Shown piece by piece: positions 1 through 48,205 of a stretch of 48,205 nucleotides of DNA (position 1 is its first letter; every line of letters begins with the position of its first letter). The notes beneath the pieces are model-generated. The model searched no databases, was not told where the DNA came from, and was given only the letters and a program-made list of their open reading frames with translations. The stretch is from a virus, in IMG/VR virus record IMGVR_UViG_3300025879_001397, positions 1 through 48,205 of that record. One strand, written 5' to 3'. The translations under genes and the position numbers were made by a program.

Positions 1-72
1 ATCAAAGATTTCTCTGTTAACCTTATGGTGTATGATTTCGTTATCTTTGTTTCTAATACTTAAATAATTCAT
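1..72 (-). CDS. Partial hypothetical protein (5' end only)
   Basis: An ATG at 72 opens a frame of 24 codons (starting MNYLSIRNKDNEII) that runs off the left edge. It overlaps the end of the upstream gene by 20 nt in another frame, as is usual in this genome. Too little is visible to name it, and it could be a chance frame, but no other start follows the upstream stop before the window ends. Confidence 0.4.
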   Translation of the reverse strand, partial: MNYLSIRNKDNEIIHHKVNREIFD

Positions 73-412
73 AATTACTATTTTCAGTTTTGAACTTAAT
101 ATAATCATCTCGTTGTTCCACAATTTCGGTGATGGTTGTGGTTTGCCAAGTAAAGAATTGATTGAATGGAGACATCATTAAGGAAAGACCAGGCGCTGGT
201 AGTGGATGTGTTTTTTTGTATGTACCATCCGCATTCCACTCTAACCATTTAATATCTTTGGATTGTTTAAGTAATCCATCTCTTTCTCTGATGAGTTTCC
301 AATGAAATTCATTTTCAACGATTCCCAACAATTCAGCTTGTAACGGGTCTAATTGTAGGTTTCCATCTTCATCAAAGGAAACTACTAATTTTGGTTGTAC
401 TCCACCTATCAT
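53..412 (-). CDS. Hypothetical protein, 119 aa
   Basis: No recognised family. The protein is acidic to neutral with a Trp-rich stretch (FHWKLIRERDG, KWLEWNADG). I chose the ATG at 412 rather than the one at 445 because it overlaps the stop of the upstream glycosyltransferase as ATGA, the coupling arrangement seen repeatedly here. It is the last complete gene of the transcription unit that begins at the 3.74 kb promoter. Function unknown. Confidence 0.7.
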   Translation of the reverse strand: MIGGVQPKLVVSFDEDGNLQLDPLQAELLGIVENEFHWKLIRERDGLLKQSKDIKWLEWNADGTYKKTHPLPAPGLSLMMSPFNQFFTWQTTTITEIVEQRDDYIKFKTENSNYELFKY

Positions 413-1329
413 AAGTTTTCTTCCTTTAAATATATCGTTAACCAATCTGTAAGAACATCACCATTTGCAATTTCAAAAGATTCAAATGTAACTTTTTCAT
501 AATCTATTGCTCTTGATAATCCTAATTCAAAAATGGGTTTTGATAAATGTTCTTCTTTTTTAATTAAATCACCATAATATGTTTTCGATTGATATTGTAA
601 ATCAAATTCATCGGTTTCATATAATATATGTTTAGCAAATTTAGATGATAAGTGTCCAATCATCCAACTATGATGATTACCATTTTTTTGTAAAAAATAA
701 GAAACAGGTGGGCAATATACGTTGGTATCTGATGTATGGATATTTGTATCTGCTGCAAACTGAATTGGTGTGTTATTTTCAATCAATTTACTAGCACCCC
801 TCTTATTAATAATATATGAATGTGCAGCCCATTCGGTTGTTGGCATTTTCATCTTTTTTAAGATTTTAGTATCAATAGAATCATCATCTATCTGATTCAT
901 ATGTTTACTTACTTGTCCCAATTGAATCACATCCCAATCAATATTTTTAGTATCCTCTAAAAAATAATCATATGCAGGTGTATTTCCGATAAATGTTCTA
1001 AGAGCAGTATGTGTCAAACTTGCATCATCTTCCAATATCAATGCAGTTTCCATATCACTTTGTTTTAAAAAATCTTTGTAAATATTTTGATGTGATAATG
1101 CACATCCATATATTGATTTACTCAAAACTCCACTATAATCTCTATACTTAGAACTAATAGTACCATCTAACAAAAGTTGATTAATATCCAATGTATTACC
1201 ATCTATTGCACTTACCCATTCTATCTTATTTTCATCAAATCCAGCAGATAATAAATCATTCTTAATAGTATCTCTACGAATTGTTGCTGAATCTAAAGAT
1301 ATAATGTAAATTTTATCTACCCATTTCAT
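409..1329 (-). CDS. Glycosyltransferase family 25 (LPS galactosyltransferase-like)
   Basis: 306 aa. The N-terminus VDKIYIISLDSATIRRD matches the GT25 opening in which a Leu/Ile-rich strand precedes an S/D-x-x-x-R-R pattern. GCALSH (residues 75-80) and the acidic ILEDDA motif (98-103) are the family's acceptor-side and metal/nucleotide-sugar motifs. GT25 enzymes transfer galactose or glucose onto LPS or protein-linked glycans in the cytoplasm. The start overlaps the stop of the upstream 49-aa membrane gene as ATGA. Family assignment is firm; sugar and acceptor cannot be read from sequence. Confidence 0.88.
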   Translation of the reverse strand: MKWVDKIYIISLDSATIRRDTIKNDLLSAGFDENKIEWVSAIDGNTLDINQLLLDGTISSKYRDYSGVLSKSIYGCALSHQNIYKDFLKQSDMETALILEDDASLTHTALRTFIGNTPAYDYFLEDTKNIDWDVIQLGQVSKHMNQIDDDSIDTKILKKMKMPTTEWAAHSYIINKRGASKLIENNTPIQFAADTNIHTSDTNVYCPPVSYFLQKNGNHHSWMIGHLSSKFAKHILYETDEFDLQYQSKTYYGDLIKKEEHLSKPIFELGLSRAIDYEKVTFESFEIANGDVLTDWLTIYLKEENL

Positions 1330-1475
1330 AAACTATCTTCTTTACCTGATTCTCTTGCTAATACTAACCCTACACCAATCATCATACCACCCACAAATCC
1401 CCATAGGATTCCATTGAATTGTAAAAAATAGATACCTAATATTGAAATTAATAATGCATGTTTATAAGTACTCAT
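1326..1475 (-). CDS. Small two-helix membrane protein, 49 aa
   Basis: The frame from the ATG at 1475 encodes MSTYKHALLISILGIYFLQF, then a Gly-rich second hydrophobic segment (WGFVGGMMIGVGLVLA) and a short charged tail RESGKEDSL. Its TGA overlaps the ATG of the GT25 gene (ATGA), which argues for real translation and coupling. Two membrane spans are predicted by eye. It sits 3 nt downstream of another membrane protein gene. Function unknown. Confidence 0.72.
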   Translation of the reverse strand: MSTYKHALLISILGIYFLQFNGILWGFVGGMMIGVGLVLARESGKEDSL

Positions 1476-1478
1476 AAC

Positions 1479-1781
1479 CTAATAAAATTCGTTGTATAAA
1501 TAAAGTCCATATCCCAAAAGTAAGTTGAAATTAACTATTACTAAATTCCATTGCTTTGCTATCCATACTTGTGGTAGTGAAAGTACAGCTCCAACTAAGT
1601 AAGTCCATGCACCTAATGAATCATATTTTAGTAAATAAGGAGACATCATAATAAATGATGTACCCATATAACCCAAACGATTTCCCAATCGTTCTAATGG
1701 AGTCAGCTTTTTATCTAACACAAAAATTTTAAGTATCCTATTCAACATAGGATATTGTGTGGTATTTTTGGATTTACCCAT
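1479..1781 (-). CDS. Small multi-pass membrane protein, 100 aa
   Basis: A charged N-terminal third (MGKSKNTTQYPMLNRILKIF...KLTPLERLGNR) is followed by about three hydrophobic segments (roughly residues 37-51, 56-72, 78-97). The stretch LGAVLSLPQVWIAKQW faintly resembles the PQ-loop of SemiSWEET/PnuC-like transporters, but one short motif is not enough to call a transporter. It forms a membrane pair with the 49-aa protein immediately downstream. Confidence 0.72.
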   Translation of the reverse strand: MGKSKNTTQYPMLNRILKIFVLDKKLTPLERLGNRLGYMGTSFIMMSPYLLKYDSLGAWTYLVGAVLSLPQVWIAKQWNLVIVNFNLLLGYGLYLYNEFY

Positions 1782-1806
1782 ATCTTTATTGTTTAATTAT
1801 TAATTT

Positions 1807-1968
1807 TTACAGTTCACGTTGTTGGCTAACACCACATAAATTTAATTGCTCTTTATGGTATATTTTTGCATAAGCCTTTATGTCTGCTTTATGGCACTTA
1901 AACCAATGCTTATCACTATCGTCAACATACGTAAGTATTTTATCTAAAAACTTTTCACTTTCTGTCAT
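1807..1968 (-). CDS. Hypothetical protein, 53 aa
   Basis: Starts at the ATG at 1968, 3 nt after the stop of the 36-aa Cys-rich gene, and ends in TAA. Sequence begins MTESEKFLDKILTYVDDSDK and carries a WFKCHK...ICG-type pair of cysteines (FKCHK, NLCG). It fills what would otherwise be an unexplained gap in a tightly packed operon. No family recognised. Confidence 0.6.
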   Translation of the reverse strand: MTESEKFLDKILTYVDDSDKHWFKCHKADIKAYAKIYHKEQLNLCGVSQQREL

Positions 1969-1971
1969 ATC

Positions 1972-2082
1972 TTATATTTTACGTTTTGAATAATCACATA
2001 ATTTATGATAACCACATTGATAGCATAAACAATGGTTACCTAATATCCATCTTGCTAATTTAATTTTTAATCGTCTAATCAT
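1972..2082 (-). CDS. Tiny Cys-rich protein, 36 aa
   Basis: Encodes a basic N-terminal helix (MIRRLKIKLARWILG) and then a compact cysteine/histidine cluster HCLCYQCGYHKLC, enough ligands for one zinc ion. It lies 3 nt after the upstream gene's stop and 3 nt before the next start. A small zinc-binding host modulator is possible; no family is recognised. Confidence 0.6.
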   Translation of the reverse strand: MIRRLKIKLARWILGNHCLCYQCGYHKLCDYSKRKI

Positions 2083-2085
2083 AAC

Positions 2086-2301
2086 TTATTTCAATTTATA
2101 TTTCTTCGTATAACGTTCTATAAATGCTTCACCAACACCAATATCCAATATCTCATAGTTATGTGGGATAGCTGGTTTTCTTTTGTTAGCATCTATAATA
2201 TCATCCAATCTAATGGTACGGAATACTTCAAGATACACTTTACCATACTTTCGTTTTTTGTAGGTAACTACAACCGGTATTTGCTGATTTAGATTTCCCA
2301 T
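2086..2301 (-). CDS. Hypothetical protein, 71 aa
   Basis: Basic protein (MGNLNQQIPVVVTYKKRKYG...) with alternating hydrophobic strands early and a C-terminal helix FIERYTKKYKLK. It sits between neighbours with 1 and 3 nt spacing, so it is translated as part of the operon. No family recognised. The YLVD-type core of DUF4494 is absent, so I do not assign it there. Confidence 0.65.
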   Translation of the reverse strand: MGNLNQQIPVVVTYKKRKYGKVYLEVFRTIRLDDIIDANKRKPAIPHNYEILDIGVGEAFIERYTKKYKLK

Positions 2302-2302
2302 A

Positions 2303-2824
2303 TTAGTCCCACCATCTTTGAATATTATGTTCTATAAAATCCCATAAGAGTTTATGTGCTCTCTTTTGTTTATCAAATGAATGAATCATCATCTCTCTTC
2401 GAACCTCATCAATTTCTTTTTGATGTTGTTCATCAACTGCATTTTCGTTCCAAACTTTCATTTCATACAACTCTTCACCAGTTCGTTTAGATACTTCACC
2501 CACATCTACAAAATCATAGTGAGTTGTACCATATAATTTATCAATCTGAGCCATATACTCACTTGCATATTCCTCATCGTAAACTTTATCCATTAATCGG
2601 ATTGCTGTTCTTATTTTCTGAGCATTGATTGGAGCTGATAAGGTATGGGCTCTATCCGATTCTAAATGTTTAGCCTGTCTTTCCAATTGTTTTTTGAAAA
2701 GTTCAATAGAATATTTGTAATCAAAATCAAACCCATTCCAAATCATAGGTAGGAAATCAATCACTCGTTGAATCTGTCTATATTTTCTTCTAAAGAAGTA
2801 TGTAAAGTTATTCCAATAATCCAT
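2303..2824 (-). CDS. Hypothetical helical protein, 173 aa
   Basis: Mostly charged amphipathic helices (FKKQLERQAKHLESDRAH, EQHQKEIDEVRREMM), aromatic-rich N-terminus, no signal peptide. A soluble coiled-coil-prone protein of unknown role. Its start lies 17 nt inside the upstream gene, consistent with coupled translation. Confidence 0.68.
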   Translation of the reverse strand: MDYWNNFTYFFRRKYRQIQRVIDFLPMIWNGFDFDYKYSIELFKKQLERQAKHLESDRAHTLSAPINAQKIRTAIRLMDKVYDEEYASEYMAQIDKLYGTTHYDFVDVGEVSKRTGEELYEMKVWNENAVDEQHQKEIDEVRREMMIHSFDKQKRAHKLLWDFIEHNIQRWWD

Positions 2825-3146
2825 AAATCGAATTTAATATACCATAACCAATTAATATAATCAATACACCAATACATGCATATGCGATTATCTTACTCGA
2901 ATCTTCAATTTGTTTAGGATTCTTACCTTGAGTACTTCTATATTGTCTAAACTTCCCTTTTTCAGAATCCCATTCTTTGGTTCTACCTTTGAAAATATCT
3001 AAATTGTTGTATCTCTTCATTTTTTCTAATTTTGAATTTTCGATTTTGTTACCATTCTCATCACATACAGGTGCATCTAGTATTGAATAAATTATAAACA
3101 ATGCTGAAACTAAAAGGTAAAATCCGAAATATATTATTAATTCCAT
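2808..3146 (-). CDS. Two-span membrane protein with soluble loop, 112 aa
   Basis: An N-terminal transmembrane helix (residues 3-23, IIYFGFYLLVSALFIIYSIL) and a C-terminal one (about 88-108, AYACIGVLIILIGYGIL) flank a basic, glycine-poor loop of about 60 residues. Both ends are hydrophobic, so the loop probably faces one side of the inner membrane. Function unknown; a lysis accessory or superinfection-immunity role would be a guess. Confidence 0.7.
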   Translation of the reverse strand: MELIIYFGFYLLVSALFIIYSILDAPVCDENGNKIENSKLEKMKRYNNLDIFKGRTKEWDSEKGKFRQYRSTQGKNPKQIEDSSKIIAYACIGVLIILIGYGILNSIYGLLE

Positions 3147-3152
3147 TTATAT

Positions 3153-3362
3153 TTACAATTTACCTGCATCTAAGTTTCCATTATCAATATCATCAATAAG
3201 AAATTTAATTCTTTCTTTTGCGATATAAGGAGAATCTTCTTCTAATAATTCTTTAATCTGATTTAGGTTTTTGATAACCAATCTCTTTGAACACATAGGG
3301 TTTTTAACTTTAAATTCCCTACCTTCACTCAACCAATCTTTTACTGTATCTCTTAAACTCAT
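3153..3362 (-). CDS. Hypothetical protein, 69 aa
   Basis: Short charged, helix-rich protein (MSLRDTVKDWLSEGREFKVK...). 6 nt upstream of the next gene and 10 nt after the previous. No domain recognised. Confidence 0.62.
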   Translation of the reverse strand: MSLRDTVKDWLSEGREFKVKNPMCSKRLVIKNLNQIKELLEEDSPYIAKERIKFLIDDIDNGNLDAGKL

Positions 3363-3372
3363 AACTTATAAT

Positions 3373-3711
3373 TTATTTAGTGTATCCTACAAAATTAAAC
3401 TTAGGTTCTTTAATGAATCCTTTACTCACATAGTAATCCAAATCATCAGCCATCTGATAGTTTGGTAGGTATTCTAAATCACCACAAATACCTTCGTACA
3501 TAGAATCCAAATCAAATCCGAAACCATAACCAGTTCCAATTACTTTAGCGAATTTGTTCAATTCATCCATATCACCACCTTTGTATAGTTCTTCTAATGT
3601 ATCAGATAAACTAGCTTTGATTAGTTTAGCAACCAAATCATTGTGGTTATACATTTCCTTATTCCAAGGCTTAGTGATTTCGATTCCGTACTTAGTTCCA
3701 ATTACTTTCAT
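3373..3711 (-). CDS. Hypothetical protein, 112 aa, first gene of an operon
   Basis: Acidic protein with Tyr/Gly-rich centre (GTGYGFGFDLDSMYEGICGDL). No family recognised. It is the first gene after a clear promoter (-33 CAAA at 3767-3770 read in reverse, -7 box 3739-3746), and its 5' leader belongs to the shared GTAATTGA...AAACCCTAA family described separately. It heads the string of small genes running to the left edge. Confidence 0.7.
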   Translation of the reverse strand: MKVIGTKYGIEITKPWNKEMYNHNDLVAKLIKASLSDTLEELYKGGDMDELNKFAKVIGTGYGFGFDLDSMYEGICGDLEYLPNYQMADDLDYYVSKGFIKEPKFNFVGYTK

Positions 3712-3734
3712 ATCTTAGGGTTTTAATCAATTAC
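3712..3734 (-). promoter_or_regulatory. Shared 5' leader, compact form
   Basis: On the minus strand GTAATTGA begins exactly 4 nt after the -7 box and runs into TTAAAACCCTAAG, just before the ATG at 3711. The same two boxes, in the same place, occur in the leaders of the MoxR, VWA and two small genes at 13-16 kb. This copy lacks the GGGG..CCCC hairpin between the boxes. Confidence 0.6.
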
Positions 3735-3738
3735 AAGC

Positions 3739-3770
3739 CTAATATAAGAAAAATAATTGAATTAACCAAA
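3739..3770 (-). promoter_or_regulatory. Bacteroidota-type promoter
   Basis: Minus strand: TTTG (3770-3767), 20 bp, TATATTAG (3746-3739). Matches the TTTG-N~19-TAnnTTTG consensus of the Bacteroidota primary sigma factor, with A for T in the -7 box. The -33 box lies inside the 3' end of the dTDP-glucose dehydratase gene. Confidence 0.8.
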
Positions 3771-4664
3771 TTTTTCGGTAAGATATTTTTCTAAAGTTTT
3801 GGTGGTTAAGTTAAAGGTTTGTTTATAATACTCCAATTTTTCAGTATTAACAGTATATCTTCTATCATGCCCTAATCTATCTTCAGTATGATTATACTTA
3901 ACATCTTTATTCAATATATCACCAACCATAGTTATGATATCCTTATTAGTCCAACTATCCCCACTACCAATATTCCATATTCCGATTTGCGATATCATTA
4001 AATCGTAAATCAATTTAACATTATCTTCTACCCAAATCCATTCTCTAATTTGAGCTCCATCGCCATAAAGTGGAATTGGATTACCACTCTCAATAGAACG
4101 AGCTATTGTGGGTAGGAACTTTTCTTTATGTTGATGTACACCATAGTTGTTACAAGTTCTGGTGATTAGATATGGTAAACCAAATGTTCTACCAGCTGAT
4201 TCAACCAAATGGTCTGCTGATGCTTTGGTAGATGAATAATACGATGATGGTTGTAATGATGTTTGTTCGGTAGCAGATGCTAATCCTCTACTATCCATAT
4301 CACCATACACTTCATCAGTAGAAATCTGAATGAACTTCTTTAGATGTGGTATCTTATTTGCAACTTCCAACATATTAAATGTACCTTCAACATTTGTTTT
4401 CACAAAAGGTAATCCATTTGAAATGGAGTTATCCACATGAGATTCTGCTGCAAAGTTTACGATATAATCTGCGTATCCAATATCATCCAACGTAATATCA
4501 CAAATATCCCTTTGGATAAGTTCAACATCAGCCGGTATTGAGAATGGGTCAGCTGCATATGTTAATTTATCTATAACAACTATCTCACAATCAACATTCT
4601 TTCTTAGGTAGTTTACAAACGATGAGCCTATAAACCCACAACCACCAGTAACTATTACTCTCAT
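3762..4664 (-). CDS. rmlB: dTDP-glucose 4,6-dehydratase-like SDR
   Basis: 300 aa extended short-chain dehydrogenase. Visible motifs are the NAD-binding GGCGFIG (7-13), AAESHVD (72-78), the STDEVYGD segment (115-122) with the Asp-Glu pair typical of 4,6-dehydratases, and the catalytic YxxxK at Tyr143-Lys147. A late R-x-W motif (REWIWVEDN) and an NIGSG segment complete the RmlB pattern. It would turn dTDP-glucose into the 4-keto-6-deoxy sugar, the branch point for rhamnose and amino-deoxy sugars. It is slightly shorter than bacterial RmlB (about 350 aa). No RmlA, C or D was seen in the window, so the exact nucleotide sugar is inferred. Confidence 0.85.
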   Translation of the reverse strand: MRVIVTGGCGFIGSSFVNYLRKNVDCEIVVIDKLTYAADPFSIPADVELIQRDICDITLDDIGYADYIVNFAAESHVDNSISNGLPFVKTNVEGTFNMLEVANKIPHLKKFIQISTDEVYGDMDSRGLASATEQTSLQPSSYYSSTKASADHLVESAGRTFGLPYLITRTCNNYGVHQHKEKFLPTIARSIESGNPIPLYGDGAQIREWIWVEDNVKLIYDLMISQIGIWNIGSGDSWTNKDIITMVGDILNKDVKYNHTEDRLGHDRRYTVNTEKLEYYKQTFNLTTKTLEKYLTEKFG

Positions 4665-4870
4665 TTATTTGTTTTAAGTGTAACTAATCTATGTATTTTT
4701 TTAATTGCATCTTCTAATGATGTGGTTTGGAATTTAGGATGCCACCTACCCCAAACCCCAAATAGCCACTTATCATTCCACTCAACGATATAAACCGATT
4801 CTCCCCTTAATTCATGCTGAAGAATTCTATATCGTTTCATTTCTTTATTCCAACGTTTATCGCTTTTCAT
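4661..4870 (-). CDS. Hypothetical protein, 69 aa
   Basis: Basic, Trp-rich protein (VEWNDKWLFGVWGRWH...) ending in a short helix. Overlaps the next gene by 4 nt (ATGA) and the previous by 14 nt. Aromatic content suggests a small beta fold; no family recognised. Confidence 0.65.
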   Translation of the reverse strand: MKSDKRWNKEMKRYRILQHELRGESVYIVEWNDKWLFGVWGRWHPKFQTTSLEDAIKKIHRLVTLKTNK

Positions 4871-5411
4871 TATTTACGATTAATTTAATGATATCGTTAA
4901 CTGTATTTTCACCTACCTTTATGGTGTGATATGGTATGTTGTTATCAATTAAACTATTCATTATCACCTTATCCAATTCTTTGGATTCTTCTAAATTCTG
5001 ATATCTCTCATCATCATTATGCTTACCATCAGCTCTTTCTAATACTATATTGATATTATCGTACTGATTGAATATATCCAATACCATCGTATCAAACGTT
5101 TCACCATATAAATTTGATGGATAATCGGTACCCTTATAATAGTTACGATATGTTAAAGAGAGTAGGATAGGTGAATCCAATACAATGTAATCCACCTTTC
5201 CGTAACTCTTTACAATACCCCTATGTTGATTTGCAAGAACATAGAGTTGGTCTTGGATTGCTGAGTGGTTCTCATCCCATGCTAATAACTTAGGAAACTC
5301 ATAAGGTTGGTCACAATCAATGTGATTCTTTTTGAGTTTGTAAGTAATACCAGCAGCGATTGAGCTCTTACCCGCACCAGGTCCTCCAAATAAATTTATG
5401 ATTTTACTCAT
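4857..5411 (-). CDS. P-loop nucleotide kinase-like ATPase
   Basis: 184 aa. The N-terminus has a Walker A motif GGPGAGKSS (9-17) right after a strand INLF, and IVLDSP around 95-100 is a good Walker B. The size and layout match small P-loop kinases (NadR-like/AAA_28 group). The substrate cannot be read. It lies in an operon between a nucleotide-sugar epimerase and an RmlB-like gene, so a metabolic kinase is plausible. An alternative is a phage end-modifying kinase. Confidence 0.75.
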   Translation of the reverse strand: MSKIINLFGGPGAGKSSIAAGITYKLKKNHIDCDQPYEFPKLLAWDENHSAIQDQLYVLANQHRGIVKSYGKVDYIVLDSPILLSLTYRNYYKGTDYPSNLYGETFDTMVLDIFNQYDNINIVLERADGKHNDDERYQNLEESKELDKVIMNSLIDNNIPYHTIKVGENTVNDIIKLIVNNEKR

Positions 5412-6262
5412 TATAGTGATAGGATATATTCTTTCAATTTATCCGATGGTGCCCAATCCAATCTCTCTAAGGTATCATCATTCTCTCTTAGAGTTTGACG
5501 GTAGTTTCCAGCTACATCAGGTAGATGTACCTTTTCCAAACCATCGAATCGTTCGTTGAAGAATGAGAACACTTCATTGATTGAGTAGTTCATACCTGTA
5601 CCCAATTCCCAAGCATCTTCGTGCTTCTTATCACTTGTACCGATTTTGTAAAGTGCATCACAAATATCATCTACGTGTGTGAAATCTCTACGTTGTTCTC
5701 CATCTGAGATAATGGTAATTGGTTTACCTTCTTCAACTTGCTTTCTCCAAATTCCAATTACTGCTGCCCATTCTCCATCAACCAATTCGTTTGGTCCGTA
5801 TACATTGTAGAATCGTGCAATCTCAAAATCACAACCATAAGCAGTTCGGTACATCTTTAAGATATCCTCACCTAACTTCTTACAAGTTGCATATGGTGAT
5901 GTTTCAGGGTTACACCAACGAGATGATGAACCACTATAAACTACCTTCACATTGTTTTGTCTTGCCCATTCTGCAACAATCATTACACCATTGGTATCCA
6001 CTCTAAATGTTTCCATTGGGTCATCGAATGATGGTTGTATTCTTGCCAATGCTGCGAGGTGGTAAACTAAATCAAAGTTATCACCTTTCCAATATAAAAG
6101 AGATTCAATATCCCCATATACATAATTACAACCCTCAACCTCATACTCTTTCAATCCAGTTGATAAATCATCCAAAGATACCACATCGTGTCCTTCGGAT
6201 ACCAATTTCTTAATTAGATTTGAACCGATAAATCCATTACCGCCTGTTACTAAAATCTTCAT
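5411..6262 (-). CDS. NAD-dependent nucleotide-sugar epimerase/dehydratase
   Basis: 283 aa extended SDR with GGNGFIG (7-13), HLAALARI (68-75), a Ser-rich catalytic stretch (YSGSSSR, 109-115) and YxxxK at Tyr124-Lys128. FYNVYGP around 148-154 is the substrate-side motif shared with UDP-glucose 4-epimerases (GalE/WbpP group). First gene after the promoter at 6302-6333; the P-loop kinase follows with a 1-nt overlap. It likely acts on a UDP- or GDP-sugar for the phage's glycan genes; exact substrate unknown. Confidence 0.85.
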   Translation of the reverse strand: MKILVTGGNGFIGSNLIKKLVSEGHDVVSLDDLSTGLKEYEVEGCNYVYGDIESLLYWKGDNFDLVYHLAALARIQPSFDDPMETFRVDTNGVMIVAEWARQNNVKVVYSGSSSRWCNPETSPYATCKKLGEDILKMYRTAYGCDFEIARFYNVYGPNELVDGEWAAVIGIWRKQVEEGKPITIISDGEQRRDFTHVDDICDALYKIGTSDKKHEDAWELGTGMNYSINEVFSFFNERFDGLEKVHLPDVAGNYRQTLRENDDTLERLDWAPSDKLKEYILSL

Positions 6263-6301
6263 ATTATTTCTTTTATTTCATTTACAATAACCACTTAACT
6301 A

Positions 6302-6333
6302 CAAATATACGAAATTATTTTTATTTATACAAA
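6302..6333 (-). promoter_or_regulatory. Bacteroidota-type promoter
   Basis: Minus strand: TTTG (6333-6330), 20 bp, TATATTTG (6309-6302); perfect -7 consensus. Reads into the epimerase operon (6262 down to 3762). Its -33 half overlaps the last codons of the methyltransferase gene. Confidence 0.85.
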
Positions 6334-7640
6334 TAAATCCAATCCGAATGTTTACTATCTTTTATTTTCTGTCTTACCCTTTCCGATGATATCCCAAAGT
6401 ATTCACCAGCTTCTTTTAACGAATAGAACTCTATATCATTACATTTAATTATAGGATATTCCATTACAATCTCATATTCCCACATAGATTCCATATCTTC
6501 ATAAGTAATATCCCAACCATCTACTTTCTTCCAATGTCTATAAATTGGGTTGTTAGATTCAATTCTATTTCTACATTCCATTTCACTTAACTCACACAAC
6601 TTAGATATTTGTATTGGTGATTCAAATGGAATATTTCCCACAACATATTTTATTTTAGGTTTCGTTTCCTCACCAATGATTTGCCAATCCTTATACGATG
6701 ATTTGGTACTCCTACACCTTCTCTCTACTTCAGATGCTACTAATTTGTTTGGGTCTATATCAATTGCAGCATGGCGAAAAGTCAAGTATTTTGTACCATT
6801 TACTTGACACATTGGTTCACCACCTTTGATTTCCTCAGTTGCAATATCAGGGTTTCCTTTTACGAATACCAATACATTTTGATGTACTGATGGTATCTTA
6901 CGATTTCTATCAAAGTAAGTTTTACCAACTCGAGATGCTTGGTGTTGTGAATTAAAGAGAATCATATCGTTATAGAATGATAACCCATGCTTCTCACACA
7001 TTTGAATGGTTTTGTGAACTAATCCTCTATACTTTCCAATAGAATAATTTCCCGTAGTAGATGGTTCTCTAACTTCAGAAACCACAATGGCAAAGAAACG
7101 ATTGTTCTTTAATTTAATTGAGGATTGGTACAATATAGATTCTAAGGATTCATCAAACTGAGATTCACTCATTTGAGATAAATCACTTTTATTATCCGAA
7201 TACACTTCTAAATCATAATAAGGTGGACACGTAAATACAAAATCAAATTCATCCTCTAAACCAAATACTACCTTTTTAGAATCACCGAATATCCAATTTG
7301 GTTTATCTGATTGTTCTTTGTTGGCTAAGATTTGAGATTCAGATAAATCGATACCTGTATAACTTCTACCCATTTCCTCTGCTACGATTCCTCTAACCGA
7401 ACCTCCAGCAAATGGGTCTAATACACTTCCACCCTTTGGTGAAAACCAATCGTACATTACTTCACATAAAACCGGGTCAAATATAGAAACATTAGTAGAT
7501 GGATTATCCCAAAATATAGTTTTACTTTGGGTATCCTCTCTACCTAATTCCGATTGGATACCATAAGTAGTAATCCAATGTTCCTTACGCTTCTTCCACT
7601 CCTTTGTACGTGTATCTAAGACTGAAAATGGTGTTATCAT
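6321..7640 (-). CDS. DNA methyltransferase (adenine-N6 or cytosine-N4) with C-terminal HTH
   Basis: 439 aa. S-adenosylmethionine-binding motif I DPFAGG (75-80) is followed by the catalytic motif IV TCPPYYD (137-143), so the order is AdoMet motif then catalytic motif. The TCPPYY variant fits N4-cytosine or N6-adenine enzymes. The last 35 residues (SLKEAGEYFGISSERVRQKI) form a NUMOD1-like helix-turn-helix that probably reads DNA. No restriction endonuclease neighbour is present, so it is an orphan enzyme, likely protecting phage DNA. It is the only gene of its transcription unit. Confidence 0.88.
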   Translation of the reverse strand: MITPFSVLDTRTKEWKKRKEHWITTYGIQSELGREDTQSKTIFWDNPSTNVSIFDPVLCEVMYDWFSPKGGSVLDPFAGGSVRGIVAEEMGRSYTGIDLSESQILANKEQSDKPNWIFGDSKKVVFGLEDEFDFVFTCPPYYDLEVYSDNKSDLSQMSESQFDESLESILYQSSIKLKNNRFFAIVVSEVREPSTTGNYSIGKYRGLVHKTIQMCEKHGLSFYNDMILFNSQHQASRVGKTYFDRNRKIPSVHQNVLVFVKGNPDIATEEIKGGEPMCQVNGTKYLTFRHAAIDIDPNKLVASEVERRCRSTKSSYKDWQIIGEETKPKIKYVVGNIPFESPIQISKLCELSEMECRNRIESNNPIYRHWKKVDGWDITYEDMESMWEYEIVMEYPIIKCNDIEFYSLKEAGEYFGISSERVRQKIKDSKHSDWIYLYK

Positions 7641-7663
7641 TTATAACTTTTTGTTTGTAAATA

Positions 7664-7695
7664 CAAATATACGAAAAAAGGTTGGATATACCAAC
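7664..7695 (-). promoter_or_regulatory. Promoter overlapping a terminator hairpin
   Basis: Minus strand: GTTG (7695-7692), 20 bp, TATATTTG (7671-7664), reading into the methyltransferase gene. The -33 box is part of the first arm of the hairpin at 7676-7700. Confidence 0.8.
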
Positions 7696-7700
7696 CTTTT
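7676..7700 (-). terminator. Intrinsic terminator fused to the next promoter
   Basis: Perfect 10-bp inverted repeat AAAAGGTTGG / CCAACCTTTT with a 5-nt loop. On the minus strand the second arm runs into a T tract (CCAACCTTTTTTCG), the form of an intrinsic terminator for the 7.7-9.5 kb unit. The same design recurs at 23190-23214 and 46674-46698. Confidence 0.75.
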
Positions 7701-7713
7701 CTTTAATTATTTT

Positions 7714-7779
7714 TTACTCATCATTTGTGGTGAACCACACAAAAAGAGCTAACACCACAAAAAATACAACTCCCCACAT
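7714..7779 (-). CDS. Very small membrane peptide, 21 aa
   Basis: ATG at 7779, TAA at 7714; encodes a single hydrophobic helix (WGVVFFVVLALFVWF) with a TTNDE tail. It sits between the secreted nuclease gene and the terminator hairpin. Real translation is not certain because there is no overlap with a neighbour and no clear ribosome binding site, but the composition is that of a one-span membrane peptide. Confidence 0.4.
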   Translation of the reverse strand: MWGVVFFVVLALFVWFTTNDE

Positions 7780-7790
7780 AACTATAAGTA

Positions 7791-8384
7791 TTAGTTAGCT
7801 ACGTGATAATCTTGCCAATCCGTTCCCTTTGTATTAGCGTTAGGGAATAGGAATACCTCTTCTCTATCATCCCATCTGATTATCTTTCTAAACCCAGATG
7901 GTACAGTTGCACCTGATGGAAGAACTTCACATTCTCCTTCAAATAGAACTTCAATTCTTACATTCACTTCATAGAAGTTTGCAAGGTTTCTTTCAAATCC
8001 TTCTAACCTATTCCAAATCCCTCTATTCAAAGATTCGTGTTGTAGAGCAGAATTCAAATACGAAAAAGTTTTCTTTAAAGTTTCCTTATCACAATTGAAT
8101 GCTGCTGCAGGAGCCATATGTCCTTTATCCCAAACATTCTTTGAGTAATCATCATCATCTGAAGTATGTACTCCATCTACCTCATAGAAATCCATTCCAT
8201 GTCTTTCAGCATCTCCGTTTGGACATTGTACTTTGTACTCAACCCACATAGGTTGTTCCAATACCTCATTGTATTCTACTGTAAAGATATCAGTTTCAAT
8301 AATAACCGATTTTCTTAATCCTTGTGCTTGAGTAGTGAATACAAATAGTAATCCTACTACTAAACTTAATAATCCTTTTTTCAT
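7791..8384 (-). CDS. Secreted DNA/RNA non-specific endonuclease (NUC1 family)
   Basis: 197 aa. Residues 1-20 are a signal peptide (KK, then LLSLVVGLLFVF, cut near TTQAQ), so the enzyme goes to the periplasm or outside. DKGHMAP (86-92) is the family's DRGH motif with Lys for Arg; His89 is the general base. The downstream N-x-x-x-Q-x-x-x-x-N-x-G-x-W pattern (111-124, NSALQHESLNRGIW) supplies the Mg-ligand Asn120. Length is short for the family (usually about 240). A phage-borne exported nuclease could destroy incoming competitor DNA or digest extracellular DNA (inference). Its ATG overlaps the stop of the 32-aa zinc ribbon. Confidence 0.88.
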   Translation of the reverse strand: MKKGLLSLVVGLLFVFTTQAQGLRKSVIIETDIFTVEYNEVLEQPMWVEYKVQCPNGDAERHGMDFYEVDGVHTSDDDDYSKNVWDKGHMAPAAAFNCDKETLKKTFSYLNSALQHESLNRGIWNRLEGFERNLANFYEVNVRIEVLFEGECEVLPSGATVPSGFRKIIRWDDREEVFLFPNANTKGTDWQDYHVAN

Positions 8385-8479
8385 TTTATTTCTATTTTAC
8401 CGCATTTTCTACATGAATAGTACCCACCATTGGTACCATTTATATAACTCATTAAATCATTACAACTTTTACAAAACAT
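8381..8479 (-). CDS. 32-aa zinc ribbon protein
   Basis: ATG at 8479, TGA at 8381 overlapping the nuclease ATG (ATGA). The peptide has two CxxC knuckles, FCKSC at residues 2-6 and YSCRKCGK at 21-28, separated by 16 residues. This is the layout of the N-terminal zinc ribbon of RPB9/TFS-like RNA polymerase subunits and of stand-alone phage zinc ribbons. The ATGA overlap and intact cysteine spacing make it convincing despite its size. A role in transcription is only a possibility. Confidence 0.72.
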   Translation of the reverse strand: MFCKSCNDLMSYINGTNGGYYSCRKCGKIEIK

Positions 8480-8485
8480 ATTTTT

Positions 8486-9334
8486 CTATAATTTTAATCC
8501 AATCCCTATTCCTATTCGTAATTCCCTACCCATCGATATCTGAGTTAGTATCTCCCATATCTCAAATCCGTATATCATTCCTACTTTAGCTGATATACCA
8601 TTATACACTCTTTCATTTATTGTATACAATCCACCTTCACTTCTGGATGATAGGATATAAGTTTCATCAAAGAATGAATCCCATTCACTTATCTTATAAA
8701 ATCCCATTCCTATATAAGGTGATACCCTTTTATGAGTCGTTCCTAACGCTAGAACCAATTCTCTTCTCTCCTTTGGAGTTCCCATCGGTAAATCTCCCCA
8801 CTCTTCTACCTCCCATGGATAGATGTTATCATAATGAGGTATGGTATTAGGTAAGGAATAATGATATTGTATTAAGAGGAAAGTTTTTCCACCTATGGTA
8901 AGATACGGAGAAAACGTATTTGGATTTTGGGTAGTTACCTCACTCAGGACCCCAACGGATAATCTCAGCGGAGGTGTAGGTGATGTTTTAGAGGTATCGT
9001 TGGTTAGGATGTATGTTCTACCATCCCAACTTCGATTTGGGTTCCAATATGGATTGTATCCCCATTGTTGTGGTTGGTAATAATAAGGTCGATAGGCTCT
9101 AACTCTTGGTGGACGTGGTGGAAGAATTGTATTGGTGGGTGTAGAACGTTCTCTCTTTTCTATCACCTTTCGTTGTTTTTGAGTCTTTTCCGTAGATTGT
9201 CCGTAGGTGATGTTGGTGAATAAGAAGATAAGGAGGAAGTACGGAAACCAACCCTGCTTTCTTGCTTCCCAAATGTTGTTACCGATTTCCATAATCCATT
9301 TACATAACTTTTTTTTGAACTCTATTCTATCCAT
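8486..9334 (-). CDS. Exported outer-membrane beta-barrel-like protein, 282 aa
   Basis: A hydrophobic segment WFPYFLLIFLFTNITYG ending in GQS (about residues 29-46) looks like an internal signal sequence. It may start at a later ATG (residue 15) in practice. Then comes a basic Pro/Tyr-rich linker (RPPRVRAYRPYYYQPQQWGYN) and about 170 residues of alternating strands ending RELRIGIGIGLKL, a barrel-type C-terminus with terminal hydrophobics. It resembles host outer-membrane barrels in layout, though no family is named. A phage-made surface protein could mask receptors (superinfection exclusion). It shares a unit with the secreted nuclease. Confidence 0.68.
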   Translation of the reverse strand: MDRIEFKKKLCKWIMEIGNNIWEARKQGWFPYFLLIFLFTNITYGQSTEKTQKQRKVIEKRERSTPTNTILPPRPPRVRAYRPYYYQPQQWGYNPYWNPNRSWDGRTYILTNDTSKTSPTPPLRLSVGVLSEVTTQNPNTFSPYLTIGGKTFLLIQYHYSLPNTIPHYDNIYPWEVEEWGDLPMGTPKERRELVLALGTTHKRVSPYIGMGFYKISEWDSFFDETYILSSRSEGGLYTINERVYNGISAKVGMIYGFEIWEILTQISMGRELRIGIGIGLKL

Positions 9335-9522
9335 CCCTTTAAATAAGATATTCGGTTTAGATACAATTCTCTACACTTATAGGAACACATCTCTTTGGAT
9401 TCCCCCCAACGCTTATACGTTTGTAAATGATAATCCGTTTCTACCAATTCCCTTTCCCACTTCGGATGTATCCCCAATGAGGAGGTAAATTCGAATAAGG
9501 CTTTGTTGAGGTTATTTCCCAT
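9322..9522 (-). CDS. Hypothetical protein, 66 aa
   Basis: First gene after the promoter at 9542-9574; overlaps the barrel-like gene by 13 nt. Charged, with two cysteines (MCSYKCREL) close together. No family recognised. Confidence 0.62.
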   Translation of the reverse strand: MGNNLNKALFEFTSSLGIHPKWERELVETDYHLQTYKRWGESKEMCSYKCRELYLNRISYLKGWIE

Positions 9523-9541
9523 ATTAATATAATTATACTTT

Positions 9542-9574
9542 CAAATATAAATATAGTGAAATAGAACTATCAAA
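9542..9574 (-). promoter_or_regulatory. Bacteroidota-type promoter
   Basis: Minus strand: TTTG (9574-9571), 21 bp, TATATTTG (9549-9542). Heads the unit carrying the barrel-like protein, zinc ribbon and secreted nuclease. Confidence 0.75.
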
Positions 9575-9632
9575 AAAAAATCAAGGTTTCGACTCACCCC
9601 CCACCATAAACGATGTAAAGGAGATATCCCCC

Positions 9633-9782
9633 CTAATCCTCAATAGATGTTATAGTTTGTTTCAATGGGATGTAATCATCAATACCATCATTAAAATCGG
9701 TATCATAATAATCTCCACGCTCATCTTTATTGGTGGTGGGTTCGTTCCATTCATCATTGAAGAACTTAAAATTCTCTTTCAT
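9633..9782 (-). CDS. Small acidic protein, 49 aa
   Basis: ATG at 9782 overlapping the stop of the upstream gene by one base (TAATG), TAG stop at 9633. Strongly acidic (DERGDYYDTDFNDGIDDY). Last gene of the 11.2-9.6 kb unit. A DNA-mimic-like charge is visible, but 49 residues is too short to argue function. Confidence 0.65.
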   Translation of the reverse strand: MKENFKFFNDEWNEPTTNKDERGDYYDTDFNDGIDDYIPLKQTITSIED

Positions 9783-9985
9783 TAGAATATGTTTACTATT
9801 ATTTTAGCAATCCCATTTTGAGTCATTACTGGTACTATCATATCACCATTCACTGGATTGAGTAATATCTTACCCTCATCCAACTTCTTTTGTTGGGATG
9901 GAGTCAACCTCTCTAATATCTTTTTAGTTACTAAAGGGTTTTTGATTAGCTCATCATCGGTTATGAACGATTCTATGGATATCAT
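9782..9985 (-). CDS. Hypothetical protein, 67 aa
   Basis: Begins MISIESFITDDELIKNPLVT and has two short strands at the end (GDMIVPVMTQNGIAKIIVNIF). Abuts the 91-aa gene directly and overlaps the next start by 1 nt. No family recognised. Confidence 0.66.
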   Translation of the reverse strand: MISIESFITDDELIKNPLVTKKILERLTPSQQKKLDEGKILLNPVNGDMIVPVMTQNGIAKIIVNIF

Positions 9986-10261
9986 TTAATATGCTGGGGA
10001 TACTGTTAGGATACATTCCGATAACCCTTCGAACTTTGATTGAACAGGTTCAATCTTTTCGATTTTCCATTTTAACTTTTGGAAAGTAATGTTTCCACCT
10101 ACCGATAGAACAGGCCCACCTTCGAAATCAAACATTGTAATATCTCCACTGTCATTCTGAGCCGTTCTCTGAAACTGAGATTCACCCATAATTCTAATGC
10201 GATTAGTATCAATCTTTTCGATTGTACGTTCTACACCATATCTACTTTTAGAAATTTCCAT
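9986..10261 (-). CDS. Hypothetical beta-rich protein, 91 aa
   Basis: Alternating strands (NRIRIMGES, ITMFDFEGGPVLSVGG, FQKLKWKIEKIEPV, SECILTVSPAY) suggest a small beta barrel or sandwich. This could be a minor structural or nucleic-acid-binding protein, but no family is recognised. Confidence 0.66.
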   Translation of the reverse strand: MEISKSRYGVERTIEKIDTNRIRIMGESQFQRTAQNDSGDITMFDFEGGPVLSVGGNITFQKLKWKIEKIEPVQSKFEGLSECILTVSPAY

Positions 10262-10267
10262 TTTTCA

Positions 10268-10447
10268 TTAACTCTCTTTAGTTATTTTTAATTTATCATT
10301 ATAGATGGATAATAGCTCTGTATACTCCTTATCCTTACTATACATATTACCAAAATTATTTATAAGGTTAAGTACACTACCATTAGTTAAGTGAATGTAC
10401 TGAGCCGTTCTGATTGTATTCCAAACTTTTGTATAAGCCGTAATCAT
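10268..10447 (-). CDS. Hypothetical protein, 59 aa
   Basis: ATG at 10447 forming TAATG with the upstream stop, TAA at 10268. Neutral, helical, Asn/Tyr-rich (MITAYTKVWNTIRTAQYIHL). Preceded by the SD-like AAAAGGAT sequence that is also found before the next gene upstream. Confidence 0.68.
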   Translation of the reverse strand: MITAYTKVWNTIRTAQYIHLTNGSVLNLINNFGNMYSKDKEYTELLSIYNDKLKITKES

Positions 10448-10719
10448 TATCGTAATCCTTTTATTCGATTTTCTTCCTCATTTCTCAAACATCTTTCGAT
10501 GGAGAGTTCGGTCAATTTTGTTATTTCTTCTATTTTCTCTGGTTCATGTGGTGAATTGTAACATTCGAATCTTGGTGATTCTACTTCGTTATCTTGTAAG
10601 ACAATCACATGGTAATCTTCATTTAAATCTTTCATACCATGGATTGCCTTTCGTGATTCATTCACTTGGTTTGATGTCCAATAACCAGGTACTCTGATAA
10701 TAAAAATTGGTTTACCCAT
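10447..10719 (-). CDS. Hypothetical protein, 90 aa
   Basis: Small alpha/beta protein (KPIFIIRVPGYW, YHVIVLQDNEVESPRFECYN) ending RIKGLR. Its start and stop both lie in TAATG junctions preceded by an identical AAAAGGATTACGA stretch. No family recognised. Confidence 0.7.
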   Translation of the reverse strand: MGKPIFIIRVPGYWTSNQVNESRKAIHGMKDLNEDYHVIVLQDNEVESPRFECYNSPHEPEKIEEITKLTELSIERCLRNEEENRIKGLR

Positions 10720-11204
10720 TATCGTAATCCTTTTGTTGTTGTTCTACCCAATGCTATTGCAATTTCTGATGGTGTTGTTCCCATCTTAACTTGCTTTTTG
10801 TACCACCAATACATATCTTCAGTTGTACCTTTTCCTCTTTGCTTTTGTAAACATTTTTCCCACAAATCTTTTCCGAACTCAGCTTCCAACTCAATTCGTA
10901 ATTGATGTAATCTCAATTCCTCTTCCTTAATACCAACTTCCATCAACTTTTGTGCTTTGATTCGTTTCATCTTAGCATGTTGATGAGCTTCTACCTTTCT
11001 ATCATTGATATCTGATATTTTGGATGTTTTCATAAATTTATCATACATCGTATCGTACAATTCAATATTATCATCTGCTTCCAAAAAGTAAGGAGAGTAT
11101 TCAAAATCCCCATTTCTAATTTTCAATAGAAGTGGTGCGTTTGATTTTAAAGGTCTATTTCTATACTTACCTTCGGTAAAATATCGGAATGGATTGTAAG
11201 ACAT
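10719..11204 (-). CDS. Hypothetical basic helical protein, 161 aa
   Basis: A Tyr/Asn-rich N-terminus (MSYNPFRYFTEGKYRNRP) is followed by a long charged helix (about 75-115). The C-terminal piece TTPSEIAIALGRTTTKGLR looks like a helix-turn-helix with an SEIA-x-x-LGR turn. A DNA-binding role is possible. First gene after the promoter at 11230-11261. Confidence 0.7.
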   Translation of the reverse strand: MSYNPFRYFTEGKYRNRPLKSNAPLLLKIRNGDFEYSPYFLEADDNIELYDTMYDKFMKTSKISDINDRKVEAHQHAKMKRIKAQKLMEVGIKEEELRLHQLRIELEAEFGKDLWEKCLQKQRGKGTTEDMYWWYKKQVKMGTTPSEIAIALGRTTTKGLR

Positions 11205-11229
11205 GTTTTATGGTTTTAATTATTATATG

Positions 11230-11261
11230 TAAATATACGAATAATATTTGATATAACCAAA
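11230..11261 (-). promoter_or_regulatory. Bacteroidota-type promoter (variant -7)
   Basis: Minus strand: TTTG (11261-11258), 20 bp, TATATTTA (11237-11230). The last G of the consensus is A, but the spacing and the degenerate TTTGG...CAAA dyad at the -33 side match the other promoters. Confidence 0.65.
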
Positions 11262-11402
11262 TTAATCTCTTTCTAAGATTTTCTTTAATTGCGATTCTTT
11301 TAACATTTTGGGTTGTTCGGTGTTTTTACCAACCTCTTCTTCAGTTGGGATGCGATAGTTCTCAACTAATCTCTGCATCCAATCTTTGGTTTCTTTACTC
11401 AT
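11262..11402 (-). CDS. Hypothetical protein, 46 aa
   Basis: ATG at 11402 in a TAATG junction with the upstream stop, TAA at 11262. Highly charged, helix-forming (MSKETKDWMQRLVENYRIPT ... LKKILERD). Function unknown. Confidence 0.65.
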   Translation of the reverse strand: MSKETKDWMQRLVENYRIPTEEEVGKNTEQPKMLKESQLKKILERD

Positions 11403-11728
11403 TATCGAAATATTAAGTTTAATAGGGATAATAGTATCTTCTCTGATTTACTCAATTGACTCCATAATTCTAAATCCCCCAATTGTTCTAATAATTTTAA
11501 AGATGGGGTTCTGAGGAATAATACATCTCCACTAAATTTTAACTTCTTATCTGCCCCATTGGGTAATTCCCAAGTCATTTTTAGTAAAGAGTATTCTCGT
11601 AATCCACTTTGAATATTTAAGATATCAAATCCCCAACCTTCCCAAGTGTTATTGATTAGGATGATTAGAGGTGATATTGTAATGTGAAGTTTTCGAAACT
11701 TCCAACTTATTTTTTGTAGTAATTTCAT
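11402..11728 (-). CDS. Hypothetical protein, 108 aa
   Basis: Begins MKLLQKISWKFRKLHITISP and contains Trp-rich strands (NTWEGWGFDILNI, LKMTWELPNG), then a helical C-terminus rich in Leu (LLEQLGDLELWSQLSKSEKI). No family recognised. No consensus promoter stands in the 76 bp before it, only the hairpin at 11762-11780. Confidence 0.66.
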   Translation of the reverse strand: MKLLQKISWKFRKLHITISPLIILINNTWEGWGFDILNIQSGLREYSLLKMTWELPNGADKKLKFSGDVLFLRTPSLKLLEQLGDLELWSQLSKSEKILLSLLNLIFR

Positions 11729-11761
11729 ATTTTATGTTTTGGTTAAATTAAAAAGAGATTA

Positions 11762-11780
11762 GGGGAGTTGAGTACTCCCC
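11762..11780 (-). terminator. GC-rich hairpin after the MoxR-like gene
   Basis: Inverted repeat GGGGAGT / ACTCCCC with a 5-nt loop, followed on the minus strand by CTAATCTCTTTTTAATTT. It is the most GC-rich short stretch of the neighbourhood and lies just downstream of the ATPase stop. Probable terminator or 3'-end processing signal; the T tract is not immediately adjacent. Confidence 0.5.
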
Positions 11781-11790
11781 CATTCTCAGC

Positions 11791-11811
11791 GTAATTGAGT
11801 AACCCTAAAAC
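11791..11811 (+). repeat. Inverted copy of the shared 5' leader boxes
   Basis: The plus strand reads GTAATTGAGT followed directly by AACCCTAAAAC, the two conserved boxes of the leaders at 13-16 kb joined without the hairpin. It overlaps the stop codon of the MoxR-like gene, so that gene is flanked by leader-like sequences in opposite orientation. No promoter box precedes it on the plus strand. Confidence 0.65.
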
Positions 11812-13016
11812 ATCGGAATCTCATCTTCCGAATTCGTTTCGGTTTCCTGCTCAGTAAAGAGAGCTTCACCCTCATCCTTCACATACTTCTGAACTAATTG
11901 TTTAACATAAGTTCGTTCAGAATCAACCCCACCATCGTTAGAGAAGAATGGGAAGATTGAAATCTCAGCTGATTCGAACAAATCAAAACCATCATAAATC
12001 AATCCAGCCATCTCAACACTAGCACGAGTGGAAACCATTGCTGTAACTTTACCCGAATCACTCATCGATTGAGTACGAGTGTGGTGAGCGATTTCAGCCA
12101 CAGCTTTTAAATCTTCTTCGTTCACTTCAGGGAACATAAACTTCAACAATCCGAACTCTTGCTCATCATTTAGAACATCCATCTCAATGGTTACGAATCG
12201 GTCAAGAATCGCTCTATCAATAACTCTAGTCGAAGTGTATTCGTTACCGATGTTAGCGGTAGCGATGAAAGTAACACCTTCAGCCACTTTCACAATTGGA
12301 GAACCTTCAGCCTCATCCAAACGTAAGTAACGTTGTCCACCATCTAAAACGGTCATTAGGATGTTCCAAGCATCAGGGTGAGCACGAGATAACTCATCTA
12401 ATAGAATCACAGCGTTTGGAGTTTTGATTGCTTTCACAAACGATGATTCAGAGAAGTAAGTTCCGTTATCTTTGGAGAACTGAGTGTTCCCAATCAAAGT
12501 AGCACGAGGGTCTTGCGTTGCTCCTAAGTTGAAGTAAAAATCAGGACGGTCAAGTGCTTTAACCAAAGCCTTAGCAGCCATAGTTTTACCACAACCAGCA
12601 GGTCCGGTCATCATAATGTTTTTAGCTCGAACTGCTGAACGAACTAAGTACTTCCACTTTAGTTCAGTCATCACCAACTCAGTTGGTTTTAGATTGAATG
12701 AACCATTGTGGATAAAATCTTTAATAGCCGTATGGTCCGTTTTATCCTCAAATTGAACTTCACCTTTATCGGTGTTCATTGGGATAACTAAGTTGTTGTA
12801 AACATCCATACCAACTTTTCGGTAAACTTTCTTACCATTCTTTTGAATGTAGGCTTGAATAGCATCACCATTCTCATAGGCCCCTTTACGAGTACCAGTA
12901 GTAACACCCATTGTACCAACTTTAGTACCTTTGGTGTCAATTAACTTAAATGAGTTTCCAAACTTTTCTACTTTGTAAACTTCATTTTTAACGAATCCGA
13001 TTTTGAAATCTGTCAT
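11805..13016 (-). CDS. cobS: MoxR/CobS-like AAA+ ATPase
   Basis: 403 aa from the chosen start. Walker A GPAGCGKT (138-145), Walker B ILLDELSRAH (204-213), an ATANIGNEY sensor-1 segment and an Arg-finger-like RAILDRFV follow in the order of the MoxR branch. The N-terminal 110 residues are a separate, possibly substrate-binding region. I chose the ATG at 13016, not 13067, because the promoter -7 box is at 13076-13083 and the earlier ATG would lie at the transcription start. CobS-like ATPases are common in T4-like marine phages. The VWA-metallopeptidase gene two genes upstream is the expected partner. Role: ATP-driven remodelling of an unknown target. Confidence 0.88.
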   Translation of the reverse strand: MTDFKIGFVKNEVYKVEKFGNSFKLIDTKGTKVGTMGVTTGTRKGAYENGDAIQAYIQKNGKKVYRKVGMDVYNNLVIPMNTDKGEVQFEDKTDHTAIKDFIHNGSFNLKPTELVMTELKWKYLVRSAVRAKNIMMTGPAGCGKTMAAKALVKALDRPDFYFNLGATQDPRATLIGNTQFSKDNGTYFSESSFVKAIKTPNAVILLDELSRAHPDAWNILMTVLDGGQRYLRLDEAEGSPIVKVAEGVTFIATANIGNEYTSTRVIDRAILDRFVTIEMDVLNDEQEFGLLKFMFPEVNEEDLKAVAEIAHHTRTQSMSDSGKVTAMVSTRASVEMAGLIYDGFDLFESAEISIFPFFSNDGGVDSERTYVKQLVQKYVKDEGEALFTEQETETNSEDEIPMF

Positions 13017-13071
13017 AACTTTTAACATTTTAGGGTTTAAACATTTGGGGAACATCCCCACTCTCAATTAC
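13017..13071 (-). promoter_or_regulatory. Shared 5' leader with hairpin (MoxR-like gene)
   Basis: Minus strand: GTAATTGAG (13071-13063) starts 4 nt after the -7 box. Then comes the hairpin GGGGATGTTCCCC (13059-13047) and AAACCCTAAAA (13038-13028) before the ATG. Sister leaders are at 3712-3734, 13361-13403, 15563-15611 and 15928-15979. Confidence 0.7.
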
Positions 13072-13075
13072 TATA

Positions 13076-13107
13076 CTAATATACGAAAACTATTTGAGAC
13101 TACCAAA
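13076..13107 (-). promoter_or_regulatory. Bacteroidota-type promoter (MoxR-like gene)
   Basis: Minus strand: TTTG (13107-13104) within a TTTGG..CAAA dyad, 20 bp, TATATTAG (13083-13076). Confidence 0.82.
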
Positions 13108-13135
13108 CTTTTTTGGTACTTTTTTTAAATTATTT

Positions 13136-13360
13136 TTAATAATCATACGATGGGAACATATCTTCCCAACCATCTACGGCGTTGTTGTTAGAATATCTAA
13201 CCTCTTTTGGTTCTACATATGTATCAGGCCAAATTGAGTATTGTTCATCTGGAAACATTCCTTCCAAATCAGATACCAACTCATTAGCTTCATCTAATGA
13301 AAGTTGAGTTGTATGTTCTTCGGGATAATTTGTTTCATTCATTACTTTGTATAATTCCAT
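13136..13360 (-). CDS. Small acidic protein, 74 aa
   Basis: Very acidic (MELYKVMNETNYPEEHTTQL ... GWEDMFPSYDY). No family recognised. It has its own promoter and shared-type leader and lies between the MoxR-like and VWA genes, so it may act with that pair, for instance as an adaptor or modulator (inference from context only). Confidence 0.7.
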   Translation of the reverse strand: MELYKVMNETNYPEEHTTQLSLDEANELVSDLEGMFPDEQYSIWPDTYVEPKEVRYSNNNAVDGWEDMFPSYDY

Positions 13361-13403
13361 AATTTTAACGGTTTAAAGGTTTAACTCTCTCTCTCTCAAT
13401 TAC
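13361..13403 (-). promoter_or_regulatory. Shared 5' leader, divergent copy
   Basis: GTAATTGAG (13403-13395) begins 4 nt after the -7 box. A GA repeat and TTAAACCTTTAAACCGTTAAAA replace the hairpin and second box. Confidence 0.55.
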
Positions 13404-13407
13404 CCCA

Positions 13408-13439
13408 CTAATATACAAAATCCATTTGGATTACACAAG
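13408..13439 (-). promoter_or_regulatory. Bacteroidota-type promoter (74-aa gene)
   Basis: Minus strand: CTTG (13439-13436), 20 bp, TATATTAG (13415-13408). The CTTG form of the -33 box is shared with the two promoters at 15616 and 15984. Confidence 0.8.
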
Positions 13440-13450
13440 CTTTTCTTCAA

Positions 13451-15562
13451 TTATTTTTGAAGAAAAAGCCCGTTAATAGTTTTAGTGATTTGTGAAACAT
13501 TGGTTACGTCTATCAAACGTGCCCCCTTACCATACATTGTTTTGAATCCTTCAGATGGTTCACCATTTGTTGGTATCCATTGTTCAACATAGTAAGAAAG
13601 AGTCTTAACTCCCATTCCTTCAATCTTCTTCACCATCTTACGAGTGTGTTCGAAGGCTGATTGACCTGAGTAATACATCTCACCATTTTCGAAGTAAGGT
13701 TCACCATCTGAGATGTTAAGGAAGTAAGAATCCATATCGTTATTGGCTGGTAAGAAGTTATCCATAATAGCTTCAAAACACAATCCCTCAGGAGTAGTAC
13801 CACTCACATTAAGTGCTGGGAACATTTGTTTTACCTTTGAGAACTTATCACTACGAGAATCATAAGCCATCACAATGTAAGGTTTACCATTTGAAGTAGT
13901 TCGGAACGATACCTGAATCGATAGGTTCTGAATCATATCAACTGCTTTACAAAGTGCAACCACATTAGTCATTGTCTTATTCCACTTATCACCATTCATA
14001 GAACCACTAGCATCGATTGAGATGTGTAGGTTAGCTTTTTTGTAAGAATCAGTCTCCATATATTGGAACACATTCTCATTTCCAAATCCTAATGAAGAAA
14101 TCATTCTTCTATCAATCTTACCATGCTTTTGGCGATTGAAGATGGTGTTTCTATCTTCACCACGAACTTGAAGTTTCTTACCTAAGATGGTTCCGATTCG
14201 AACACCTTCAGCAACTTCTTTTTCATTGTATCGTTTGATTGGCCCATCTTCAGAGATATTCCAATAGTTGTTTGAGGTCATTGGGAACATCTCAGATTCC
14301 AAAAGTGATTGAGTTAATTTCTTAACTACAATACATTGAGTACCTTTCATAATTCTACCCCAATAGTTTTGAACACCATCACCAACAGTTTTCAACTCAG
14401 AACCACTCTCATCGATTGCAGAAACGTTATCGTTATCTTTTTTAGAAATGGTTTTCTTACGAACATCACCATCCATAAACTTCTTCTGCTTCTCAATTTT
14501 CTTTTTAAGTAACTCCTTTTGTCTATCTGAAAGAGTAACTTTTTCAGAACCATTAGAATCTGATTGAGATGGTTGTCCACCTTCCATATTTTGAGGAAGA
14601 TTATCTACATCCATTCCACCACCACCAGTTGGTTGAGAATCCATATTACCACTAATTGAAGATGAACCATTCATTTGGTTTGAGAACTCTTCAAACTCTT
14701 CATCAGTCATTTCACGAGATTCGTTCGAATCAGAACCACCACCTTGTCCGTTTTGAGATTGTGAATTCTCACCATTCTCACTTTGCCCATCACCTTCACC
14801 TTCACCATTTTCAGATGATGGTAGGTTAGCCATAATGATTTGAAGTACTTTAAGAGCGATATTAAACGAATCTAAGGAACTCTTTAATCGGTTGATAGTA
14901 CCTAACCCAATTACCTTATAAATCTCTCTTAAACCCTTTAGTTTAGAGAGTTCAGTATTTTTGTTGTGAAGGTTGATGATTCGGAACATATAAGAATCAA
15001 CACACTCTTCAGTATGTTCATCAGAAAGAAGAGCTTTATCAATCAACTTATCATTGAAGTACTTATCGTACATTGCTCGGTAGTAATCACGATAGCCAGG
15101 AGCCGAATCGAAAACGAAACGGTCAATACGTCTATCTTCAATCACATTCCACAAATCTTTTACAACTGAAACTGGATTAGTGATACCCTTCTTAATAGCC
15201 CCATCCTTAATGTGTTGAGGAACTAAGTTGTAAATGTTGTGAAGGTGTTCGAAATCAGTTAGTTTGATGTGAGAACCCTCATGCAATGCCAAACCAACAG
15301 CAATATCGAAATCTTTTGGTTCAACTACATTAGAACCAATTACAACTGCTTTACCATCCGTATAAGAATCACCTCTTTGGTTAAAGGTAACAGGGATAGA
15401 ATCGTTGGTTACAATGTTTACGAAGTTAGAGATAGCTCGTTTAGAAGCGGCTAACTTATAAAGGTCATTTGATTTTCTTTCAACATCGGTTAAAGTATCT
15501 GAGATGATATCATCATCTTCCCAATCTTTTAGCCAATAAGAAGAATTTCCGTACTTACTCAT
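13451..15562 (-). CDS. CobT-like metallopeptidase-VWA protein
   Basis: 703 aa from the chosen start. The N-terminal domain has HEGSH (94-98), an HExxH zinc motif, and VIEDRRID (141-148), whose Glu is a likely third ligand as in VWA-linked metallopeptidases. A Ser/Gln/Gly/Asn-rich linker spans about 250-345. The C-terminal von Willebrand A domain has the metal-ion adhesion motif DASGS (517-521) and a later SDGEP. This is the MoxR-VWA partner architecture, and the C-terminal half resembles CobT. I chose the ATG at 15562 over 15607 because the -7 box is at 15616-15623. No CobN is present, so cobalamin synthesis is unlikely. A chaperone or protease role with the ATPase is inferred. Confidence 0.85.
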   Translation of the reverse strand: MSKYGNSSYWLKDWEDDDIISDTLTDVERKSNDLYKLAASKRAISNFVNIVTNDSIPVTFNQRGDSYTDGKAVVIGSNVVEPKDFDIAVGLALHEGSHIKLTDFEHLHNIYNLVPQHIKDGAIKKGITNPVSVVKDLWNVIEDRRIDRFVFDSAPGYRDYYRAMYDKYFNDKLIDKALLSDEHTEECVDSYMFRIINLHNKNTELSKLKGLREIYKVIGLGTINRLKSSLDSFNIALKVLQIIMANLPSSENGEGEGDGQSENGENSQSQNGQGGGSDSNESREMTDEEFEEFSNQMNGSSSISGNMDSQPTGGGGMDVDNLPQNMEGGQPSQSDSNGSEKVTLSDRQKELLKKKIEKQKKFMDGDVRKKTISKKDNDNVSAIDESGSELKTVGDGVQNYWGRIMKGTQCIVVKKLTQSLLESEMFPMTSNNYWNISEDGPIKRYNEKEVAEGVRIGTILGKKLQVRGEDRNTIFNRQKHGKIDRRMISSLGFGNENVFQYMETDSYKKANLHISIDASGSMNGDKWNKTMTNVVALCKAVDMIQNLSIQVSFRTTSNGKPYIVMAYDSRSDKFSKVKQMFPALNVSGTTPEGLCFEAIMDNFLPANNDMDSYFLNISDGEPYFENGEMYYSGQSAFEHTRKMVKKIEGMGVKTLSYYVEQWIPTNGEPSEGFKTMYGKGARLIDVTNVSQITKTINGLFLQK

Positions 15563-15611
15563 ATTTTTAGTTTTAGGGTTTAACATTGGGGTTCTATCCC
15601 CACTCAATTAC
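15563..15611 (-). promoter_or_regulatory. Shared 5' leader with hairpin (VWA gene)
   Basis: GTAATTGAG (15611-15603), hairpin GGGGATAGAACCCC (15601-15588), then AACCCTAAAAC (15580-15570) and the ATG. Closest relative of the MoxR-gene leader. Confidence 0.7.
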
Positions 15612-15615
15612 AGTA

Positions 15616-15647
15616 CTAATATAAGAAATGTTTTTGACATACACAAG
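15616..15647 (-). promoter_or_regulatory. Bacteroidota-type promoter (VWA gene)
   Basis: Minus strand: CTTG (15647-15644), 20 bp, TATATTAG (15623-15616). Confidence 0.8.
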
Positions 15648-15663
15648 CCATTTCTCATTTATT

Positions 15664-15927
15664 TTAGCCCAAATGTGAATTAAATTCAGCCATCTCCTGC
15701 TTTTCGTACAAATCGTAACGTTGTTCCATTCGTAGAACCGAATGAAAATCAAAGATGTATTTTTTAAGATTGTTCAACTTCTCATCCATTTGTTCTGAAG
15801 TAAAGAAGTGTTGTTCCATATGTAAGTCCGATAGGTTACTAGCGATTCGCATTAGTACATCGGTTGTTTGAAGAGTTTCAGGTGTGTAACTCTCATTGTG
15901 CTTTTCACAAAATTCTAACTTTGTCAT
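15664..15927 (-). CDS. Hypothetical helical protein, 87 aa
   Basis: Helix-rich, Met/His/Glu-rich (MRIASNLSDLHMEQHFFTSE). No family recognised. The start at 15927 is chosen because the -7 box lies at 15984-15991 and a GTAATTGAG leader precedes this ATG. Co-regulated by leader type with the MoxR and VWA genes. Confidence 0.7.
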   Translation of the reverse strand: MTKLEFCEKHNESYTPETLQTTDVLMRIASNLSDLHMEQHFFTSEQMDEKLNNLKKYIFDFHSVLRMEQRYDLYEKQEMAEFNSHLG

Positions 15928-15979
15928 ATTGTTTAATTTAATTGGGTTAACGTATTGAGTAGAACTCCCACTCAATTAC
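15928..15979 (-). promoter_or_regulatory. Shared 5' leader (87-aa gene)
   Basis: GTAATTGAG (15979-15971) begins 4 nt after the -7 box. ATTGAGT and ACTCAAT around GGGAGTTCT form a 7-bp hairpin, followed by TTAACCCAATTAAA. Confidence 0.6.
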
Positions 15980-15983
15980 CCCA

Positions 15984-16015
15984 CTAAACTACAAAAAAGA
16001 ATTGACATATACAAG
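15984..16015 (-). promoter_or_regulatory. Bacteroidota-type promoter (87-aa gene)
   Basis: Minus strand: CTTG (16015-16012), 20 bp, TAGTTTAG (15991-15984), a TAnnTTAG variant of the -7 box. Confidence 0.72.
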
Positions 16016-16032
16016 CTTTTTTTGATTTATTT

Positions 16033-16869
16033 TCAAAAATTTCTCCAGCCAATGAATTTTTGTTGAACAAATGTCTGAGTATCGTAATCCTTTTCAAAGT
16101 ATGGATAGTACATAAATGAATCTATCTTAGGTTCTAATCGTTTGAATGAATTCAAATTATGCCAATACAATGATGTATTTTTAATATCATCTAATGTAGA
16201 ATGCCACTTATATAAATAGAAGTTCATTTGGTATTGGTGATACTTCAACGATTCCAAATGAGATTCCTCTCCTCTGAGATGTCCACTTTGAAAGTGGTCT
16301 GTGATTACGTTGTTATCAATTGGATTGTAAACTCTACCATGATAGAAATCATTTATAGATGTTCTATGTGGTAAGTAACGATATGCTCTGAAGAAGTAAT
16401 CCGATTCTTGATATCCGATATTACAAAATCTCTCATCCCACAATCCTATCTTACGGATAGCATTAGATGTATAACTCATAAAGGTATCACCAGCACCTAA
16501 TTGAACCAAATCATAGTTGATGTGATTCTTCATCACTTCCTCTAAGAAGTTAGGAGTAAATGTTGTATCATTCTGAGAAGTAATAACAACATCACAATCG
16601 GGTTCTTTTAGGTTTACAAATCCGTTAATGATGGCTTGATTCCAATTCCTAGTCAAATGTCCAGTTGAAAAATCAGCTCTTGTTTGGTTGTGGAGTACAG
16701 TAACTTTATTAGTGAACCAATCATCCATTTTAAAGTTGGAATGATTGTTTATAATGAATAACTGATATTGTGTATTATCGTAACGTTCTAATGTAGGTTT
16801 AAGAGTTTGTAGACTCGTATTCAATACATCGTTATTATTGTATGTAACTATAAAATGCTTTATTAACAT
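16033..16869 (-). CDS. GT2-like (GT-A fold) glycosyltransferase
   Basis: 278 aa. N-terminal strand IKHFIVTYNNNDVLNTSL matches the family-2 opening, FIINNHSNF the second strand, and TSQNDTTFTPNFLEEV the place of the DxD region (here QND). A conserved later acidic region GYQESDYFFRAYRY resembles the ED acceptor motif. It probably adds a sugar to a glycan in the cytoplasm. Last gene of the long unit starting at 21.4 kb. Confidence 0.78.
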   Translation of the reverse strand: MLIKHFIVTYNNNDVLNTSLQTLKPTLERYDNTQYQLFIINNHSNFKMDDWFTNKVTVLHNQTRADFSTGHLTRNWNQAIINGFVNLKEPDCDVVITSQNDTTFTPNFLEEVMKNHINYDLVQLGAGDTFMSYTSNAIRKIGLWDERFCNIGYQESDYFFRAYRYLPHRTSINDFYHGRVYNPIDNNVITDHFQSGHLRGEESHLESLKYHQYQMNFYLYKWHSTLDDIKNTSLYWHNLNSFKRLEPKIDSFMYYPYFEKDYDTQTFVQQKFIGWRNF

Positions 16870-16877
16870 TGTGTTTT

Positions 16878-17051
16878 TTAATATTCATCATCAAAGTGAG
16901 ATATTGGGGAATCCATATCTAAATCTCTGATTAAGAAATTTATCTCCTTTCTCACATCTTCAACTTGCTCCCAATCCTCATATGATATTGCTTCATCTAA
17001 AATTAGATTGAAGTTTTGTAATTTATCAATTATATTTTCCATTTTTTTCAT
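16878..17051 (-). CDS. Small acidic helical protein, 57 aa
   Basis: ATG at 17051, TAA at 16878. Amphipathic and acidic (MKKMENIIDKLQNFNLILDE ... SHFDDEY). Lies between two glycosyltransferase genes. Function unknown. Confidence 0.66.
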   Translation of the reverse strand: MKKMENIIDKLQNFNLILDEAISYEDWEQVEDVRKEINFLIRDLDMDSPISHFDDEY

Positions 17052-17085
17052 ATTTTACTTAAATATGATTTTTTCAAAAAAGTGG

Positions 17086-18555
17086 TTACATTGTAAATGT
17101 TTTTTTAATATCATTTACCCATACAACATCTTTATTTGGTATCAATTCCATAAAATCAGATAGTACAATATGGTCTTTATCTAAAGTATCACAATATCTC
17201 TCATCTGCGGTACCTTTAGATGTTCTGGTTATATTTAATCCTTCTTTCATAAATTTTATAGGTACACTTATCTTATTCATATGAGTATGCAAAAAGTGCT
17301 CATGTGGAACCATATAATGCCCCTTACCCAAATGTTCCATCATAAAGAAATAACAAGTAGAATAATAATTCATCATCTTTGGTGAACCATACGCAAATAA
17401 ATCCGATATACCATCACTATTATTATAGTTGTTTAATCTTATTCTCCCATTTGGTACCGATAATGTATTATCTATATCAATAGTTAATGGATTTGTAAAA
17501 AATATATCAGTTCTAGCACGTATTACAACATCATAATCAATACCAAATGAGTTAGTTAACATATTAGCCCTCCAAACTTTGTACCACATCGCCATAGTAC
17601 CAAAATCATTACAAGACTTCATTAAATTAGATAATATTGTATTTGGTGGATTTATATGATGTCTAAGTGGTTCTAATGTTGATTTATCAAATATATCATA
17701 ACGTTCTACTTCCATCTTCTTAACGTTGTATATCTTATGGAAGTTATTTATAGTATCCCCAATTTCAACATTTTCAACATCCCAAAAGGATGCATATACA
17801 TCTATATCATATTTGTTGATTAACTCCAACCAATAATCTTTAGTTCGTTCCAAATCTCTAAGGTGTCCTGAAAAGCAAATAGCCATCTTAGTTTTGGGAG
17901 TTACCTCCTTACGTTTTATTTGGATAGCCTTTCGTTTAAATACATCTGAGAAATATTCTAAATCATCTTTCCACAATTGAGTTAATTGTTCTATTTGGTC
18001 TGAAGTATACATATCCTCTTTACGAAAATGAGTATTAGTTATAAATTCTGAATGATTGTGTATTGTTATACCAAATTCCTTAGCCAACTCCGATATATCG
18101 TTTGATAAATCATTGTAACTTAATACAATACTATTATCATCTAATAACCAGTTACCATCAATATCCTTTAGTTGTGAAAATAAACTAGCCCTATAAGTAG
18201 GTACATGAAATATCTGAGTTCTATCTAAGTATATGTTTAAGAAATCATTGAAAGTATCAGTTTTATGTTGATATCTACTCCATGCCCAATTTGTGTTCCA
18301 ATAATCGTACAATAACTCAAATGGGTCTTTTACTATTGTTATAATTCTATCACCAGAGTTTATATTAAAGTTATCAACTGGTTGAAACAGCCCATGCTCT
18401 CTATCAGGATTTTCCCAGTCACCCCACCCCTTTATCCGAGTTGGGTAGTTCCATTGGTTTGAATGAGTTGTATCAATTTCAATATTTTGGGAATTTATTA
18501 AATCCCTAAGAGATGTCCATTTGGTTGTTGGTAGCCCTATTAAAATATTTTTCAT
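17086..18555 (-). CDS. Sulfotransferase-like / glycosyltransferase-like fusion protein
   Basis: 489 aa, two parts. Residues 1-205 look like a sulfotransferase. ILIGLPTTKWTSLRDLI (4-20) sits where the 5'-phosphosulfate loop belongs, IVKDPFELLYDYW (74-86) matches the 3'-phosphate motif (R/K-D-P-x-x-R/L), and YTSDQIEQLTQLWKDDLEYF matches the C-terminal helix of Sulfotransfer_2 proteins. Residues 221-489 open with KMAICFSGHLRDL and include VIRARTDIFF, a phage/algal-virus glycosyltransferase-like domain. If the first domain binds PAPS, this protein would transfer sulfate to a sugar and extend the glycan. The GDPD-like gene overlaps by 4 nt. The loop lacks the usual Lys-x-Gly-Thr pattern, so activity is uncertain. 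Confidence 0.62.
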   Translation of the reverse strand: MKNILIGLPTTKWTSLRDLINSQNIEIDTTHSNQWNYPTRIKGWGDWENPDREHGLFQPVDNFNINSGDRIITIVKDPFELLYDYWNTNWAWSRYQHKTDTFNDFLNIYLDRTQIFHVPTYRASLFSQLKDIDGNWLLDDNSIVLSYNDLSNDISELAKEFGITIHNHSEFITNTHFRKEDMYTSDQIEQLTQLWKDDLEYFSDVFKRKAIQIKRKEVTPKTKMAICFSGHLRDLERTKDYWLELINKYDIDVYASFWDVENVEIGDTINNFHKIYNVKKMEVERYDIFDKSTLEPLRHHINPPNTILSNLMKSCNDFGTMAMWYKVWRANMLTNSFGIDYDVVIRARTDIFFTNPLTIDIDNTLSVPNGRIRLNNYNNSDGISDLFAYGSPKMMNYYSTCYFFMMEHLGKGHYMVPHEHFLHTHMNKISVPIKFMKEGLNITRTSKGTADERYCDTLDKDHIVLSDFMELIPNKDVVWVNDIKKTFTM

Positions 18556-18998
18556 TTTTTATAGTTTTGAATTATATCTGAACAAATACCTATTGTTCCT
18601 TCAATTGGTTCTTTATTAAATACTTCGGGTAATACCAAAATACCCCTATTGTATAAGTTGGTTGACCATATGTAATTATGTGATGTAAGAACACCCATAT
18701 CCACATCATGCGAAAAGTAATTGAATTGAGATGATTTGGTATCACCATATTCATTGAAGTAGGATAATGCATCCATATTCTTACAATGAATCCAAAGTGA
18801 AGGTGAACGATTTTCCAACCATTCCAATGATACCTCATATTGAGGTTCATCATGACCTAATAATAACTTACCATCTTCATACCAAACATCAATCTCCACA
18901 TCATACCCCTTTGAAATTGCTTCATCGATATAATCAGGGTGATTTTCCCTTTCGGTATTTTTACCTTCTAAGTTTCCTCTATGTGATATCAGTATCAT
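18552..18998 (-). CDS. Glycerophosphodiester phosphodiesterase-like protein (short)
   Basis: 148 aa. HRGN (6-9), a Glu-rich ENHPDYIDEAI, VEIDVWY (34-40) and LGHDEP (47-52) are the metal and catalytic motifs of the GDPD/PI-PLC TIM-barrel. Typical GDPDs are about 240 aa, so this is a trimmed barrel. It could remove a glycerophosphate group or act on a glycan phosphodiester. The active-site residues seem intact. Confidence 0.75.
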   Translation of the reverse strand: MILISHRGNLEGKNTERENHPDYIDEAISKGYDVEIDVWYEDGKLLLGHDEPQYEVSLEWLENRSPSLWIHCKNMDALSYFNEYGDTKSSQFNYFSHDVDMGVLTSHNYIWSTNLYNRGILVLPEVFNKEPIEGTIGICSDIIQNYKK

Positions 18999-18999
18999 A

Positions 19000-19734
19000 T
19001 TAAAATGGTGGTGGTTGTAACAATTGATTTATATTTGATAAGCTTAGATTATCCTCTGGAATGTAATTACTTTCCCATACTTTATTGTAAACATTAGCCA
19101 CAACTTTATATGGTTTAAGGTTTTCCAAATCTATGATTTCAAAATTATCAACCATCATTTGGATACCATCGTTGGAATCAAATTCATTTTGATATTTTTC
19201 CCTAAGATAAGCGTTGGTTAAATGCATTTCAGGTTCATAAAATAACTTCATCTCACCATTAACCATATGTTTGATACTCATCATATCAAATCCAATTTTA
19301 GATGATTTAAACATAGTTTTTAAATTATCAGTTGTACCAGCTATAATATGGTCTGATATATGGAATTTCCATTGATTAAAATGCCTAAACCATATAGGAG
19401 AACAATAAATTTTGTTTGGATGTGATTGTAGTGAATTAACTAATGAGTTTAAATTTGAATAGTACTCATCTCCCCTAACTTTGATTGAATATTCAGTATC
19501 GGATAGCATCAACCCATTTAGAGTTGAAGTGAACTGATAGTTCATTCGTTGTGGACCTGATTTAAGAGGTGGGTTTGTAGTTACAAACTTTACATTATGT
19601 GGGATGTACGATAAATCCAATGTATGATTAGTCCAAGTTGATATTACAATTGGATTATATGGATATGTTTGGATGTAAAAATTGTATGATTCTTGGGTTA
19701 TTAACCCTTGAACTATTATCGTAACATTTTTCAT
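19000..19734 (-). CDS. WavE-like glycan biosynthesis protein
   Basis: 244 aa. The N-terminus VTIIVQGLITQESY followed by VISTWTNHTLDLSYIP and a later RMNYQFTSTLNGL...YSIKVRGDEYY match the WavE family (LPS core synthesis, GT-A-like). KVRGDEYY would be the acidic metal site. Probably a glycosyltransferase. The 59-aa membrane gene lies 6 nt upstream. Confidence 0.75.
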   Translation of the reverse strand: MKNVTIIVQGLITQESYNFYIQTYPYNPIVISTWTNHTLDLSYIPHNVKFVTTNPPLKSGPQRMNYQFTSTLNGLMLSDTEYSIKVRGDEYYSNLNSLVNSLQSHPNKIYCSPIWFRHFNQWKFHISDHIIAGTTDNLKTMFKSSKIGFDMMSIKHMVNGEMKLFYEPEMHLTNAYLREKYQNEFDSNDGIQMMVDNFEIIDLENLKPYKVVANVYNKVWESNYIPEDNLSLSNINQLLQPPPF

Positions 19735-19740
19735 TAAAGT

Positions 19741-19920
19741 TTATCGTTTGAACTTTAAGTTTATATAGTTTATACCACCCATTATAGTTGGTGCCCATAA
19801 TCCTATGAATACCCCTAACATCTCTTGCTTTTCTATCAGAAATAGATATAATGAGAAAATTATTGAAAACATAACACACATTAGTAATATCAATTCTGAT
19901 ATGGGGATTCTTCGTTTCAT
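19741..19920 (-). CDS. Small two-span membrane protein, 59 aa
   Basis: ATG at 19920, TAA at 19741. After MKRRIPISE come two hydrophobic segments (LILLMCVMFSIIFSLYLFLI and LGVFIGLWAPTIMGGINYI) and a basic tail NLKFKR. This frame explains the gap better than the longer overlapping minus-strand frame at 19655-19879. Function unknown. Confidence 0.7.
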   Translation of the reverse strand: MKRRIPISELILLMCVMFSIIFSLYLFLIEKQEMLGVFIGLWAPTIMGGINYINLKFKR

Positions 19921-19929
19921 AGCTAACCT

Positions 19930-20076
19930 CTAATATTCATCATTATCGAAGTAATTTGGTTTATACTTCTCTTTACGTTTGTAGTTGGAACTTTTCTTAT
20001 CCGATTTTCTCTTTCGTGCTCTATCGAAATCATCATCCCACACATCATTGTGGGCTGTATTCTTTCCCCTTTTCAT
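19930..20076 (-). CDS. Small, extremely basic protein, 48 aa
   Basis: ATG at 20076, TAG at 19930. Begins MKRGKNTAHNDVWDDDFDRA and continues with a Lys/Arg-rich stretch (RKRKSDKKSS) ending in an acidic DNDEY. Probably disordered; may bind nucleic acid. The preceding gene ends 1 nt upstream. Confidence 0.65.
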   Translation of the reverse strand: MKRGKNTAHNDVWDDDFDRARKRKSDKKSSNYKRKEKYKPNYFDNDEY

Positions 20077-20077
20077 A

Positions 20078-20386
20078 TCAATCTTTAAGTAATTCTTTAG
20101 TAGATTCAGTCTTATCTATTTTACCATCTACCATCTTATTAATACTCTTAATAATCTTTTCTAACTTTTGTATATCATTCAAATGATTTGATGAAGAGTT
20201 AGATTGGCTGAAGTGTTGGTTTATCCTTTCCTCCAGCCTATCTAAATCCTTTTGACAATTTATCTTACCCAATTTCAGTTCGTATTTTAAATCCGATATC
20301 CGAGTGTTCAACCTAAATATAATAAAGGTTAGGGATAGTACTACGGCTAATATTGAACCGAAGATGATAAAATAATCCATTTCCAT
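20078..20386 (-). CDS. Membrane-anchored coiled-coil protein, 102 aa
   Basis: One N-terminal transmembrane helix (residues 4-24, YFIIFGSILAVVLSLTFIIF) and then charged heptad-like sequence (RISDLKYELKLGKINC...LDRLEERI). An inner-membrane-tethered coiled coil like an i-spanin or a phage immunity factor in outline, with no further support. Confidence 0.7.
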   Translation of the reverse strand: MEMDYFIIFGSILAVVLSLTFIIFRLNTRISDLKYELKLGKINCQKDLDRLEERINQHFSQSNSSSNHLNDIQKLEKIIKSINKMVDGKIDKTESTKELLKD

Positions 20387-20389
20387 AGT

Positions 20390-20725
20390 TTACTTCTTAT
20401 TGTATAATTCGTAAACTTTATTGATTAGGTTTGTCTTTGTTAGTGAAGAATCAAAATCTACATTGAACTCTTCTTTAGCGGTAGAAATCAATTCAGCCTT
20501 CTTCATCGCTCTAAGTGATGATTTAGTTACTTTCTTTGGTTTCTTACCAGCTTTTGCTTTTTTGTTAATCTCCTTTGCAGTCTTTGCCAATTCCTCAATA
20601 GTATCTTCTACTACATCAGGAATTAAGTCTCCATCTCTATCAGAAAGTTTTCCTTTCTTTACAAAGTAAATAACAACACCAGCTACTAATAATAGTACAC
20701 CGATGATAATTAAAATTGTGTTCAT
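20390..20725 (-). CDS. Membrane-anchored protein with DxDxD calcium-like loop and HeH-like C-terminus
   Basis: 111 aa. Transmembrane helix at residues 4-23. Then DRDGDLIPDVVED (29-41), which resembles a thrombospondin type-3 or dockerin calcium loop. Then a Lys-rich linker (KKAKAGKKPKKVTKSS). The C-terminal KAELISTAKEEFNVDFDSSL...INKVYEL looks like an HeH/LEM-type helix-extended loop-helix found in phage proteins. Role unknown. Confidence 0.7.
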   Translation of the reverse strand: MNTILIIIGVLLLVAGVVIYFVKKGKLSDRDGDLIPDVVEDTIEELAKTAKEINKKAKAGKKPKKVTKSSLRAMKKAELISTAKEEFNVDFDSSLTKTNLINKVYELYNKK

Positions 20726-20763
20726 AATTTAATTTAATTTACTAATAATAAATATTAATAAGA

Positions 20764-20907
20764 TTAAATAAACATATGGTAATCAGCTTCATCTTCCATT
20801 GGCTCAGATTCTTTATTATTAATCTGAGTTGGTGGATTTGTGTTTGCTAATATCAATGTTGCTAATCCTATTAATAAACTTCGAAAATACTTTTTAATAC
20901 TCTCCAT
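20764..20907 (-). CDS. Small protein with N-terminal membrane segment, 47 aa
   Basis: ATG at 20907, TAA at 20764, overlapping the upstream gene by 14 nt. Residues 10-21 (SLLIGLATLILA) are hydrophobic, then an acidic polar tail (ESEPMEDEADYHMF). Either a membrane anchor or a signal peptide. Unknown. Confidence 0.62.
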   Translation of the reverse strand: MESIKKYFRSLLIGLATLILANTNPPTQINNKESEPMEDEADYHMFI

Positions 20908-21157
20908 ATAATGAATACGTTTTTTGTGGTTCGGGCTCTATAACTTTTTCTTCTTGTTGAATCACATAAGTGAAGCCCTCTCTCGCATCCATATAGAATT
21001 GTGTATTTCCGTTCTTTTGATAAATGTACTCTAATACATCTGTCAATGAATCTAAGATAACCGAATCGTTATCCAAAGGAGTCCAACGGTCACCCGGTGG
21101 TACTCTCTTAGCAACTTTTACTTTTACTTCTTCGGTAACTACTTCAGATTCTCTCAT
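20894..21157 (-). CDS. Hypothetical protein, 87 aa
   Basis: Begins with a Val/Glu-rich strand (EVVTEEVKVKVAKRVPPGDRW) and has TPLDNDSVILDSLTDVLEYI. The upstream DUF4494-like gene overlaps its start by 1 nt. No family recognised. Confidence 0.66.
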   Translation of the reverse strand: MRESEVVTEEVKVKVAKRVPPGDRWTPLDNDSVILDSLTDVLEYIYQKNGNTQFYMDAREGFTYVIQQEEKVIEPEPQKTYSLYGEY

Positions 21158-21366
21158 TACTCAATTACTCTTATTACTCTACTTTCCTTTGCTCCACTTA
21201 CCTTATAATCAATGTTTACATTAGCATCAGTAAAGTCTTGTACAACTCTTGCTTCCGCCTCAGTTACTGACATTGCATCAACTAAGTAGATTTCTTTTTT
21301 CAATTTTGGGTTTCCATTTTTAAGTGTTGCAACCTCAACTTCCACTACTACTTCGAAATATTTCAT
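21157..21366 (-). CDS. DUF4494-like protein, 69 aa
   Basis: Starts MKYFEVVVEVEVATLKNGNP and has KKEIYLVDAMSVTEAEARVV, which is the DUF4494 signature (YLVDALSFTEAEARI). Its usual opening with a Cys is replaced by EVV. DUF4494 proteins are found in Bacteroidota and their phages; function is unknown. First gene of the long 21.4-16.0 kb unit, following the promoter at 21399-21429. Confidence 0.78.
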   Translation of the reverse strand: MKYFEVVVEVEVATLKNGNPKLKKEIYLVDAMSVTEAEARVVQDFTDANVNIDYKVSGAKESRVIRVIE

Positions 21367-21398
21367 ATCTCTCTATTTTTATATATTAATTAACTTTA

Positions 21399-21429
21399 CA
21401 AATATACGAAAAAAATCCGAAAAAACAAA
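21399..21429 (-). promoter_or_regulatory. Bacteroidota-type promoter
   Basis: Minus strand: TTTG (21429-21426), 19 bp, TATATTTG (21406-21399). Would drive the genes down to the GT2-like gene at 16033, including the sulfotransferase-like fusion. Confidence 0.8.
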
Positions 21430-21441
21430 AATATTTTCAAA

Positions 21442-22008
21442 TTAATATTCATATTCTTTTTTGGGTCCTGTCAAATTCCCATTTATAAGGAATGAACAAT
21501 TGAAACACAACATTCTGAGGTTATCATATTTGTGATTTTTTCTATCACCATCTAAGAAATCCAATACCAATGGAACTCGGAAATCGGTTACCCTTCTTTC
21601 TTCAAATCCACAATTATTACACTTCTCCAACATATACCCATTGTTCAATAATCTCTTCTTTAGCTTCCACACCGGATACTCAGGGTGTTTACCAGCTAAG
21701 ATATCATCTAAACCATGAGCTAATGTATTTGGGTTTGTTCCTTTTCTGATTCCAATACCATGTGGGTTTTTCAAATCATCAAATATACCATACTCCTTAG
21801 CGTACTTCTTATAAGTGTTGTATGATACTCCCAACATCCTTGCAGCCTCAGCAGCAGAACGTGCTTTTTGTTGTACATCCTTTATCTCAGATTCCATCAA
21901 TGGTCTAGCACCCAATCCCCTTTTAGTTCTATTTTTAGGGGCTTGTGATAAATCAGTTGTTGGGTCATATTGGGGAAATAAAGATTCCCCATTTGTAACA
22001 TCTTCCAT
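21442..22008 (-). CDS. HNH-fold protein with HTH; catalytic His apparently lost
   Basis: 188 aa. A helix-turn-helix (AAEAARMLGVSYNTYKKYA, about 52-70) precedes a zinc-knuckle domain with CNNCG (130-134) and CFNC (168-171). The core is LVLDFLDGDRKNHKYDNLRM, the HNH scaffold, but the catalytic His-His of the usual LHHIDGD is LDFLDGD and the final NCH is NCS. A DNA-binding, probably non-cutting HNH relative is the best reading. It may act as a regulator. Confidence 0.75.
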   Translation of the reverse strand: MEDVTNGESLFPQYDPTTDLSQAPKNRTKRGLGARPLMESEIKDVQQKARSAAEAARMLGVSYNTYKKYAKEYGIFDDLKNPHGIGIRKGTNPNTLAHGLDDILAGKHPEYPVWKLKKRLLNNGYMLEKCNNCGFEERRVTDFRVPLVLDFLDGDRKNHKYDNLRMLCFNCSFLINGNLTGPKKEYEY

Positions 22009-22044
22009 TTTTATATACTATTTAGGTTTTTTACTATTTGTATA

Positions 22045-22078
22045 TAAATATAGATTAATCCTTTTTTTCTACACCAAA
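22045..22078 (-). promoter_or_regulatory. Possible weak promoter (HNH-fold gene)
   Basis: Minus strand: TTTG (22078-22075), 22 bp, TATATTTA (22052-22045). Spacing and the last base depart from the consensus, and the -33 box falls inside the DUF2061 gene. Kept at low confidence. Confidence 0.3.
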
Positions 22079-22267
22079 CTTAGAAAGTTTGTACCAAGCT
22101 CTTTCGTGAAAGAAATAAAGTATCATTTTAGTAAATACCTCAACTCCACCAATGGTTAATCCCATTTCCCAACTTCCAGTTATTAGAGCTGATAGGAGCA
22201 TCGTATCCAATGTTCCTATCACTCTCCAACTTATGGTTTTTAAAAGGTGTCTTTTATAACTTACCAT
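22055..22267 (-). CDS. DUF2061 family membrane protein
   Basis: 70 aa. The pattern KRHLLKTISWRVIGTLDTML, a second hydrophobic span with GVEVFTKMILYFFHERAW, is the DUF2061 signature. In bacteria, including flavobacteria, DUF2061 genes often lie beside cysC/cysD/cysN sulfate-activation genes. Here it lies in a unit with a CysC-like gene, overlapping the nucleotidyltransferase gene by 14 nt. Molecular role unknown. Confidence 0.85.
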   Translation of the reverse strand: MVSYKRHLLKTISWRVIGTLDTMLLSALITGSWEMGLTIGGVEVFTKMILYFFHERAWYKLSKFGVEKKD

Positions 22268-22655
22268 CTTTTTTCATTTGCTCTCTGATTGAGGTTGCTG
22301 AGATATCACCTATTTCCTTTGGTGGTACGTGCTCTATAATATCGTACCCCACTCCTCTACCATAGTTGATAGATTCTATATCTGGAATAATGGTTGGTAA
22401 TACTTTACCCTCTTCAATGAGTTCTTTTAACTCACCTTCTTTCACCATTTCCAAAATTTGTTCTGCTGTCCAAGGATTCTTTTCATCTGGTTCTACATCT
22501 CTGATACCTAACCATACGTTGTATCCTTCTTTAAGTCTTTCATTGATTAACCATAGATGTCCCTTATGTAGCGGCTGCCATCTACCTGCAAAAAATGAAT
22601 ACTTCTTCTCCGTAGAGGAACTCTCTTTATCTGCTCGTGCTTTTATGTTTGCCAT
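22254..22655 (-). CDS. Small HxGH nucleotidyltransferase
   Basis: 133 aa. FFAGRWQPLHKGH (21-33) carries the HxGH motif, and ISATSIREQ (118-126) the second ISxTxxR motif, of the cytidylyl/adenylyltransferase superfamily. Length and motifs fit NadM/RibL-like nucleotidyltransferases. The segment DIESINYGRGVGYDIIEH is conserved-looking but unassigned. ATP sulfurylase of the Sat type shares this fold but is about three times larger, so a sulfate-activating role is speculation based on its place between a CysC-like and a DUF2061 gene. Confidence 0.82.
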   Translation of the reverse strand: MANIKARADKESSSTEKKYSFFAGRWQPLHKGHLWLINERLKEGYNVWLGIRDVEPDEKNPWTAEQILEMVKEGELKELIEEGKVLPTIIPDIESINYGRGVGYDIIEHVPPKEIGDISATSIREQMKKDGKL

Positions 22656-22672
22656 TGATTTAATTTAGCGGT

Positions 22673-23158
22673 TTATAACTTGTTTTCTTTTTTTAAATGA
22701 TTTACGATTTTGGTGAACGATTGTTCAGGTGTATCTTTAGTTGTATCCACATCAAAGAAATTCTTTTGAGGTGCTACATAATCTTCCGAATGGAAGTGGT
22801 CTCTTTCTCTTGGTTCAGAACAGTGTACATAGAACTCAGAAAAATCATCTAAACCAATTCTTTCTTTGAATTCTTCTCTTAACCATTCATAAGGTGCTAC
22901 TAATGATACGACTACATCACATCCTTTATTGTAAAGATACTCAGCTATTAAATGAGCGTTTCGGATGTTGTTGATTCTTCCCTGTTCGGAATAATCTTTA
23001 TTTACAGTAAGTGCTCTTAAATCATCACCATCGATGTGAAACACTTCCTTTCTCCAATTTCGTTTTTCGGATTGGAGTAGTTCTACTAACTTTTTACCTA
23101 ATACAGTTTTTCCGTGAGCCGGTTGGCCTGTAAACCAATAAATTTTACCATTTACCAT
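22673..23158 (-). CDS. cysC: Adenylylsulfate kinase-like (CysC family) P-loop kinase
   Basis: 161 aa. Walker A GQPAHGKT (11-18), HIDGDDLRAL (41-50) and SEQGRINNIRNAH (57-69) match CysC in order; the usual GLSGSGKST and FSxxDRxEN are changed. The later VHCSEPRERD is in the place of the CysC VxxPLxxCexRD motif. CysC phosphorylates APS to PAPS, the sulfate donor. Motif changes could mean a related substrate, for example a nucleotide. It heads a unit with the HxGH nucleotidyltransferase and DUF2061. Confidence 0.8.
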   Translation of the reverse strand: MVNGKIYWFTGQPAHGKTVLGKKLVELLQSEKRNWRKEVFHIDGDDLRALTVNKDYSEQGRINNIRNAHLIAEYLYNKGCDVVVSLVAPYEWLREEFKERIGLDDFSEFYVHCSEPRERDHFHSEDYVAPQKNFFDVDTTKDTPEQSFTKIVNHLKKENKL

Positions 23159-23177
23159 AACTTGAGTTTAATTGATA

Positions 23178-23209
23178 CAAATATACAAAAAAAGTTTGGA
23201 TTTACCAAA
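23178..23209 (-). promoter_or_regulatory. Promoter overlapping a terminator hairpin (cysC unit)
   Basis: Minus strand: TTTG (23209-23206), 20 bp, TATATTTG (23185-23178). The -33 box is inside the hairpin arm. Confidence 0.85.
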
Positions 23210-23214
23210 CTTTT
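23190..23214 (-). terminator. Intrinsic terminator fused to the next promoter
   Basis: Perfect 10-bp stem AAAAGTTTGG / CCAAACTTTT with a 5-nt loop and a following T tract on the minus strand. Ends the virion-related unit (kinase gene stops at 23244). Confidence 0.78.
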
Positions 23215-23243
23215 CTTGCATTTATTTTTAATTTGAGTAGATA

Positions 23244-24455
23244 TTAGTTAATAGCATATTTAGCTTCATTATCATCCCAATCTTTTTTAGACATATAACC
23301 AAATGATTCAACACCTTTAATGGTTAACATCCTATCCGTATTTTTGTTTTTAAACATATCTGCACCACGTTTTGATGCATGTACTTTTATTAATTTTTTA
23401 CCCCTTCTAGTATCAACGTAACTAACATACTCATTGTTAGATTCATCTACCGATTCTTTCATATTTGAGGTAATTGATTCAGGTGCGTTATCTTTAACCC
23501 ATCCAAACAATTTATCTTTCCAAATTTTTTCTGGGAAAATACCACCCTTAGCTTTCTTAACAGGTAGTGAAAGGAAACCCTTTACTTTACCTTTAATCGT
23601 TCTACCCTCATCATCAGTATAGAATACAGTATTCTCAGGGTTGTTTAGAATAACATCTACTCTACCATTCATTCCTTTTGGAAGTGCTTTAGTTATCAAT
23701 CCCCATATTGTGTTAGAAGCACCTTCATGTGTTTTTAAAAGGATATCTTCAGGTACCATCCTAGCTCTACTCTTATTATTTACCATTGCGGTAACGTAGT
23801 TAGTAAGAACCCAAGTTAAGTGAATGTTTTCAGCTTTATATCCAGCGTTCTTTAACATAGGAAGTACTTTAGTAATATCAGTTACATCCTTTGCCGTAAT
23901 ATCAAATAAGATATTTGGAAGTGTTTCTGGGTTATCTTTACCAGTTAATAAGTTAGCCAATGAATTATCTTTGATACCCATTGCTTTAACTAAGATATGA
24001 AGAGCGTATACGTGGTTTGGGTTCTTTAGATTTAAATTTTGTAATTTATACCCATCACTTTCAATTTTGTTTATCAAATCTAAATCCTTTGGTTTGATAT
24101 TTTTACCATATTTTTTAATGATAGTTTTAATATCCAATTTACCCAGCCTATTTAGTACCTGAAGTTGTTTCTTCATTTCATCCACATCTCTAATTTTAAA
24201 AGATGCCGAATCTACAAAGTTTTTTATAGCGAATCCTTTACCACTACCAGCTCCACCAGCCATAAAAACGATTTGACCATATGGTTTACGATTACCATAG
24301 GTAATCAACTTTTCATTTAATATCTCTTCTGTTATTTCTTCGAAAATCATAATTTCATTTTTTCTCTTTTTCTTTCCTGCACAATGTGCCTTTTGACTAA
24401 ATCCTTTTGGGTTAGAACAATCTATTGATTTCTTATATTTCTTACTCCAAGTCAT
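23244..24455 (-). CDS. P-loop kinase with SIDCSNPKGFSQKAHC-type N-terminus
   Basis: 403 aa. Residues 1-33 hold a DCSNPKGFSQKAHCAGKKK motif known as a stand-alone tail in other phage proteins. A helix ending ILNE (45-48) resembles a capsid-targeting leader. The kinase core follows with Walker A GGAGSGKG (67-74), RDVDEMKK and later LLTGKDNPETLPNILFDITAKD, as in zeta-toxin/AAA_33 kinases. The C-terminal 70 residues (YVSYVDTRRGKKL...) form a separate module. It is the last gene of the structural block. Possibly packaged in the head (inference). Confidence 0.75.
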   Translation of the reverse strand: MTWSKKYKKSIDCSNPKGFSQKAHCAGKKKRKNEIMIFEEITEEILNEKLITYGNRKPYGQIVFMAGGAGSGKGFAIKNFVDSASFKIRDVDEMKKQLQVLNRLGKLDIKTIIKKYGKNIKPKDLDLINKIESDGYKLQNLNLKNPNHVYALHILVKAMGIKDNSLANLLTGKDNPETLPNILFDITAKDVTDITKVLPMLKNAGYKAENIHLTWVLTNYVTAMVNNKSRARMVPEDILLKTHEGASNTIWGLITKALPKGMNGRVDVILNNPENTVFYTDDEGRTIKGKVKGFLSLPVKKAKGGIFPEKIWKDKLFGWVKDNAPESITSNMKESVDESNNEYVSYVDTRRGKKLIKVHASKRGADMFKNKNTDRMLTIKGVESFGYMSKKDWDDNEAKYAIN

Positions 24456-24490
24456 ATTCTATAAATATATATTCAAAACCTTAAAAGTTG

Positions 24491-26089
24491 TTATTTTGTG
24501 GTGATTTTTACACCACCTTGGAAGAATCCATTTGGTACATTCTGAATTGTTGTTGGTTTATCATTTGTATTTTTATTAAACAATACATTTGGTGTACCAC
24601 CCAATAAGCTTCTTCTATCAGTCCAATCATCTGCATTTGATGATGTGTAAATAGCATCACCAGATAAACTTTCTAAGGATGCCTTTATAACCTCAGGCTT
24701 AGAACCAGGATTTTGTTGTAATAACAAAGCAGCCATACCAGCAACTTGAGGAGCTGCCATAGATGTTCCACCAATATTACATTGACGATATGCATTATCA
24801 AAGTTATAAGGTGCATCGGCAAACTTATTTGTATTTGAAGTACAACTCATAATATTGGTTCCAGCAGCATAGATATCAACACCAGGTCCACATTCCGATG
24901 ATTGAACTTTTTGGTCTTTTGTTGCTGAGTTAGCAGTTGAATCTATATTACCAACCATTATTGCTCTATCTGAATATGGGGATGACCCTCTATGATAATA
25001 ACGAGTACCAACATTAGTTACAACAAAATTATCATAATCATCACCACCAGGTATATCTATTTTATTACCTCTATTACCAGCGGCAATAGTTACTACAATA
25101 CCAGCATCAATCAATTCCTCTACATCAGTATCAACCGATGCTATTCTTGTATTGGATACGAAATTTCTACCAGCGTTTGCACCACTATTATATACTAAAC
25201 CATAATTAGATTCTCTATAAGATGAACTACTGGTTGTATTTGAATCTGTATAGGATGTTCCTCTATAAGTTAATGAAGTTACAGAATCAAAATAAGTTCC
25301 ATATCCCCAACTCATATTTACCACAGTTGGTCTTTTATATCCAGTATCAGATTGAATTGGTTTATTGTTGTGCCAACCCTTAATGACATCAAATGCATCG
25401 GATATAGAAATACCAGTACCACTATCACTACTACCTTCCAATCCATTTACTTTTACGAAGTAAACAGCAGCACCTTTAGCTACTCCATGATTCAAGCCAG
25501 CAGCGATGCCAGCTACGTGAGTCCCATGCCCATCTAAATCTCTATTGTGATTTGCATCTTGAGTTCCACTTACCCCACTTAAATTGTACCAATCAATTGT
25601 TAGTGCTCTCTCAACACCATCAGTTCCTTTAAATTCAGGGTGGTCAAACTGTAATCCACTATCTTGAATTACAATATCCACACCACTACCATCTAAATTA
25701 TAAGTATAATCTTCGGATGTAGATGTACTACTACCATAGTTGTTAGTTTTGGATTTATGTCTTATCAATCCCCAATTTAAAAATGCACCACTATCAGATG
25801 TGGTTTTAGTAAAATTTCCAGTTTGAGTTACTCTTGGTTCGATGAAAATATCATCTCTAAATTCAGGTGGTATTTCAACAGCCATAACTCTTTCATCTTG
25901 TCTTATTAGTTCAACCTCTTCTTCTGAAAGAGTGTACCAAGTTTGACGTGGCGAGTTTGGTCTAAGATTTGGAGAATCAACTCTACGATTAGGGATATAT
26001 AGTTTACCCCCATCGTTTTCGTTTTCCATATCATCCCAAAAAGATTGATAATTTACACCTTTGTGTAATATAACGTTGTATGTTTCCAT
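24491..26089 (-). CDS. Subtilisin-like serine protease (S8), virion-associated
   Basis: 532 aa. The S8 triad is in place: Asp143 (IVIQDSG), His188 (DGHGTHVAG) and Ser443 (GGTSMAAPQVAG), with the oxyanion Asn339 (AAGN). About 130 N-terminal residues precede the catalytic domain; they may be a propeptide or virion-attachment part. No signal peptide. It stands 9 nt after the long fibre gene, so it is probably carried on the particle and used to cut fibre precursors or host surface proteins (inference). Confidence 0.92.
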   Translation of the reverse strand: METYNVILHKGVNYQSFWDDMENENDGGKLYIPNRRVDSPNLRPNSPRQTWYTLSEEEVELIRQDERVMAVEIPPEFRDDIFIEPRVTQTGNFTKTTSDSGAFLNWGLIRHKSKTNNYGSSTSTSEDYTYNLDGSGVDIVIQDSGLQFDHPEFKGTDGVERALTIDWYNLSGVSGTQDANHNRDLDGHGTHVAGIAAGLNHGVAKGAAVYFVKVNGLEGSSDSGTGISISDAFDVIKGWHNNKPIQSDTGYKRPTVVNMSWGYGTYFDSVTSLTYRGTSYTDSNTTSSSSYRESNYGLVYNSGANAGRNFVSNTRIASVDTDVEELIDAGIVVTIAAGNRGNKIDIPGGDDYDNFVVTNVGTRYYHRGSSPYSDRAIMVGNIDSTANSATKDQKVQSSECGPGVDIYAAGTNIMSCTSNTNKFADAPYNFDNAYRQCNIGGTSMAAPQVAGMAALLLQQNPGSKPEVIKASLESLSGDAIYTSSNADDWTDRRSLLGGTPNVLFNKNTNDKPTTIQNVPNGFFQGGVKITTK

Positions 26090-26098
26090 TTAGTTTTA

Positions 26099-28750
26099 TT
26101 AATATAGTGCGTTCCATTGGTTACCATCCCAAAAGTATGGTTTAATTGTATTCCCACTACCACTTGATATAATACTACCACTCTGAGGATTTGTTGGAGT
26201 TGTTGTTCTTGGTGTAAGTTGAAGAATATCATCTATTTTTACACCTAATTCGTTACTTGAACTCAACAATAACTCACCTTCAGTTCTAAACTCCATTGCA
26301 ACAGATTCAATATTGGTAGTTGTTGTAGTAATCGTATGAGTATTGATTGTACCACCAACAGTTAAATTATCATCTAACGATATGGAACCAGTACCAATTA
26401 CTGAACCAGTACCAATAGTTATTGTACCCGTTGTAGTAATATCTTCAGTTGTAATTAAAGATTCTACTGTTGCAAAATCAATATTACCAGCACCATCGGT
26501 TTTTAAAACTTGATTTGCAGATGTACCATCCGAAGTTGGGAATTGGATAGCGTTATTAAGTATAAGAGTATCACCTTCCAATCTACCAAATGAACCAGTT
26601 GAATCAGCATTACCGGATAAAGCACCAGTATAAGTAATATTCGAAACAACTATATCATCAACTGTAAGCGTATTGGTTGCATCATTGAATGTTAAATCAG
26701 CTGAACTGGTTATATCACCAGTTGAACCGGCTATTAATACGTGTCCATTAAGTGTTGTGGCTGGTGTTATTTGTGCCGATGAAGATACAATACCAGCTCC
26801 CAATGTTTCTATCTGACCTGATGATGATATGATACCAACAGGAACATTAGTCAAAGTAGAATAATCACCACCACTATCAGCTCCACCAGTCAATGATACC
26901 CAACTACCACTTTTATATCCTAAGAAATCATGCGAATCTAAGTTATATAATATATCACCATTTGAAACCGAAAAAGATGCAGTTACATCATTATCAAACG
27001 GAGTCAACCTAAATGGTGAATCGGTAATCACAACAGCGTTAGATGCTGATAGGTTTAAGTTGTTATTTGAATATATAGTTGGTGTACCAGATGTACCAAC
27101 TGATATTGATTCTGCTGTTATAGCACCAGATGCAGATATTGTACTATTGAATATAGCAGGAGGTCCTACTATGAAATTACCCGTACCATCTTCAATTGAT
27201 GCTGAGAATGAACCAGATGCTATCTTTTGTCCATCAACCCCACCTTCGATTGCCGAACCAGGTATATTGAATAATCCTGCTCCACTACCACTAATAAGTG
27301 AACCACTTTGGATTACTATATTCCCATTTGCTAATATACTACCAGTTGGTGTGTTGATTGTAATACCAACTACACTATTGGCAGTTATCGAATTATCACC
27401 ATCCGATAGTGATGATGCCTCAGTTGCAACAGTACCAATAATTGCGGATGATGGTATCCCAAATAATTGAGCACCACTACCACTAAATGCACCATTAGTT
27501 AGTAAAACACTACCAGTTACTTGAACATCTCTAAATTTCTGAGTTGCAGTGAAATCATTCTCATCTACAAGATTCACACCTTGAATAGCATCTATATTAG
27601 TTTGTAATGCCGAAGCTGATGCATCTAATGCACCTTGTAATACAAAAGTTAAATCACTTATTTGTTGTGAAGATGATATGATGTTAGTACCACTTACACT
27701 AAACCCACCACCTCCAGCTGAACCTGAAAGGACTTGTAGTTGATTTAAATAAGGTAACACTAATGAATTTGCATAATACCTATTGGTTGAACCCTCACTA
27801 ATATCATCGGTAGTTAGAGTTGATAAGTCTATCTGAGAACCATCTATTTGTGCAGATGATGATACTATACCCGTTGGTTTGTTGCTAAGAGTATTCCAAT
27901 CGGCTGCTCCACCACCAGCGTTATCCAATCTAGTTGCAAATGAACCAGAATCAGTTTCATAATCAGATAAACTAACAAAGTTACCAATATCATTTGTAGT
28001 CAACAAATTACCACCATCAGCACCACCAATGGCTAAATCTATTGTATCATTAAATGCATTACCAACGCCAGTAAATGTAAGAGTAGAATTGGATAATGTT
28101 ATATTTGAGATATAATCAGTTCCACCTCCACTACCACCTCCCGCAGCGTTTAACGCATATGAGGAAGTAACAGCGTATGATGCTGATAAAACGGTCATTG
28201 ATGATGTAACACTACTACCTATGAATCCCAACTCAGTAATTTGCTGTGAACCAGATACAGTTCCCGATGGAATTGATACACCACCACCACCACCGGCTCC
28301 GAACCCTGCAGCTGCAACCGATGCGGATACATCCGAATCGAAGTTGGTTATAGTTGATGAACTGATTGAACCACTTAATACATCACTACCACCCAATGCG
28401 GATAATACTGCAGTATTTAAGTTTTGTATTTGAGTAGCTTCGACTTGTTGAGATGAAGTTATCATACCCAAATCAATAACGTGCTCAGTTACTCTAGCAT
28501 TAGTATAATATAGATTTGAGGGATTTTCAGAAATATCACTCGTATCTAATGCGTTAATTGTAGAGTTTACCGTTGATATCTGAGATGTTAATTCAGCATC
28601 AGTTGCTAAATCATCTGTAAGATATGATTGTAATGATGTTAATGTTGTTTTTTGTGTTGTTCCACCATCTACAACGGGAAAAATCGTAGCATCTCTAAGA
28701 GAGCCCGATGTTAGTTCCGTTAGTTCCGATATTTTTACGTTATCTGCCAT
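26099..28750 (-). CDS. Tail fibre / adhesin-like structural protein with repeats
   Basis: 883 aa. It starts MADNVKISELTELTSGSLRD, a virion-attachment type N-terminus common in phage fibre proteins. The body is Ser/Thr/Gly/Asn-rich with repeated 'ISSSxQI' units (VSGSQQI, IVSSSAQI, IISSSQQI, IISSSGQI) spaced irregularly, and Gly-rich breaks such as AGGGGGVSI. C-terminal beta-type segments end in YFWDGNQWNALY. This is a long fibre with a beta-structured shaft and likely sets host range. The same composition makes antisense open frames common here. Confidence 0.82.
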   Translation of the reverse strand: MADNVKISELTELTSGSLRDATIFPVVDGGTTQKTTLTSLQSYLTDDLATDAELTSQISTVNSTINALDTSDISENPSNLYYTNARVTEHVIDLGMITSSQQVEATQIQNLNTAVLSALGGSDVLSGSISSSTITNFDSDVSASVAAAGFGAGGGGGVSIPSGTVSGSQQITELGFIGSSVTSSMTVLSASYAVTSSYALNAAGGGSGGGTDYISNITLSNSTLTFTGVGNAFNDTIDLAIGGADGGNLLTTNDIGNFVSLSDYETDSGSFATRLDNAGGGAADWNTLSNKPTGIVSSSAQIDGSQIDLSTLTTDDISEGSTNRYYANSLVLPYLNQLQVLSGSAGGGGFSVSGTNIISSSQQISDLTFVLQGALDASASALQTNIDAIQGVNLVDENDFTATQKFRDVQVTGSVLLTNGAFSGSGAQLFGIPSSAIIGTVATEASSLSDGDNSITANSVVGITINTPTGSILANGNIVIQSGSLISGSGAGLFNIPGSAIEGGVDGQKIASGSFSASIEDGTGNFIVGPPAIFNSTISASGAITAESISVGTSGTPTIYSNNNLNLSASNAVVITDSPFRLTPFDNDVTASFSVSNGDILYNLDSHDFLGYKSGSWVSLTGGADSGGDYSTLTNVPVGIISSSGQIETLGAGIVSSSAQITPATTLNGHVLIAGSTGDITSSADLTFNDATNTLTVDDIVVSNITYTGALSGNADSTGSFGRLEGDTLILNNAIQFPTSDGTSANQVLKTDGAGNIDFATVESLITTEDITTTGTITIGTGSVIGTGSISLDDNLTVGGTINTHTITTTTTNIESVAMEFRTEGELLLSSSNELGVKIDDILQLTPRTTTPTNPQSGSIISSGSGNTIKPYFWDGNQWNALY

Positions 28751-28803
28751 ATCTTACCAATGTTCTTATCTTTGTTTCTTTTATTCTTTCTTTATATAAC
28801 GTA

Positions 28804-29217
28804 TTACAATCTACCCCACTCCGAAATACTTTCTTTGAGTGGTTTCATACCACCCTTAACTCTGAGTGTATTCAATTGTTTAATTACCTCTTTTTGTTTT
28901 TGAGAGTTCGGTATTGTTTTCAAAGCTTGAGTCATTAACTTATACATCTCAGCTTTCTCAGATGATGATAATGATTCGTTCATCTCTCTAGCATACATCT
29001 TCATCTTAACATCCATATCAACAAACCTCACTTTGATGTTTTGTTGTTTGTAGAAACGATTAAGTGTTCTTACCAAATCACTAATTACCGATTTTACCTT
29101 CTCTTTATCATTCTTATCCGTAACCCAAAAGAACTCTTGTGGAAAGAGTTCTCTAACGATGTTTGCAATCGATATGGTTAGGGATGATTCGTTTAATATA
29201 TCAGTTAGCTTAATCAT
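28804..29217 (-). CDS. Hypothetical protein with (L/I)xNE leader, 137 aa
   Basis: Start chosen at 29217 (MIKLTDILNESSL) because it sits 1 nt after the upstream stop. The N-terminus, a short amphipathic helix ending ILNE followed by S, has the form of a T4 capsid-targeting sequence cut after Glu. An internal REMNESLSSSE and a C-terminal KESISEWGRL repeat the pattern. The rest is basic helices (KEKVKSVISDLVRTLNRFYK). Confidence 0.7.
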   Translation of the reverse strand: MIKLTDILNESSLTISIANIVRELFPQEFFWVTDKNDKEKVKSVISDLVRTLNRFYKQQNIKVRFVDMDVKMKMYAREMNESLSSSEKAEMYKLMTQALKTIPNSQKQKEVIKQLNTLRVKGGMKPLKESISEWGRL

Positions 29218-29218
29218 A

Positions 29219-31081
29219 TTAGTTGATGTATGCATTTAACTCATATCCGTTCTTCATTCCGTAAACCTGAATGTGTAACATCTTTCTTTGTGGTTTACCA
29301 TTTTTAAGAAGTTCTAACGATACTCTTGTAGTTTTACCCACCGATGGTCTCTTTGAGTTCATTCCAACTTTGGTGAACATCTCATCATCCTCTATTTCGT
29401 ATCCTTTCTTTTTAGCGTATACTTCTGCTGCCTCAATTGCATGAGTGTAAGATTTGTGATACACATCATCCGATTCGTTTACTGATTCATATTTAATCAT
29501 ATCAGTATTAAACTTTTCAAAATTCTTCTTTGCCCATTTTACGGCAGATTCGTAAGAATTAAATTTAATTCTGTCTTGTTTGAATCCTTTTTTCTTGTTT
29601 AAGAAATCAATGTAAACTTTTTCTTCGTTTACTAATTCAAACAGTTCATCTCTTGTAAGTTTTCTACCGAATGCCTTTTCAAATGCTTTAATCATTTTTA
29701 CTTCAGTACTAGCATTTCTTCCAAGTAGTTTTAAAACTCTTTTTAATTCATCTTCAGAAAAATTATAGTTTACTTTTTCTTCGTTTACTGATTCATTTAC
29801 CGAATATGAAAGGAATCCTCTATCACCAACGTTTACTTTAATTTTACCCTTAGATAGTTTTTCAACTTCTCTTTTAGTTTTCTGTGGGTCTTGATGTGCA
29901 TGATAAAAGTTATTCTTAATCTTAGAAGATGAACCAGGTTTTTGATTAAAGTTTTTTACCAAATCACCACCATCATACCCAACTCCACCAATATTAACTT
30001 TATTATGACCAGAGTTATAATAAACATCATATTTTGGCTTAGCATCTAATATTACCTGTGTAAGGTATTTGTAATCTGCCTTTTCGTTTAATGATTCATT
30101 AAATCCTTCAATATCCCATTGAATTCTTTGTAATGGATTATCACCTCTAAAGTTTTTCTTTACCCAATCAATAAGTCCAGGTTCATTCTTAGCATTTTGA
30201 GCCATATCGAATGCGTTTCTAGCACCCCCATTACTTGCCATACTATCCAACCATTGTTCATATTTCGTTTGAGTCCATCTTACTTTCTTAACTACTTTCT
30301 TATGTGGACCATCTCCTAATTTTGAAGTAGCTGCAGCGTAAGAACCTGGAAGGAATACACCAACATCCTTACCATTACCATATTTTATTTTTTTTCTGAA
30401 TAACCTTAGTGAATATTCTCCACTTTCTTTTTGTTTAGGTTTTGAAACTTCGCCTTGTCTTTTACCTAATTCAATTTTCTTTTCTTCAGCAGTTTTGGGA
30501 TTTATTTCAAAATGTAAAGATTTTACTAAATCACCAATACCATCAAATTTACCTTCGTTTACTGATTCATCAATTTCAAATTTAGAATATTTGTTTAAAT
30601 CATTTAAACTTTTTAATTCAACTCGTTTACCGTTTGAATCCAATCCATAGATAGTAGCGGTATATTTACCCATTCCATCGGAACGTTTACCTTTTAGTTT
30701 TTGTTTTAATTCAGCACCAGCTCTTCGTTTGTTGATAGATGAATTAAATTCGTTTACTGATTCTAACTCAACACCTTCATATATTGATTTAAGATATTTA
30801 AGGAAGTCTTTATCACTCTTCATATCTCTAAAATCACTATTTGAAAATACTTTCTTTATAAAATCCCTAATATCTTTAGAACTTTGCTTGATTAAATCAA
30901 GTTCAGCTCCTAAACTTTCACTAACTTCATCTATGATTTTAACTGGAACTAAGTGTGTACCAATTTTAGAATCGTATGCCATTATGTAATGAATACCATC
31001 CTTACCCATAAGTTTGAAATCCTTATGTTTCTTATTCCACTCTTTTTTAGTGATTGTATGTTTAATCTTAGGTTTAGCCAT
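29219..31081 (-). CDS. Putative multi-segment polyprotein with ESVNE repeats, 620 aa
   Basis: Six internal sites break the chain: ESVNE 107-111, ESVNE 172-176, ESLNE 329-333, SVNESVNE 427-434, ELVNE 482-486 and ESVNE 532-536. Cutting after the last Glu of each would yield seven pieces of about 111, 65, 157, 101, 52, 50 and 84 residues. Most pieces are Lys-rich and start just after the site. No enzymatic family is recognised. T4 prohead protease gp21 cleaves after Glu in (L/I)-x-E, so these could be internal head proteins made as one chain. An alternative is a repeat-linked structural protein that is never cut. Neighbours on both sides carry single similar leaders. Confidence 0.72.
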   Translation of the reverse strand: MAKPKIKHTITKKEWNKKHKDFKLMGKDGIHYIMAYDSKIGTHLVPVKIIDEVSESLGAELDLIKQSSKDIRDFIKKVFSNSDFRDMKSDKDFLKYLKSIYEGVELESVNEFNSSINKRRAGAELKQKLKGKRSDGMGKYTATIYGLDSNGKRVELKSLNDLNKYSKFEIDESVNEGKFDGIGDLVKSLHFEINPKTAEEKKIELGKRQGEVSKPKQKESGEYSLRLFRKKIKYGNGKDVGVFLPGSYAAATSKLGDGPHKKVVKKVRWTQTKYEQWLDSMASNGGARNAFDMAQNAKNEPGLIDWVKKNFRGDNPLQRIQWDIEGFNESLNEKADYKYLTQVILDAKPKYDVYYNSGHNKVNIGGVGYDGGDLVKNFNQKPGSSSKIKNNFYHAHQDPQKTKREVEKLSKGKIKVNVGDRGFLSYSVNESVNEEKVNYNFSEDELKRVLKLLGRNASTEVKMIKAFEKAFGRKLTRDELFELVNEEKVYIDFLNKKKGFKQDRIKFNSYESAVKWAKKNFEKFNTDMIKYESVNESDDVYHKSYTHAIEAAEVYAKKKGYEIEDDEMFTKVGMNSKRPSVGKTTRVSLELLKNGKPQRKMLHIQVYGMKNGYELNAYIN

Positions 31082-31082
31082 C

Positions 31083-31370
31083 TTATTTTAATTTGTTTGC
31101 TATTGAATATAAATCAAATTTGAATCCCATTCCAGCTCCACTATATGAGTGGTCTACATCAATAGGTAGTTTTAGTTTCTTTTCTAATGCCTTTCCAACA
31201 ATAACACCAATCATATCATCACCAGCTCCTCTAGCTTCAATTGCATTTTGTAATTCATCCAAATCCTTAGATGTTTTAGCAATTGCCGCTAAATGAACAT
31301 CACCCTTTGAAGGCATAATTGTGAAATTAACTGAGAATTTCTTACCACCTGATTTAATATCTATCTTCAT
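31083..31370 (-). CDS. Hypothetical protein, 95 aa
   Basis: Alpha/beta protein (MKIDIKSGGKKFSVNFTIMP ... GMGFKFDLYSIANKLK) of unknown family. A central helix rich in Asp/Glu (KDLDELQNAIEARG) joins two strand pairs. It lies between the repeat polyprotein and the LLSEA-leader protein. Confidence 0.66.
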   Translation of the reverse strand: MKIDIKSGGKKFSVNFTIMPSKGDVHLAAIAKTSKDLDELQNAIEARGAGDDMIGVIVGKALEKKLKLPIDVDHSYSGAGMGFKFDLYSIANKLK

Positions 31371-31388
31371 ATCGTTTTATTTAATAAT

Positions 31389-31640
31389 TTAGGATACATC
31401 CATTGCATCATTATGAGTAAAGGTAATACCCTTCTTCTTCAAAGTTTTAGCAAGCTTTTCCATATCATCATAATCGTATCTATATGGTAACTCAATACCA
31501 TATCTATCTTCAAAATCCGGTTTGTACATCTTCTTACCATCCACAACTATCTTATATAGTTTACCACTACGGTCTAAATAAGTTGCATCAATCTTCTTTG
31601 GATTTTTTGCTTCTGAAAGTAATTCTTTTAGTTTAATCAT
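31389..31640 (-). CDS. Small protein with LLSE leader, 83 aa
   Basis: Begins MIKLKELLSEAKNPKKIDAT, a leader-like helix ending LLSE then Ala. The rest is basic (YLDRSGKLYKIVVDGKKMYK ... KTLKKKGITF). One of several genes here with this type of start, consistent with packaged internal proteins (inference). Confidence 0.68.
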   Translation of the reverse strand: MIKLKELLSEAKNPKKIDATYLDRSGKLYKIVVDGKKMYKPDFEDRYGIELPYRYDYDDMEKLAKTLKKKGITFTHNDAMDVS

Positions 31641-31641
31641 A

Positions 31642-32178
31642 TTATTTGTGTTTGATGTGTTGTACTCTCCACTTCACATCCTTTGTTCTCAACATTTTCT
31701 TTACAGCATCCACATTCTTTAATGAATCATCTGCAAAGTAAACATCATCATATCCTTCGTTATCAATCTTATCCTCAATCCAATCTGCTTTTGCCTTTGG
31801 ATTATTGTTTTGTAATCCAGTTACAGGTATTTTTTGATTGATACCAATATCTTTTAAGTATTTTGCTACGTGCTTATCTACTGCTTGTGGTCTTGCCGTT
31901 AGAATGAATACACCATCACCTCTATTTTTCTGAATGATTCTCTTTAATACTTTGGTGATTCGTTTCAACTCTTGTGGTTCTTGAACCGAGTAGAAATCTC
32001 TGAAATCATACTCTTCACCTGGCTTCTCATTATAAACTGCAAATTCGGCTGGTGTTAGTCTCTTTTCTTTACCATTAGGTTGTTTAACGTAGATATATGA
32101 TTTAGTAAGAACCAACGTTTCATCAAAATCAAACACTCTTAGTTTTTTTGATTCGGAGAATAAGCTTCGTGCTATCAT
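31642..32178 (-). CDS. HAD-superfamily phosphatase with leader
   Basis: 178 aa from the ATG at 32178. The start at 32202 would lie at the transcription start implied by the promoter at 32204-32235. After MIARSLFSES comes the HAD motif I (RVFDFDETLVLT, DxDxT), motif II FILTARP, a Lys in NPKAKADWI and motif IV YFADDSLKN. It is closest in outline to the phosphatase part of phage polynucleotide kinases/HAD hydrolases. The FSE|S leader again looks like a capsid-targeting cut site. Confidence 0.82.
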   Translation of the reverse strand: MIARSLFSESKKLRVFDFDETLVLTKSYIYVKQPNGKEKRLTPAEFAVYNEKPGEEYDFRDFYSVQEPQELKRITKVLKRIIQKNRGDGVFILTARPQAVDKHVAKYLKDIGINQKIPVTGLQNNNPKAKADWIEDKIDNEGYDDVYFADDSLKNVDAVKKMLRTKDVKWRVQHIKHK

Positions 32179-32203
32179 ATCTTCTTGCTCTTTTATCATC
32201 ATG

Positions 32204-32235
32204 CTAATATACGATTTTTATACCTAATATCCAAA
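32204..32235 (-). promoter_or_regulatory. Bacteroidota-type promoter (virion-related unit)
   Basis: Minus strand: TTTG (32235-32232), 20 bp, TATATTAG (32211-32204). It reads into the HAD, polyprotein, fibre and protease genes. Confidence 0.8.
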
Positions 32236-32562
32236 TTATTTAGAGTTAGAATTCAAAATTTGATTGTTTAATTCCAACAATCTTCGATTCTCCATCTCTA
32301 AATACTTTACTTTGATTGTCAACTCAGCAACATCCTTAGTTAGTTCCAATATCTTCTCTCTAAGTTCATCCTTTTCTTTTGAACTTTGTTGAAGTAATGA
32401 TTCTAATCTATCGATTCTCTTAGCACAATCATCTTTGATATAATCCTCCTCATCCTTTTTATCTTGCGCACGCTTCTCATAGTATCTCCAAGCCCCAGCG
32501 GACCCCAATACTGTGATAAGTGTAATAATTACTGCGTAGATTGATTCTGGATTCATTATCAT
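32236..32562 (-). CDS. Membrane-anchored coiled-coil protein, 108 aa
   Basis: N-terminal transmembrane helix (about 7-24, SIYAVIITLITVLGSAGAW) followed by a long coiled coil (KRIDRLESLLQQSSKEKDEL ... KYLEMENRRLLELNNQI). The layout is that of an i-spanin or holin-associated protein. It overlaps the upstream coiled-coil gene by 4 nt, downstream of the holin-like gene. Confidence 0.72.
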   Translation of the reverse strand: MIMNPESIYAVIITLITVLGSAGAWRYYEKRAQDKKDEEDYIKDDCAKRIDRLESLLQQSSKEKDELREKILELTKDVAELTIKVKYLEMENRRLLELNNQILNSNSK

Positions 32563-33134
32563 TTTTTGTTTTGTAAGATACTATCTGATTTTTCCATCTC
32601 AGCTCTAAGGTAGTGTTTAGCACCAACTATATAATCTTTTGCCTTTACGATTTTAGTTTGCCACCAATGTGGTAAATCTATCTCAGCGTTCATTTCATCA
32701 AATTCAGCCATCATTTCACCCAATTCTTCAGCATATCTTTCAATAATACTCAAATCAGCTCTTAACATACCTGGCTCATTATCTTGATGTCCTAAATCTA
32801 CATCTTCGAAAACGGATGTATCTAACTCAGTATCGGTTGACATCTGAGATACATACTTATCTTCCATATCCATTAACTGAGATAGATTCTTTTGTCTATC
32901 TTTTATTTTCTTAGTCAAATCCTTTAATACTTTAAGAATTTGCTCTTTTTTCTTTGGGTCTTTTTCTGTTTTATAAGGTTGTACAGCCTTTTTTCTATCA
33001 GCTTCCAACTTTGCGATTTCTTTTTTAACCGCTTCTATTTTCAGAAATAACTTAGGTATTCCTTCGTTGATTAATTGCTCAACAGTGAACCTTCCTTCGT
33101 ATTTTTCAACCAAATGTTCTTCTAATAATTTCAT
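32559..33134 (-). CDS. Coiled-coil protein with LINE leader, 191 aa
   Basis: Charged helices (KLFLKIEAVKKEIAKLEADR, KKKEQILKVLKDLTKKIKDR) suggest a structural or scaffolding coiled coil. The N-terminus ...FTVEQLINEGIPK has another (L/I)NE site near residue 25. It precedes the membrane coiled-coil gene by a 4-nt overlap. Confidence 0.7.
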   Translation of the reverse strand: MKLLEEHLVEKYEGRFTVEQLINEGIPKLFLKIEAVKKEIAKLEADRKKAVQPYKTEKDPKKKEQILKVLKDLTKKIKDRQKNLSQLMDMEDKYVSQMSTDTELDTSVFEDVDLGHQDNEPGMLRADLSIIERYAEELGEMMAEFDEMNAEIDLPHWWQTKIVKAKDYIVGAKHYLRAEMEKSDSILQNKK

Positions 33135-33194
33135 ATCAGTTCAATTTTACCTTTAAGATAAATATAAGGTATTTAGATTTAAAGTAGAATAAAA

Positions 33195-33212
33195 CCCCCC
33201 AACTAAGGGGGG
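33195..33212 (-). terminator. Strong intrinsic terminator
   Basis: Perfect CCCCCC / GGGGGG stem with a 6-nt loop, flanked by ATAAAA on one side and TTTTAT on the other, just after the holin-like gene. It is the clearest GC-rich terminator in the window and looks bidirectional. A TATATTTA box at 33159-33166 follows but has no proper -33 box. Confidence 0.85.
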
Positions 33213-33219
33213 TCTTTTA

Positions 33220-33447
33220 TTATTCTCCTTTCTTAAAGATTTTAGTAGCTCCATCGATTCCAAATGAACCCAATGTGATAATTACGAATGAATTGAATAC
33301 TGTATCATCGATTATTAATTCAGTTCCCAATATACCAGTTACGATATCTGCTCCAGCGAACAATGCCATCACTGCGAATGATGCAAATCCAACGATGTTC
33401 TTTTCGTTTAAATCGTTATTGTCTTTAAAAATGTCCTTAAATGCCAT
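33220..33447 (-). CDS. Holin-like membrane protein, 75 aa
   Basis: Start at 33447 (MAFKDIFKDNNDLNEKNIVG); the longer frame to 33516 lacks conserved character. Two hydrophobic spans (VGFASFAVMALFAGADIVTG and VFNSFVIITLGSFGIDGATKIF) with a charged N-terminus and Lys-rich end (KKGE), typical of class II holins. Immediately followed by the terminator at 33195-33212. Confidence 0.72.
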   Translation of the reverse strand: MAFKDIFKDNNDLNEKNIVGFASFAVMALFAGADIVTGILGTELIIDDTVFNSFVIITLGSFGIDGATKIFKKGE

Positions 33448-33526
33448 AATAAATTTCTTTTTTTGTTTTAGCGTTAGCATAACGTATTGATGAAACTTAT
33501 TATACATAAATATCAAATTCTTTTCT

Positions 33527-34399
33527 TTAAAGTGATTCTGAGAACTTTTGGAGTACTTCCCTCATTATATCATTGGAGTATTTCTTACCATCGTGCTTTA
33601 AATCAAATACTTTTATTTTATCTTTATACGATGGTTCTCTATGCTCCTCATCCTTATCTTCGGTAATGTACAATCCGTTTAATACATATTGTGATATATC
33701 AACACCAACGTTCTTAGCGATACCAGATGCAAACATAGCGAATGTATCTTCTGAACCATATCCTCCAAATTCTTCAGGTATTCCAATTTTATCCCAAAAC
33801 TCCTTTGAGTATAGAGTGTGCATACCACATCCAAACTTAAACACACTTAACTCACCCAAAGTAACTTCGGTTGGTTTTTGAGTAAATGTATTGTTCCAAC
33901 ATTCTTTGGTTCTAAATTGTTGCATCTCTTCATTTCTGAAATTAGGATGTACTAACGGGTCCCAACTACTATCCCACCAACGAGGAATATTCGGAGATAT
34001 TACATACTTTCCACTCACTTGCTCAGATGCCATTAGTTGCATTTTCAGTTGTTGTTCGTGGATTGAGATATCAGGGTCAACAAAGATAAACTGGTCATAA
34101 TCTAATTTGATTACCTCTCTCTTTTGTTGAGTTGTTCCCCATAGAGAATTATCTACTACGATTTGAAGATATGAACGAATACCCTCCATTGACTTGGTAA
34201 ATTTATCAATAAACCATTGTGGTTTCAATTCACTATTTTCCCAATCAGTCAATTCAGGATTTAGATTAAGTGTAACATACATAGTTACATCATCATTATC
34301 ATCCAAATATTTGAATCCCTCTTTATAGTAGGTGATGAATCTCTCAAACATCTCCAACTCCAATGGCATTACATGAGTTACAATTAAGGTTCTTTTCAT
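33527..34399 (-). CDS. GT-A-like glycosyltransferase, 290 aa
   Basis: Begins MKRTLIVTHVMPLELEMFERF. DYDQFIFVDPDISIHEQQ carries a DxD-type metal site (DPD), and FGGYGSEDTFAMFASG is the acceptor/ED region typical of GT-A enzymes. First described here by motif only. Its start overlaps the upstream GT2 gene by 1 nt; it ends the sugar operon. Confidence 0.8.
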   Translation of the reverse strand: MKRTLIVTHVMPLELEMFERFITYYKEGFKYLDDNDDVTMYVTLNLNPELTDWENSELKPQWFIDKFTKSMEGIRSYLQIVVDNSLWGTTQQKREVIKLDYDQFIFVDPDISIHEQQLKMQLMASEQVSGKYVISPNIPRWWDSSWDPLVHPNFRNEEMQQFRTKECWNNTFTQKPTEVTLGELSVFKFGCGMHTLYSKEFWDKIGIPEEFGGYGSEDTFAMFASGIAKNVGVDISQYVLNGLYITEDKDEEHREPSYKDKIKVFDLKHDGKKYSNDIMREVLQKFSESL

Positions 34400-35556
34400 T
34401 AGTTTAGGTTTATTAGTTTGGTTTGATATTCATTCATCTGAACTATCTCTATGGTTAGATTACCCAATGTGAATCTTCCAACCTCACCACTATCTTGTAT
34501 GATTTTAGCCAATTGTTGGATGATTTTGAAATCATCATTGTTTAAAGTTGTACCATCAATCTCTACTAAGATTTCATTGTTCTTTTCGTTATCAAATGGT
34601 TTAACTCTTTCGTTCAAATCCATTAAAGTATTATCCTTTTCAATATATAGATAATCGGTATAGTTGAAATCTACATATGATGTACTTGCCCAAGGTTCCA
34701 ATACCTTTAACAAATTTAAATTACAATTTTTGATGATAAACCCAATATCATATTTAGGTGTAATGATTGGATATTGGAATGAATCATTCTCAATCCAACT
34801 TCCCCATTTTCTTAAATAGTTTCTGGCCGCCTTCTGAGATGCTACTTTGTAGTAATCATCATCTTTCTGAATTTGGTCATTCCATCTATGTCCTCTACAC
34901 GTTAAGTGATATACAAATGAATCTCTACTTTGAATCAGTTCGTAACCAGCCATTATCCATCGTTGGAAGATATCACTATCCTCATATGGGAATGGTGCGA
35001 ATAATGGGTCATGTCCACCAATTCGTTGAAAATCTTCTTTATAAAGAATCCAAGGTGCAAACATACCTTTGGTAGTTTTACCTTTATTTTCACTTTGTGA
35101 TTTTTTAGCAAACTCTTCAAATGCTGGAATATCTAAATCATCAAAATCCAACCCAAAGTTTTGAATAATCTTTTCATTACCAGGTGGATGGAGTGGTGGT
35201 TCGATACGAGTAGCACAAACTACCTTACCCTTATCCAAATGTTTGAGTAGGTTCTCTAAGTAGTTTTCAGTAACAATCATATCAGCATGAATGATACCAA
35301 TAATCTCATTGTTAGCCATTTCTATACCTAAGTCATATAGAATGGTATGCCCTACCCTTTCTTCACTTCGGTGGAGTATTACGTTATCATCCTCACTTTG
35401 AGTTGATTGTAACCACTCATACGTCCCATCATTTGAACCATCATCTAATAGTACCAACTCCAATGTTGGATACCACTTTCTGATTGAAGTGTATGCGTTT
35501 TTAATATGCTGAAAATTGTTATACGTTGGTATAACTAATGTTACGTTATTTACCAT
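34399..35556 (-). CDS. Glycosyltransferase family 2, 385 aa
   Basis: VTLVIPTYNN (5-14) and LLDDGSNDGT (36-45) are textbook GT2. IIGIIHADMIVTENYLENL is the DxD-type region (HADM), and FAPFPYEDSDIFQRW is the catalytic ED motif. The extra 100 C-terminal residues are unassigned. It overlaps the HAD-nucleotidyltransferase gene by 11 nt. Confidence 0.88.
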   Translation of the reverse strand: MVNNVTLVIPTYNNFQHIKNAYTSIRKWYPTLELVLLDDGSNDGTYEWLQSTQSEDDNVILHRSEERVGHTILYDLGIEMANNEIIGIIHADMIVTENYLENLLKHLDKGKVVCATRIEPPLHPPGNEKIIQNFGLDFDDLDIPAFEEFAKKSQSENKGKTTKGMFAPWILYKEDFQRIGGHDPLFAPFPYEDSDIFQRWIMAGYELIQSRDSFVYHLTCRGHRWNDQIQKDDDYYKVASQKAARNYLRKWGSWIENDSFQYPIITPKYDIGFIIKNCNLNLLKVLEPWASTSYVDFNYTDYLYIEKDNTLMDLNERVKPFDNEKNNEILVEIDGTTLNNDDFKIIQQLAKIIQDSGEVGRFTLGNLTIEIVQMNEYQTKLINLN

Positions 35557-36913
35557 AGTTTTCTAAATAATATTTTAAATCTTCAGGTGTACCCAATCCC
35601 CACATTTTTGGAATATCGAATGTACGGATTTCTTTACCACCTTCAATTGCTTGATTGAATACAGGACATACATAGAACTCATCGTTTACTCTGATATCTT
35701 TCTCAATCATTTCCTCTGCATATTTAACAAAGTCAGAACCATTTTTCCAATAGTAATATCCAACCGTTGCAATATCTGAGATTGGGTTCTTTTCAGCTAC
35801 CTCAGTTACGAATCCGTTTTCATCTATTTTAGCAAATGACCATTTTGGGTGAGTTGCTCTAAATGATACAATCCCACCATCTGCATTAGTTTCATTCATC
35901 TTATACATAAACTCAGTTGAATCCCATTCTACGAATTGGTCTGAGTTAGCGAAGAATAATGGATTATCGTTATCGATGTGTTCTTTAGCCAATAATGCCG
36001 TACATGCAGCACCTTCGGTTAAACCATCTACCTCAACAATCTTACAATTTGGTGCAATCAAATTTAAGAGTGTATCTAAGTTGTATTTCTCTCTATGTGA
36101 TTTCTGAACTACAAAGATGAAGTTTGCATCAATATTAAGATTTTCAACCACCAATTGAATCATAGGTTTACCCTCTACATCGATTAGTGGTTTTGGGAAT
36201 GTATATCCTGCGGCTTGGAATCTACTACCAGCTCCAGCCATTGGAATCAATACATTCAATTTTTTATCTACCCACTTTGGAGTATCATTTAATTTTCCCA
36301 TTTCTATTTCAGTTAGTTTTTTAAATATGTTTGTATAGGTTACTTCGGATGGATTTACAACTCGCAATACATGAGCCTTAGAGCGATATGCCGCTTGTAA
36401 TCCATATGGTGAATCCTCTACAATTAGAGTTTCTTCAGGTAAACATCCCATCTTTGAGATTGCTCTCCAATACATCTCTGGATGTGGTTTGGAGTTTTGT
36501 ACATCTTCGTTTGAGATGATGTAATCCATAAACTCCATAATTCCCAACTTTGAAAGTACAGTCAAAACTGTCTTTCTGATTGAATTGGAACATACTGCAA
36601 TCTTATACCCATCTTCAACCAATGCGTTCATTAGGGATTGTAGAGTTTGGTTTGGTTTCAACTCTTTCAACATTTGCAAAGTCAACTTTTGTTTACCTTC
36701 CCAAATCTCTTTATGTAGTTCAGTTGGTAAACCTTTTCGTTCACTCAACATTTCTAATTTCTGATTAGTTTTTAATCCATCATAGGTTGATAGGTGTTCG
36801 TTCCAACTAATTGCGTATTTCTCACCTAAAGCTTTATTAAGTGCATCGTAATGAATGTTTTTGGCTTCAACAAGCACACCATCCAGGTCGTAGATTATTA
36901 ACTTTACTCTCAT
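35546..36913 (-). CDS. HAD phosphatase / sugar nucleotidyltransferase fusion
   Basis: 455 aa. Residues 1-200 are a beta-phosphoglucomutase-like HAD domain: DLDGVLVE (9-16), SNSIRKT, KPHPEMYW and VEDSPYGLQAA are motifs I to IV. Residues 215-455 are a nucleotidyltransferase with VLIPMAGAGSRF (221-232), FPKPLIDV (239-246) and NSDQF. One protein would dephosphorylate or isomerise a sugar phosphate and activate it as an NDP-sugar. Similar fusions occur in bacterial capsule clusters. Substrate unknown. Confidence 0.86.
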   Translation of the reverse strand: MRVKLIIYDLDGVLVEAKNIHYDALNKALGEKYAISWNEHLSTYDGLKTNQKLEMLSERKGLPTELHKEIWEGKQKLTLQMLKELKPNQTLQSLMNALVEDGYKIAVCSNSIRKTVLTVLSKLGIMEFMDYIISNEDVQNSKPHPEMYWRAISKMGCLPEETLIVEDSPYGLQAAYRSKAHVLRVVNPSEVTYTNIFKKLTEIEMGKLNDTPKWVDKKLNVLIPMAGAGSRFQAAGYTFPKPLIDVEGKPMIQLVVENLNIDANFIFVVQKSHREKYNLDTLLNLIAPNCKIVEVDGLTEGAACTALLAKEHIDNDNPLFFANSDQFVEWDSTEFMYKMNETNADGGIVSFRATHPKWSFAKIDENGFVTEVAEKNPISDIATVGYYYWKNGSDFVKYAEEMIEKDIRVNDEFYVCPVFNQAIEGGKEIRTFDIPKMWGLGTPEDLKYYLENYGK

Positions 36914-37668
36914 AATACCAAATATTCTTGCTTACCACCTTTATGAAACCAAGGTCTACTCCGTATACCAGCCCATGCATCTAACATAGCCCCAACATCA
37001 ATAGCAACCTTACCATAATTGTGTTTTAAATATGAAACATAATCTTTTTGAATCCCACAACCTACTAAAACCACATCGGATTTTATATCTCTAAATGAGT
37101 TTATGAACTCTTCCCTATTCCTTAAATTTACATTCATAGGATGTGTTGTAAATGTAACATCGGCATCAAATAACTTACTCAAATTTTTACTCTCTAATCT
37201 CTCAGTATTTGGTGATATGATATTCAAACTTCTACCTTGTAGGATATCTTTGAAGTTTTCAGGTTTACCAAATTCTTTAGTTCTTGATAACATATGGTCA
37301 CATACCTCCAATTCATACTTAATTCCATTATCTTTTAAGAAAGTATCATCAATAGACCAAACTTCCTTTGTATAATAGATACTCTTAGCTATATCATTAG
37401 TATCATCCATTATACCAATAACATCACTATGTTTTATTGCATTTAGTATGATAGAACTAGCATCAGTATATAGTTGTTCAACTTCATTTGGATATTTATA
37501 TCCCCAATTTCTACAACTTCTTTCTTGATGTTGTGGAGTTGAGTTTTTGTTCAACATTCTAATTTCACCATCACCAAAACGTGATAATGCAAATGGAGTA
37601 TTTGTTTTGATTTTATCTTTTATCAAATCAATTGTTTCCGTAATGGTTATAGTGGGTTGTAAATACAT
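36910..37668 (-). CDS. GT-D fold glycosyltransferase
   Basis: 252 aa. SRFGDGE (29-35) is the signature of GT-D (DUF1792) glycosyltransferases, in which the DxE pair binds the donor. The middle has DVVLVGCGIQKDYVSYL, and the end has VGAMLDAWAGIRSRPW, as in the family. A promoter lies directly upstream (-7 box 37673-37680), leaving almost no 5' leader. No later Met can serve as start without losing the active site. Confidence 0.86.
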   Translation of the reverse strand: MYLQPTITITETIDLIKDKIKTNTPFALSRFGDGEIRMLNKNSTPQHQERSCRNWGYKYPNEVEQLYTDASSIILNAIKHSDVIGIMDDTNDIAKSIYYTKEVWSIDDTFLKDNGIKYELEVCDHMLSRTKEFGKPENFKDILQGRSLNIISPNTERLESKNLSKLFDADVTFTTHPMNVNLRNREEFINSFRDIKSDVVLVGCGIQKDYVSYLKHNYGKVAIDVGAMLDAWAGIRSRPWFHKGGKQEYLVL

Positions 37669-37672
37669 TCTA

Positions 37673-37704
37673 CAAATATACTAAATTATTTTTAATAAAA
37701 CAAA
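37673..37704 (-). promoter_or_regulatory. Bacteroidota-type promoter, nearly leaderless
   Basis: Minus strand: TTTG (37704-37701), 20 bp, TATATTTG (37680-37673), then TAGA and the ATG. Transcription starting 5-7 nt after the box would begin at or next to the ATG of the GT-D gene. Confidence 0.78.
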
Positions 37705-38492
37705 TGTTTATAATCATTATCCAACCAAGGTGCTGAACTTACTAATCTATCGGGATTGAAATTGATTCTATCATTGTAGTGTATTTTACCCAACTCCTCA
37801 ATTTGTGTATCTGATATCAGATTGAATCCGTAATCGATTTTACGATTTACCGATAATGCGTAATCTATAAACTTAAAGTGCCCACCATAAAGTGTTCCTT
37901 TAATATTCACTCTAGCATTTGGAATTCCCCAAGCATCTGCCGCAATCAATCCATGTAAAGATGATGATAGGATGAATTCCACATCTAATATATCTTCGAT
38001 GAACTCATGTAACCCAGCACAAATATCAATAATCTTCACACCTTGTTTTTTTAGATTTTCAACTTGAACTTCATTCTCATCTGCGTAATGAGGAATCAAT
38101 CCATATTTGTACTTTGGTTCTTTTCTCTTATATTCGGTGATATATGGCATCAGAAGAGCAGGGTCTCCATATACATCAGGACACTCAATACCTCTCATCA
38201 TAAGTTCGTTTCGAGTTAGAGGTCCTCTTACAGCAAATACCTTTTGTGGAACCCCTGATATATGATTTTGGTCAATTGCTCCACCACCCCATACTAAATC
38301 ACCATTTCTTAGATGTTGTAGAACCGAACCTACTACGATTAGTTTATTGGATTCACCTGAGTTATTGGTTAGTTCTATATTCTCACTTTGAGAAATTGTC
38401 TTAACTAATGGATGTGATACTATATCTCCCCAATTCTTTGAACGATGTGGGTGTTGTGGATTGCCATTGTTGTATTCAAATACTTTCATCAA
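37692..38492 (-). CDS. Polysaccharide pyruvyltransferase-like protein
   Basis: 266 aa. NWGD (20-23), KVFAVRGPLTRNEL and FILSSSLHGLIAADAWG are the conserved stretches of the CsaB/WcaK family; this enzyme uses PEP to add a pyruvate ketal to a sugar. Slightly shorter than typical (about 300 or more aa). It overlaps the next GT2 gene by 4 nt. A negatively charged pyruvylated glycan would be the outcome (inference). Confidence 0.84.
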   Translation of the reverse strand: MMKVFEYNNGNPQHPHRSKNWGDIVSHPLVKTISQSENIELTNNSGESNKLIVVGSVLQHLRNGDLVWGGGAIDQNHISGVPQKVFAVRGPLTRNELMMRGIECPDVYGDPALLMPYITEYKRKEPKYKYGLIPHYADENEVQVENLKKQGVKIIDICAGLHEFIEDILDVEFILSSSLHGLIAADAWGIPNARVNIKGTLYGGHFKFIDYALSVNRKIDYGFNLISDTQIEELGKIHYNDRINFNPDRLVSSAPWLDNDYKHLFY

Positions 38493-39325
38493 TCAAAATC
38501 TTTAATCATACCATATTCATCAAACATTGGAGGTCTACCCCATTTTGATATCCACTTTCTCATATTAGCTTGTTCTGAGAGAATTTGTCTTTCCGAACTT
38601 CTACCACCATTTTCTTCCAATCGATGTGAACCTCTTGCTCCGAAATGCCAAACCAACGATGTGGTTGGTAGGATGAATCTAAATCCACTTTGTAACATTC
38701 GTAAAAACAAATCCATATCATCATAAGATGCCGGTGCAAATAGTGGGTCATTACCACCAATCTCATCCCAATGTTCTTTCTTAATCAACCCACTTACACC
38801 TTCACCTTTTGGAATCTCAAAATCATTCTCCGAAGTGAATTGTTCGGCATATTTATCAAAGAACTCTGAGTTAAAATCGTTATGATATGCTCCAAATACA
38901 TCTTTTGGAACTACAACAGTACCTGGTCTACTTTGTGAGTTAGGAAACATCTGAGGTTCTATCCTATGTGAATTTACCCATAACTTTTCATTTGGATATT
39001 TGTTATGAGTATCCATCAAAGACTTATCCCAATTAGGTGTTACATAGAAATCTGAATGTAAGAACATAATGTATTCAGTTTTCACTCTATCAGCACAAAA
39101 GTTCATACCACCACCTATACCAATTGGTTGTTCGTTCTTATCTATGTAATACTCTAAGTTGTATCTTTCTGAGTTTTCTTCTAACCACTCATCAGTTCCA
39201 TCATTACAATTTTCAGCGTGAATTATGAACGGAGAATCTTTGTAGTAAGAATTCTTACGAACACTATCTACTGCTATTTTAAGATACTCTAAGTTATTAT
39301 ATGTTGAAATACAAAATGTTATCAT
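38489..39325 (-). CDS. Glycosyltransferase family 2, 278 aa
   Basis: Start chosen at 39325 (MITFCISTYNNLEYLKIAVD), just after the upstream stop at 39328. MFLHSDFYVTPNWDKSLM is the DxD-type region (HSDF), and FAPASYDDMDLFLRML the catalytic acidic motif. A paralogue in outline of the 34399-35556 enzyme (shared NDPLFAP motif). Confidence 0.86.
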   Translation of the reverse strand: MITFCISTYNNLEYLKIAVDSVRKNSYYKDSPFIIHAENCNDGTDEWLEENSERYNLEYYIDKNEQPIGIGGGMNFCADRVKTEYIMFLHSDFYVTPNWDKSLMDTHNKYPNEKLWVNSHRIEPQMFPNSQSRPGTVVVPKDVFGAYHNDFNSEFFDKYAEQFTSENDFEIPKGEGVSGLIKKEHWDEIGGNDPLFAPASYDDMDLFLRMLQSGFRFILPTTSLVWHFGARGSHRLEENGGRSSERQILSEQANMRKWISKWGRPPMFDEYGMIKDFD

Positions 39326-39327
39326 TC

Positions 39328-40107
39328 TTAATATTTTAAAGGTGCTCCCCAATTACTCTGCATTACCATTCCCAAATATTGTTTATGGAAGTGCTCTTCT
39401 TTCCAACCCAATTGTTTATATAATTGATATTGCCCAACAAAGTGAAATTCTTTAAATAATGGCGATGTTGGCATCATTGGAGTTCCCATTGCCAATGCAC
39501 CTTCACCATACCATTTTAGTTCGTTTGGATGTTTCTTAAATAATACATCCAATCCCCATTCAGTATCTAACCATTCCCAAACTTTAGTATCCCAAATATA
39601 AGGGGATATTCCATAATGGTATATTTTACCTTCTCTACCAAAGTGAGCCATAATAGATTTATATTCAGCTTCATGTCCTTTTCTTACATCATAAGTTTGT
39701 AACTTTGGGAATCTATCTACGAATTCATAAAAATCATCCCTCTCATGCATTATCATATACGGAATATCCTCAGTATATAAGAAATCCGTAATATAAAAAT
39801 CTTTGAAGAAGTATGCATCTGAATCAATACACACATAGAATCTACAAAGGTTAAGTTTGTAAACCAATGATTTAACGAATTGCTGACCTACCCAACCATT
39901 ATGATTTGAAGTTATTGAATCATCACTCAGTATCTCGGTATAGTGTGGGATATTGGATTTAAACATTTCTACATCTTCAGGCGGTACTGAGATGTAATAT
40001 GGGATGTTATCTCTGTTATATAGTTGAATACTCTTAGATAGTTCAATACATCTCCCCAAGTCTCCTCTATAACTCTTTGTGAATATTATTAGGTTTTCGT
40101 ATTTCAA
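39328..40107 (-). CDS. DUF6492-like GT-A glycosyltransferase
   Basis: 259 aa. Begins MKYENLIIFTKSYRGDLGRC. FYVCIDSDAYFFKDF holds a DSD metal-binding motif, with GQYQLYKQLG later. Sequence resembles DUF6492 proteins, which are GT-A-like. It overlaps the upstream gene by 41 nt. Confidence 0.74.
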   Translation of the reverse strand: MKYENLIIFTKSYRGDLGRCIELSKSIQLYNRDNIPYYISVPPEDVEMFKSNIPHYTEILSDDSITSNHNGWVGQQFVKSLVYKLNLCRFYVCIDSDAYFFKDFYITDFLYTEDIPYMIMHERDDFYEFVDRFPKLQTYDVRKGHEAEYKSIMAHFGREGKIYHYGISPYIWDTKVWEWLDTEWGLDVLFKKHPNELKWYGEGALAMGTPMMPTSPLFKEFHFVGQYQLYKQLGWKEEHFHKQYLGMVMQSNWGAPLKY

Positions 40108-40663
40108 AATTTGGTAACTCTTTTAGTTTTTTATTTACTTTATTGATTTTATCCATATAAGGCTTCACGTCATCAATGTATTCCGAAGTTGTTCTTTGCT
40201 TAAATGGTATCATTTCCACTTCATAAATTTCTTCAAACTCTTTTTTATAATCACCAACCACATCGGTATTGATAATTACCATTGGGAAATGTGGATTTCT
40301 TGTCCAATTATCAATTTGAGAATCGATATTATCTAACCACACTCCAATATCAAACGGAACTTCTTCACTACCTTCCATTAGTTTTTGGAAGTTGTGATAC
40401 ATCCCTCTTTTGATTTGAGATGAAATTGCAATCCCCACATCTTCGGTGTAACAAAATATACCACTACCTACCATCACATCTAAAGGTCTTACATAATGAC
40501 AAGCCTTCATTTCATATGCCGTATTGTAAGTGGTAAATTTATCCTTTATACAATCTCTGATGTAGTTAGAACGACATCCACCAAATGAATTTATCCATAC
40601 ATCAATTGGCTCTCGTTGGAATAACTCTACAATGATATCCTCTGAAAAGTTATGTACTCCCAT
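40067..40663 (-). CDS. Sulfotransferase-like or glycan-associated protein, 198 aa
   Basis: PIDVWINSFGGCRSNYIRDC (about 19-38) resembles a phosphosulfate-binding loop after a beta strand, and FPMVIINTDVVGDY the second strand of P-loop-like transferases. Two helices and a polar C-terminus follow. It sits between GT genes. A sulfotransferase-related protein is possible but weakly supported; it may also be a generic phage glycan protein. Confidence 0.5.
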   Translation of the reverse strand: MGVHNFSEDIIVELFQREPIDVWINSFGGCRSNYIRDCIKDKFTTYNTAYEMKACHYVRPLDVMVGSGIFCYTEDVGIAISSQIKRGMYHNFQKLMEGSEEVPFDIGVWLDNIDSQIDNWTRNPHFPMVIINTDVVGDYKKEFEEIYEVEMIPFKQRTTSEYIDDVKPYMDKINKVNKKLKELPNFEIRKPNNIHKEL

Positions 40664-41292
40664 TATATAGTTTCGTATAAAGCGTTTTGTCTTTCTTGTC
40701 TATCGATATCCTTTGGGTGATACAATGCGAAATCTTCCTCTAATGGTAGATAAGTCATTGTATTGTAACCTTTGATTCTTTCATGTACTTCACCTACCCA
40801 TTCTATCTCAGAAGTTCTTCGGTAGAGTCTAGTCTGAACATCAGGCCAATTTACCCAACCCTTTTCATTTACATTCCATCTCCACTTTTGAATGTGTTCG
40901 TTTGTTAAACCTTCAACTGTGTTTACTCTGGGAACAAAGAATAAATCAATATCTTTATTTGCTTCCAATAAATCATGCATATTTGCCACCAAATATTCGG
41001 ATGGTAGCTCGTCCGCATCGCATTGAAAGATGAACATACCATTTGCATGGTTCTTTAGATTATTCTTAAATGTAGCAAAGTCTTTATTAAGTGGAAAATT
41101 TATTACATTTACATTTGTATGCAATTGTTCAATAATCCTCAGATAATCAATAACATCTTTCGTTGCCCCTTCCGTATCATATTGAATCAAAATCTCATCT
41201 TCAGATTGGATTCTAGGATGTAGGAAGTTTACCAACCTCGTAATCTCTTCCAATTCGTTGCAAACTGTAATTGCGTATGTAACATTAATCAT
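40663..41292 (-). CDS. GT2-like glycosyltransferase, 209 aa
   Basis: INVTYAITVCNELEEITRLV opens like a short GT2. GMFIFQCDADELPSEYL carries the DAD metal motif. RRTSEIEWVGEVHERI is the C-terminal pattern of small GT2/TPR-linked enzymes. It overlaps the HNH endonuclease gene by 8 nt and the next gene by 1 nt. Confidence 0.84.
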   Translation of the reverse strand: MINVTYAITVCNELEEITRLVNFLHPRIQSEDEILIQYDTEGATKDVIDYLRIIEQLHTNVNVINFPLNKDFATFKNNLKNHANGMFIFQCDADELPSEYLVANMHDLLEANKDIDLFFVPRVNTVEGLTNEHIQKWRWNVNEKGWVNWPDVQTRLYRRTSEIEWVGEVHERIKGYNTMTYLPLEEDFALYHPKDIDRQERQNALYETI

Positions 41293-41938
41293 AATAGTTT
41301 TTTATTTTGTTACTATGTATCCCATTCGGATACTTTCTTTTTTTCATATTTTCTTCCCAAGGTATAAATTGTAAATTATCAATACTAGCAACATCTATTG
41401 GGTCAATTCCCATTATATATGCCTCAGATATTTCTAATTTATGGTCTAAGTGATATGCCCCATTTACACCAGCCTTACCTCGTTTATCTGAATTTTCTAA
41501 TGATGATACATCTACCATCTTTGTTAAATTCATTACTTCACGTTTATATCTACTATAATCATCCATCTTAGATAGATACTCATCGTAGGTAATACCCTGA
41601 GTCTCTAATATAGTTTTTATTCTAACGTGCTCTTTACCTCTTTTAGAAAAAATGGTTGATTCGGATATCTTTTTCTTGTGTTCATCCGATAATTTGTGAG
41701 TTCCATTTCGTTTTCTACTTTCAGCAATTTTATTGTGCCAAGTATGTTCCACTTTTTTTAGCGATTCACTACGTTTGGCTATAATTTCATCATACCTATC
41801 CCCATACAATTCTTTTTGAGATTTACCAACATGCATACAACTCTTACATAATCGTTGTTCATCTTCAGCGTATCCACAATTGTATTTAGATTTATACTCA
41901 ATTTCATTTTTACATTTTGGACAATTTCTTACATACAT
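41285..41938 (-). CDS. HNH homing endonuclease with zinc fingers and NUMOD3
   Basis: 217 aa. The N-terminus has two CxxC pairs (CPKC...CKSC). GTHKLSDEHKKKISES is a NUMOD3 helix, and GAYHLDHKLEIS ... NLQFIPWEENMKK is the HNH core with DH and N. Free-standing homing endonucleases of this type insert between phage genes. Here it lies between two glycan genes with its own AT-rich upstream gap. Confidence 0.85.
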   Translation of the reverse strand: MYVRNCPKCKNEIEYKSKYNCGYAEDEQRLCKSCMHVGKSQKELYGDRYDEIIAKRSESLKKVEHTWHNKIAESRKRNGTHKLSDEHKKKISESTIFSKRGKEHVRIKTILETQGITYDEYLSKMDDYSRYKREVMNLTKMVDVSSLENSDKRGKAGVNGAYHLDHKLEISEAYIMGIDPIDVASIDNLQFIPWEENMKKRKYPNGIHSNKIKNYYD

Positions 41939-42003
41939 AATATATTGGTTTATAGATAAGTATATAAAATTTTGTTTTTCAAATTGATACTATGGATGTA
42001 ACA

Positions 42004-42468
42004 TTAGCCATAATATCTTTCTAATATATCTTTCTTTAAAAATACTTCAGTAGCGTATTGGATACCATCTAACTTATAAGTTCTATAAGCTGCACCCTTT
42101 GCTACAAAATCTTTGTTGTTTCTGATGTATGAATCGTAGATTCTATTACCACCAGAATCCATTGGAGTTACAACCTCATATAAACCAACATTTTCACTAT
42201 CGGTTTTATCATATTCATTTGATGCCAATCTCTTAAACCAATTAAGAAATTTTAAAGGTTCAATATTTGATAGTTTTAATGCGGAAATTTTCTTATCAAA
42301 AATACCCGTAACAAAGATTAAAGTTTCATCTGAACCTTTTAGTGATTTTCTACCCTCATCAACATATGTGTAAGTTGAAATTTTATAAATGCCGTATGAT
42401 TGGATATCACCTTTGGATACCCTACCACCGGTCTTAATATATTGTCTATATTGAGATGAATAATTCAT
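42004..42468 (-). CDS. Hypothetical protein, 154 aa
   Basis: Basic/Tyr-rich protein starting MNYSSQYRQYIKTGGRVSKG, with strands DETLIFVTGIFD and GLYEVVTPMD, and YATEVFLKKDILERYYG at the end. No family recognised. The GT4 gene upstream overlaps by 1 nt. Confidence 0.68.
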   Translation of the reverse strand: MNYSSQYRQYIKTGGRVSKGDIQSYGIYKISTYTYVDEGRKSLKGSDETLIFVTGIFDKKISALKLSNIEPLKFLNWFKRLASNEYDKTDSENVGLYEVVTPMDSGGNRIYDSYIRNNKDFVAKGAAYRTYKLDGIQYATEVFLKKDILERYYG

Positions 42469-43769
42469 TATAGTTTGTTTAGTTTAGGAAGTTTTAATTC
42501 AGGCTGTTTATTTAACTTTGGTAAATTAAATGGTTTTTGTACAGGTGCCTTAGCAACATACTTATCCATAATTCTACCCAATTCTTTAGTCATTTTTTCC
42601 ATTGTGAAGTTATTAAGAATATTGGTTTTTAAACCAGCTGAACGTTGTAGTTCTTTATCATATTCATTAAATACCTTATACATCTTATTTGCCGCATCTG
42701 AGTAGTTTACAGTAAACCATTTCGATTCTTTTAATAAGAACTTATCTGCTGCTGTTTTATCTACACTAGTCAATTGCCCTTCCAATAAAACAGTATGTTC
42801 TTTTGGTAAGAAATCAACTTGTCCACTCCAATTAGAAACCATAATAGGTTTTCCAGTTGATGCGAATTCCGCTAGAGGTCTACCATATCCTTCACCTTTA
42901 GTAAACGATACCATTGCCTTTACCTTTGAGTGATTATACAACTGAGCCATTTCAGTATCTTTCAAATCACCATGTAATAAGTAAATTGGTGGAATATCAT
43001 CACCTAATTCTTTTGTTACATTCTCAATCTTCTCTCTAACGGTCTCTCTATCGATTACCGAGAATCCGGCATGAGATGTTTTTAAGATAAGACCTGGTCT
43101 TTTATCCTTTGGTAAGTATTTGAATACCGTAGCAAATGTTCTGATAACCATTCCTACATCCTTTCTATCTTGCCCCAATTTACCTTTCAACCAATGTCCA
43201 ACAAATAAGAAGTTGAAATCAGTTTCAATACCATCTAAAATATCGATATCCGATTTTGGATAATCTACATAAGTATCTACATCAACCCCCTCAAATAGAA
43301 CCTCAACTGGCTTTTCAGTTTTGAACGTTCTGATGATTTGTTTGGTTTGTTTATCTTGCTCTTGGAATTGAGTTTTATCAAATAATGATTTTGTAAACTG
43401 AGATGGTACAATTACCATATCCATTTTGTTTGCACCTTCGATAAACTCTTTTGGAATAACAGTTGTTTCCACACCAGCAGTAATACCGATGTTGTAGTTA
43501 CCCTTTGGTTCGAATTCGTTTGCAACAGACATCTGCATAAAGATATCAGGTTTTCTATCTACCTTAGTAACTACATTCGATAACATCTTCTGTCCAAATT
43601 CAGTTGTTGGGTCTGCTTGGTTTTGTGGAGTATTTCCCCATCGAGTTGGTACAATCTTCACATCGTACTTATCTAACTCAAACAAGCTTCTCAGAATATC
43701 TCTAGCATGGTCACCATAACCACTTCGAGTAAATACTGGAGCTTGGTATACTAATAAAGGTTTATTCAT
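42468..43769 (-). CDS. Glycosyltransferase family 4, 433 aa
   Basis: KPLLVYQAPVFTRSGYGDHA opens like GT4 phage enzymes. FLFVGHWLKGKLGQDRKDVG is the donor-binding Rossmann segment, SFTKGEGYGRPLAEFASTGK the E-x7-E retaining motif, and PIMVSNWSGQVDFL the following conserved stretch. A GT-B retaining glycosyltransferase. Confidence 0.9.
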   Translation of the reverse strand: MNKPLLVYQAPVFTRSGYGDHARDILRSLFELDKYDVKIVPTRWGNTPQNQADPTTEFGQKMLSNVVTKVDRKPDIFMQMSVANEFEPKGNYNIGITAGVETTVIPKEFIEGANKMDMVIVPSQFTKSLFDKTQFQEQDKQTKQIIRTFKTEKPVEVLFEGVDVDTYVDYPKSDIDILDGIETDFNFLFVGHWLKGKLGQDRKDVGMVIRTFATVFKYLPKDKRPGLILKTSHAGFSVIDRETVREKIENVTKELGDDIPPIYLLHGDLKDTEMAQLYNHSKVKAMVSFTKGEGYGRPLAEFASTGKPIMVSNWSGQVDFLPKEHTVLLEGQLTSVDKTAADKFLLKESKWFTVNYSDAANKMYKVFNEYDKELQRSAGLKTNILNNFTMEKMTKELGRIMDKYVAKAPVQKPFNLPKLNKQPELKLPKLNKL

Positions 43770-43775
43770 AACTTC

Positions 43776-44096
43776 TTATCTTTTGTATGCGGTAATATTT
43801 GTAATTTGGTAATTTTCGTTGAAAGTGATTACATCCATAATACGGAATACATCATCTCCAATTGTAATGGTAATCTCATTGAATGTTTTATCACCAGAAT
43901 GAGTGATATTATGTACTTCCAAAGTAAAATATAAATCAAACAAAGATGCGTTTGCATTCAATACTTCTTCTTTACCACTCACTTCAATGTTCCAATCCAA
44001 TAAACTAACGTTTTGGGAATAGATGTGAGATAATCCTCTAATATCCTTACCACTAAACTTATCAAAGTATTCTTGTGTTTTTTTAATATACATCAT
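43776..44096 (-). CDS. NTF2/SnoaL-like protein, 106 aa
   Basis: Start chosen at 44096 (MMYIKKTQEYFDKFSGKDIR), 1 nt after the upstream GT4 stop. The helix-strand layout with YSQNVSLLDWNIEVSGKEE, then strands (LYFTLEVHNI, NEITITIGDDVF, YQITNITAYK), matches the cone-shaped NTF2/SnoaL fold. Possibly an isomerase or binding protein for a sugar intermediate; no catalytic residue is firm. Confidence 0.76.
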   Translation of the reverse strand: MMYIKKTQEYFDKFSGKDIRGLSHIYSQNVSLLDWNIEVSGKEEVLNANASLFDLYFTLEVHNITHSGDKTFNEITITIGDDVFRIMDVITFNENYQITNITAYKR

Positions 44097-44097
44097 C

Positions 44098-45483
44098 CTA
44101 TTTGATTTTGAATAGTTCGTAACGTTGTCTTGGTTTCCAATTTTCAAAAGTAGATTCAATACCATTTACCAATTGTTGACACATATTTTCTTTGGTCAAT
44201 CCCATATCTTCAATAAATGCTCTTCTACCTTCTAAACCATTTTTCTTCAACTCTTCCTTCGATTTGCTATACATCTCTTCCATAGCTGTTGCTACATCGT
44301 AGATATCAACTTTATCATCCCAAATGTATGGTGTTGGAACGGAACCAGTGAGTGATTGTGCTCTACTCCATATCGGCCTAGCCCATTCTCCCCAAGTTAC
44401 TTTATCTTCCCAATCTCTCCATTTGTGAAGTGAACCGATTTCGATGTAATCTTCAGCGGTTAAGTACTTACCATCCAATTTGAAACCACATTGGTCTTGC
44501 AATCCACCAGTTACATTCACAATGATTGGTGTACCAGCCATTACCGATTCTGCGGTTGTTAACCCAAATCCTTCATTACCAGCAATGTTGATTGTTACAT
44601 CTCCAATGTTGTATAGGTAATTAAGTTGTTCGGTTGATAATTTCTGAGTTGAGAATATTACATTACAATCAGGTGCTAATGTTTGAGCTACCTTTGGTAA
44701 ATCCGTACCATTTTGGTCCACAGGTGTGGTGTGCATTAGAAGTGCAACCTTCTTAGCTTTTTCTTCACCAATTCTATCACAAAAATCTTTAAATGCCATA
44801 ATCACATCCGATGGTTGTTTTCTACGGATGTTTCTATTTGACCAGAAGAATACATAATCATAATCCTTACCACCTAAGATTTTGTTTCTAAAATCAGTTG
44901 GTACATCTACTGGTTTAAATTCAGTTGGTTCAATACCATGCGGTACATATGATACCTGCCAATCTTTGTGAGGTTTCCACGTTGGTTTATCAGTCAATGC
45001 TGTCAATCGAGAAACGATACCATAAGTTTGACGAGAAATTGCTCCTAACCAATCACAACTTTCATAATAATTTCGATTGTATTGTGGGTCTGGTAAATCA
45101 TCCCAAATTGTGTAATAAAGGATTGGACAATTCTCTCTAATTTCATGCTCCATATCATATAACCATGTCCAATAACGAGGGTCCGTAAAGTGTAGAATTG
45201 CATCGGGTTTTTCTGAATTCATAATCTGTCTTAACAAATCAGCATTACCATATCCACTCCAAGGTAGAATCTTTACACTAGCATCCTCTACACCAGTTCG
45301 TTTTTGGATATCTCCAGATAAATCCAATACCTTACCTTTATCAGGGTGATTTACAGCTGCACCCACTTGGAACCAATCGTATTTATTAATAGTTCCCATT
45401 ACCAATGATTTACTCATAGTAGCGATACCACTACTCATTCGCATATCATCGGAAAGAAGAAGAATCTTTTTCTTTTTACTCAT
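44098..45483 (-). CDS. Glycosyltransferase family 4, 461 aa
   Basis: KKKKILLLSDDMRMSSGIAT opens the GT-B fold. DYVFFWSNRNIRRKQPSDV is the donor site region, and IAGNEGFGLTTAESVMAGTP the E-x7-E motif. Probably works in sequence with the other GT4. Confidence 0.9.
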   Translation of the reverse strand: MSKKKKILLLSDDMRMSSGIATMSKSLVMGTINKYDWFQVGAAVNHPDKGKVLDLSGDIQKRTGVEDASVKILPWSGYGNADLLRQIMNSEKPDAILHFTDPRYWTWLYDMEHEIRENCPILYYTIWDDLPDPQYNRNYYESCDWLGAISRQTYGIVSRLTALTDKPTWKPHKDWQVSYVPHGIEPTEFKPVDVPTDFRNKILGGKDYDYVFFWSNRNIRRKQPSDVIMAFKDFCDRIGEEKAKKVALLMHTTPVDQNGTDLPKVAQTLAPDCNVIFSTQKLSTEQLNYLYNIGDVTINIAGNEGFGLTTAESVMAGTPIIVNVTGGLQDQCGFKLDGKYLTAEDYIEIGSLHKWRDWEDKVTWGEWARPIWSRAQSLTGSVPTPYIWDDKVDIYDVATAMEEMYSKSKEELKKNGLEGRRAFIEDMGLTKENMCQQLVNGIESTFENWKPRQRYELFKIK

Positions 45484-45506
45484 AACTTATTATTATAACT
45501 TTTATC

Positions 45507-45704
45507 TTAAAATTGTGAACCTGAGATTTGTAGTTTTAGATATTCATTCATTTCTTCTCTGAAATCACCATCACTTACATATCTTTCCACAGTTCTATTT
45601 ACTAATTTTTGAAGTGTAACATCGGATTCAAATGAAACTTGTTTGAAGTTCGAATAAACACCTTTCAAAATCTTTACAGTTGTTAGCTTTGTTTCTGCTT
45701 TCAT
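45507..45704 (-). CDS. Ribbon-helix-helix regulator, 65 aa
   Basis: ETKLTTVKILKGVYSNFKQV begins with the RHH beta strand. The two helices are VYSNFKQVSFES and TLQKLVNRTVERYV. Typical of Arc/CopG-type phage regulators of early genes. It lies directly upstream of the glycosyltransferase cassette, preceded by a 69-bp AT-only gap. Confidence 0.74.
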   Translation of the reverse strand: MKAETKLTTVKILKGVYSNFKQVSFESDVTLQKLVNRTVERYVSDGDFREEMNEYLKLQISGSQF

Positions 45705-45773
45705 TATATATACATTTGTGTTTGTATATAAGTATATATAACTTATATTTTTATATAAATATATATAGAATTT
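45705..45773. other. Highly AT-rich intergenic segment
   Basis: Almost pure A/T with runs of TATA. It may hold the promoter for the RHH gene; a TATATTTA box on the minus strand at 45756-45763 has no proper -33 partner. No gene seen. Confidence 0.4.
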
Positions 45774-46643
45774 CTAAGATGGCTTCTTATCACACAATCC
45801 TCGTCTACCAAACTCACAAAATTTACAATTCTTTTGCCTTTCACCTGGCTGCTTTGGGTATTCTTTTTGTATGAATTTACCTTCATCATCAAATACATCA
45901 TTTACAAAGTTGATGAACTCATTGTAAATCTTATTTACAGTTGGTTTACCATTTGCAGGTATGTGCTTTGACATATATGGGATTGGGAATGGTGCATCTT
46001 CATAGAGTTTTCTTCTCATAATCTGATACTCCACCTTAATCTTATCCAATGGAATATTGAATAACTCAGAATAGTATTTCTTATATAGAACAATCTGAGC
46101 GTTCTTAAACTTATCAGCTTTAGCGTATTTGTTCCACCCCATTGTTGATGTTTTCAAATCAATAATGATGATTGAATTATCTGATAAATCTCTCATTACC
46201 ACATCCACAAAACCGATGAATTGTACACCTTCTTTGATTTTAGCGTTTAGTGGAATTTCAATTCCTACCAACTCAAAACCAGCCTTTGTATAGAACTTAT
46301 CTAATTTCTTTTTGAACCACTCTAATATTCTCCTACCATCTCCATAGAACTCTTCTAATTCTAACTGAGTACATATTGTACCTTCACTTAACTTTTCGTT
46401 CTCTTTGATGTATTCTTTTCTCATCCAATCCAACAACAATTTATCGGTATTGATTTCCATTGCTTGTTTCTTAGAAACACCATACATTACCGAAAGGAAA
46501 TGTTGGATTGTTTCGTGAATAGCCGTACCGAAAATCGTATATATGTTAGCGGATGATTCCCCTAACTTATCTATGTATCTCAACTTATATTGTTGAGGAC
46601 ATGATGAATATGTTGAATATTGTGAAAAACTTACTCTTGCCAT
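45774..46643 (-). CDS. PD-(D/E)xK nuclease, Cas4/RecB-like with Fe-S cysteines
   Basis: 289 aa. The start at 46643 (MARVSFSQYSTYSSC) follows from the promoter at 46662-46693. FIGFVDVV ... IIIIDLKTS is the PD-(D/E)xK core. Cys in SSCPQQYKLRY and the C-terminal KNCKFCEFGRRGLC give the four-cysteine Fe-S layout of Cas4/AddB nucleases. Acts on DNA ends or single strands in replication/recombination. No CRISPR genes are nearby, so a recombination role is likely. Confidence 0.9.
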   Translation of the reverse strand: MARVSFSQYSTYSSCPQQYKLRYIDKLGESSANIYTIFGTAIHETIQHFLSVMYGVSKKQAMEINTDKLLLDWMRKEYIKENEKLSEGTICTQLELEEFYGDGRRILEWFKKKLDKFYTKAGFELVGIEIPLNAKIKEGVQFIGFVDVVMRDLSDNSIIIIDLKTSTMGWNKYAKADKFKNAQIVLYKKYYSELFNIPLDKIKVEYQIMRRKLYEDAPFPIPYMSKHIPANGKPTVNKIYNEFINFVNDVFDDEGKFIQKEYPKQPGERQKNCKFCEFGRRGLCDKKPS

Positions 46644-46661
46644 AATCTTTTGTTTGATATA

Positions 46662-46693
46662 CAAATATACGAAAAAAGTTTGGGATTACCAAA
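46662..46693 (-). promoter_or_regulatory. Promoter overlapping a terminator hairpin (nuclease gene)
   Basis: Minus strand: TTTG (46693-46690), 20 bp, TATATTTG (46669-46662). Confidence 0.85.
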
Positions 46694-46698
46694 CTTTT
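46674..46698 (-). terminator. Intrinsic terminator fused to the next promoter
   Basis: Perfect 10-bp stem AAAAGTTTGG / CCAAACTTTT with loop GATTA and a T tract on the minus strand. It begins only 5 nt past the gp62-like stop. Confidence 0.78.
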
Positions 46699-46703
46699 CT
46701 CTT

Positions 46704-47153
46704 TTAAACTTTCAACTTTAACTTTTTTATTACTTTCGTTTCCGTACCATAATCTTCAGCCAATTCCTTTATCTTCTCTTTACCACTTTTAGTAGCGTAT
46801 AGAATCTTTAAGTAATCTTCAGCTTCCAACTTAGATACTTCATAATGGTTAGCCACCAATTGTACCAACCATCCTTCGTATTTATCAGCTCCCTTTGGTT
46901 TCATATACTTCATAAAGTGTCTACCTTTTGGGAGTATATCGATTAGAGCTAAGTACAATGCTTTTGGTGGAACTTCCTGCAGATATGGCTGAATGGTTGC
47001 TATTGTTTCTACCCACTCATACTTCATAGATAGAAAACGAAACACCATATAGTTGCTCCAAGTACGTTTATCAGCCTCTTCTAACTTATCCCAATACTTT
47101 GGGTCTTGCTCATTAGTAATTGCTTTGATGTGGTCGAACAAACTCTTAGGCAT
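46704..47153 (-). CDS. gp62-like sliding-clamp loader subunit
   Basis: 149 aa. Begins MPKSLFDHIKAITNEQDPKY and has SNYMVFRFLSM and DILPKGRHFMKYMKP, the patterns of T4 gp62 relatives (NR-x-LSM and PK-x-x-F-x-KYIK). Position two genes downstream of gp44 supports the assignment. It forms the clamp loader with gp44 to load the gp45 clamp on DNA. The zinc-ribbon gene overlaps by 8 nt. Confidence 0.78.
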   Translation of the reverse strand: MPKSLFDHIKAITNEQDPKYWDKLEEADKRTWSNYMVFRFLSMKYEWVETIATIQPYLQEVPPKALYLALIDILPKGRHFMKYMKPKGADKYEGWLVQLVANHYEVSKLEAEDYLKILYATKSGKEKIKELAEDYGTETKVIKKLKLKV

Positions 47154-47460
47154 TCTTTTCTGCGTTAATTTTATCCAACTCCATTAATGCTTTCAATTGT
47201 TCAGGCATCAACTCTTCACAAATCTCACCACAATTAGCACATAACATTACATCAATTGGAACTACTACATCTTGCGGTGTACCAGTAATCAATTTTGAAA
47301 TCTTACGAAACTTACCTGCGGTTACAAATACATCATCACCACAACTTCCACATACGATTGGTTTAGATTTACCCAAATCGATTTGAGGTTGCCCAGCTTG
47401 CGTTGGTTGTTCTGATGCTTTTTGTGGTTTATTACCACCCATTCCTACAATTTTTGCCAT
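47146..47460 (-). CDS. Zinc-ribbon protein, 104 aa
   Basis: IVCGSCGDDV and MLCANCGEIC are two CxxC pairs about 35 residues apart. The N-terminal 35 residues are Gln/Pro/Gly-rich and probably disordered. It lies between the gp44- and gp62-like genes, so a replication or late-transcription role is plausible. No further assignment. Confidence 0.75.
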   Translation of the reverse strand: MAKIVGMGGNKPQKASEQPTQAGQPQIDLGKSKPIVCGSCGDDVFVTAGKFRKISKLITGTPQDVVVPIDVMLCANCGEICEELMPEQLKALMELDKINAEKNA

Positions 47461-47461
47461 C

Positions 47462-48205
47462 TTAAATTAAGTTTAGAATTTCTATTAGTGTTGCTGCCAT
47501 TGGAATCTCTTTATCAATAGCGTTAAAGTGTTTACTCTGTCCTTCGGATAATGCGATGATTACATTTGCTGTGTTTGATGGAGCGTACTCATCTACCTTC
47601 TCATACAATAGAGTGAATAATTCTGAGAAATCAGTTACTCTACTATTAATAATAGTTTGCCTCATATTGGTATATTTGTTTCTCTTATCATCCGATGATT
47701 TAAGAATATCCAACACTTTCGTTTTGTAATCATTCTCCAATAGGTTCTGAGTATCTACTTGTAACTTACCTTTAACGGAGTTCATTTGACAAGTATTGAT
47801 AATCTTACGAATATCAGGATATCCAGCATCAATAATTGGAACTAACTCCTTTGGTTCGAATGATACACCTTCTGCTCCCAAAATCTTTGAGATTTGAACA
47901 GCTACATCCTTCTTAGTTGGAGGTATGATTTGGAATGATTGACAACGAGATTGAATCGGGTCAATTACCTTCTCAACATAATTACAAGTCAAAATGAATC
48001 TACAATGTTGTGAGAATGTCTCCATCAAATTACGAAGAATCGCTTGTGCGTTTGGAGACATGTAATCAAACTCATCTAAGATAATAATCTTCCACTTTTT
48101 GAATCCCATTGAGGATGCGAAGTTCTTTACCTTATTACGGACTGTATCTACGTTATTCTCATCAGATGCGTTGATTACCATATAATCACAATCAACTGAT
48201 TTTAC
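47462..48205 (-). CDS. gp44-like sliding-clamp loader ATPase (N-terminus cut by window)
   Basis: The frame is open to the edge; the ATG at 48181 is internal, because VKSVDCDY precedes it in frame. IIILDEFDYM is Walker B, SRCQSFQIIP holds the SRC Arg-finger segment, and ILTCNY matches sensor 1, as in T4 gp44 and RFC. The Walker A region lies outside. Loads the sliding clamp with gp62. Confidence 0.88.
   Translation of the reverse strand, partial: VKSVDCDYMVINASDENNVDTVRNKVKNFASSMGFKKWKIIILDEFDYMSPNAQAILRNLMETFSQHCRFILTCNYVEKVIDPIQSRCQSFQIIPPTKKDVAVQISKILGAEGVSFEPKELVPIIDAGYPDIRKIINTCQMNSVKGKLQVDTQNLLENDYKTKVLDILKSSDDKRNKYTNMRQTIINSRVTDFSELFTLLYEKVDEYAPSNTANVIIALSEGQSKHFNAIDKEIPMAATLIEILNLI

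Follow-up and report, generated by a model that had tools for sequence, protein, structure and literature searches.

Candidate capsid-targeting leaders and a predicted cargo polyprotein in a genome fragment of an uncultured jumbo phage

INTRODUCTION

Why should neighbouring phage genes with unrelated products open with the same kind of short leader? The question is raised by positions 28804–33134 of IMG/VR record IMGVR_UViG_3300025879_001397, from an uncultured jumbo phage; the whole stretch analysed (positions 1–48,205, 48,205 nt) is called the window below. A sequence-only reading had pointed to five strings (a slash marks the proposed cut): MIKLTDILNE/SS at 29217, MIKLKELLSE/AK at 31640, MIARSLFSE/SK at 32178, EEILNE/KL in ORF 23244–24455 and EQLINE/GI in 32559–33134. 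All five are present there on the minus strand, as are the leader genes and their features and the sites of the 620-aa protein given below. A subtilisin-like protease gene (24491–26089) lies near the leader genes.

RESULTS

Leader sequences and chance expectation

The phi-x-E motif is short and frequent in Glu-rich proteins. As a loose regular expression it matched 6 N-termini in the window versus 2.8 expected (shuffle maximum 7); not exceeding the shuffles, it was dropped as a test in favour of a profile built from sequences other than the window, using only head-cluster leaders, found beside the protease and capsid genes of relatives. With 0.01 matches expected at ≥12 bits, and with one of 3161 internal methionines reaching 12 bits, this profile detected in the window only the leaders at 29217 (23.2 bits) and 31640 (15.8 bits). 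The remaining three of the five leaders (MIARSLFSE/, EEILNE/ and EQLINE/) are weak on the profile alone; for these, support comes from orthologues. The P3 residue is L, I or F at all five junctions.

In T4 IPIII the mapped leader determinants are hydrophobic residues 4, 7 and 8 and Glu 10 (PMC9026906). Compared with the T4 leader MKTYQEFIAE, MIKLTDILNE and MIKLKELLSE match at all four positions; MIARSLFSE and MIFEEITEEILNE match just at the last three, counting backward from Glu. The leader is a short amphipathic helix, which structure prediction placed at residues 2–15 with low confidence. The bodies behind the leaders are unrelated: in all-against-all blastp, the 28804 and 31389 proteins did not match one another, the HAD protein was missing from the match lists of both, and Pfam and PHROG results differ among the carriers. 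Nine of 14 strong leaders fell in the head and HAD clusters (P = 3e-7); the other five lay outside them, some on proteins unexpected in heads.

Leader carriers

The MIKLTDILNE/SS start is an in-frame ATG within ORF 28804–29235; the leader (29188–29217) is followed by the body SSLTISIANIVRELF..., the predicted mature product (28804–29187). An orthologue in relative G002 keeps MIKLTDILNE/, continues with an extra module (CWKGYKQIG...PNCVPE) and a second site, SINE/, and then has the same body, which in another relative, L014, is preceded by ESVNE/. Near the C-terminus there is a possible second site, ESISE/ (28819–28833); at the equivalent place the orthologue G002_210196 has TLNE/ and a further module. 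The second strong leader, MIKLKELLSE/ (31611–31640), opens an 83-aa protein; L019 and phage immuto have relatives of its body (31389–31610).

The sequence-only reading had counted a HAD phosphatase and a P-loop kinase among the carriers, and profile matches and motifs bear this out. The phosphatase starts at an internal ATG of ORF 31642–32202. Its leader, MIARSLFSE/ (32152–32178), was delimited by orthologue alignment: across 11 aligned sequences the Glu at the junction hardly varies, and most relatives have MIARSLF[TV]E/S, with variants MIKLKDMISRSLFVE/S in L018 and MIKLKTILRE/G in L019. The body (31642–32151) carries the motifs VFDFDET, ILTAR and ADDS and matched PF11019 (5.7e-9) and the phrog_415 polynucleotide kinase (1.7e-7). 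Foldseek matches of the model were all weak, none at 0.001 or better, and this includes the one to the 3′ phosphatase of T4 Pnkp; the enzyme class was assigned from motifs and profiles. A comparison of the protein with the phage collection gave no direct match.

The zeta-toxin-like kinase body (23244–24311; GGAGSGKG) matched PF06414 (2.4e-5) and phrog_5268 (1.8e-41) and contains a later possible site, SVDE/. In its ORF (EEITEEILNE/KL) the leader-like stretch MIFEEITEEILNE/ (24312–24350) is preceded by an extra N-terminal Cys module, SIDCSNPKGFSQKAHC (24351–24455), 30 residues of which also open an unrelated protein in L005. In L015 and L016 the kinase starts at the Met of MIFEEITEEILNE, and the aligned Glu is the leader end in KP27, Lw1, Mm5, POP12 and SCTP-2, as L-[DT]-E/A or ILNE/K. 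The Straboviridae orthologues adjoining hoc bear T4-IP-like leaders, MKSFKQFTESTLTE/A and MKSFKDFVSLDE/A, ending at the aligned residue. Table 1 of the Morganella phage MP1 virion mass spectrometry lists no kinase of this family, and nothing in the family matches pointed to such a gene in MP1. The Klebsiella jiaodaviruses for which virion mass spectrometry exists belong to a different genus, so neither data set bears on the kinase orthologues.

The longer leader of the 32559–33134 protein, ending in TVEQLINE/GI (33063–33134), was recognized by a break in orthologue identity at the Glu, with family means of 48% in the leader and 70% in the body. The family keeps phi-x-E/GIPKL behind the variable leader, with a one-residue shift in L015 (LVE/AGIPKL). 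The coiled body (GIPKLFLKIEAVKK..., 32559–33062) has a C-terminal half, from DVDLGHQ onward, that is also a module behind SVNE/ in a polyprotein of G014.

A predicted polyprotein with repeated sites

Between two leader carriers lies a 620-aa protein (29219–31081), which the sequence-only reading overlooked; of all features in the interval it is the largest and, taken singly, the strongest. From site counts and recurring modules, we predict a polyprotein of about eight modules parted by phi-[NS]-E sites. In 2000 shuffles, 0.63 occurrences of [VIL]NE and 0.04 of S[VIL]NE were expected; 7 and 6, respectively, were found. The spacers are ESVNE/ at residues 107–111 (30749–30763) and 172–176 (30554–30568), ESLNE/ at 329–333 (30083–30097), a double SVNE/SVNE/ at 427–434 (29780–29803), ELVNE/ at 482–486 (29624–29638) and ESVNE/ at 532–536 (29474–29488).

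Modules of this protein were found again in other proteins of relatives. The one behind the double site, EKVNYNFSEDEL, is preceded by SVNE/ or SINE/ in five of them (L024, L025, L026, G013 and G014). In L018 the last module, SDDVYHKSYTHAIEAAEVYAKKKGYEI, makes up a separate protein of 108 aa, MITLKSILEDAKINTKIDE/ANDTYFKSFTDA; G005 has it behind an internal MIKLTDLMSE/, and phage Melnitz-2 has it behind EMDE/.

Module exchange and a natural control

Across relatives the same modules stand either behind a leader or behind an ESVNE-type spacer. At boundaries of shuffled modules a strict site was common to 22% of 486 pairs, versus 6.1% inside alignments; at least half of the pairs shared the site in only 30 of 161 module families (14 for the strict site), which counts against the proposed mechanism. 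Further enzyme modules in relatives include an NMN-adenylyltransferase-like domain, an HD domain and a tRNA-nucleotidyltransferase.

The module [AE]YQGR.V.LNKP stands behind phi-x-E/[ASG] in protease-bearing phages; in four protease-less phages it has no leader and starts with MAKYQGR, MAKYKGR or MATYKGK. Phages that lack this protease also contain some of the modules, which are therefore not exclusive to the proposed mechanism. The DLRKWF module was tried as a second natural control and rejected: its three matches, all in Synechococcus phages, start directly with MKEDLRKWFGKGK or stand behind VMKEDLRDW, so the control was neither repeated nor contradicted cleanly.

Protease and capsid genes of relatives

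A PF07068 search of the window's own record, a 48-kb fragment, gave no match; as the window is a fragment without protease and capsid genes, both are deduced from relatives. Related contigs of 27–276 kb encode a T4-type protease (phrog_207, 1e-50 to 1e-54) and a gp23-type capsid protein (PF07068, 1e-76 to 1e-80); five close relatives have the pair, as does every cultured phage with leaders. The capsid propeptide of relatives ends in LLDE/A, LVKE/A, IVSE/A or LISE/A, LLDE/A aligning with T4 FLTE/A; leaders and capsid site alike have L, I, V, M or F as the P3 residue. Between the protease and the scaffold or capsid genes of relatives there are further leaders: MIKLTDLLQE, MIKLTQLMNE/S, MKLKDLLNE/S and MKLTDILKE/S.

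DISCUSSION

Interpretation and alternatives

We consider it probable (roughly 80%) that the window carries a version of T4-type capsid targeting with gp21-type cleavage, in a form that also covers polyproteins of modular cargo, enzymes among them. N-terminal propeptides of 9–24 residues would draw proteins into the prohead core, and a gp21-type prohead protease would then remove them after (L/I/V/F)-x-E; the same site would double as a spacer, so that the modules of the 620-aa chain would be freed inside the prohead. Small modules and enzymes would be exchanged between polyproteins and single genes with a leader. If the T4 internal proteins and Alt are a guide, the head would take up the products together with the DNA and eject them into the host at infection. 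Targeting and cleavage are well supported because relatives have the protease and capsid genes, the capsid propeptide motif and head-cluster leaders, and because Straboviridae orthologues have leaders, sites fall at module boundaries and protease-less phages are leaderless. This independent sequence evidence bears out the sequence-only reading in part, namely for targeting and T4-type cleavage; from the analogy with T4 we infer the cleavage event itself, virion location, ejection and function of the carriers. The likeness to the T4 tag suggests that enzymes and small proteins would be loaded into the head of this phage for delivery to the host.

One could suppose instead that leader and spacers are uncut sorting or docking tags binding the scaffold, or parts of the scaffold core that are broken down as T4 gp22 and gp67 are, with the proteins acting as assembly factors rather than as cargo to be delivered. 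Several carriers are indeed coiled or of low complexity and sited in the head cluster, and the T4 core proteins gp22, gp67 and gp68 are cut at multiple sites and mostly lost (PMC9026906). However, intact enzyme folds with conserved active-site motifs would be superfluous in a throw-away scaffold, conserved, basic modules are numerous, and in protease-less phages the same module stands alone and free of sites; we regard this account as unlikely. Still less credible is that 5′ ends were exchanged by recombination, the leader having no targeting role and phi-x-E arising by chance in Glu-rich proteins: N-terminal modules of 30 residues such as SIDCSNPKGFSQKAHC do travel between genes and the loose expression did not exceed shuffles in the window, but the strict profile with its control counts and the 0.04 expectation for S[VIL]NE argue against it, as do distant phages, which spell the leader differently yet keep its pattern, and the dependence of the leader on protease presence. 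A tag for membrane association, or for a different protease active in the cell after infection, would suit a short amphipathic helix and the subtilisin-like gene nearby, but can nearly be dismissed, given that the motif equals the capsid propeptide and T4 gp21 sites (PMC9026906) and that leaders concentrate in the prohead gene cluster.

One could speculate, tentatively and with more doubt than conviction, that in jumbo T4-like phages of this lineage, and partly in marine T4-like phages generally, the prohead protease is the processing enzyme of modular cargo polyproteins, in which modules and enzymes that mend nucleic-acid ends and NAD (kinase, PNK-like phosphatase, tRNA-nucleotidyltransferase, HD, NMN-adenylyltransferase) are slotted in behind a leader or ESVNE spacer; matured in the head and present in the host before phage gene expression, such cargo could counter tRNA-cutting or NAD-depleting defences. 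The pattern offers a sequence rule predicting head cargo, including enzymes, among unassigned genes of large T4-like phages, and hints at a version of the T4 system whose head protease would release several cargo pieces from one chain. The proteins injected by jumbo phages become a directly testable question in cultured relatives, and the modules could serve as plug-in tags with which proteins are loaded into phage heads.

Comparison with known systems

The ejection proteins of phiKZ, 201phi2-1 and SPN3US likewise belong to large heads with many inner proteins cleaved after Glu by a gp21 relative. Their sites differ: S/A-x-E in phiKZ and A-x-E in SPN3US, often with long propeptides, whereas here the leaders are short and P3, at leaders and capsid site, is a large hydrophobic residue and not S or A. 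The zeta-like phrog_5268 protein of Pseudotevenvirus and Slopekvirus (KP27, Lw1) is an orthologous kinase with a T4-IP-like leader, which ends at the aligned residue, and its gene adjoins hoc; there it is annotated only as hypothetical or zeta toxin and is a single gene outside any polyprotein. T4 gp22, gp67 and gp68 resemble the polyprotein in having several phi-x-E sites per chain; the pieces here, in contrast, are distinct conserved modules recurring as separate genes, not scaffold debris.

The nearest likeness is to the capsid targeting sequence of T4 IPI-III and Alt (Mullaney and Black 1996, as cited in PMC9391042, PMC9026906 and PMC5694885), with leaders such as MKTYQEFIAE and Alt MELITELFDE, and MAKINELLRE in gp24. 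In both systems an N-terminal leader of ∼10–20 residues, with the same hydrophobic pattern and an L/I-x-E end, is borne by unrelated bodies, an enzyme among them (Alt in T4), and T4 and the relatives share a gp21-type protease and a gp23-type capsid protein. Unlike in T4, the leader here is worded MIKL..LLNE, and the cargo comprises a HAD phosphatase, a zeta-like kinase and nucleotidyltransferases and is also found in polyproteins with repeated sites.

Leaders in the window

The leaders of the window, short N-terminal stretches ending in a phi-x-E site, are best explained as capsid targeting sequences of the T4 type. Five such strings had been reported by the sequence-only reading, and all were found at their claimed positions on the minus strand of the window. 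In the proposed motif search against a shuffled background, a loose phi-x-E pattern within the first 22 residues occurred 6 times in the window against 2.8 in shuffles, so that the motif by itself is no proof. A leader profile was therefore used; it gave two window matches, where scores of 12 bits and above have an expectation of 0.01. The profile was built from eight leaders of genes near protease, portal and capsid genes in related contigs (the window contributed none); as these leaders were picked by eye, only the window matches, and not those in the training contigs, count as independent. Every gene was scanned, alternative starts included, and the only window matches were MIKLTDILNE/ of the protein at 28804 (23.2 bits; the slash marks the presumed cleavage point) and MIKLKELLSE/ of the protein at 31389-31640 (15.8 bits). 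Among internal methionines, 1 of 3161 reached 12 bits.

Head genes of the relatives

A profile search of the 48,205-base record of this uncultured virus found no PF07068 capsid gene. Searching with the window's HAD and polyprotein genes recovered 29 loci, including ones on contigs of 252, 271, 276, 213 and 83 kb; of the 15 contigs searched, 6 encode a capsid protein of the gp23 type (PF07068, 1e-76 to 1e-80), and all five capsid-bearing contigs tested for a gp21-type protease (phrog_207) have one. The relatives' capsid protein shares ∼50% identity with its counterparts in Flavobacterium phage immuto, Microcystis phage Mel-JY01 and an uncultured phage of 484 kb. Of the 7 genome-collection matches, 3 are contigs from a single Flavobacteriales metagenome bin, which makes a Bacteroidota host likely.

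In relatives, genes with the protease gene on one side and the scaffold and capsid genes on the other start MIKLTDLLQE, MIKLTQLMNE/S, MKLKDLLNE/S, MIKLKDILTE, MKLTDILKE/S and MKLLDILKE. In contigs G002, G005 and G010, 9 of 14 strong leaders fell in the head cluster or the window-equivalent cluster, two regions with 88 of the 989 genes (p=3e-7, a value including training-set leaders, for regions delimited after data inspection). Small basic bS21-like proteins, similar to one another, lie near leader genes, in the head cluster or beside the HAD cluster (relatives' loci L023:11003-11269, L002:11852-12112 and L090:22183-22410); the Mel-JY01 copy is annotated RpsU.

A natural control is offered by the module [AE]YQGR.V.LNKP. 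In phages without the phrog_207 protease it starts the gene: MAKYQGR (Kolga), MAKYKGR (HTVC111P, HTVC026P), MATYKGK (CRP-902). In protease-bearing phages it stands behind a site: LTE/AEYQGK (C48C1), LEE/AEFQGK (HTVC008M), MME/SEYQGK (Melnitz-2), LDE/GEYRGK (immuto) and, in relative L025, MNE/AEYQGR. Cleavage there would leave AEYQGR, near-identical to the bare gene product minus its Met, AKYQGR. A fifth phage without the protease, CRP-6, has a truncated form behind LPLEE and is no clean case. In this Roseobacter phage (L106:559-1248) an LNKP...KKF.VYVKD module is joined to a domain resembling, by eye, another prohead protease type, a fusion which suggests that the module is connected to the head beyond T4-like phages.

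Enzymes with leaders

The identification of one carrier (31642-32202) as a HAD phosphatase was borne out by matches to PF11019 and a polynucleotide kinase family; its fold weakly matches the 3′ phosphatase of T4 Pnkp. The junction Glu is conserved in nearly all relatives, and two loci begin MIKLKDMISRSLFVE/SKKLRVFDFDDT (L018) and MIKLKTILRE/GKTVSIFDFDDT (L019); therefore, a canonical leader exists on the same enzyme. The L018 gene (10004-10550), whose long leader is near-canonical, is broken into two reading frames by a frameshift or a sequencing error. Orthologues of ORF 32559-33134 are variable upstream of the junction (48% identity) and conserved downstream (70%).

The zeta-like kinase (23244-24455) begins MIYEEITEDILNE/ in L015 and L016. 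Straboviridae orthologues of the kinase read MKSFKQFTESTLTE/ALITFGG (KP27, L092:1468-2307), MKSFKDFVSLDE/ALITFGG (Lw1, L091:1474-2307), MTLKSFKEFITLDE/A (Mm5) and MKSFIEYINLDE/A (POP12), and that of jumbo phage SCTP-2 reads MDNILNE/KLI; the Glu of the window's ILNE/K aligns with the leader-end Glu of all five. These leaders are similar to that of T4 IPI (MKTFKEFTSTTTPVSTITE/A), and in Lw1, KP27, Mm5 and POP12 the kinase gene adjoins hoc or another outer-capsid gene. Zeta-like proteins occur in >200 phage records, mostly annotated as hypothetical; the Straboviridae copies examined have a T4-IP-like leader, that of EniLVp02 (MNFLNFSEQYDQYLEE/A) only with an internal Met as start, and are probably unrecognised internal head proteins. 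Most phages encode the kinase as a gene of its own; in L021 it forms part of a chain of 811 residues.

A 30-residue Cys module (SIDCSNPKGFSQKAHCAGKKK) opens two otherwise unrelated proteins (window 24351-24455 and L005:4279-4815); thus N-terminal modules are exchanged, not leaders alone. After the kinase, APS-kinase-like and nucleotidyltransferase-like genes (22254-23158) lack leaders and are conserved beside the relatives' cluster.

Modular chains

The 620-residue ORF 29219-31081, a predicted polyprotein, contains [VIL]NE seven times and S[VIL]NE six times, against expectations of 0.63 and 0.04, and its modules reappear in other chains of relatives. Module EKVNYNFSEDEL is preceded by SVNE or SINE in five further proteins. 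In L018 the last module is a free-standing protein of 108 residues; a G005 chain has it behind an internal MIKLTDLMSE/, and Methylophilales phage Melnitz-2 has it behind EMDE/. EPEIITQLRD has its own gene with leader MIRLTEILNE/ in G002, and is a polyprotein module behind SKLTE/ (G005) or FVNE/ (G013). In the G002 orthologue of the 28804 protein an entire extra module stands between MIKLTDILNE/ and the body, the new junction carrying SINE/. Over 486 non-independent alignment pairs of proteins with differing upstream context, a strict site was found at 22% of shared module boundaries versus 6.1% of interior positions (loose definition: 38% versus 14.5%); in 30 of 161 families (strict: 14), half or more of the pairs had a site at the boundary.

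Head clusters of relatives also encode a predicted 1735-residue chain, starting MNKLSKFLVE/S, with NMN-adenylyltransferase-like, HD and CCA tRNA nucleotidyltransferase (5e-45) domains and phi-x-E sites between them. It is located at L079:1-3510 with L078:18306-20000; the terminase gene follows shortly after. The lineage joins its presumed head cargo into modular chains bearing the same putative cutting site, a larger finding than the leaders themselves; we found no description of such head-cargo polyproteins in the open-licence literature.

Comparison with T4

T4 gp21 cleaves after L/I-x-E, and in IPIII targeting depends on residues 4 and 7 and processing on residues 8 and 10 (PMC9026906). T4 MKTYQEFIAE, MIKLTDILNE and MIKLKELLSE are all hydrophobic at 4, 7 and 8, with Glu at 10; the N-termini of T4 Alt (MELITELFDE) and gp24 (MAKINELLRE) also resemble the window leaders. 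The relatives' capsid propeptides can be aligned with that of T4 gp23, whose FLTE/A corresponds to LLDE/A in relatives, LVKE/A in G013, IVSE/A in immuto and LISE/A in Mel-JY01. T4 internal proteins have an anti-defence role (PMC12373910), and the RNA-end and NAD toolkit seen here, judged by its predicted domains, would fit a similar one.

Follow-up and report, generated by a model that had tools for sequence, protein, structure and literature searches.

The window, a stretch of 48,205 nucleotides, is an IMG/VR fragment that comes from a T4-like phage and carries clamp-loader genes of the T4 type. The open reading frame predicted at 29219-31081, for which no strand had been given, exists and lies on the minus strand; its 620-aa product is referred to here as P0001, and its gene is 100% identical in a 71-kb contig of the same phage. 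P0001 consists of eight small modules (cassettes), joined mostly by an in-frame 15-bp seam that encodes ESVNE. The segments between the seams are mutually unlike, as had been claimed. The original prediction was also correct in placing motifs at residues 107-111, 172-176, 329-333, 482-486 and 532-536; its remaining site, 427-434, is part of YSVNESVNE, in which only residues 430-434 belong to the repeat. Pfam and PHROG profile searches of P0001 matched no family. The gene, its cassettes and its seams are as follows.

29219-31081, minus strand: cassette polyprotein P0001, 620 aa, from the list of open reading frames
30926-31081, minus strand: cassette s1, residues 1-52, the N-terminal domain; an internal cassette in loci L131, L097, L133 and L072
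30749-30925, minus strand: cassette s2, residues 53-111; homologues in L301, L302, L071, L109 and L022
30749-30763, minus strand: seam 1, ESVNE, residues 107-111, GAATCAGTAAACGAA
30554-30748, minus strand: cassette s3, residues 112-176; found in 39 viral loci
30554-30568, minus strand: seam 2, ESVNE, residues 172-176, GAATCAGTAAACGAA
30083-30553, minus strand: segment s4, residues 177-333
30083-30097, minus strand: seam 3, ESLNE, residues 329-333, GAATCATTAAACGAA
29780-30082, minus strand: segment s5, residues 334-434
29780-29794, minus strand: seam 4, ESVNE, residues 430-434, GAATCAGTAAACGAA, with a diverged SVNE just before it
29624-29779, minus strand: cassette s6, residues 435-486; also within the head-core gene of L005, L006 and L007
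29624-29638, minus strand: seam 5, ELVNE, residues 482-486, GAATTAGTAAACGAA
29474-29623, minus strand: cassette s7, residues 487-536; in L068 and L154 it follows N-terminal parts of head-core type
29474-29488, minus strand: seam 6, ESVNE, residues 532-536, GAATCAGTAAACGAA
29222-29473, minus strand: cassette s8, residues 537-620; in L067 it forms a lone gene with a leader

P0001 starts with MAKPKIKHTITKKEW and has no T4-type N-terminal capsid-targeting leader, which speaks against classing it simply as a T4 internal protein. Such leaders are present in its neighbours in the window and in the lone s8 gene of L067. Next to P0001, the window fragment has no recognisable portal, protease or capsid gene, and gp21 was found neither in the window nor in the 71-kb sister contig, both of which are fragments. 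The T4 late-promoter string TATAAATA showed no excess. The neighbouring genes of cassette or leader type are listed below.

23244-24455, minus strand: P-loop kinase (zeta-toxin-like) with a leader-like ..EEILNE
28804-29235, minus strand: 143-aa protein with the T4-type leader MIKLTDILNE
31083-31370, minus strand: lone 95-aa protein, the C-terminal cassette of the L120 polyprotein
31389-31640, minus strand: 83-aa protein with the leader MIKLKELLSE
31642-32202, minus strand: HAD-type phosphatase behind a leader-like ..SLFSE
32559-33134, minus strand: 191-aa protein with the leader ..QLINE and a GHQDNEP cassette common to phage immuto

In the kinase gene, a diverged seam, ESVDE (23442-23456), precedes a C-terminal cassette; the P-loop kinase is also a segment of the L002 polyprotein, and the window gene is the free version. 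Elsewhere, the window encodes a subtilisin-type serine protease (24491-26089; Peptidase_S8, 1.5e-32; phrog_9158), which adjoins a gene for an 883-aa Ser/Gly/Thr-rich, repetitive and tail-fibre-like protein (26099-28750). Apparent glycosyltransferase genes form a large block at 33527-45483, and the region 3762-6262 holds genes that resemble nucleotide-sugar epimerases (phrog_540 for 3762-4664).

The seam as protein and as DNA

P0001 contains five occurrences of ES[VLI]NE and six of E[SL][VLI]NE, for which 5000 shuffles gave means of 0.00 and 0.01, respectively. The looser [VLI]xE was not enriched in P0001 (12 occurrences against 9.1 in shuffles), and the enrichment therefore belongs to the longer motif. 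In the DNA, the six sites are copies of a single 15-nt string, GAATCAGTAAACGAA, exact at four sites and with one mismatch at the other two; the window holds no further copy with fewer than two mismatches. All four ESVNE sites are exact copies, which has a probability of about 1e-6 given the codon usage of the window.

The string was also sought as DNA, without protein information, in 2.9 million viral contigs. Among the matches listed, 35 of 120 stretches contained between two and six copies, all on the same strand, compared with a second copy in none of the 120 stretches listed for a control scan in which the five codons were re-ordered. In the 80 loci listed, 54 of 58 single-copy matches are read as ESVNE in the longest open reading frame, and wherever several copies lay within one reading frame they were in frame. 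Loci fetched via protein similarity only contained polyproteins with 26 ESVNE sites, 13 of which were the exact 15-mer, where codon usage predicts 4.9% (p 5e-11). In an alignment of 64 polyproteins, ESVNE was practically the sole consensus; the homologue comparison that had been proposed thus found conserved sites and variable segments between them.

Two further polyproteins (L022:9680-11848 and L024:9599-11854) have seams that read ESVVNE or ESVVTE, and strings like GAATCAGTAGTTACTGAA are repeated inside the gene. These within-gene repeats suggest that seams are homogenised separately in each lineage.

Whole modules are exchanged at the seams

Whole modules are exchanged among phages, with breakpoints exactly at the seam. 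Copies of the same cassette in different proteins are 75-95% identical in DNA, and they occur in shuffled order and also singly behind a leader. Across 47 cassette pairs in different contexts, median DNA identity was 0.89 inside the cassette and 0.93 per 15-nt seam, and it was at the chance level of 0.32/0.33 in the 60 nt beyond the seam. Seven pairs show exchange individually for the window cassettes s3, s6 and s7.

The pattern extends beyond the window. From 199 non-redundant reading frames, 673 segments were obtained that include 88 multi-member families, and in 48 of these 88 two or more different neighbours occur on the left and likewise on the right. In an unbiased all-against-all comparison, internal homology breakpoints of the two partners fell together at [VLI]NE in 210 cases on the right (10 expected) and in 51 on the left (11 expected), with little or no excess at [VLI]xD or [VLI]xK. 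Many internal borders of distant polyproteins are not close to ESVNE. In the syntenic polyprotein of L022 and L024 the first three cassettes and the last are as in P0001 and the middle is entirely different. At the position of s6, the core gene has no cassette in G004, one in L006 and more in L005 and L007; the backbone genes of the head cluster keep their place while the modules are exchanged. The modular organisation that had been proposed for the polyprotein is therefore borne out, in that its cassettes recur in other proteins and in other orders. Segments had also been expected to occur singly elsewhere, and s8 does so in L067, as a lone 99-aa gene behind the leader MISLKSLLME.

Single cassettes, rather than the full polyprotein, were submitted to structure prediction, and both s3 (pLDDT 82.6) and s8 (pLDDT 88.3) were predicted to be compact a/b units. 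Searches of the PDB by sequence and by fold gave no significant match for either, and no bacterial homologues of s3 were found. Values of dN/dS of about 0.05-0.17 place s3, s6 and s7 under purifying selection. Among the fetched loci, homologues of s4 and s5 came only from the same phage. A tblastn search of cultured phages with P0001 and its cassettes returned only Melnitz (s8) and immuto (the GHQDNEP cassette). Only five Pfam families were detected in the 64 polyproteins, with no peptidase among them; recognisable pieces of other polyproteins are a zeta-toxin-like P-loop kinase, a cytidylyltransferase and DUF3008 heads.

In a viral structure library, the best match of the s8 model was A0A6J5LTH6 (E 0.023, not significant; probability 1.00), a protein of 1134 aa from an uncultured phage that bears the name Anti-CBASS protein Acb1. 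As a lead, this protein is perhaps a cassette polyprotein with an anti-defence domain. NMNAT/cytidylyltransferase-like proteins are fused to long segment arrays in L302:16358-19900, in Melnitz (L011:8791-10743) and in Mel-JY01 (L059:5227-7146), and NMNAT-like proteins have been reported from several cyanophage virions (PMC10665884). Immuto, a Flavobacterium phage in culture, encodes an 841-aa cassette polyprotein that is annotated as hypothetical (gp79, YP_010114604.1; L058:4335-6860 of NC_055915.1) and has two seams, ESVNE and ESLNE, at residues 483 and 528, together with the GHQDNEP cassette. It is the most suitable model for work at the bench.

Linkage to head genes and fit to the head protease

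The 35 multi-copy stretches, which were picked by the DNA string only and have a mean length of 8 kb, were inspected for T4-type head genes (TerL, portal, gp21, MCP or gp22). Such genes were present in 31 of the 35 listed stretches, compared with 3 of 120 control stretches (p 7e-25), and gp21 itself in 21 of the 35, compared with 1 of 120. Co-occurrence of gp21 with seams over whole contigs was dropped as evidence (16 of 29 contigs against 8 of 20 controls, p 0.39); because T4-like phages abound, the two rates do not differ, and only local linkage discriminates. The gp21 gene (PF03420) lies beside cassette genes in L007, G003 and G004, and in G004 the polyprotein is between gp21 and the scaffold gene. 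In L005, L006 and L007, s6 lies within a core-type gene downstream of the portal gene, and in L007, where the contig is long enough to show it, gp21 follows this core gene. The closest cultured match of the L007 gp21 is that of the Microcystis phage Mel-JY01 (L059; PP395634.1) at 63%, with immuto at 53%; the stated cyanobacterial host of Mel-JY01 may deserve a second look.

This location bears on whether the array could be a core protein of the gp67/gp22 type, the gp21 fragments of which leave the head, with the cassettes serving as core bulk or shape. The presence of cassettes within a core gene between portal and gp21 is consistent with such a role, as is the precedent of T4 gp22, gp67 and gp68, which are cut to fragments, with scaffold/core fragments exiting the capsid (PMC5694885). 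However, the cassettes are folded and conserved domains that evolve under purifying selection, a P-loop kinase is among them, they also occur as lone genes with leaders, and one cassette protein has been reported in virions. A degraded scaffold is therefore unlikely.

The protein in question is gp160 of Synechococcus phage S-CREM2, which was detected by mass spectrometry of the virion, with a coverage of 13%, together with the protease and gp154; the authors note that some virion-associated proteins may be carry-over (PMC10665884). gp160 contains two of the cassette families of these polyproteins (57% over 37 aa and about 30% over 156 aa), and gp154 starts with a T4-like leader, MKNFSSFLTE. 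As a distant relative, gp160 lends indirect support to the protein class, rather than to P0001.

The seams were compared with sites of known gp21 cleavage. T4 gp21 cuts Alt at ITE and LTE, and the core proteins into fragments (PMC5694885). The six sites of P0001 suit gp21, as had been proposed, in having the pattern (L/I/V)-x-E, and the MCP cut site of the clade aligns with that of T4: the cut pair E65-A66 is invariant in the five MCPs, with L, V or I at P3 in 5/5, and the residues before E65 are V-S, I-S, V-K or L-D (L-T in T4); the site in immuto is VSE. Among seam variants that differ by one or two bases, P3 was V, I or L in 101/103 and P1 was E in 101/103. P5, which has the same codon as P1, was E in 92/103, i.e., 11 changes compared with 2 at P1 (p 0.02), and changes at P3 were conservative in 27/29 cases, with one half expected.

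These constraints bear on two further explanations. If P0001 were an uncut multidomain virion protein, injected whole, the seams would be flexible linkers; polyvalent proteins are multidomain and some are transferred whole (PMC5512222). A linker, however, would need neither V/L/I at P3 nor Glu at P1, the pattern of the gp21 sites in capsid proteins, and the lone-gene versions of cassettes follow a leader that ends in the same type of site, which makes this explanation decidedly improbable. The other possibility is that the 15-mer acts at the DNA level, as a recombination joint or site, with ESVNE a mere by-product of no proteolytic meaning. Conservation as DNA beyond codon usage and the exactness of the breakpoints would fit that account. 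It deserves very little credence, because the variants are constrained at P1 and P3, the ESVVNE/ESVVTE lineages alter the length of the DNA and keep V-x-E, and the seam, which is linked to gp21, is in frame in almost all cases.

Phage proteases of the phiKZ type cleave themselves near the C-terminus. The C-termini of gp21 contain SLNE in immuto (L058:14989-15570) and VINE in G003 (L301:9339-9971), each followed by a short tail; these are possible self-cleavage sites of the seam type, and are offered as a lead.

A probable modular head-cargo polyprotein

P0001 is probably a head-cargo polyprotein of a T4-like phage, processed by gp21 at sites that would also be the recombination seams. Cleavage by gp21 at the seams and packaging of the modules are well-supported inferences. 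During prohead maturation, a gp21-type protease (V/L/I at P3, Glu at P1) would cut after the final Glu of each seam. The modules would be freed inside the head as separate small proteins, would stay with the DNA, and would probably be ejected into the host in the manner of T4 internal proteins. This last step, and a function of the cassettes in host takeover or anti-defence, are suggested tentatively. Annealing or recombination at the seams would allow cassettes to be inserted, deleted or swapped; the swaps could be in frame because all joints have the same DNA sequence, and each newly made joint would automatically be a protease site.

Several known systems resemble parts of this arrangement. 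The T4 internal proteins IPI-IPIII and Alt have a leader that is cut by gp21, and are ejected; the internal proteins are small and diverse, and IPI has an anti-defence role. Like the neighbours of P0001 and the lone cassettes, they have a gp21-type site after a short leader, but each gene encodes one leader and one cargo, whereas P0001 has many cargoes and no leader. The T4 core proteins gp22, gp67 and gp68 share the neighbourhood of the cassette genes of relatives and contain several gp21-type sites per protein, and the cassette-bearing core gene of relatives occupies the place that corresponds to T4 gene 67. Unlike the cassette polyproteins, these core proteins are fixed rather than modular, and we know of no description of a DNA-level seam or of cassette exchange in them.

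The polyvalent proteins of phages and conjugative elements (Iyer et al. 2017, PMC5512222), which contain many domains and are presumed to accompany the DNA on delivery, are analogous to P0001 in having many domains in one polypeptide. They have known enzymatic domains, often with an embedded metallopeptidase (PMC5512222), whereas in proteins of the P0001 type nearly all domains are unrecognised, all joints are alike, and the head protease is presumed to do the cutting. The lack of any Pfam match to an enzymatic domain or peptidase in P0001 speaks against its being a polyvalent protein. Among the ejection proteins of phiKZ and SPN3US, the head protease (gp175/gp245) cuts after Glu, in some proteins at more than one site (PMC10052503). 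Cleavage after Glu, sometimes at several sites, is as proposed here for P0001, but in those phages it mostly removes N-terminal propeptides from one mature protein, rather than dividing a string of cargoes.

No description of such a cassette system was found in the open-licence literature. Polyproteins are familiar from RNA viruses; to our knowledge, exchangeable strings of cargo that are cut by the head protease have not been described for tailed phages. The broader proposition, which we regard as evenly balanced, is that this is an undescribed modular cassette system, in which a 15-bp in-frame seam is both a recombination joint and a head-protease site. T4-like phages would use it to rebuild a multi-cargo virion polyprotein by swaps, and most of the 389 segment families, which are unknown, would likely be host-takeover or anti-defence proteins that are delivered pre-made. 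If cleavage is confirmed, the dual-use seam may be a category of its own.

The packaged proteins of T4 include an inhibitor of a restriction enzyme. If the proposed system is right, searches with the seam would bring to light hundreds of packaged phage proteins that are as yet unknown. The system would also explain how injected proteins can diversify fast with frame and processing intact, and would point to a modular means, provided by nature, of placing proteins of choice in phage heads.
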